Below are positions 1 through 20,745 of a stretch of DNA of 20,745 nucleotides, piece after piece. Position 1 is the first letter of the stretch; every line of letters starts with the position of its first letter. The stretch comes from Deltaproteobacteria bacterium. Lineage in GTDB: Bacteria; Desulfobacterota; DSM-4660; Desulfatiglandales; B25-G16. The translations under genes and the position numbers were made by a program. The stretch covers positions 1-20,745 of the forward strand of contig JAFDHR010000014.1 of NCBI GenBank assembly GCA_019308645.1, in the 5' to 3' direction. The notes under the pieces are model-generated. The model was given only the letters and a program-made list of their open reading frames with translations, was not told where the DNA came from and made no database searches.

Positions 1-408
1 GTTGCTGAGCAACTCCCGGGTGATACGGTTATTTTGACTGCCGGTTGTGCAAAATACCGCTACAACAAGCTTGATTTAGGTGATATTGGCGGCATTCCCA
101 GGGTACTTGATGCAGGCCAGTGCAATGATTCATATTCTCTTGCAGTTATTGCCCTAAAATTGAAAGAAGTTTTTGGACTTGAAGATATTAACGATCTTCC
201 TATTTCCTATGATATAGCATGGTATGAACAAAAGGCCGTTGCAGTACTTCTTGCTCTTCTGTTTCTTGGAGTTAAAGGAATCCGCCTGGGGCCAACACTG
301 CCAGCCTTTGTGTCTCCAAATGTCCTCAAGGTTCTGGTAGAAAAGTTTGATATCAAACCAATTGGTGAAGTTAAGGCAGATGTCGACGCAATGATGGCCG
401 GCAAATAA
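1..408 (+). CDS. hcp: Hybrid cluster protein (hydroxylamine reductase), C-terminal part
   Basis: This is the last 135 codons of a hybrid cluster protein; the reading frame is open from base 1, so the gene begins outside the window. Visible family features are the AGCAKYRYN motif near the start of the fragment and the [10 protein letters not shown] motif, both contributing cysteines around the hybrid 4Fe-2S-2O cluster, and the conserved tail containing [14 protein letters not shown]. Family knowledge: Hcp is a cytoplasmic redox enzyme of anaerobes, now regarded mainly as an NO or hydroxylamine reductase in nitrosative stress, and is often controlled by a CRP/FNR-type regulator (HcpR or FNR). 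A CRP/FNR regulator does lie about 7 kb to the right on the other strand; a regulatory link is inference. The gene ends with TAA and is followed by a GC-rich hairpin at about 434-477. Confidence 0.95.
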
Positions 409-427
409 TTTCAGACATGTTTTGGCA

Positions 428-478
428 TGCCCGCCCAGCCCGCTATTCCAGCCCGACATACGGCAGGCGGGTCTGGGC
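428..478. repeat. GC-rich hairpin repeat downstream of hcp
   Basis: A GC-rich island in otherwise AT-leaning DNA. Bases 434-443 pair with 467-477 to make a 10-bp stem (CCCAG/CTGGG and CCCGC/GCGGG) with a single bulged T at 472. There is no T-run after it, so it is not a classical intrinsic terminator. Bases 451-475 match 18107-18131 at 23 of 25 positions, so this is a dispersed repeat and not just a local hairpin. It may protect the hcp transcript 3' end. Confidence 0.6.
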
Positions 479-607
479 CGGGGATGATCAGGATATTAAC
501 AAATCATTTAGATCTAATTTATCCTATCAAAAAGTTCTGTCGAGAACAGGTTGATTGAAGAAATTAATAGGTGGATTGTGTATTCTTAGGGCTGGTATTT
601 TCAACTG

Positions 608-1630
608 CTATAGGTGATATTTTTCACGAAGCCTCTCAGAAAGCCGCCTGATTATTTTGAAGGCCTTTTCTACAGTTTTTTCGCCATCAGGATTGACCAG
701 ACAGCATGTGGCAGGTGAAAGCATACTTTGAGATAAAAGAAGTTCTAAATCAATCCCCTTCTTCTCTAAAGAAAGCCACATCTCCTCAAGCCGTTTTTCC
801 AGGGAGACCATGTCTTCCTTCTCAAAATGCTCGAAGTTGGTAGGCACAATACCCCACACAAGAATCCCTCCCCGTTCTAAAAACCTCCGGATGGACGATC
901 TATATAATGGGAACACCTCTCCATTGGTATAGACATCAATCGATAAGATATCCAAATCCTGCCCAAGAAGAAAATCCCAATCCGGATTGCCGCACAGGTG
1001 TACCCCGCGCGGTCTGTCAATCATGGAGAAAAAAGTCTCCATATCACCCCGAGCCGCTTGATCTCCATAGCCTGCCATAGCACTGAACAAGAATTGAAGA
1101 CCCGGTTCATCCACAAACATAAAGGCATTAGTATTAAGCTTCTTGAGTTGACTGAGTTGAATATTTACCCTTTTGGCCAGAAATTCCAGCATAAATGACC
1201 GGACCGTATCGTCAAAAATTATCGGCCGGTCATCCTGATCCACTACCCTAAATCCGAAACTTATAGGTCCTTCTAATTGCCCACGAATGGCTGGACGATT
1301 CGATAAATTAAGCTCTAAAAATTTTCTGTATACAACGGAATAGGCGTCACTAATATCAAAATATTCCGGCTCGTCGAAATGCTCCATAGTTTCTTCCACT
1401 TCACGTATAAATTTTTCCATGGAAAAACGAAGGGTGCGTTTTTCCAGATCGAGCAGGATACCGGGAAAATGCTCGGATACCTGGACATACATATCTTCAT
1501 AGTAACTAAAGAGTGGGAGTTGAGGCCAGAATGGGACATCTACGGACAGGGCTATCTCAAGGGCCCGATCTACATCCTTATGCGGCATGATTCCCATAGC
1601 TGTTGTGAGAAGATTTCCAGGAATGGCCAT
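608..1630 (-). CDS. MetE/UROD-superfamily methyltransferase-like protein
   Basis: A 340-residue protein resembling the catalytic barrel of cobalamin-independent methionine synthase and related uroporphyrinogen-decarboxylase-fold methyltransferases. The start is set at MAIPGN because an AGGGGA ribosome-binding site sits 5 nt before that ATG; an in-frame ATG six codons upstream would lie before it. In this numbering the sequence shows VDEPGL at about 173-178, an HLC motif at 211-213 that matches the first two zinc ligands of MetE, and a CC pair at 309-310 in the position of the last zinc cysteine. It lacks the N-terminal half of full-length MetE. Family knowledge: such short proteins act as corrinoid- or thiol-directed methyltransferases or as core methionine synthases; the substrate is unknown here. 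It lies 120 bp downstream of the broken barrel gene and may be read from the same promoter. Confidence 0.75.
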   Translation of the reverse strand: MAIPGNLLTTAMGIMPHKDVDRALEIALSVDVPFWPQLPLFSYYEDMYVQVSEHFPGILLDLEKRTLRFSMEKFIREVEETMEHFDEPEYFDISDAYSVVYRKFLELNLSNRPAIRGQLEGPISFGFRVVDQDDRPIIFDDTVRSFMLEFLAKRVNIQLSQLKKLNTNAFMFVDEPGLQFLFSAMAGYGDQAARGDMETFFSMIDRPRGVHLCGNPDWDFLLGQDLDILSIDVYTNGEVFPLYRSSIRRFLERGGILVWGIVPTNFEHFEKEDMVSLEKRLEEMWLSLEKKGIDLELLLSQSMLSPATCCLVNPDGEKTVEKAFKIIRRLSERLREKYHL

Positions 1631-1750
1631 ATGTTCCCCTTTTAACACGTATGATAGGTATAGGTCTCTATTAGATATCCTGATCCCAGAAGCTGGCGCG
1701 GTATCGTATGGGGATATAAATCGGTTGACCTGCGTAACGGCAAAGCTTTG

Positions 1751-3147
1751 CTAAAAATAGTACTTCACCGATGCATAAATTTTGTAGTCATTTATTTTAT
1801 CTCCATATTCAGTATAGTCCTTACCCAAAAGGAATGTAGCTTTAAGGTCGAGTTCAAGATTGGTTATGGGGGTATATGTTATCTGAGGCGTGATTGCTGC
1901 GCTTTTATCATTTATATTGTAGATACAGGCCATAGAAGGAGTGAAATATAAAATGTTAAAGGGCTCTTTTTGAGTCACCTTTAAGTAAAGATAATCTCTC
2001 ATTACTGTCTGTTTGTTATAGAATTGACTTCCATATTTCCTGCTTGTGGCAAGCTTAGCCATGCTTCCGCTGCTAATGTACTCCTGATATCCGTCTTCAA
2101 TCAGGGTGAAGTAATCTGTCATTTCATCTTTGGTGTAACCCTGACCGTTCCTGTAATATTCGAAAATAAAAGTTGTGTCACTCTTTGTCAGATAGCGCAT
2201 GCCAAGAAGAAAATTCAATACATCATCTTTTTCTTCTATGAGGTTGCCTGCTTGATCAGCGATATATTTAACATAATCCAGAACAACAGCTGCTTCACCA
2301 TGAACCTCAAAATTAGGAGAAAGGTTTTTAGAAAAGTCGAATCCGAAACGGTCATTAACTTCTTCTCCAAGCAGGAACATAACGTCCAAATCTGTATCGA
2401 AAGTGAAAAAATAAATTTTACTTCCCCAGACAATCTCCCTTTCCGTACCCCACTCATCATTGACATGTTTCGATACAGGAAGAATTACAGGCGTTAAGGC
2501 TATGGTCTTTAGCTGGCCACCCATACTTTTTATCAGATCACCGGTAGCAACATAGTATCCTTCCAGGGTTGCATCCGGATCTTCTATATCTTTCGGGCGA
2601 CTGAAAAAGGCTACCGGGTTCCAGGCATATCCCTTGCCCCACTTTAAGACTTTTTTGCCCGCATCTAATGTTGTAGACGGACCGGGCAGCAGAGATACAT
2701 AAGCCTCTTCTGTTCGCCGGTCATTTTCCCAGTCTTCATCACCATTATAGTAAAGATCTCCATTAAGGCGCGCGTAAAGTTTTACTATGCTAACCTGGTA
2801 ACTCCCCTCAACCTTGAGATTCAAATCCGTTTGAAAAAAGGTGTCATCATCCCTTCCGTTCGGGTATTTTTGATGAAAGAGGAGGCTATCTTCATCCAGG
2901 CCCTTTACCGTCTCGGATATCTCGAGCTCGGCTTTGAACTCGTAAGGTTTTTTTTCAACCTCAGGGATTTCAAAGTCGAGATTGAGTGTATCAGAAGTCT
3001 GAGATTGAGTGTATCAGAAGTCTGGTCCTCTGCTCTTGCATATCCGTGCAAAGAAATAGCCGGAAAAACCAAAAGCCACCATAGAAGAAAAAGGGTATAT
3101 TTCCTGAGCTCGCAGCAGCAAAATTGTGAAAAGCGTGTAAAAAACAT
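1751..3147 (-). pseudogene. Outer-membrane beta-barrel protein gene, frameshifted by a 23-bp duplication
   Basis: The first frame begins at 3147 and encodes a signal peptide: a charged start, the core YTLFLLWWLLVF, and a probable cleavage after ARA before EDQ. The second frame covers the rest, ending at 1751 with KYYF and a terminal aromatic residue typical of barrels inserted by BAM. The body has alternating aromatic/hydrophobic strands (EGYYVATGD, DTTFIFEYYRNGQGY, ELDLKATFLLGKDY) and no long hydrophobic helix. The two frames are separated by an exact 23-bp tandem duplication (2978-3023). Removing one copy gives EDQTSDTLNLDFEIPEVEKK read directly into the barrel frame and a total of 1374 bp, 457 residues. 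A TGA lies in the barrel frame within the duplicated copy, so no bypass start can restore the export signal. The gene follows the LolA-like gene by 45 bp. Likely an outer-membrane partner of the ABC/LolA-like set; cargo unknown. Confidence 0.8.
2978..3023. repeat. Exact 23-bp tandem duplication inside the barrel gene
   Basis: Bases 2978-3000 and 3001-3023 are identical. Since 23 is not a multiple of three, the duplication shifts the frame. The gene is intact with one copy. The two copies have no difference, consistent with a very recent event, a reversible slippage site or an assembly error. Confidence 0.95.
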
Positions 3148-3192
3148 GCCTGACTTTCACATCCTTCTTCGATTTTCAGCAGTGTGACTATG

Positions 3193-3924
3193 CTATCTGA
3201 GACTTTCCACTTTCGGCATATAATTTAAGGAAAAAATTTCATCAGGCAAATCTTTTTTCTTAACCTTTGCAAAAATAATAATCGACCTGTAGTCTTTATA
3301 AAGAGGGCTGTCTGTCTCTATTACGGCAGGGCGTACAATTCCTCCGCCAAAATCCTTGATATTCTTAAAATAAAGGGTCTTGATCAACATGCCTGACGAG
3401 GCGAAGCATTCTATTTTGACTGGAAGAGGTCTTTTACCGTCAACCCACATTTTAACTCTGTCGTAAGCAACGGTCTTTGTCTTTGCTTTAAGGTAAAGGA
3501 TATGTCCTTTATCTGCCTCTTCAACTTTATCACAGTCATATTCCGCACTATAATCTACCCGCATAATATCCGAATTATTGAACACTCCTCCGGTTACCGA
3601 CTGAAGACTGGTTATGCGTATCGGTTTGCCGACATTAGGAATATAAAGCCACATGTTTTCCCCGATCCGCAGGGTGCTCCTCCCTTTTTCACTGGCCGGA
3701 GATAGAAAGACAGATGCAATCTTATCTTTTCCTTTTTTAACTGAATACATTACAAATTCTTTTTTTGAGCCGTCCGGCTCAATATTTATCAGCTTTCTGT
3801 ACATTTCAAAACTTTCTGGATTCAAATTACGATCAACTTTTTTAAGCATTTCATCCCCGTCAAGGGCAAATGCCGGTGCAGCGGCAAACATGCAAATAAA
3901 AATTACAAGTAGTATTTTCTTCAT
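3193..3924 (-). CDS. LolA-like outer-membrane lipoprotein-sorting family protein, exported
   Basis: A 243-residue protein with a clear signal peptide (MKKILLVIFICMFAAAPAFA, cleavage before LDGDE). The mature part matches the LolA-like family known as outer-membrane lipoprotein-sorting proteins: MYRKLINIEPDGSKKEF, RIGENMWLYIPNVGKPIRI, then SVTGGVFNNSDIMRVDYSAEYD at about 110-131. Family knowledge: these have a half-barrel fold with a hydrophobic groove and carry lipid or lipoprotein cargo across the periplasm; many sit beside MMPL or FtsX-type transporters, and the cargo is usually undefined. AAGGGG about 7 nt upstream of the ATG supports the start. Between it and the upstream permease lie 252 bp containing an inverted repeat. 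It is followed by the barrel gene. In context it is probably the periplasmic shuttle between the ABC exporter and the outer membrane. Confidence 0.87.
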   Translation of the reverse strand: MKKILLVIFICMFAAAPAFALDGDEMLKKVDRNLNPESFEMYRKLINIEPDGSKKEFVMYSVKKGKDKIASVFLSPASEKGRSTLRIGENMWLYIPNVGKPIRITSLQSVTGGVFNNSDIMRVDYSAEYDCDKVEEADKGHILYLKAKTKTVAYDRVKMWVDGKRPLPVKIECFASSGMLIKTLYFKNIKDFGGGIVRPAVIETDSPLYKDYRSIIIFAKVKKKDLPDEIFSLNYMPKVESLR

Positions 3925-3971
3925 AATACACCCCTTAAATCAATTAACTTTATTTGTAATTCAGGTTCGGT

Positions 3972-4148
3972 GGTTCACGGTTCAGAGGTTCAAGGTTTTA
4001 TCTGACAAAGCAAGCTCCGCTTTTAAAAGTAGTGTGGGCTAAAGAAACAGATTAGATATGCTTAAGGTTTCGAATCTGGCTTACCCACTAACCGTTAACT
4101 TTGAACCGTAACCCTGAGTATAAGGCCTTTAACCTTGAACCGTGAACC
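3972..4148. repeat. Long-range inverted repeat of GGTTCACGGTTC type between permease and LolA-like genes
   Basis: The left arm is 3972-3997 and the right arm 4131-4148. The right arm, reverse complemented, reads GGTTCACGGTTCAAGGTT and equals the left arm with an 8-nt piece removed. More copies of the GAACCGTGAAC-like motif lie at 4101-4110 and 4148-4160. The same motif class recurs at 9724-9756. In the - strand transcript the arms could fold with a loop of about 130 nt between the permease and the LolA-like frames. No gene is seen in the gap. Confidence 0.65.
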
Positions 4149-4176
4149 CTTGAACGGTAAACAATTACCTTTATTC

Positions 4177-5430
4177 CTATACATGCCCCAAAGCATCAAC
4201 CGGTTCCATTCTGGAAGCCTTATATGCGGGTTGCAAAGTGGCAAAAACCGATACCAGTAAAACGATTGCCGACACCCAAATAAGTTCTGAGGAGCTAATT
4301 GTCGGAGACAATAAAAGATTATCCTGCCTGCCAAAAGCATACTGTATTTTGTAAATGTTTAAAATATAAATTCCGATAATGCCGATAATATTTCCGGCCA
4401 GAGTGCTGATCAGACCGAGGGACAAGCCTTCTGCCAGAAAGAGGCCCATTATCTTGCCTGGTGCGGTTCCAATGGCGGACATCGTTCCGATTTCCCTGAC
4501 CCTTTCGTAAACAGACATCATCATAACATTTAAAATGCTTATAAGAACAATAGCGATCATAATTATTTTCATAGAAACAGTCATGATTTCTATCATTGTA
4601 GCTATATTTGAAAAAGGTGAAAGCTTTTCCCATGTATGTATTTCAAAAGCAGCTTTTCCTTTTTTATTTTTAAACTCAGCCAGAGCTGATTTAAGTTCTA
4701 TGTAAACATAGTTTAGCTTATCAAATTTCTTAATCCGTAAAGCGATTTCTATAACTTCCGGTTTTTCCATACGAAGCAAAGATTCAGCATCCTTTATATG
4801 CATATACCCTTCTTTGCCCTGGGGCCCTAAAATGCTTTCTATAATCCCGGCCACCGTAAAGTTGAGGCCGTTTACAGAGCCATCTTTGTTGTTGGCTACA
4901 AGGACCACAGAGTCTCCAATTTTAATCTTCAAACCTGCGGACAGTTTTTCAGGAATAATGATTTCTCCAGGTTTGAGCAGAATATCCGGTACTTGGCTGC
5001 CGCTGAATTTCATGCGCTCACTGACATTGGGGCAAACTTTAATTTCCTTCTCCGGATCAATTGCATTTAAGCGGATGTTGGTAGTTTCTGTAAAATTACT
5101 CAGCATAGCGCTAAGCTTTATTCTTGGTGCATAAGCCTCAACATCGGGATTCTCTTTGAGTACTTTTTCGAGCGTTTTGTAGCCTTTTTGATTAATGGTC
5201 AGATTTAGCGGCGAAGTATCTATAGAAGCTACATAACCTTTTTTATGGATCTGCATTTGAGCCAGGTTTGAGTCGGTAATCTGGCCGATCATCATTTCTT
5301 TAAATGAGCCTGCAAGTCCTGAAAAAAGTATCACCATCAATAGGCCGAGTGTGATTAGCATAGAGGTCAGCAAAGTCCTTCGCTTGTATCGCATAAGGTT
5401 CCTTAATGCTATTTGAAATACTCGAATCAT
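4177..5430 (-). CDS. FtsX/LolE-type ABC transporter permease
   Basis: A 417-residue inner-membrane protein with the layout of the LolC/E and MacB permease family: a first membrane helix at about 20-40, a large periplasmic MacB-PCD-type domain at about 41-280, then three helices near 282-306, 328-357 and 383-400. The cytoplasmic coupling segment SVYERVREIGTMSAIGTAPG (306-325) and the closing PAYKASRMEPVDALGHV are typical. Family knowledge: these permeases do not form a channel; they pull cargo from the inner membrane or drive periplasmic partners by a mechanotransmission stroke. The start ATG overlaps the stop of the ATPase gene by 4 bp (ATGA), so the two are translationally coupled. With the LolA-like and barrel genes downstream, the likely job is movement of lipid or lipoprotein to the outer membrane; a MacB-like efflux role is the alternative. 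Confidence 0.92.
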   Translation of the reverse strand: MIRVFQIALRNLMRYKRRTLLTSMLITLGLLMVILFSGLAGSFKEMMIGQITDSNLAQMQIHKKGYVASIDTSPLNLTINQKGYKTLEKVLKENPDVEAYAPRIKLSAMLSNFTETTNIRLNAIDPEKEIKVCPNVSERMKFSGSQVPDILLKPGEIIIPEKLSAGLKIKIGDSVVLVANNKDGSVNGLNFTVAGIIESILGPQGKEGYMHIKDAESLLRMEKPEVIEIALRIKKFDKLNYVYIELKSALAEFKNKKGKAAFEIHTWEKLSPFSNIATMIEIMTVSMKIIMIAIVLISILNVMMMSVYERVREIGTMSAIGTAPGKIMGLFLAEGLSLGLISTLAGNIIGIIGIYILNIYKIQYAFGRQDNLLLSPTISSSELIWVSAIVLLVSVFATLQPAYKASRMEPVDALGHV

Positions 5431-6140
5431 TTTTTTTCCTCCTGTACAAACGTTGGACTGTGTTTAGGGTCAAGAAGCCTGCCGTCTTCCAGAGTATGAA
5501 TAACCTCAGCTTCTTCCATGACTCCGGGATCATGGGTGGAAAAGATGAATGTAGTTTTGAATTCATCCCGCATGGCACGCATAAGTCGAATGACATTTAC
5601 TGCAGATTTTTTGTCCAGGTTTGCTGTAGGCTCATCTGCAAGAACAAGTTTTGGCTGTGTTACCAGAGCCCGTGCCACAGCGACTCGTTGTTTCTGACCT
5701 CCTGAAAGCTGGTCGGGAAATTTATCTTTCTGATTCAGCATTCCCACTGATTCGAGAACCTTTAATACCATTTCCTTTCGTTTTGATATGGATTCATTTT
5801 TTATCATTACGAGAGGATATTCAACGTTTTCATAGGTGGTAAGCACCTGAAAAAGGTTGAATGCCTGAAAGATAAACCCAAGGGTAGAGCCCCTGAACGT
5901 TGCGCGACGCCTGCGATTAAAAGTATCCACCTGCTCTTTTCCGATACAAACCTTTCCCTTTGTCGGCTTGTCAAGACACCCGATGAGGTTCAACATGGTG
6001 GTTTTTCCGCTCCCGGAAGGGCCTACAAAAGTAACAAAGGAGGCCTCATCAATGGAAAGAGTAACATCCTGTAAGGCTTTGACCTGCACCTCCCCTGTCT
6101 GGTAAGTTTTTGAAACATTATCAATCTGAACCAAAGCCAT
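5427..6140 (-). CDS. LolD/MacB-type ABC transporter ATPase
   Basis: A 237-residue nucleotide-binding subunit. The start MALVQIDNVSKTY is chosen because AAGGAGA lies just upstream; the frame is open for 22 more codons but those look non-coding. Motifs are complete: Walker A GPSGSGKTT at 40-48, Q-loop FQAF near 91-94, signature LSGGQKQR at 145-152, Walker B LVLADEP at 165-171, D-loop NLD, and H-loop histidine 203 (STHD). It powers the permease encoded by the overlapping next gene. The upstream 132 bp hold a 47-bp palindromic element and separate it from the NifX-like gene, with which it may be cotranscribed. Confidence 0.95.
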   Translation of the reverse strand: MALVQIDNVSKTYQTGEVQVKALQDVTLSIDEASFVTFVGPSGSGKTTMLNLIGCLDKPTKGKVCIGKEQVDTFNRRRRATFRGSTLGFIFQAFNLFQVLTTYENVEYPLVMIKNESISKRKEMVLKVLESVGMLNQKDKFPDQLSGGQKQRVAVARALVTQPKLVLADEPTANLDKKSAVNVIRLMRAMRDEFKTTFIFSTHDPGVMEEAEVIHTLEDGRLLDPKHSPTFVQEEKK

Positions 6141-6177
6141 AATCTTCTCCTTTTTTGAAAAGCAGATTGAACTAGTA

Positions 6178-6224
6178 TTGATGAATTCGTAAAAAGTAAA
6201 AACCACTTTTTACGAAACTATCAA
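6178..6224. repeat. 47-bp palindromic element in the leader of the ABC operon
   Basis: The inner arms TTCGTAAAAAGT (6186-6197) and ACTTTTTACGAA (6205-6216) are a perfect 12-bp inverted repeat with a 7-nt loop. After three unpaired bases on each side the pairing resumes with TTGAT (6178-6182) and ATCAA (6220-6224). It lies 38 bp before the ATPase start, in the untranslated leader on the - strand. The T-run is inside the stem and not after it, so it is not a standard terminator. It looks like a short palindromic (REP- or MITE-like) unit; an operator is possible. Confidence 0.7.
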
Positions 6225-6272
6225 ATATCAATCAGGATACCGTTGGATCGCGCAAAAATCAAAAGAAATCCC

Positions 6273-6665
6273 TCAATTTAGCTTTAAAACTCTTTTTACA
6301 GCATCATCAACACGGCCTTTAAACTCGAAATGAGTTTTGCCACTATTTCTCAGTGCATCAATCATTTTGGAACCAAAGGACCCTGCAACTATGATGTCTA
6401 TGTCCCTTTGGGCAAGGAAATTTGCCGCTGAAGGCCCTGCGCCACCACTTGCATCTCTGTAAGGGTTATCAATAACCTCAATCAATTCCCCTTTGTTATT
6501 AAAGATAAGATAATAAGGGCATTTAGCAGCCATATTGCTTACAGATGCTTTTGCAGTTTTACCACTGGCCGCAACCGCAATTTTCATCTTTTCCAGCTCG
6601 CCAGCATTGGCCATAACCGGACAAAGAAGTAAGATTGCAAGGCTTATAAAAACTATTCTTTTCAT
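6273..6665 (-). CDS. Exported NifX/NifB-type cofactor-binding domain protein
   Basis: A 130-residue protein with a signal peptide (MKRIVFISLAILLLCPVMANA, then GELE). The mature part is one dinitrogenase iron-molybdenum cofactor (NifX/NafY/NifB C-terminal) domain: KIAVAASGKTAKASVSNMAA, KCPYYLIFNNKGELIEVIDN, DASGGAGPSAANFLAQRDID and IIVAGSFGSKMIDALRNSG follow the family pattern. Cys49 in KCPYYLI is the only cysteine of the mature protein. An AGGAGGA site gives a strong translation start. Family knowledge: members bind iron-sulfur or Fe-Mo clusters in the cytoplasm; an exported version is unusual, and its ligand is unknown. No nitrogenase genes are in the window. It sits between a redox-type operon and the ABC exporter genes, and could deliver or scavenge a metal or cluster in the periplasm; that is inference. 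Confidence 0.8.
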   Translation of the reverse strand: MKRIVFISLAILLLCPVMANAGELEKMKIAVAASGKTAKASVSNMAAKCPYYLIFNNKGELIEVIDNPYRDASGGAGPSAANFLAQRDIDIIVAGSFGSKMIDALRNSGKTHFEFKGRVDDAVKRVLKLN

Positions 6666-6692
6666 ATTAAATTCCTCCTATGTCTTAATATT

Positions 6693-6723
6693 AAAAATAC
6701 CTATGACAAGGATAGGTATTTTT
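6693..6723 (-). terminator. Intrinsic terminator-like hairpin after the DUF2249 gene
   Basis: AAAAATACCTAT (6693-6704) pairs with ATAGGTATTTTT (6712-6723) as a 12-bp stem with a 7-nt loop. On the - strand the stem ends in a T-run and lies 39 bp after the stop of the gene ending at 6762, and just before the NifX-like start. The T-run on the other strand makes it potentially bidirectional. The stem is AT-rich and may be weak. Confidence 0.6.
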
Positions 6724-6761
6724 TCAGTATCCTGTCAAAATAAGACGGTACACTGTCTTTT

Positions 6762-7472
6762 TTACTTTTTGCCTTTATAGACTGTGCCTACAGCAGGATT
6801 CTTTTCTCCATATTTTTCAGCCAGTTCCTTTAATATGTCTGATCGCGATTTTCCCTTTTTCTCCATATTTTTTATTAATATATAGGCGCCGAATAGCGGG
6901 GAAGGGCCAATCTCTGAGGCAAAGGTTCCGGCTCCCTGGTTCCAGACAAACATGGAAAAGAGCTCATCCAGTTCCTCTACGGTAACACCTGCGGCATACC
7001 CTTTTACCAGTTCCCTCGTGGCCTGGCGGTATCGACCTCCGCCAACACCATTTGCTAAGGATAGTAGGTACCTGGTCTTCTGATCAATTGCCGGATTTTC
7101 CTTTTCCCATATCAATTTCCAGAAGGGTACAATAATATTTACCAGCTCATTGTCAATCTCTTTAAAATTCAAGATAGCAGTTGGCTTCAAGGGGACATCC
7201 ATTCCTCCTGGCAAGGTTGGTTCTTTCTCTTCAGTTCTATGAAAATATACCCTGTATTCGTCATTGGATACCTTATCCGTAAGGTATTCAAATCCCAGGT
7301 CAGAAAGGGCACTATAGAGCGGTATAGGCTCAAAGCTCTGAATCACGCATAATCCCTCTCCCACTTCGATCTTTTTTGCCTTTGCCAGGATCATGGGCAG
7401 AAAATTTCCCTTCAGCTCCCTGACGTCCACTGCCTCAAATGATTCTTTTTTTTCTTGCCATTCTTTTTTCAT
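6762..7472 (-). CDS. DUF2249 domain fused to a carboxymuconolactone-decarboxylase-like domain
   Basis: A 236-residue protein. Residues about 12-80 form a DUF2249 domain (VDVRELKG, GEGLCVIQSFEPIPLYSAL, LGFEY). Residues about 100-225 resemble a carboxymuconolactone decarboxylase/AhpD-type helical domain (KTRYLLSLANGVGGGR, then ELVKGYAAGVTVEELDELF and GAGTFASEIGPSPLFGAYIL). The CxxC pair that makes AhpD a peroxidase partner is absent; the only cysteine (about residue 42) is in the DUF2249 part. Family knowledge: DUF2249 proteins are common in anaerobes and denitrifiers near NO- and redox-related genes; biochemical function is not established. AAGGGGA 8 nt upstream supports the start. An FNR-type palindrome at 7522-7537 lies 51 bp upstream, so it is probably a target of the neighbouring CRP/FNR regulator. 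Confidence 0.8.
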   Translation of the reverse strand: MKKEWQEKKESFEAVDVRELKGNFLPMILAKAKKIEVGEGLCVIQSFEPIPLYSALSDLGFEYLTDKVSNDEYRVYFHRTEEKEPTLPGGMDVPLKPTAILNFKEIDNELVNIIVPFWKLIWEKENPAIDQKTRYLLSLANGVGGGRYRQATRELVKGYAAGVTVEELDELFSMFVWNQGAGTFASEIGPSPLFGAYILIKNMEKKGKSRSDILKELAEKYGEKNPAVGTVYKGKK

Positions 7473-7494
7473 GATTTAATCCCCTTTTTTATTC

Positions 7495-7537
7495 AAAATA
7501 ATGTCTTTAAGAGAGATTTACATTGATTTAAGTCAAT
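7495..7537 (-). promoter_or_regulatory. FNR-type operator and probable promoter of the DUF2249 gene
   Basis: Bases 7522-7537 read ATTGATTTAAGTCAAT, a near-perfect palindrome with half-sites TTGAT and GTCAA spaced by 4 nt, the FNR/DNR/HcpR-type consensus. On the - strand a TATTTT hexamer lies at 7500-7495. If it is the -10 box, transcription would start near 7488 and the operator would be centred at about -41.5, the class II activator position. The start site is inferred. Confidence 0.65.
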
Positions 7538-7636
7538 TGTAAAAAAATAATGGAAAAAATGTAATTTTACTTATACAAAAAGAGGCTATGGTTTGGTTGA
7601 AATCTTTAGGAAATGAGTAGAGAAGGGAAGTTGCGG

Positions 7637-8323
7637 TTAAAACAATTTTACGCCTTCTGCAAGGGCTTTTAATGACTCCATGTCAAGAATCTTGATCTTA
7701 TTTCCCTCACTCTCTATTATTCCCGCTTCCCGCATTTTTGAAAAGATTCTGGAAAGTGTCTCTGGTATGGTTCCAAGGAGATTGGCAAGCTGGCCCTTTG
7801 GTATTTCCAGAGTAAATACGTCATGTCTACTCTCTTCTTTTGAAACATGGAGGAAATATGCGGCTAATCGGCTTGGAATTTCTTTTAGAGAAAGATTTTC
7901 TACCTGAATTGTAAACTGACGGAGCCGATCTGAAAGAGCGTCCAGCATATTGAGGGCTATATCTGGGTTTTTCTTTATTAAATTTATAAACACATTTCGT
8001 GGGAAAAAGAGTGCTTTAGTAGACTTCATGGCATCAGCACTTGCTGGATAGGTTTCTCCGGAAAAGACCGGAACCGGGCCAAAGATCCCGTAGGGTTTAA
8101 CAAGTCTTAATATCTTTTCTTTACCTTCAGACGAAATCTTGTAGATCTTTACAAGACCCGAGTATACCACAAAAAATCCCTTACCCTCATCGCCTTCTAA
8201 AAAGATGATTTGACCTTTGCTGAAATGTTTTTCAACAGCTATCTCAGCCAGGTCACTTAACTTGCCTTCCTGTAATCCTTTGAAGATTGGAATAGCAGAA
8301 ATTATGCTCGCTTTTTCATCCAT
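7637..8323 (-). CDS. CRP/FNR-family transcriptional regulator
   Basis: A 228-residue regulator with a cyclic-nucleotide-binding-type sensor domain (about 10-130: FSKGQIIFLEGDEGKGFFVVYSGLVKIY), a dimer helix (about 118-145) and a winged helix at 150-228. The recognition helix TIPETLSRIFSKMREAG has the E..SR pattern (E188, S191, R192) used by FNR to read TTGA half-sites, which agrees with the palindrome just downstream at 7522-7537. There is no cysteine at all, so it cannot carry an FNR-type 4Fe-4S cluster; a haem/NO sensor of the DNR/HcpR type or a small-molecule sensor is more likely. It follows the 98-residue gene by a single nucleotide and is probably translated from the same message. Likely targets are the DUF2249 gene and possibly hcp; the latter is inference since the hcp promoter is outside the window. 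Confidence 0.92.
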   Translation of the reverse strand: MDEKASIISAIPIFKGLQEGKLSDLAEIAVEKHFSKGQIIFLEGDEGKGFFVVYSGLVKIYKISSEGKEKILRLVKPYGIFGPVPVFSGETYPASADAMKSTKALFFPRNVFINLIKKNPDIALNMLDALSDRLRQFTIQVENLSLKEIPSRLAAYFLHVSKEESRHDVFTLEIPKGQLANLLGTIPETLSRIFSKMREAGIIESEGNKIKILDMESLKALAEGVKLF

Positions 8324-8324
8324 A

Positions 8325-8621
8325 TTAAATATTCCCTAACATTTCTTCCAGTTTTGACCTTTTTTTCTCAATGTCTTCGTTCGTTCTTTTAATATTCATT
8401 GGCTTCATAATATCGTATGTTCCATCCTCAAAAAACACAGGCACCTGTAGAAGGTAATCAATATTATCAGGACATCCGGCAGCAAAGAAATGACCAGGCC
8501 TTCTTCCCTGTTTAACTTTATTTCTTATCTTATCCAATGTCTCTGTTGAAATAACCAGACCATGGTGGCCTGTAAAACTCTTCACCAGATTTCCGGGTTC
8601 AAATAAGGTCTTTTTTTCCAT
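8325..8621 (-). CDS. Small unrecognised protein coupled to the CRP/FNR regulator
   Basis: A 98-residue protein not assigned to any family. The start at 8621 (MEKKTLFEPGN) is preferred over the ATG two codons upstream because GGAG then has a 7-nt spacer. Visible features in this numbering are an HH pair at 19-20 in TGHHGLVIS, a basic stretch IRNKVKQGRRPGH at 33-44, one cysteine (50) in AAGCPDNIDY, then LLQVPVFFEDGTYDIMKPMNI and a charged, probably helical tail RTNEDIEKKRSKLEEML. There is no signal peptide or membrane segment, so it is cytoplasmic. Its stop is 1 nt from the regulator start, which points to equal expression and perhaps physical partnership. The His and Cys residues could bind a metal, haem or thiol signal; this is speculation. 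Confidence 0.7.
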   Translation of the reverse strand: MEKKTLFEPGNLVKSFTGHHGLVISTETLDKIRNKVKQGRRPGHFFAAGCPDNIDYLLQVPVFFEDGTYDIMKPMNIKRTNEDIEKKRSKLEEMLGNI

Positions 8622-8659
8622 ATTCATTCTCCATATTGACTTGGTTAAGCCAGTAAGGC

Positions 8660-8696
8660 GTTGAATAGTTGATTTGTAAAAGATGAACTACTCAAC
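8660..8696 (-). other. Hairpin upstream of the small gene/regulator pair
   Basis: Bases 8660-8670 pair with 8686-8696 in an 11-bp stem. In the - strand RNA all positions pair, one as G-U; on the + strand that position is an A-C mismatch, so the fold favours the transcribed strand. The loop is 15 nt. It lies between the AmgK-like stop and the small gene, with no T-run after it. It could be an attenuator, processing site or weak terminator. Confidence 0.45.
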
Positions 8697-8699
8697 CAT

Positions 8700-9698
8700 T
8701 TAACGAATCAATTTTTCAACCATTTTTTTTAGTGGATCTAATTCAGCTTCATCAAGCTTCTTTAAAAGCCCCTCAAGAGATTGTAGGGAAGGGGAAATAT
8801 AGGAAAGGAACCAATTTTTTCCCTGGATCTTGCTCAGATATGAAAAGGCGCCCAATATCTGGAGGTTTCTCTGAATGGCAAGGTAAGGATAATACCTGGT
8901 AAATGAATCAGAGATTCCTGGAATGTGTTTCTCGAGAAGCTTGAGATAATAATCGCACAGAAAGATTTTCTCCTCATTTTTCAGTCCTACATAGGGATCG
9001 ATTAACAAAGAGGCAAGATCATACTGTAGAGGCCCTAAGCGCCCGCCCTGCCAATCTATTAGCCCTGTTTCATCGCCTTTGATGATAAGGTTTCTTGATT
9101 GAAAATCCCTGTGAAGAAAAAAATTGCTATCCGCAAGAGAGGCATTATAGGAAAGGTGTTTAAAAGAGGATTTCAATTCATCTAGATCTTGCTTCAGCCC
9201 ATGGAGCTTTTTCAGGAAATAGGTGAGAAAATAATCTGACTCAAATCTTTCCATAATAAACCTGTCATATCTTTTTGTATGATAACACCATTCAGGGTTA
9301 AAGTCTTCTTTACCCTTGAGCTGGACCTGTATCAAAAGCTCAATAACCCTTTTGTATATATCTATGCGATTATTTGAGTTACAAGCAATTTCCTGGAGAC
9401 TTGTTGTCCCCAAATCCTCCATGATAAACCAGCCGTGATCACGGTCATATCTATAAATACAGGCAACTGGGATTCCTTTCCTAAAAAGATGTTCACCTAT
9501 CTTTAGATATGAGATGTTCTCTTTTTCTGCATTCCTTTCTATGGGTGGATTAGCCATGACTATAAATGAGTCCTGATTATTGCTCAGGCGATAAAAGATT
9601 CTCTTTGAACCATCACCGGGCAATATTTCCCAGCTAAATTCTTTATTATCAACGTAGGTATCATCTATGTATGATTTAACAAATTCCTTTAGATCCAT
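8700..9698 (-). CDS. amgK: AmgK-like aminoglycoside-phosphotransferase-fold sugar kinase
   Basis: A 332-residue cytoplasmic kinase of the APH/choline kinase fold. The N-lobe begins with an ILPGDGSKRIFYRL glycine loop (25-38). The catalytic loop is HRDFQSRN at 196-203, with D198 as base and N203, and the metal motif is LIDWQGGRLGPLQYDLASLL near 213-232 (D215). The arrangement DWQ...GP..YDL is the one seen in AmgK, the anomeric MurNAc/GlcNAc kinase of the MurNAc-recycling bypass. Family knowledge: AmgK phosphorylates recovered MurNAc at C1, and MurU then makes UDP-MurNAc. A MurU-like gene lies 63 bp upstream in the same direction and NagZ is nearby, which supports the assignment. A plain APH-family kinase of another sugar cannot be excluded. 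The ribosome-binding site is weak. Confidence 0.75.
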   Translation of the reverse strand: MDLKEFVKSYIDDTYVDNKEFSWEILPGDGSKRIFYRLSNNQDSFIVMANPPIERNAEKENISYLKIGEHLFRKGIPVACIYRYDRDHGWFIMEDLGTTSLQEIACNSNNRIDIYKRVIELLIQVQLKGKEDFNPEWCYHTKRYDRFIMERFESDYFLTYFLKKLHGLKQDLDELKSSFKHLSYNASLADSNFFLHRDFQSRNLIIKGDETGLIDWQGGRLGPLQYDLASLLIDPYVGLKNEEKIFLCDYYLKLLEKHIPGISDSFTRYYPYLAIQRNLQILGAFSYLSKIQGKNWFLSYISPSLQSLEGLLKKLDEAELDPLKKMVEKLIR

Positions 9699-9723
9699 TA
9701 TGTAAGCCTGTTCATCGTTTTTT

Positions 9724-9756
9724 GTTCACCGTTATCCGTTCACGGTTGACCGTTAA
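9724..9756. repeat. GTTCACGGTT-type repeats between the murU-like and amgK-like genes
   Basis: The 63-bp gap holds serial variants of the same word: GTTCACCGTT at 9724-9733, then CCGTTCACGG and TTGACCGTTAA through 9756. CCGTTCACGG is itself a short palindrome. The motif is shared with the inverted repeat at 3972-4148, so it is a genome-specific interspersed sequence. Confidence 0.55.
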
Positions 9757-9761
9757 TAAGA

Positions 9762-10673
9762 TTATCGGATGGCTACCCCACCAACGAGATCCTTTACTAC
9801 ACTAACGCCGGATGTAACGACGCTATCAACTACCCTAATTCCCTCTTTAATAATCACATCATTCCAGAGAACGGATCTCTGCACAAGGGCATTCTGCTCT
9901 ATTGAGCTTCTTTGTCCAATGACTGCCCAATCTTTTAGGATTGCACTCGAATCTACGCGGCATTGTTCAGCTATAGCACTCTTGCCTGAAGGCAGATGAT
10001 AGAAATTAGCCTTCAAATAATCGGCTATCGTTCCGATGTCGATCCATCTATGACCAGTTGCAATGTAACCTCTAATAGGTTTTTTTAAATCTATCAGCCT
10101 TTTATACGCGTCTATAATATTATATCTTTTTTTATCAGGGATAAAGCTGAGTACCTCGGGATTTATGACGTGAATGCCAGTAAAGGCTAATGTTCCCTTT
10201 AAATCTGTACCTGGGCCGATAGAGAGAATATTCATTTCACTATCTACCCTTATCTTATTATATGGAGGGAAGTCATGGAGAACCATAGTCACGAGGTTAT
10301 TTCTCCTCAGATGAAACGCATAAACATCTCCTAAATCTATATCAGTCAGGATGTCTCCATTGATAACGATAAAGGGATCGTTGCCCCAAAAATCATGGGT
10401 GTTTTTAATTCCACCCCCTGTTCCTAAAATTTCTTTCTCGATCCTGATTTCTACTTTTATATCAAAAGGGTTACCTCCTTTAAGGTAGTCGCGTATCATC
10501 TGGTAATGGTGATGGGCATTGACTATTATTTCTTCTACCTTATGTGCTGTAAGAAATTGTATAATCCTATCTATCACAGGCTTATTAACAACTGGCACCA
10601 AAACCTTAGGGTAAACGCTGGTCAAAGGCCTCAATCTCTCTCCCATGCCAGCAGCTAATATCATTGCTTTCAT
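9762..10673 (-). CDS. murU: MurU-like sugar-1-phosphate nucleotidyltransferase with hexapeptide tail
   Basis: A 303-residue nucleotidyltransferase. The N-terminal Rossmann-like domain has the signature LAAGMGERLRPLTSVYPKVL at 7-26, LGTGGGIKN at 83-91, the metal aspartate of INGDILTDID (D107) and GHRWIDIGTIADYL at 207-220. Residues about 235-303 contain repeated hexapeptide-like units (SSAILKDWAVIGQRSSIEQN, VLWNDVIIKEG, SVVTSGVSVV), a left-handed beta-helix tail. Family knowledge: MurU uses MurNAc-1-phosphate and UTP; Pseudomonas MurU is about 220 residues and has no such tail, so this is a longer form. A mannose- or glucose-1-phosphate transferase is the main alternative. The pairing with the AmgK-like gene and nearby nagZ favours a cell-wall recycling role. 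Confidence 0.7.
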   Translation of the reverse strand: MKAMILAAGMGERLRPLTSVYPKVLVPVVNKPVIDRIIQFLTAHKVEEIIVNAHHHYQMIRDYLKGGNPFDIKVEIRIEKEILGTGGGIKNTHDFWGNDPFIVINGDILTDIDLGDVYAFHLRRNNLVTMVLHDFPPYNKIRVDSEMNILSIGPGTDLKGTLAFTGIHVINPEVLSFIPDKKRYNIIDAYKRLIDLKKPIRGYIATGHRWIDIGTIADYLKANFYHLPSGKSAIAEQCRVDSSAILKDWAVIGQRSSIEQNALVQRSVLWNDVIIKEGIRVVDSVVTSGVSVVKDLVGGVAIR

Positions 10674-10741
10674 AATGTTGCCTTTTTGATTGCATTTATC
10701 TTACAGTAATTATACATGCATAATAGCCATAAGCAATGGCT

Positions 10742-11158
10742 CAATGCAAAATGAAAAGTGCAAATTGAAAATGGAAAAAGAAAAAAATGAGCTTTCAGAG
10801 CGATTATTAGATTTTGCTGCTGAAATAATTAAATTGGCCGTTCAACTTAACAGAAATGCTGTTGGGCGCCATATTAGCGAATAATTAATCCCATCATCAA
10901 CATCAGCAGGCGCAAATTATGAAGAGGCTTGTGGTGCAGAGAGTCGTGCTGATTTTATACATAAATTACAGATAGCTTTAAAAGAGCTACGAGAAACAAT
11001 CTATTGGTTGCGGTTAATTAAAAAGTCCAAACTTGTTTCAAGTGTAACTTTAGAAATGCTTATACAAGAAGCCAAGGAGTTGGCTAATATTATTGCTAAA
11101 TCGATAATCACAGCAAGAAAGAAATAATTTTGTATTTTGATATTTTCATTTTTCATTG
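10742..11158. repeat. Imperfect A-rich inverted repeats flanking the four-helix-bundle gene
   Basis: The left arm 10742-10771 and the reverse complement of the right arm 11128-11158 agree at 23 of 30 positions aligned without gaps, both beginning CAATG and containing AAAATGAAAA. They bracket the four-helix-bundle gene almost exactly: the left arm ends at its start and the right arm begins directly after its stop. The arms are low-complexity, so chance similarity is possible. No transposase is present and no target duplication was found. Confidence 0.45.
10771..11127 (+). pseudogene. Four-helix-bundle (S23-like) protein gene with an in-frame TAA
   Basis: The frame reads MEKEKNELSERLLDFAAEII, continues to VGRHISE, meets TAA at 10882-10884, then goes on without frame change as LIPSSTSAGANYEEACGAES, RADFIHKLQIALKELRETIY, WLRLIKKSKLVSS and on to the natural TAA at 11125-11127. 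In the four-helix-bundle family (related to proteins encoded in 23S rRNA intervening sequences) the text normally runs GRHI..QL..S.TSAGANYEEA.GAES.ADF, so the TAA most likely replaces a CAA glutamine. Total length without the stop is 118 codons, normal for the family. The function of this family is unknown. A downstream restart has no obvious ATG until residue 97, so the gene is probably dead or yields a short fragment. Gene remnant and A-rich flanks together fill the 489-bp space between the murU-like gene and nagZ. Confidence 0.85.
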
Positions 11159-11180
11159 ATGTTTGTGGAAACAGGTAATC

Positions 11181-12248
11181 ATGAATCCTACACTTGATCT
11201 TTCAGAGATTACCCAAAAGATTGGCCGTTTATTTATAGGGGGTATCCCCGGCCCTGAATTGGACACAAATACTATTAGACTAATAAAAAATTACCATCTT
11301 GGCGGCATTATTCTATTTACCAGAAATGTAGAAGATCCAATTCAATTAGCCCGTCTATGCAGGGATATACAGAAGGTGGCAATGGAAAATAGCGGCTATC
11401 CCCTTTTTCTGGCAATTGATCAGGAGGGCGGGAGGGTAGCCAGATTGAAACAACCTTTTAGCCAGTTTTCAGGGAATGCAGGTATAGGAGAAAGCCCTAA
11501 TCCAGAAAAGAGCGCCCTTCAATTTGCCAGCACTACTGCCAGGGAAATGTCTCTGGTTGGGCTTAATATGAATATGGCCCCTGTTATTGATGTAGCTCAA
11601 GCACATATGGACCCTCATCTTATAGGACGAAGCTTTTCTCAGGATCCTTTGCTGGTAACTAAATTGGGAAAAACAGTTATCAATACCCTGCAGCAAGGGG
11701 GTATAATGGCTGTTGCCAAACACTTTCCTGGCTTAGGAAAATCAGATCTCGATCCACACTTACACCTTCCAACTATTCATGCCACTTTTGAAGAGATGGA
11801 ATCTGTCCATCTTGCTCCTTTTCAAGGCGCCATAGAGGCAAATGTCTCTGCCATAATGACCTCTCATGCTGTTTACCCGGCCCTTGAATTAGGTACACCA
11901 GCAACCCTTTCAAGAAAAATTATGACTAATCTCTTGAGAGAAACGATGAACTTTGATGGGTTGATTATCTCAGATGATCTGGAGATGGGTGCAATAGTGA
12001 GAGAAAGAGGGCTGCCTGAAGGCGCAGCAGATGCCTTTGAGGCAGGTATTGATCTATTACTTATTTGTAAAAGCCAGTCCATCCTCCTTGACAGCATAGG
12101 GTTTATAAGAGATAAAATTCTACAAGGAAATATTCCCTATGAAAGATTAGAGAAGTCTTTAGAGAGGATTAACAAATACAAAAAGCGCTTCCTCTATCCT
12201 CGAAAGAGGATATCACTAAAGGCTGTAAAGGAATATTTCGGAAACTAA
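11181..12248 (+). CDS. nagZ: Beta-N-acetylhexosaminidase (NagZ, GH3)
   Basis: A 355-residue glycoside hydrolase family 3 enzyme. The ATG at 11181 (MNPTLDLSEI) has AGGT 4 nt upstream; a TTG six codons earlier is less likely. Motifs seen: LAIDQEGGRVARL at 78-90, AKHFPGLGKSDLDPHLHLP at 179-197, and the nucleophile loop IISDDLEMGAI at 262-272. The catalytic Asp-His dyad (D191, H193) of the flexible loop is kept, while the usual KHFPGHG reads KHFPGLG. There is no signal peptide, as expected of the cytoplasmic enzyme that removes GlcNAc from 1,6-anhydro-muropeptides. The divergent AmgK- and MurU-like genes would consume the released amino sugars. Confidence 0.92.
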   Translation: MNPTLDLSEITQKIGRLFIGGIPGPELDTNTIRLIKNYHLGGIILFTRNVEDPIQLARLCRDIQKVAMENSGYPLFLAIDQEGGRVARLKQPFSQFSGNAGIGESPNPEKSALQFASTTAREMSLVGLNMNMAPVIDVAQAHMDPHLIGRSFSQDPLLVTKLGKTVINTLQQGGIMAVAKHFPGLGKSDLDPHLHLPTIHATFEEMESVHLAPFQGAIEANVSAIMTSHAVYPALELGTPATLSRKIMTNLLRETMNFDGLIISDDLEMGAIVRERGLPEGAADAFEAGIDLLLICKSQSILLDSIGFIRDKILQGNIPYERLEKSLERINKYKKRFLYPRKRISLKAVKEYFGN

Positions 12249-12256
12249 CTTTGTTC

Positions 12257-12301
12257 TTGACAAAAGTAAAGAAAAAAATCTATTTTACTGTAAAACAGTA
12301 A
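12257..12301 (+). promoter_or_regulatory. Promoter and operator-like palindrome of the toxin-antitoxin pair
   Basis: A perfect -35 box TTGACA (12257-12262) is followed after 18 bp by TATTTT (12281-12286). Overlapping and following the -10 are two palindromes: TTTTAC-T-GTAAAA (12283-12295) and TTACTG-N5-CAGTAA (12285-12301). Another GTAAAA word lies further down, just before the antitoxin ATG. Their position suits autorepression by the AbrB-type antitoxin. Confidence 0.65.
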
Positions 12302-12313
12302 TAAGGTAAAACT

Positions 12314-12589
12314 ATGAAAATTAGCAGTAAAAGGCAAATTTCTATTCCTAAAAAGGTTATGGAGGCATTGGGTCTACAACCCGGAGATGAGTTGGAATTC
12401 GAGATTGAAGGAAACGCAGCACACCTGATCCCCATTAAGACCATCAAGGTTCCGAGAGACCAGGCCTGGTTTTGGACCCCGGAGTGGCAAGCAAGAGAAA
12501 AGGAGGCAGACCAGGATCTATACGCAGGACGGTATGAAGAGTTCGATATACTGGACGACCTTTTGAAAGATTTGCATCGTGAAGATTAG
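12314..12589 (+). CDS. AbrB/SpoVT-type antitoxin
   Basis: A 91-residue protein whose first 45 residues form a swapped-hairpin AbrB domain (MKISSKRQISIPKKVMEALG, LQPGDELEFEIEGNAAHLIP), the DNA-binding part. The tail, rich in W, D and E (WFWTPEWQAREKEADQDLY, FDILDDLLKDLHRED), is acidic and probably wraps and blocks the basic toxin. AAGG lies 7 nt before the ATG. The last 11 bp overlap the toxin gene, so the two are coupled. Family knowledge: AbrB-type antitoxins usually pair with MazF or PIN toxins; pairing with a RelE-fold toxin is also known, for example PrlF-YhaV. Confidence 0.88.
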   Translation: MKISSKRQISIPKKVMEALGLQPGDELEFEIEGNAAHLIPIKTIKVPRDQAWFWTPEWQAREKEADQDLYAGRYEEFDILDDLLKDLHRED

Positions 12590-12836
12590 ACGCACAAACT
12601 CTTTTCTGAAGGATTATCGAACACTATCAGCAGAGATACAGGCCCAGGTTGACAAGCAACTCACTCTCCTCCTTGAGAACCCAAGACATCCATCTCTCAG
12701 GCTGAAAAAACTTAAAGGTACGGGCATCTTTGCGATAAGGGTAAGCAAAGGCTATCGCCTGACCCTTAGGTATGAAAGTAGGGTTTTAGAACTCCGTCGG
12801 GTTGGAACGCATGACCTCTTGCGAAAGGAAGGGTGA
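12579..12836 (+). CDS. RelE/ParE-superfamily toxin
   Basis: An 85-residue basic protein of the RelE/YoeB/YafQ type: MKIRRTNSFLKDYRTLSAEI at the start, LLLENPRHPSLRLKKLKG near 30-47, FAIRVSKGYRLTLRYE near 50-65 and the end RRVGTHDLLRKEG, as in mRNA-cleaving RelE relatives. Family knowledge: such toxins cut mRNA in the ribosome, or (ParE branch) inhibit gyrase; the THD ending favours the ribonuclease branch. It overlaps the antitoxin gene by 11 bp, and an open GTG frame for the following kinase overlaps its stop by 4 bp. Confidence 0.88.
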   Translation: MKIRRTNSFLKDYRTLSAEIQAQVDKQLTLLLENPRHPSLRLKKLKGTGIFAIRVSKGYRLTLRYESRVLELRRVGTHDLLRKEG

Positions 12837-12877
12837 TTTTCTGTACAAAAAGACGCAATTATCAAAAAGGTATGAAA

Positions 12878-15586
12878 ATGAAAGATGCAGATAAAACCAA
12901 GGAACAACTCATGCATGAACTGACAGAAATGCGCCTAAAGATTACCAAATTTGAGGAATTAGAAACTGGCCTTAAGAAGACCAAGGAGAAACTCGAGCAT
13001 CAGAAAAAGCATTTAGAATCATTACTTAAATACAGCTCATTAGCCATAGTAACTCTTGATGAGGGTCAAACTATTATTTCGTGTAACCGAGATTTTGAAA
13101 AGCTCTTTCAATTTAAAGAATCTGATATCGTCGGCAACAATCTTGATGAACTCATTGCAGGGCAACAATACATAAAAGAAGCTGTATCATACACAAAAGA
13201 AACCCTTAGGGGCAAAGCAATTCATGGATACGGTGAACGAAAAAGGAAAGATGGCACAAATATATACGTTGAAATTTTTGGTGTACCAGTGGTCATAGAT
13301 GGAAAGCTGGTAGGTGCATATGGGATTTATCAAGACATTAGCGAGCGTAAGCAGGCAGAGGAATTGTTCCGGACATTATTTGATAGATCACCTGTTGGCC
13401 TATTTATTATTCAGGATAGAAAGTTTCAATTAATAAACCCCCAGTTCCTTCAGCTCACAGGCTACAAAGAAGATGAATTTTTAGGTAAGGATTCTCTGGC
13501 CTTCATCCTTCCCGAAGACAGAAATATGGTCAGAGAAAATACCATTCAAATGTTAAAGGGGAAACTTATTCTTACATTTGAATTAAGGGTTATTAATAAA
13601 ACTGGTGAAACGAGGTGGATAGAACAGACAATCACCTCCGTTCATTATAATGGAAGACCGGCGATCTTAGGTTACTATGTGGATATATCCGAACGCAAGC
13701 GTGTAGAACAAGAGTTAAGAAAAAGTGAAGAACGTTATCGTATGCTTTTTAAGCAATCTCCCCTTGGAATAATACACTTTGATCAGAAAGGGGTCATTGT
13801 GGATTGTAATAAAAAATTTGTAGAAATTATTGGATCTACAAGGAAAAAGCTTATTGGATTTAATATGCTCAAATCTTTGCGAGACAAAAAAATGCTGTCA
13901 GCAGTTGAGAGAGCTCTATCAGGAGGAACCGGTTATTACGAAGGCGATTATCTATCCGTTACCGGGGGCAAACTTACGCCCATGAGGGCTATATACAATA
14001 GAATTACATCTGAGGATGGAAACTTTTTAGGCGGTATTAGTCTTTATGAAGACATCACAGAGCGCAAGCGGGCCGAGGAGGAGTTGCGGGATAGCGAAGA
14101 GCGTTTAAAGACCATAATGGACTCCGTTCAAGCAGGAATTGTGATCATCAATACAGAAACACACACCATTGTTGATGCAAATCCTGCTGCCATCGAAATG
14201 ATAGGCGCTCCTAAGGAGCAGATTATTGGTCATGTGTGCCATAAATATATCTGCCCAGCAGAAAAGGGAAAGTGCCCGATTACTGATCTCGGACAAGAGG
14301 TAGATAACTCAGAGAGAACACTTCTTACAGCAACTGGAGCAGAAGTACCCATTCTAAAGACCGCTACCCCCATTCTATTGAGCGGTCAGCCACATCTGCT
14401 AGATATATTTATTGACATCACAGAGAAAAAGAAACTCGAGGCTCAACTCCAACAGGCCCAGAAGATGGAGGCCGTTGGTACCTTAGCAGGTGGCATTGCC
14501 CATGATTTTAATAATATTCTTCAGGCAATTTTCGGCTATACCCAGATCCTTTTGATGGGAAAGGAGCCGAGCAATCCTGACTATGAGAAGCTTGAAGCAA
14601 TCGAAAAATCTGCACAGAGGGCCAGTGATCTTACCAAACGGCTCCTGATTTTTAGCCGGAAAGTGGAAAGTAAACTCAGGCCCGTGGATCTCAACAACGA
14701 AATTGAACAGGTCTCTAAAATGCTTGAGCGGACTATCCCAAAGATGATTAATATCGAATTACATCTCTCAAAAGACATTAAAATCATCAATGCAGATCCT
14801 GCTCAGATAGAACAGATTATGATGAATCTTGGAGTCAATGCCAGGGATGCCATGCCTAATGGCGGCAGACTGATATTTGAGACAGAAAATGTGATTTTAG
14901 ATGAGGAATACTGCAAAATCCATTCAGGATCAAAGCCAGGGCAGTATGTTAAGCTTAGCATCTCTGACAATGGCCACGGTATGGATAAGGAGACCCTCAG
15001 ACACATCTTCGAGCCCTTTTACACCACCAAAGAGACTGGCAAGGGCACAGGGCTTGGCCTGGCTATGGTCTATGGCATTGTTAAAAGCCACAATGGATAT
15101 ATCATGTGTTACAGCGAGCCAGATGAGGGCACTATCTTTAAAATCTATTTTTCTATTATTGAAAAAGAAGCAGAAAGAGTGGAGTCAAAAAAGGAAAAGA
15201 TTCCCATCAAAGGAGGCACCGAAACCATTTTGTTAGTGGATGATGAAGAGCCTATCCGAGAACTTTGTAAAGATATCCTTGCCAGGTTTGGCTACACGGT
15301 GCTTATGGCCTCAGATGGGGAAAGCGCCCTGGAGATCTACCGTGAGAAGAAGGAGGAAATCAATCTGGTTATTTTGGATATAATTATGCCTGGGATGGGT
15401 GGAAGGAAATGCCTTGAAGAACTTCTCAAGTTGAATCCAAAGTCAAGGATTATTATCGCAAGTGGTTATTCTATCAATGGGCCCGCTAAGGAAGTCCTCA
15501 AAGCTGGAGCAAAAGGTTTCATCAGCAAGCCTTATGATATGAGAGGGATGCTACAAACAGTTCGTAAGATCCTGGATGAGGATTGA
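12878..15586 (+). CDS. Hybrid sensor histidine kinase with four PAS domains and a receiver
   Basis: About 902 residues, counted from the ATG at 12878, which has AAGG 7 nt upstream; an ATG two codons earlier and a GTG at 12833 overlapping the toxin stop are alternatives. Order: coiled coil (about 5-45); PAS1 (about 45-155); PAS2 (160-275); PAS3 (280-400); PAS4 (405-520), each ending in an ISERK/ITERK/ITEKK linker; HisKA with phospho-His 542 in AGGIAHDFNN; HATPase with N-box EQIMMNLGVNARDAM, DNGHGM and GKGTGLGLAMVYG (about 720-735); then a REC domain (783-902) with acceptor D834 in LVILDIIMPGMGG and DDE at its start. No membrane helix or signal peptide, so it senses inside the cell. PAS4 has a Cys cluster (C454, C459, C466: CHKYICPAEKGKC) that may sense redox state or bind a metal. 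No separate output regulator is adjacent. Confidence 0.93.
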   Translation: MKDADKTKEQLMHELTEMRLKITKFEELETGLKKTKEKLEHQKKHLESLLKYSSLAIVTLDEGQTIISCNRDFEKLFQFKESDIVGNNLDELIAGQQYIKEAVSYTKETLRGKAIHGYGERKRKDGTNIYVEIFGVPVVIDGKLVGAYGIYQDISERKQAEELFRTLFDRSPVGLFIIQDRKFQLINPQFLQLTGYKEDEFLGKDSLAFILPEDRNMVRENTIQMLKGKLILTFELRVINKTGETRWIEQTITSVHYNGRPAILGYYVDISERKRVEQELRKSEERYRMLFKQSPLGIIHFDQKGVIVDCNKKFVEIIGSTRKKLIGFNMLKSLRDKKMLSAVERALSGGTGYYEGDYLSVTGGKLTPMRAIYNRITSEDGNFLGGISLYEDITERKRAEEELRDSEERLKTIMDSVQAGIVIINTETHTIVDANPAAIEMIGAPKEQIIGHVCHKYICPAEKGKCPITDLGQEVDNSERTLLTATGAEVPILKTATPILLSGQPHLLDIFIDITEKKKLEAQLQQAQKMEAVGTLAGGIAHDFNNILQAIFGYTQILLMGKEPSNPDYEKLEAIEKSAQRASDLTKRLLIFSRKVESKLRPVDLNNEIEQVSKMLERTIPKMINIELHLSKDIKIINADPAQIEQIMMNLGVNARDAMPNGGRLIFETENVILDEEYCKIHSGSKPGQYVKLSISDNGHGMDKETLRHIFEPFYTTKETGKGTGLGLAMVYGIVKSHNGYIMCYSEPDEGTIFKIYFSIIEKEAERVESKKEKIPIKGGTETILLVDDEEPIRELCKDILARFGYTVLMASDGESALEIYREKKEEINLVILDIIMPGMGGRKCLEELLKLNPKSRIIIASGYSINGPAKEVLKAGAKGFISKPYDMRGMLQTVRKILDED

Positions 15587-15621
15587 AGCCTTACGTTACT
15601 TTTAAAAATTATTCCTGCTTG

Positions 15622-16134
15622 ATGTCTAACAATCAATCTGATAATTTAAATATATTAAAGGCATTCAAGAGCGCTAATTTTGTCGACAAGGTTGCCTTAA
15701 TTTTATCCATCTGGTTCGGCACAGGGCTTTTTCCTGGCATGCCAGGTACTTTTGGCACAGCTGGGGCAATACCTTTATATTTTTTAATAGATTTTTTAGG
15801 GGCTATATATCAGGCCTTAATTTTACTTATAACAATCATAGTAGCAATATGGTCATCTCATAGAAGCCAATGTATCCTGGGCACGGTTGATCCAGGTGCG
15901 ATCGTTATTGATGAGGTAGCCGGGTTTTTATTGAGCATTATTTTTATCCCCTTTACCTTGAGAAACCTGATAGCAGGGTTTTTTCTTTTTAGGTTTTTTG
16001 ATATTCTCAAACCACCTCCGATAAAGAAAATAGAAAAAAAGGTAAAGGGAGGACTTGGAGTCGTTCTTGACGATCTTATAGCCGGTTTCTATGCCCATCT
16101 ATCTTTATGGTTTTTCCTGTATATGCTCGAATGA
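15622..16134 (+). CDS. pgpA: Phosphatidylglycerophosphatase A
   Basis: A 170-residue inner-membrane enzyme that dephosphorylates phosphatidylglycerol phosphate to phosphatidylglycerol. Conserved parts: ILSIWFGTGLFPGMPGTFGT near the start, DPGAIVIDEVAGFLLS in the middle, FRFFDILKPPPIKKIEK, and GGLGVVLDDLIAGFYAH at the end. The hydrophobic segments between these fit the usual four helices. The start is uncertain: ATG 15622 has no clear ribosome-binding site, while a TTG at 15583 overlaps the kinase stop and has GAGG close upstream, giving 183 residues. It begins the conserved pgpA-cinA-thpR-recA block. Confidence 0.9.
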   Translation: MSNNQSDNLNILKAFKSANFVDKVALILSIWFGTGLFPGMPGTFGTAGAIPLYFLIDFLGAIYQALILLITIIVAIWSSHRSQCILGTVDPGAIVIDEVAGFLLSIIFIPFTLRNLIAGFFLFRFFDILKPPPIKKIEKKVKGGLGVVLDDLIAGFYAHLSLWFFLYMLE

Positions 16135-16144
16135 TGGCATTTAC

Positions 16145-16208
16145 GAATTTAGAAATTAAGGAATTTAGGAATTAAGGAATTTAGGGATTTAAGAATTTAG
16201 GAATTAGT
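16145..16208. repeat. Eight-unit AT-rich tandem repeat between pgpA and cinA
   Basis: Eight consecutive 8-bp units, mostly alternating GAATTTAG and GAATTAAG-like variants (effective period 16 bp): units begin at 16145, 16153, 16161, 16169, 16177, 16185, 16193 and 16201. The odd units are all exactly GAATTTAG; the even ones vary. It fills most of the 94-bp gap and ends 20 bp before the cinA start. Confidence 0.85.
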
Positions 16209-16228
16209 CGCTGAGCATTAAAAAAATT

Positions 16229-17485
16229 ATGCAAACAGAGATCATAATCATAGGCAATGAATTGATCTCAGGAAAGACAAGAGATCTTAATGGCTGGTAT
16301 GCATCAGGCTGTCTTTTATCCCATGGTCTTGAAGCAAGCGAAATCAGAACCGTTGGCGACAACTACGATACACTTTCTTCTGTGCTGCGGTCAGCGGTAA
16401 AAAGGTCTTATTTTGTAATTGTTACTGGTGGCTTAGGCCCTACCGAGGATGATCTTACCGCCGAGATAGCATCCAAGGCCTTAGATATGCCTCTTTTCCT
16501 TGATCAGGCCGTTCTTGATCACATAAAGAATACTACAAAAAAATCAGCCTTAAACTGGTCTGCTTCTTTAGAGAAATTGGCCTGGCTTCCAAAAGGTGCA
16601 AAAATGTTAGACCCTCAAGGGAAGATGTGTGGCTTTTCACTATCTAAGGGGGAAAGTCTCCTCTACTTTCTACCAGGTGTACCTGAGCAGATGAGGGAGT
16701 TGATGAATAGGTGTGTTATTCCGGATATTCTGCGAAGGTACAAACCAGCTGCTGTCCCACGGCATAGAATACTGAAAGTCTATGGACTAAGTGAATCCCG
16801 TATTTCAGATGTTTTCAAAGGTCTCAGTGATGAACTGAAACGGGTAATGTTTGGATTTTACCCCTCCTTCCCTGAAAATCATATCACTATCACGGTTCGG
16901 GGGAAAAACGATACAGAGATTGAAAGGGAATTAAATAGGGCAGAGAAAAAAATCAGGCATCTTTTAGGGCCTTATATATTTGCATCTGGTGATACAATTA
17001 TGGAGTCTGTTGTTGGAGAGTTGTTAAAGGAGCGGAAGATGACGATTTCTGTAGCGGAATCATGCACAGGCGGTCTTATTGGTCACAGGCTTACATCTAT
17101 ATCAGGCAGCTCTCTTTATTTTGAAAGAGGTCTTATTGTTTACAGTAACATATCCAAGATCGAGATGCTTGGGGTAATGCAAGAAACCATAGACTCATAT
17201 GGGGCTGTCAGTGATCAGGCGGTACGGGAAATGGCCGAGGGTGTCAAGAAAATTGCAAAAACTGATATGGGGCTTGCTGTAACAGGAATTGCCGGACCTC
17301 TCGGAGGATCAGAGGATAAACCAGTTGGTACGGTATTTATTGGTCTCTCGGTAGATGGCGAAATATATTCTGGAAAATACTGCTTTTCAGGAGACAGAGA
17401 TAAGGTAAAATATAATACTTCAGAGATGGCCCTTGACTGGGTAAGGAGATATCTCAATGGGTATCCGTTCATTCCTGGCATTTGA
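16229..17485 (+). CDS. cinA: CinA family protein: MoCF-like domain plus NMN deamidase (PncC)
   Basis: A 418-residue two-domain protein. Residues 1-170 are the molybdopterin-binding-like (MoaB/MogA) domain with IIIGNELISGKTRDLN and TGGLGPTEDDLT (66-77), which in studied CinA proteins acts as an ADP-ribose pyrophosphatase. Residues about 255-415 are the PncC domain with AESCTGGLIGHRLT (276-289), FERGLIVYSNISK and AVTGIAGPLGG (350-360), which deamidates nicotinamide mononucleotide in NAD recycling. Both domains are complete. No good ribosome-binding site precedes the ATG. The last 29 bp overlap thpR, and recA follows, the classical cinA-recA neighbourhood. Confidence 0.94.
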   Translation: MQTEIIIIGNELISGKTRDLNGWYASGCLLSHGLEASEIRTVGDNYDTLSSVLRSAVKRSYFVIVTGGLGPTEDDLTAEIASKALDMPLFLDQAVLDHIKNTTKKSALNWSASLEKLAWLPKGAKMLDPQGKMCGFSLSKGESLLYFLPGVPEQMRELMNRCVIPDILRRYKPAAVPRHRILKVYGLSESRISDVFKGLSDELKRVMFGFYPSFPENHITITVRGKNDTEIERELNRAEKKIRHLLGPYIFASGDTIMESVVGELLKERKMTISVAESCTGGLIGHRLTSISGSSLYFERGLIVYSNISKIEMLGVMQETIDSYGAVSDQAVREMAEGVKKIAKTDMGLAVTGIAGPLGGSEDKPVGTVFIGLSVDGEIYSGKYCFSGDRDKVKYNTSEMALDWVRRYLNGYPFIPGI

Positions 17486-18047
17486 ACTTCCAGTTGAGAT
17501 CAGAGAACAAATCAGGGCTGTTTCCAAAGAATTAAAAAAAACAGCCCTGCCAGTGAGATGGGTTAAGGCAGACAATATTCACCTTACTATACTGTTTCTT
17601 GGCTCTGTTGATGAAGATACAATAGGTGATATAGAAGAAAAGGTGAATCTGGTGGTAAAAGGCTTTTCTGCATTTCAGGCTAAGCTCAATGCTGTTGGGG
17701 TATTCCCACATTGGCGAAGGCCGCGGGTTATCTGGATTGGCCTTGATGGAGATATAGGGAGATTGTCAAATCTCAGGGATGAGTTACAGGAAGAACTAAA
17801 AGGCTTGGGTTTTATGCCGGAAAAAAGGCCATTTAGAGCACACCTCACGCTTGGCCGCTTTAAGGGCCATTTAGATCGGCCTGAGGATATGAAATGGATT
17901 CTCGACAGATATCATGATATTAATAGTGACCTGTATCAGCTGAATGAACTTATTCTTTATAAAAGTGATCTCAAGCCAGATGGGCCGGTTTATACAAAAA
18001 TGGCTACGTGGCCATTGAGGGCGGAGAATTCAGGGACATCGCCCTAA
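17457..18047 (+). CDS. thpR: RNA 2',3'-cyclic phosphodiesterase (ThpR/LigT)
   Basis: A 196-residue member of the 2H phosphoesterase family. The two catalytic HxT/S-h motifs are present: HLTI at 42-45 (KADNIHLTILFLGS) and HLTL at 129-132 (RPFRAHLTLGRFKG). Family knowledge: it opens 2',3'-cyclic phosphate ends of RNA and has a minor 2'-5' RNA ligase activity. The start lies inside cinA with AAGGAG 9 nt upstream, so translation is probably coupled. Length is close to the family norm. Confidence 0.94.
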   Translation: MGIRSFLAFELPVEIREQIRAVSKELKKTALPVRWVKADNIHLTILFLGSVDEDTIGDIEEKVNLVVKGFSAFQAKLNAVGVFPHWRRPRVIWIGLDGDIGRLSNLRDELQEELKGLGFMPEKRPFRAHLTLGRFKGHLDRPEDMKWILDRYHDINSDLYQLNELILYKSDLKPDGPVYTKMATWPLRAENSGTSP

Positions 18048-18054
18048 TGGGATA

Positions 18055-18131
18055 CCTGCCCGCCATCGGCTTCGCCTCAGGCGTATGCCGGGCGGGCTCA
18101 GGCCCTGCCCGACGGACGGCAGGCGGGTCTG
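18055..18131. repeat. GC-rich double-hairpin repeat between thpR and recA
   Basis: An island of G and C in AT-leaning DNA. The first hairpin pairs GCCCGCC (18058-18064) with GGCGGGC (18091-18097) and encloses a small one, CGCC-tca-GGCG (18073-18083). The second pairs CCTGCC (18104-18109) with GGCAGG (18118-18123). Bases 18107-18131 match 451-475 after hcp at 23 of 25 positions. Both copies lie just after a stop codon. No T-run follows. Confidence 0.65.
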
Positions 18132-18192
18132 CGTCTAAAATGGAATTTCTCTACACTATTTAATGAGGTTTTGGAAAAGAGGGGGGATTGTT

Positions 18193-19236
18193 ATGGCAGC
18201 AAATTCAGAAAAAAACAAGTCTGTGGATTTGGCTATTACACAGATTGAAAAGCAGTTTGGAAGGGGCTCTATTATGAAATTGGGTCGAGGTGGGGCGGTT
18301 ATGGATATTCCTGTCATCTCTACAGGCTCGCTTGCCCTGGATGCAGCCCTTGGTCTGGGTGGTGTGCCACGGGGGAGGGTGATAGAAATCTTTGGACCAG
18401 AGTCCTCAGGAAAAACGACTCTTGCCCTTCATATTGTTGCAGAGGCACAGGCGAAGGATGGAATGGCTACCTTTATAGATGCGGAGCATGCCCTTGATTT
18501 GGCATATGCCAGGAGACTGGGAGTCAATGTTGATGATCTTCTTGTCTCCCAACCAGACAATGGTGAGCAGGCGCTAGATATCGCTGAAATCCTGGTAAGA
18601 AGCGGGGCCATGGATGTCCTGGTAATCGACTCTGTTGCAGCCCTTGTTCCAAGGGCAGAGATAGAAGGTGAAATGGGAGATCAGCAGGTTGGATTACAGG
18701 CGAGATTGATGTCAAAGGCCCTTAGAAAATTGGCGGCAAGTATCAGTAGATCAATGACATGTGTCATTTTTATAAACCAGATCAGGATGAAAATCGGGGT
18801 AATGTTTGGGAACCCAGAGACCACTAGCGGTGGAAATGCGCTCAAGTTTTATGCAACTCAACGTCTTGATATTCGAAGGATTGCATCCATACAAGAGGGG
18901 GACAAAAAAATAGGAAATAGAACAAGGGTTAAGGTAGTAAAAAATAAGATTGCCCCTCCTTTTAGGATGGCCGAGTTTGATATTATTTTTGGGAGCGGGA
19001 TATCAAAGGAGGGAGACATATTAGACTTAGGGGTTGGATTAGATATAGTTGAGAAGAGTGGCGCCTGGTTCTCATTTAATGAAGAAAGGATTGGCCAGGG
19101 AAGGGAGAATGTTCGAAGATTTTTGGCCGAGCATACGGATATAATGAAAGATATCTCTGACAGGGTAAAGGAAAAGCTTGGCTTAGGTGAGAAAAAAGGC
19201 GAAGCTCTCCCTAAAACGGACGAGTTAAAAGAGTAA
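18193..19236 (+). CDS. recA: Recombinase RecA
   Basis: A 347-residue RecA, complete. The start [10 protein letters not shown] is set by a GAGGGGGG stretch just upstream; a frame-extending ATG 10 codons earlier lies before that site. Motifs: Walker [10 protein letters not shown] (68-76), IDAEHALD (95-102), Walker [10 protein letters not shown] (143-151), L1 loop [20 protein letters not shown] and L2 loop [20 protein letters not shown] (195-214), which bind DNA. The tail is charged, ending in DELKE. It forms the ATP-dependent filament for strand exchange and stimulates LexA self-cleavage. No LexA box was recognised upstream. No recX follows; alaS is next. Confidence 0.98.
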
Positions 19237-19249
19237 ATATCATATTGCT

Positions 19250-19332
19250 TTAGGCGAAACGATGGTGATTTCGTCTAATGTTCTACGGTTGCGCCCTTCG
19301 GCCTCGAGCTGCACAACCGCAACCGTTCTACG
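19250..19332 (+). other. Structured intergenic RNA segment between recA and alaS
   Basis: The first stem, TTAGGCGAAA (19250-19259) with TTTCGTCTAA (19269-19278), has 10 pairs, one of them G-U in the + strand RNA, and a 9-nt loop. The second is a perfect 9-bp inverted repeat, ACGGTTGCG (19285-19293) with CGCAACCGT (19318-19326). The word GTTCTACG stands on both sides of the second stem (19280-19287 and 19325-19332). No T-run follows either stem. No T-box motif or known riboswitch was recognised. It could be a recA 3' end structure, an alaS leader, or another dispersed repeat. Confidence 0.5.
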
Positions 19333-19413
19333 ATCCCAATTATCTTCTGAACCTTATTGGCGTTACAAGAACTTGAAACAAATATTAAGATCTTAACTTA
19401 AATAGACGGCTAG

Positions 19414-20745
19414 ATGTATATGGATAGCAGAAAAGTCAGAGAAAAATTTTTAGATTACTTTAAAGATCACGGTCATGAGATAATAAAAAGCGCTTCTTTG
19501 GTACCACAGGATGATCCAACACTGCTTTTTATTAATGCTGGCATGGCCCCATTTAAAAATCTATTCCTCGGTATTGAAAAAAGGTCATATACAAGGGCAA
19601 CGAGCTCCCAGAAATGTGTCAGAGCTGGAGGAAAACACAATGACCTTAACGAGGTAGGCTATACTAACAGGCACCATACCTTTTTTGAAATGCTGGGCAA
19701 CTTTTCCTTTGGCGACTATTTCAAAGAAGGGGCAATTGATATGGCGTGGGAACTCCTGACCGTTGGATATGGTATGCCAGAAGAAAAGTTGTGGGTATCC
19801 GTCTATACAGATGATGATGAGGCATATAAAATCTGGAATGAAAATATAGGCGTGCCTCATGAAAAGATCCTGCGCTTAGGAGATGAGGACAATTTCTGGT
19901 CCATGGGAGACACTGGCCCATGTGGACCATGCTCGGAGATTTATATTGATCAAGGTCCTGAGGTTGGCTGTGGCAAGCCCACCTGTAAACCAGGCTGTGA
20001 CTGTGACAGATATTTAGAGATATGGAACCTGGTCTTTACACAGTATAATAGAGAGCCTAATGGCGAACTCACCCCCCTTCCCAGGCCAAACATAGATACA
20101 GGTATGGGTCTGGAGAGATTGGCTGCGGTTCTGCAAGGTGTATATTCAAATTACGAATCCGATCTCTTTGTTGATATTGTAAAACTCACAGAGGAATTGA
20201 CAGAATTACGATATGGCCAGGACAGTAAAAGCGATATCTCCTTCAAGGTAATTGCAGATCACAGCCGGGCAGCTGCATTCCTTATAGCTGACGGTATTAT
20301 GCCTTCAAATGATGGCAGAGGTTATGTGCTTAGGCGGATAATCAGGCGGGCCATACGATACGGCCAGGTTCTCGGCCTAAAGGGCCCATTTCTGCATCGT
20401 CTCACAGATAAGGTCGTTGATCTAATGAACCCTGATTATCCGGAGTTAGGACAATCCAAAAGATTTATTGATGAAGTAGTGATCAATGAGGAGCAACGAT
20501 TTGCCGACACCCTCTTCCATGGCCTTTCTATTTTAAAGGAAGAGATGGATGGATTGCGTTCAAAGGAGAGTCATATTATTCCTGGCAGTTTGGTTTTCAG
20601 GCTTTATGATACCTTTGGTTTCCCCCCGGATCTGGTAGAGGATATAGCCCGGGATGATGATTTCAGCATAGACATTCAAGGCTTTGATCAGGCCATGGCA
20701 GAGCAGAGGGCAACATCTCAGAGAAGCTGGAAGGGCAGTGGACAG
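19414..20745 (+). CDS. alaS: Alanyl-tRNA synthetase, N-terminal part
   Basis: The first 444 codons of AlaS; the frame is open at the window edge. Class II catalytic core features: KFLDYFKDHGHEII, LLFINAGMAPFKNLFLG, the SSQKCVRAGGKHNDLNEVG motif, HHTFFEMLGNFSFGDYFKE, EIWNLVFTQYNR, and NIDTGMGLERLAAVLQG. A cysteine-rich insert (GCGKPTCKPGCDCDR) before EIWN occurs in many bacterial AlaS. The tRNA-recognition part starts with ADHSRAAAFLIADGIMPSND and RRIIRRAIRYG. The editing and C-Ala domains lie outside the window. The start may instead be the second ATG at 19420; neither has a clear ribosome-binding site. Confidence 0.96.
   Translation, partial: MYMDSRKVREKFLDYFKDHGHEIIKSASLVPQDDPTLLFINAGMAPFKNLFLGIEKRSYTRATSSQKCVRAGGKHNDLNEVGYTNRHHTFFEMLGNFSFGDYFKEGAIDMAWELLTVGYGMPEEKLWVSVYTDDDEAYKIWNENIGVPHEKILRLGDEDNFWSMGDTGPCGPCSEIYIDQGPEVGCGKPTCKPGCDCDRYLEIWNLVFTQYNREPNGELTPLPRPNIDTGMGLERLAAVLQGVYSNYESDLFVDIVKLTEELTELRYGQDSKSDISFKVIADHSRAAAFLIADGIMPSNDGRGYVLRRIIRRAIRYGQVLGLKGPFLHRLTDKVVDLMNPDYPELGQSKRFIDEVVINEEQRFADTLFHGLSILKEEMDGLRSKESHIIPGSLVFRLYDTFGFPPDLVEDIARDDDFSIDIQGFDQAMAEQRATSQRSWKGSGQ

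Follow-up and report, generated by a model that had tools for sequence, protein, structure and literature searches.

Outer-membrane barrels are typical targets of phase variation, and spontaneous tandem sequence duplications in pneumococcal capsule genes reportedly cause phase variation, going by the titles of work by Waite et al. from 2001 and 2003. In serotype 8 pneumococcal isolates the capsule was lost through a tandem duplication in wchA, as described in the available passages of PMC4022640. For contingency loci, in which translational phase variation works through a repeat number that sets the frame of a surface protein gene, section 3.1 of PMC4235727 links phase variation to hypermutable tracts that contain several units, and the table of that paper classes a 5-mer present twice as mutable (1e-7 to 1e-5 per division) and tracts of at least three units as hypermutable, with no entry for a 23-bp unit. 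Excerpts of PMC6819657 state that silenced genes revert at 1e-4 to 1e-10 and do not contain the word 'duplication', those of PMC4853749 deal with mobile elements and disrupted genes, and in the accessible text of PMC11868660 neither 'duplication' nor 'tandem' occurs. With respect to gene content, the Borrelia BBJ23-29 cluster encodes a MacB-like ABC transporter, a LolA-like protein and an outer-membrane barrel together, according to the excerpt of PMC13078400.

The locus described here lies in a window of 20,745 nucleotides, by which we mean the whole stretch of DNA that was analysed. Its features are as follows.

1751 to 3013, minus strand: remainder of the barrel gene, 420 open codons with a terminal phenylalanine (ORF list; 3664 homologues at E<=0.001)
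2905 to 3147, minus strand: beginning of the barrel gene, with signal peptide and linker followed by out-of-frame residues to a stop (ORF list, 80 aa)
2978 to 3000, minus strand: repeat copy read second by the gene (aligned relatives have a single unit)
3001 to 3023, minus strand: repeat copy read first by the gene, codons 42-49 in the start frame (exact 23-bp match to 2978-3000)
3193 to 3924, minus strand: gene of a LolA-like periplasmic carrier protein (PF17131), open (Pfam E=3.5e-42)
4177 to 5430, minus strand: gene of a LolC/E- or MacB-like permease (FtsX, MacB_PCD), open (Pfam; NCBIfam lolCE E=2.3e-35, below cut-off)
5427 to 6140, minus strand: gene of a LolD-like ABC ATPase, open (Pfam ABC_tran E=9.2e-32; NCBIfam LolD E=1.5e-63, below cut-off); the ORF is listed as 5427-6206, from an upstream GTG

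A sequence-only reading of this DNA had reported two exact, adjacent 23-bp copies at 2978-3023, and both are there: 2978-3000 and 3001-3023 are identical and adjoin each other within a maximal period-23 run of 2978-3024. Among the 13 rows of Tandem Repeats Finder for the window the 23-bp repeat has the top score (97, versus 92 for the runner-up, an 8-bp array at 16139-16205), and elsewhere in the window exact tandem units of at least 12 bp are confined to 16154-16185, within that array. In 60 sequences simulated with first-order base statistics (Markov-1), an exact tandem duplication of a 12-39 bp unit arose once; a chance origin of an exact 23-bp duplication should be negligible. The 8-bp array (ATTTAGGA, about 8 copies) also has short matches in six contigs of G001, a genome from the order of the closest relative.

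The barrel gene begins with an ATG at 3147 on the minus strand, and the duplication starts in codon 42, shortly past an A-x-A signal-peptidase-like motif at residues 37-39 (signal peptide and motif were called by eye). The extra 23 bp shift the frame, and translation runs into a stop after 80 codons, which closes the start frame at 2905. The two copies thus do place the barrel out of frame right after the signal peptide, as had been claimed, and split the gene into an 80-codon start and a 420-codon remainder. The 457-codon frame predicted for a single copy is as long as P0001 and P0002, which among intact homologues are the closest, and the remainder ends in the expected terminal phenylalanine. 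Programmed ribosomal frameshifting and translational restart were considered as possible ways past the break; for a restart, the earliest start codon that would read the remainder in frame is a TTG at 2824, past the signal peptide.

Our preferred reading, to which we give a probability of roughly 0.7, is a tandem duplication that arose recently in one lineage or subpopulation, shifts the frame of an outer-membrane barrel gene and inactivates it, and is not an evolved switch. A replication slip would have added a second copy of 23 bp to the flexible linker that joins the signal peptide to the barrel, the frame would shift with a stop after 80 codons and no barrel being exported, and loss of one repeat copy would allow reversion at a modest rate. 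We infer that the duplication is present in living cells, is recent, abolishes function and can revert. The duplication mechanism as such is ordinary, and a mixed population is possible, as an array of two copies can lose one. The 5-nt direct repeat GACTT, which occurs close to the beginning of the unit and also directly after the second copy, may have served as a seed for slippage; by itself it predicts a step of 22 bp, not 23, and the exact slip is thus left unexplained.

An assembly or consensus artefact, in which the cells carry one unit and the second stems from assembly or from mixed strains, appears unlikely to us. It would agree with the single unit in the relatives that were read, and for the 80-aa start fragment no candidate turned up among ∼5.8 billion predicted proteins when three shared 5-residue words and a similar length were required, although this silence is weak evidence given those word and length criteria and because gene callers often skip such fragments. 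Against it, the 46-bp array should fit within ordinary short reads and the usual assembly words, so that an assembler would presumably need reads across the junction to build it, and the other long frames of the window appear intact in our own reading of the ORF list, so that the DNA is not rich in errors.

The closest relative is the Desulfobacteraceae MAG CSMAG_2790 (locus L001, a contig of 3,017 bp), with a protein 94% identical. When it is aligned to the window, exactly 23 nt are missing from it at the site, and its frame is open; this 23-nt gap is common to the four relatives that were aligned together (L001, L032, L033 and L034). For the comparison at the site, 33 of 57 loci had a best barrel match starting at query residue 20 or earlier, and these represent 31 distinct loci, since L001-L003 are one contig; they are the best search matches, the site being unread in weaker relatives, and L022 is cut by a contig end. 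The frame is open through the region in all 31, the duplication occurs in none of them, and a scan for units of 5-59 bp found no exact tandem repeat with a unit above 14 bp within the gene frame of any. In agreement with the adjacent exact copies and a length that is not a multiple of three, the single unit of the relatives marks the window's array as a frameshifting tandem duplication.

The first option of the sequence-only reading had been an ON/OFF (phase-variable) locus of a surface protein, in which the 23-bp unit is gained and lost. In favour of this, exact tandem units can contract, the encoded protein belongs to a typical target class and the capsule genes provide a precedent, as far as the accessible material on them goes. 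The repeat number sets the frame of a surface protein gene here as in contingency loci, and the capsule duplications are likewise short duplications within a reading frame that inactivate a surface-related gene, according to the excerpts. By the accessible text of PMC4235727, contingency loci have several short units and a high switching rate, whereas the window has two long ones, a low number by the table in that text. On the coding strand the unit holds a TGA in one of its three frames. Each further unit of 23 bp is read in another frame than the one before, which means that arrays of at least three units always meet the TGA and expansion cannot open the gene. Among unit numbers only the single-unit state, as in the relatives, is therefore open, and the gene would not cycle between open and closed by repeat number. 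The tract is neither present nor variable among the 31 distinct relatives, same-species sequences not being among them. For the capsule genes, phase variation is named in titles, while the window offers one assembled sequence. Hence we regard an evolved ON/OFF locus as decidedly improbable and the duplication as a one-way, perhaps revertible inactivation instead of a contingency locus, whereas the second option of that reading, a recent loss, fits best with relatives that are open and single-unit. We give very little credence to a further idea, that the barrel is kept as a mixed open and closed population through spontaneous revertible duplications in an indel-tolerant linker, with stochastic loss of the outer-membrane exit. 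High frequencies of both forms in reads would argue that environmental bacteria switch an export-type operon stochastically. The case also illustrates that a chance frameshift and an evolved phase-variable locus are separable by comparing relatives and reading the unit in all frames.

The barrel gene is real and conserved. Besides the 3664 homologues of the remainder (among the 120 listed, the top 30 have lengths of 442 or 457 aa), barrel matches are present in 116 of 389 sampled genomes of the order. All 81 near-full-length matches in this sample lack an internal stop and have open frames of at least 429 aa (hand count); near-full-length here means from query residue 17 or earlier to 412 or later, and since the query was the remainder, the duplication site itself is unread in the weaker matches. 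Compared with L001, the remainder (419 codons, gapless) shows dS 0.19, dN 0.03 and dN/dS 0.16, with segment values of 0.11, 0.36, 0.10 and 0.14, which places the gene under selection during most of the period after its divergence from L001. The break looks young because of this low dN/dS, the gapless alignment and the lack of any further stop or second lesion within the remainder, but dN/dS spans the whole time since the split and gives no date for the break. The duplication is probably younger than the split from L001, judging by its identical copies. Divergence from L001 along 1751-3013 is mosaic: the first 400 nt are 84-92% identical, the following 700 nt 97-100% and the final 157 nt 93%, which suggests recombination inside the barrel gene.

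Neither a Pfam family at cut-off nor a convincing NCBIfam family was obtained for the barrel, searching PDB sequences with the family profile yielded weak matches only (best E=0.072), and Rfam returned nothing at gathering scores. In the predicted model of the relative P0001 (mean pLDDT 77, pTM 0.71) the strands lie between residues 61 and 456, and Foldseek and VIA-align placed the model with AlgE, OprD/Occ porins and MOMP, although sequence identity of P0001 to OprD/Occ porins, Campylobacter MOMP and AlgE is 5-12% in the rows shown. The protein of the relative is thus predicted to be an OprD/AlgE-type outer-membrane barrel, and the signal peptide called by eye, the predicted barrel fold and the terminal aromatic residue are together those of an outer-membrane beta-barrel. 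Confidence in the model falls below 50 at residues 29-55, the linker that holds the duplication site. Comparing P0001 as reference with 55 others (56 of the 120 listed homologues), 115 indel events were counted. Residues 1-39 hold 69 of them, and 23 of these are insertions directly after residue 39; residues 40-60 hold 20, and the barrel part (61-457, 397 residues) holds 26, of which 24 fall at one position. Length variation is thus concentrated ahead of the barrel. A slip in the linker is unsurprising, because the linker of this family varies in length.

The window contains an ABC ATPase, an FtsX-type permease and a LolA-like gene together, as assigned by Pfam, in the order ABC ATPase, permease, LolA-like gene and, as last gene, the barrel. 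The gene set is like that of the Borrelia cluster, although the Borrelia barrel has an Omp85-family domain according to the excerpt of PMC13078400, while that of the window is predicted to resemble OprD/AlgE. The cluster looks like an export system. Assignment to LolCDE proper was rejected, with scores below the NCBIfam curated cut-offs (LolD 214.3 of 307.75 bits, LolCE 122.3 of 362.45 bits). Next to the barrel lies the LolA-like gene in all 31 distinct loci (partial in L001), and the permease is present in 27 of them; L001 and L053 end before reaching it, and L054 and L055 have a NifX-like gene in its place. A conserved, unnamed barrel thus travels with an ABC/LolA-like cluster in Desulfobacterales-type genomes. 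Following the barrel, a 346-aa ORF (608-1648), taken from its ATG, matched no family in Pfam or NCBIfam; the L001 contig is devoid of the stretch 443-1699, and there the barrel adjoins a gene that we name Hcp-like.

In 13 genomes from the order to which L001 belongs, the permease of the cluster and RecA of the window were compared. Identity is 82-94% for the permease in 12 of the 13 (not in G001, and with partial matches in G003 and G008), versus 64-69% for RecA, likewise in 12 of 13 (no match in G031). The best RecA matches among 395 sampled genomes of the phylum, presumably Desulfobacterota by the record name of L001, are G544 (91%) and G691 (81%). Parts of 8526-19900 match G544 at 90-93% (one 79-bp piece at 82%), and G691 has a barrel at 66% identity. 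In G544, a draft of 2.2 Mb, no barrel match was obtained, and its contig ends at the point matching 8526 of the window. The discordance between permease and RecA means that the cluster was probably exchanged between lineages, or that the window or the bins of the relatives are mixed; the break of the frame is unaltered by it. Decay of an operon that was acquired from elsewhere and is not needed would overlap with the recent inactivation we prefer and would be its cause, and the discordance as well as the missing barrel match in the genome with the best RecA match speak for it. We consider such decay possible, if doubtful, since the upstream genes of the cluster are open, the barrel remainder has no second lesion, G544 is a draft whose contig ends at the match to 8526, and a chimeric window or misbinned contigs of relatives could mimic the discordance. 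The discordance spans 3193-6206 (cluster) versus 18163-19236 (RecA). As a separate observation on G544, its contig lacks 12755-15578, the region of a 917-aa ORF that is sensor-kinase-like in our own reading, and the flanking pieces are adjacent there. One further draft, G043, carries two barrel genes (contigs C86 and C190), 86% and 77% identical to that of the window, which could reflect transfer, duplication or misbinning.
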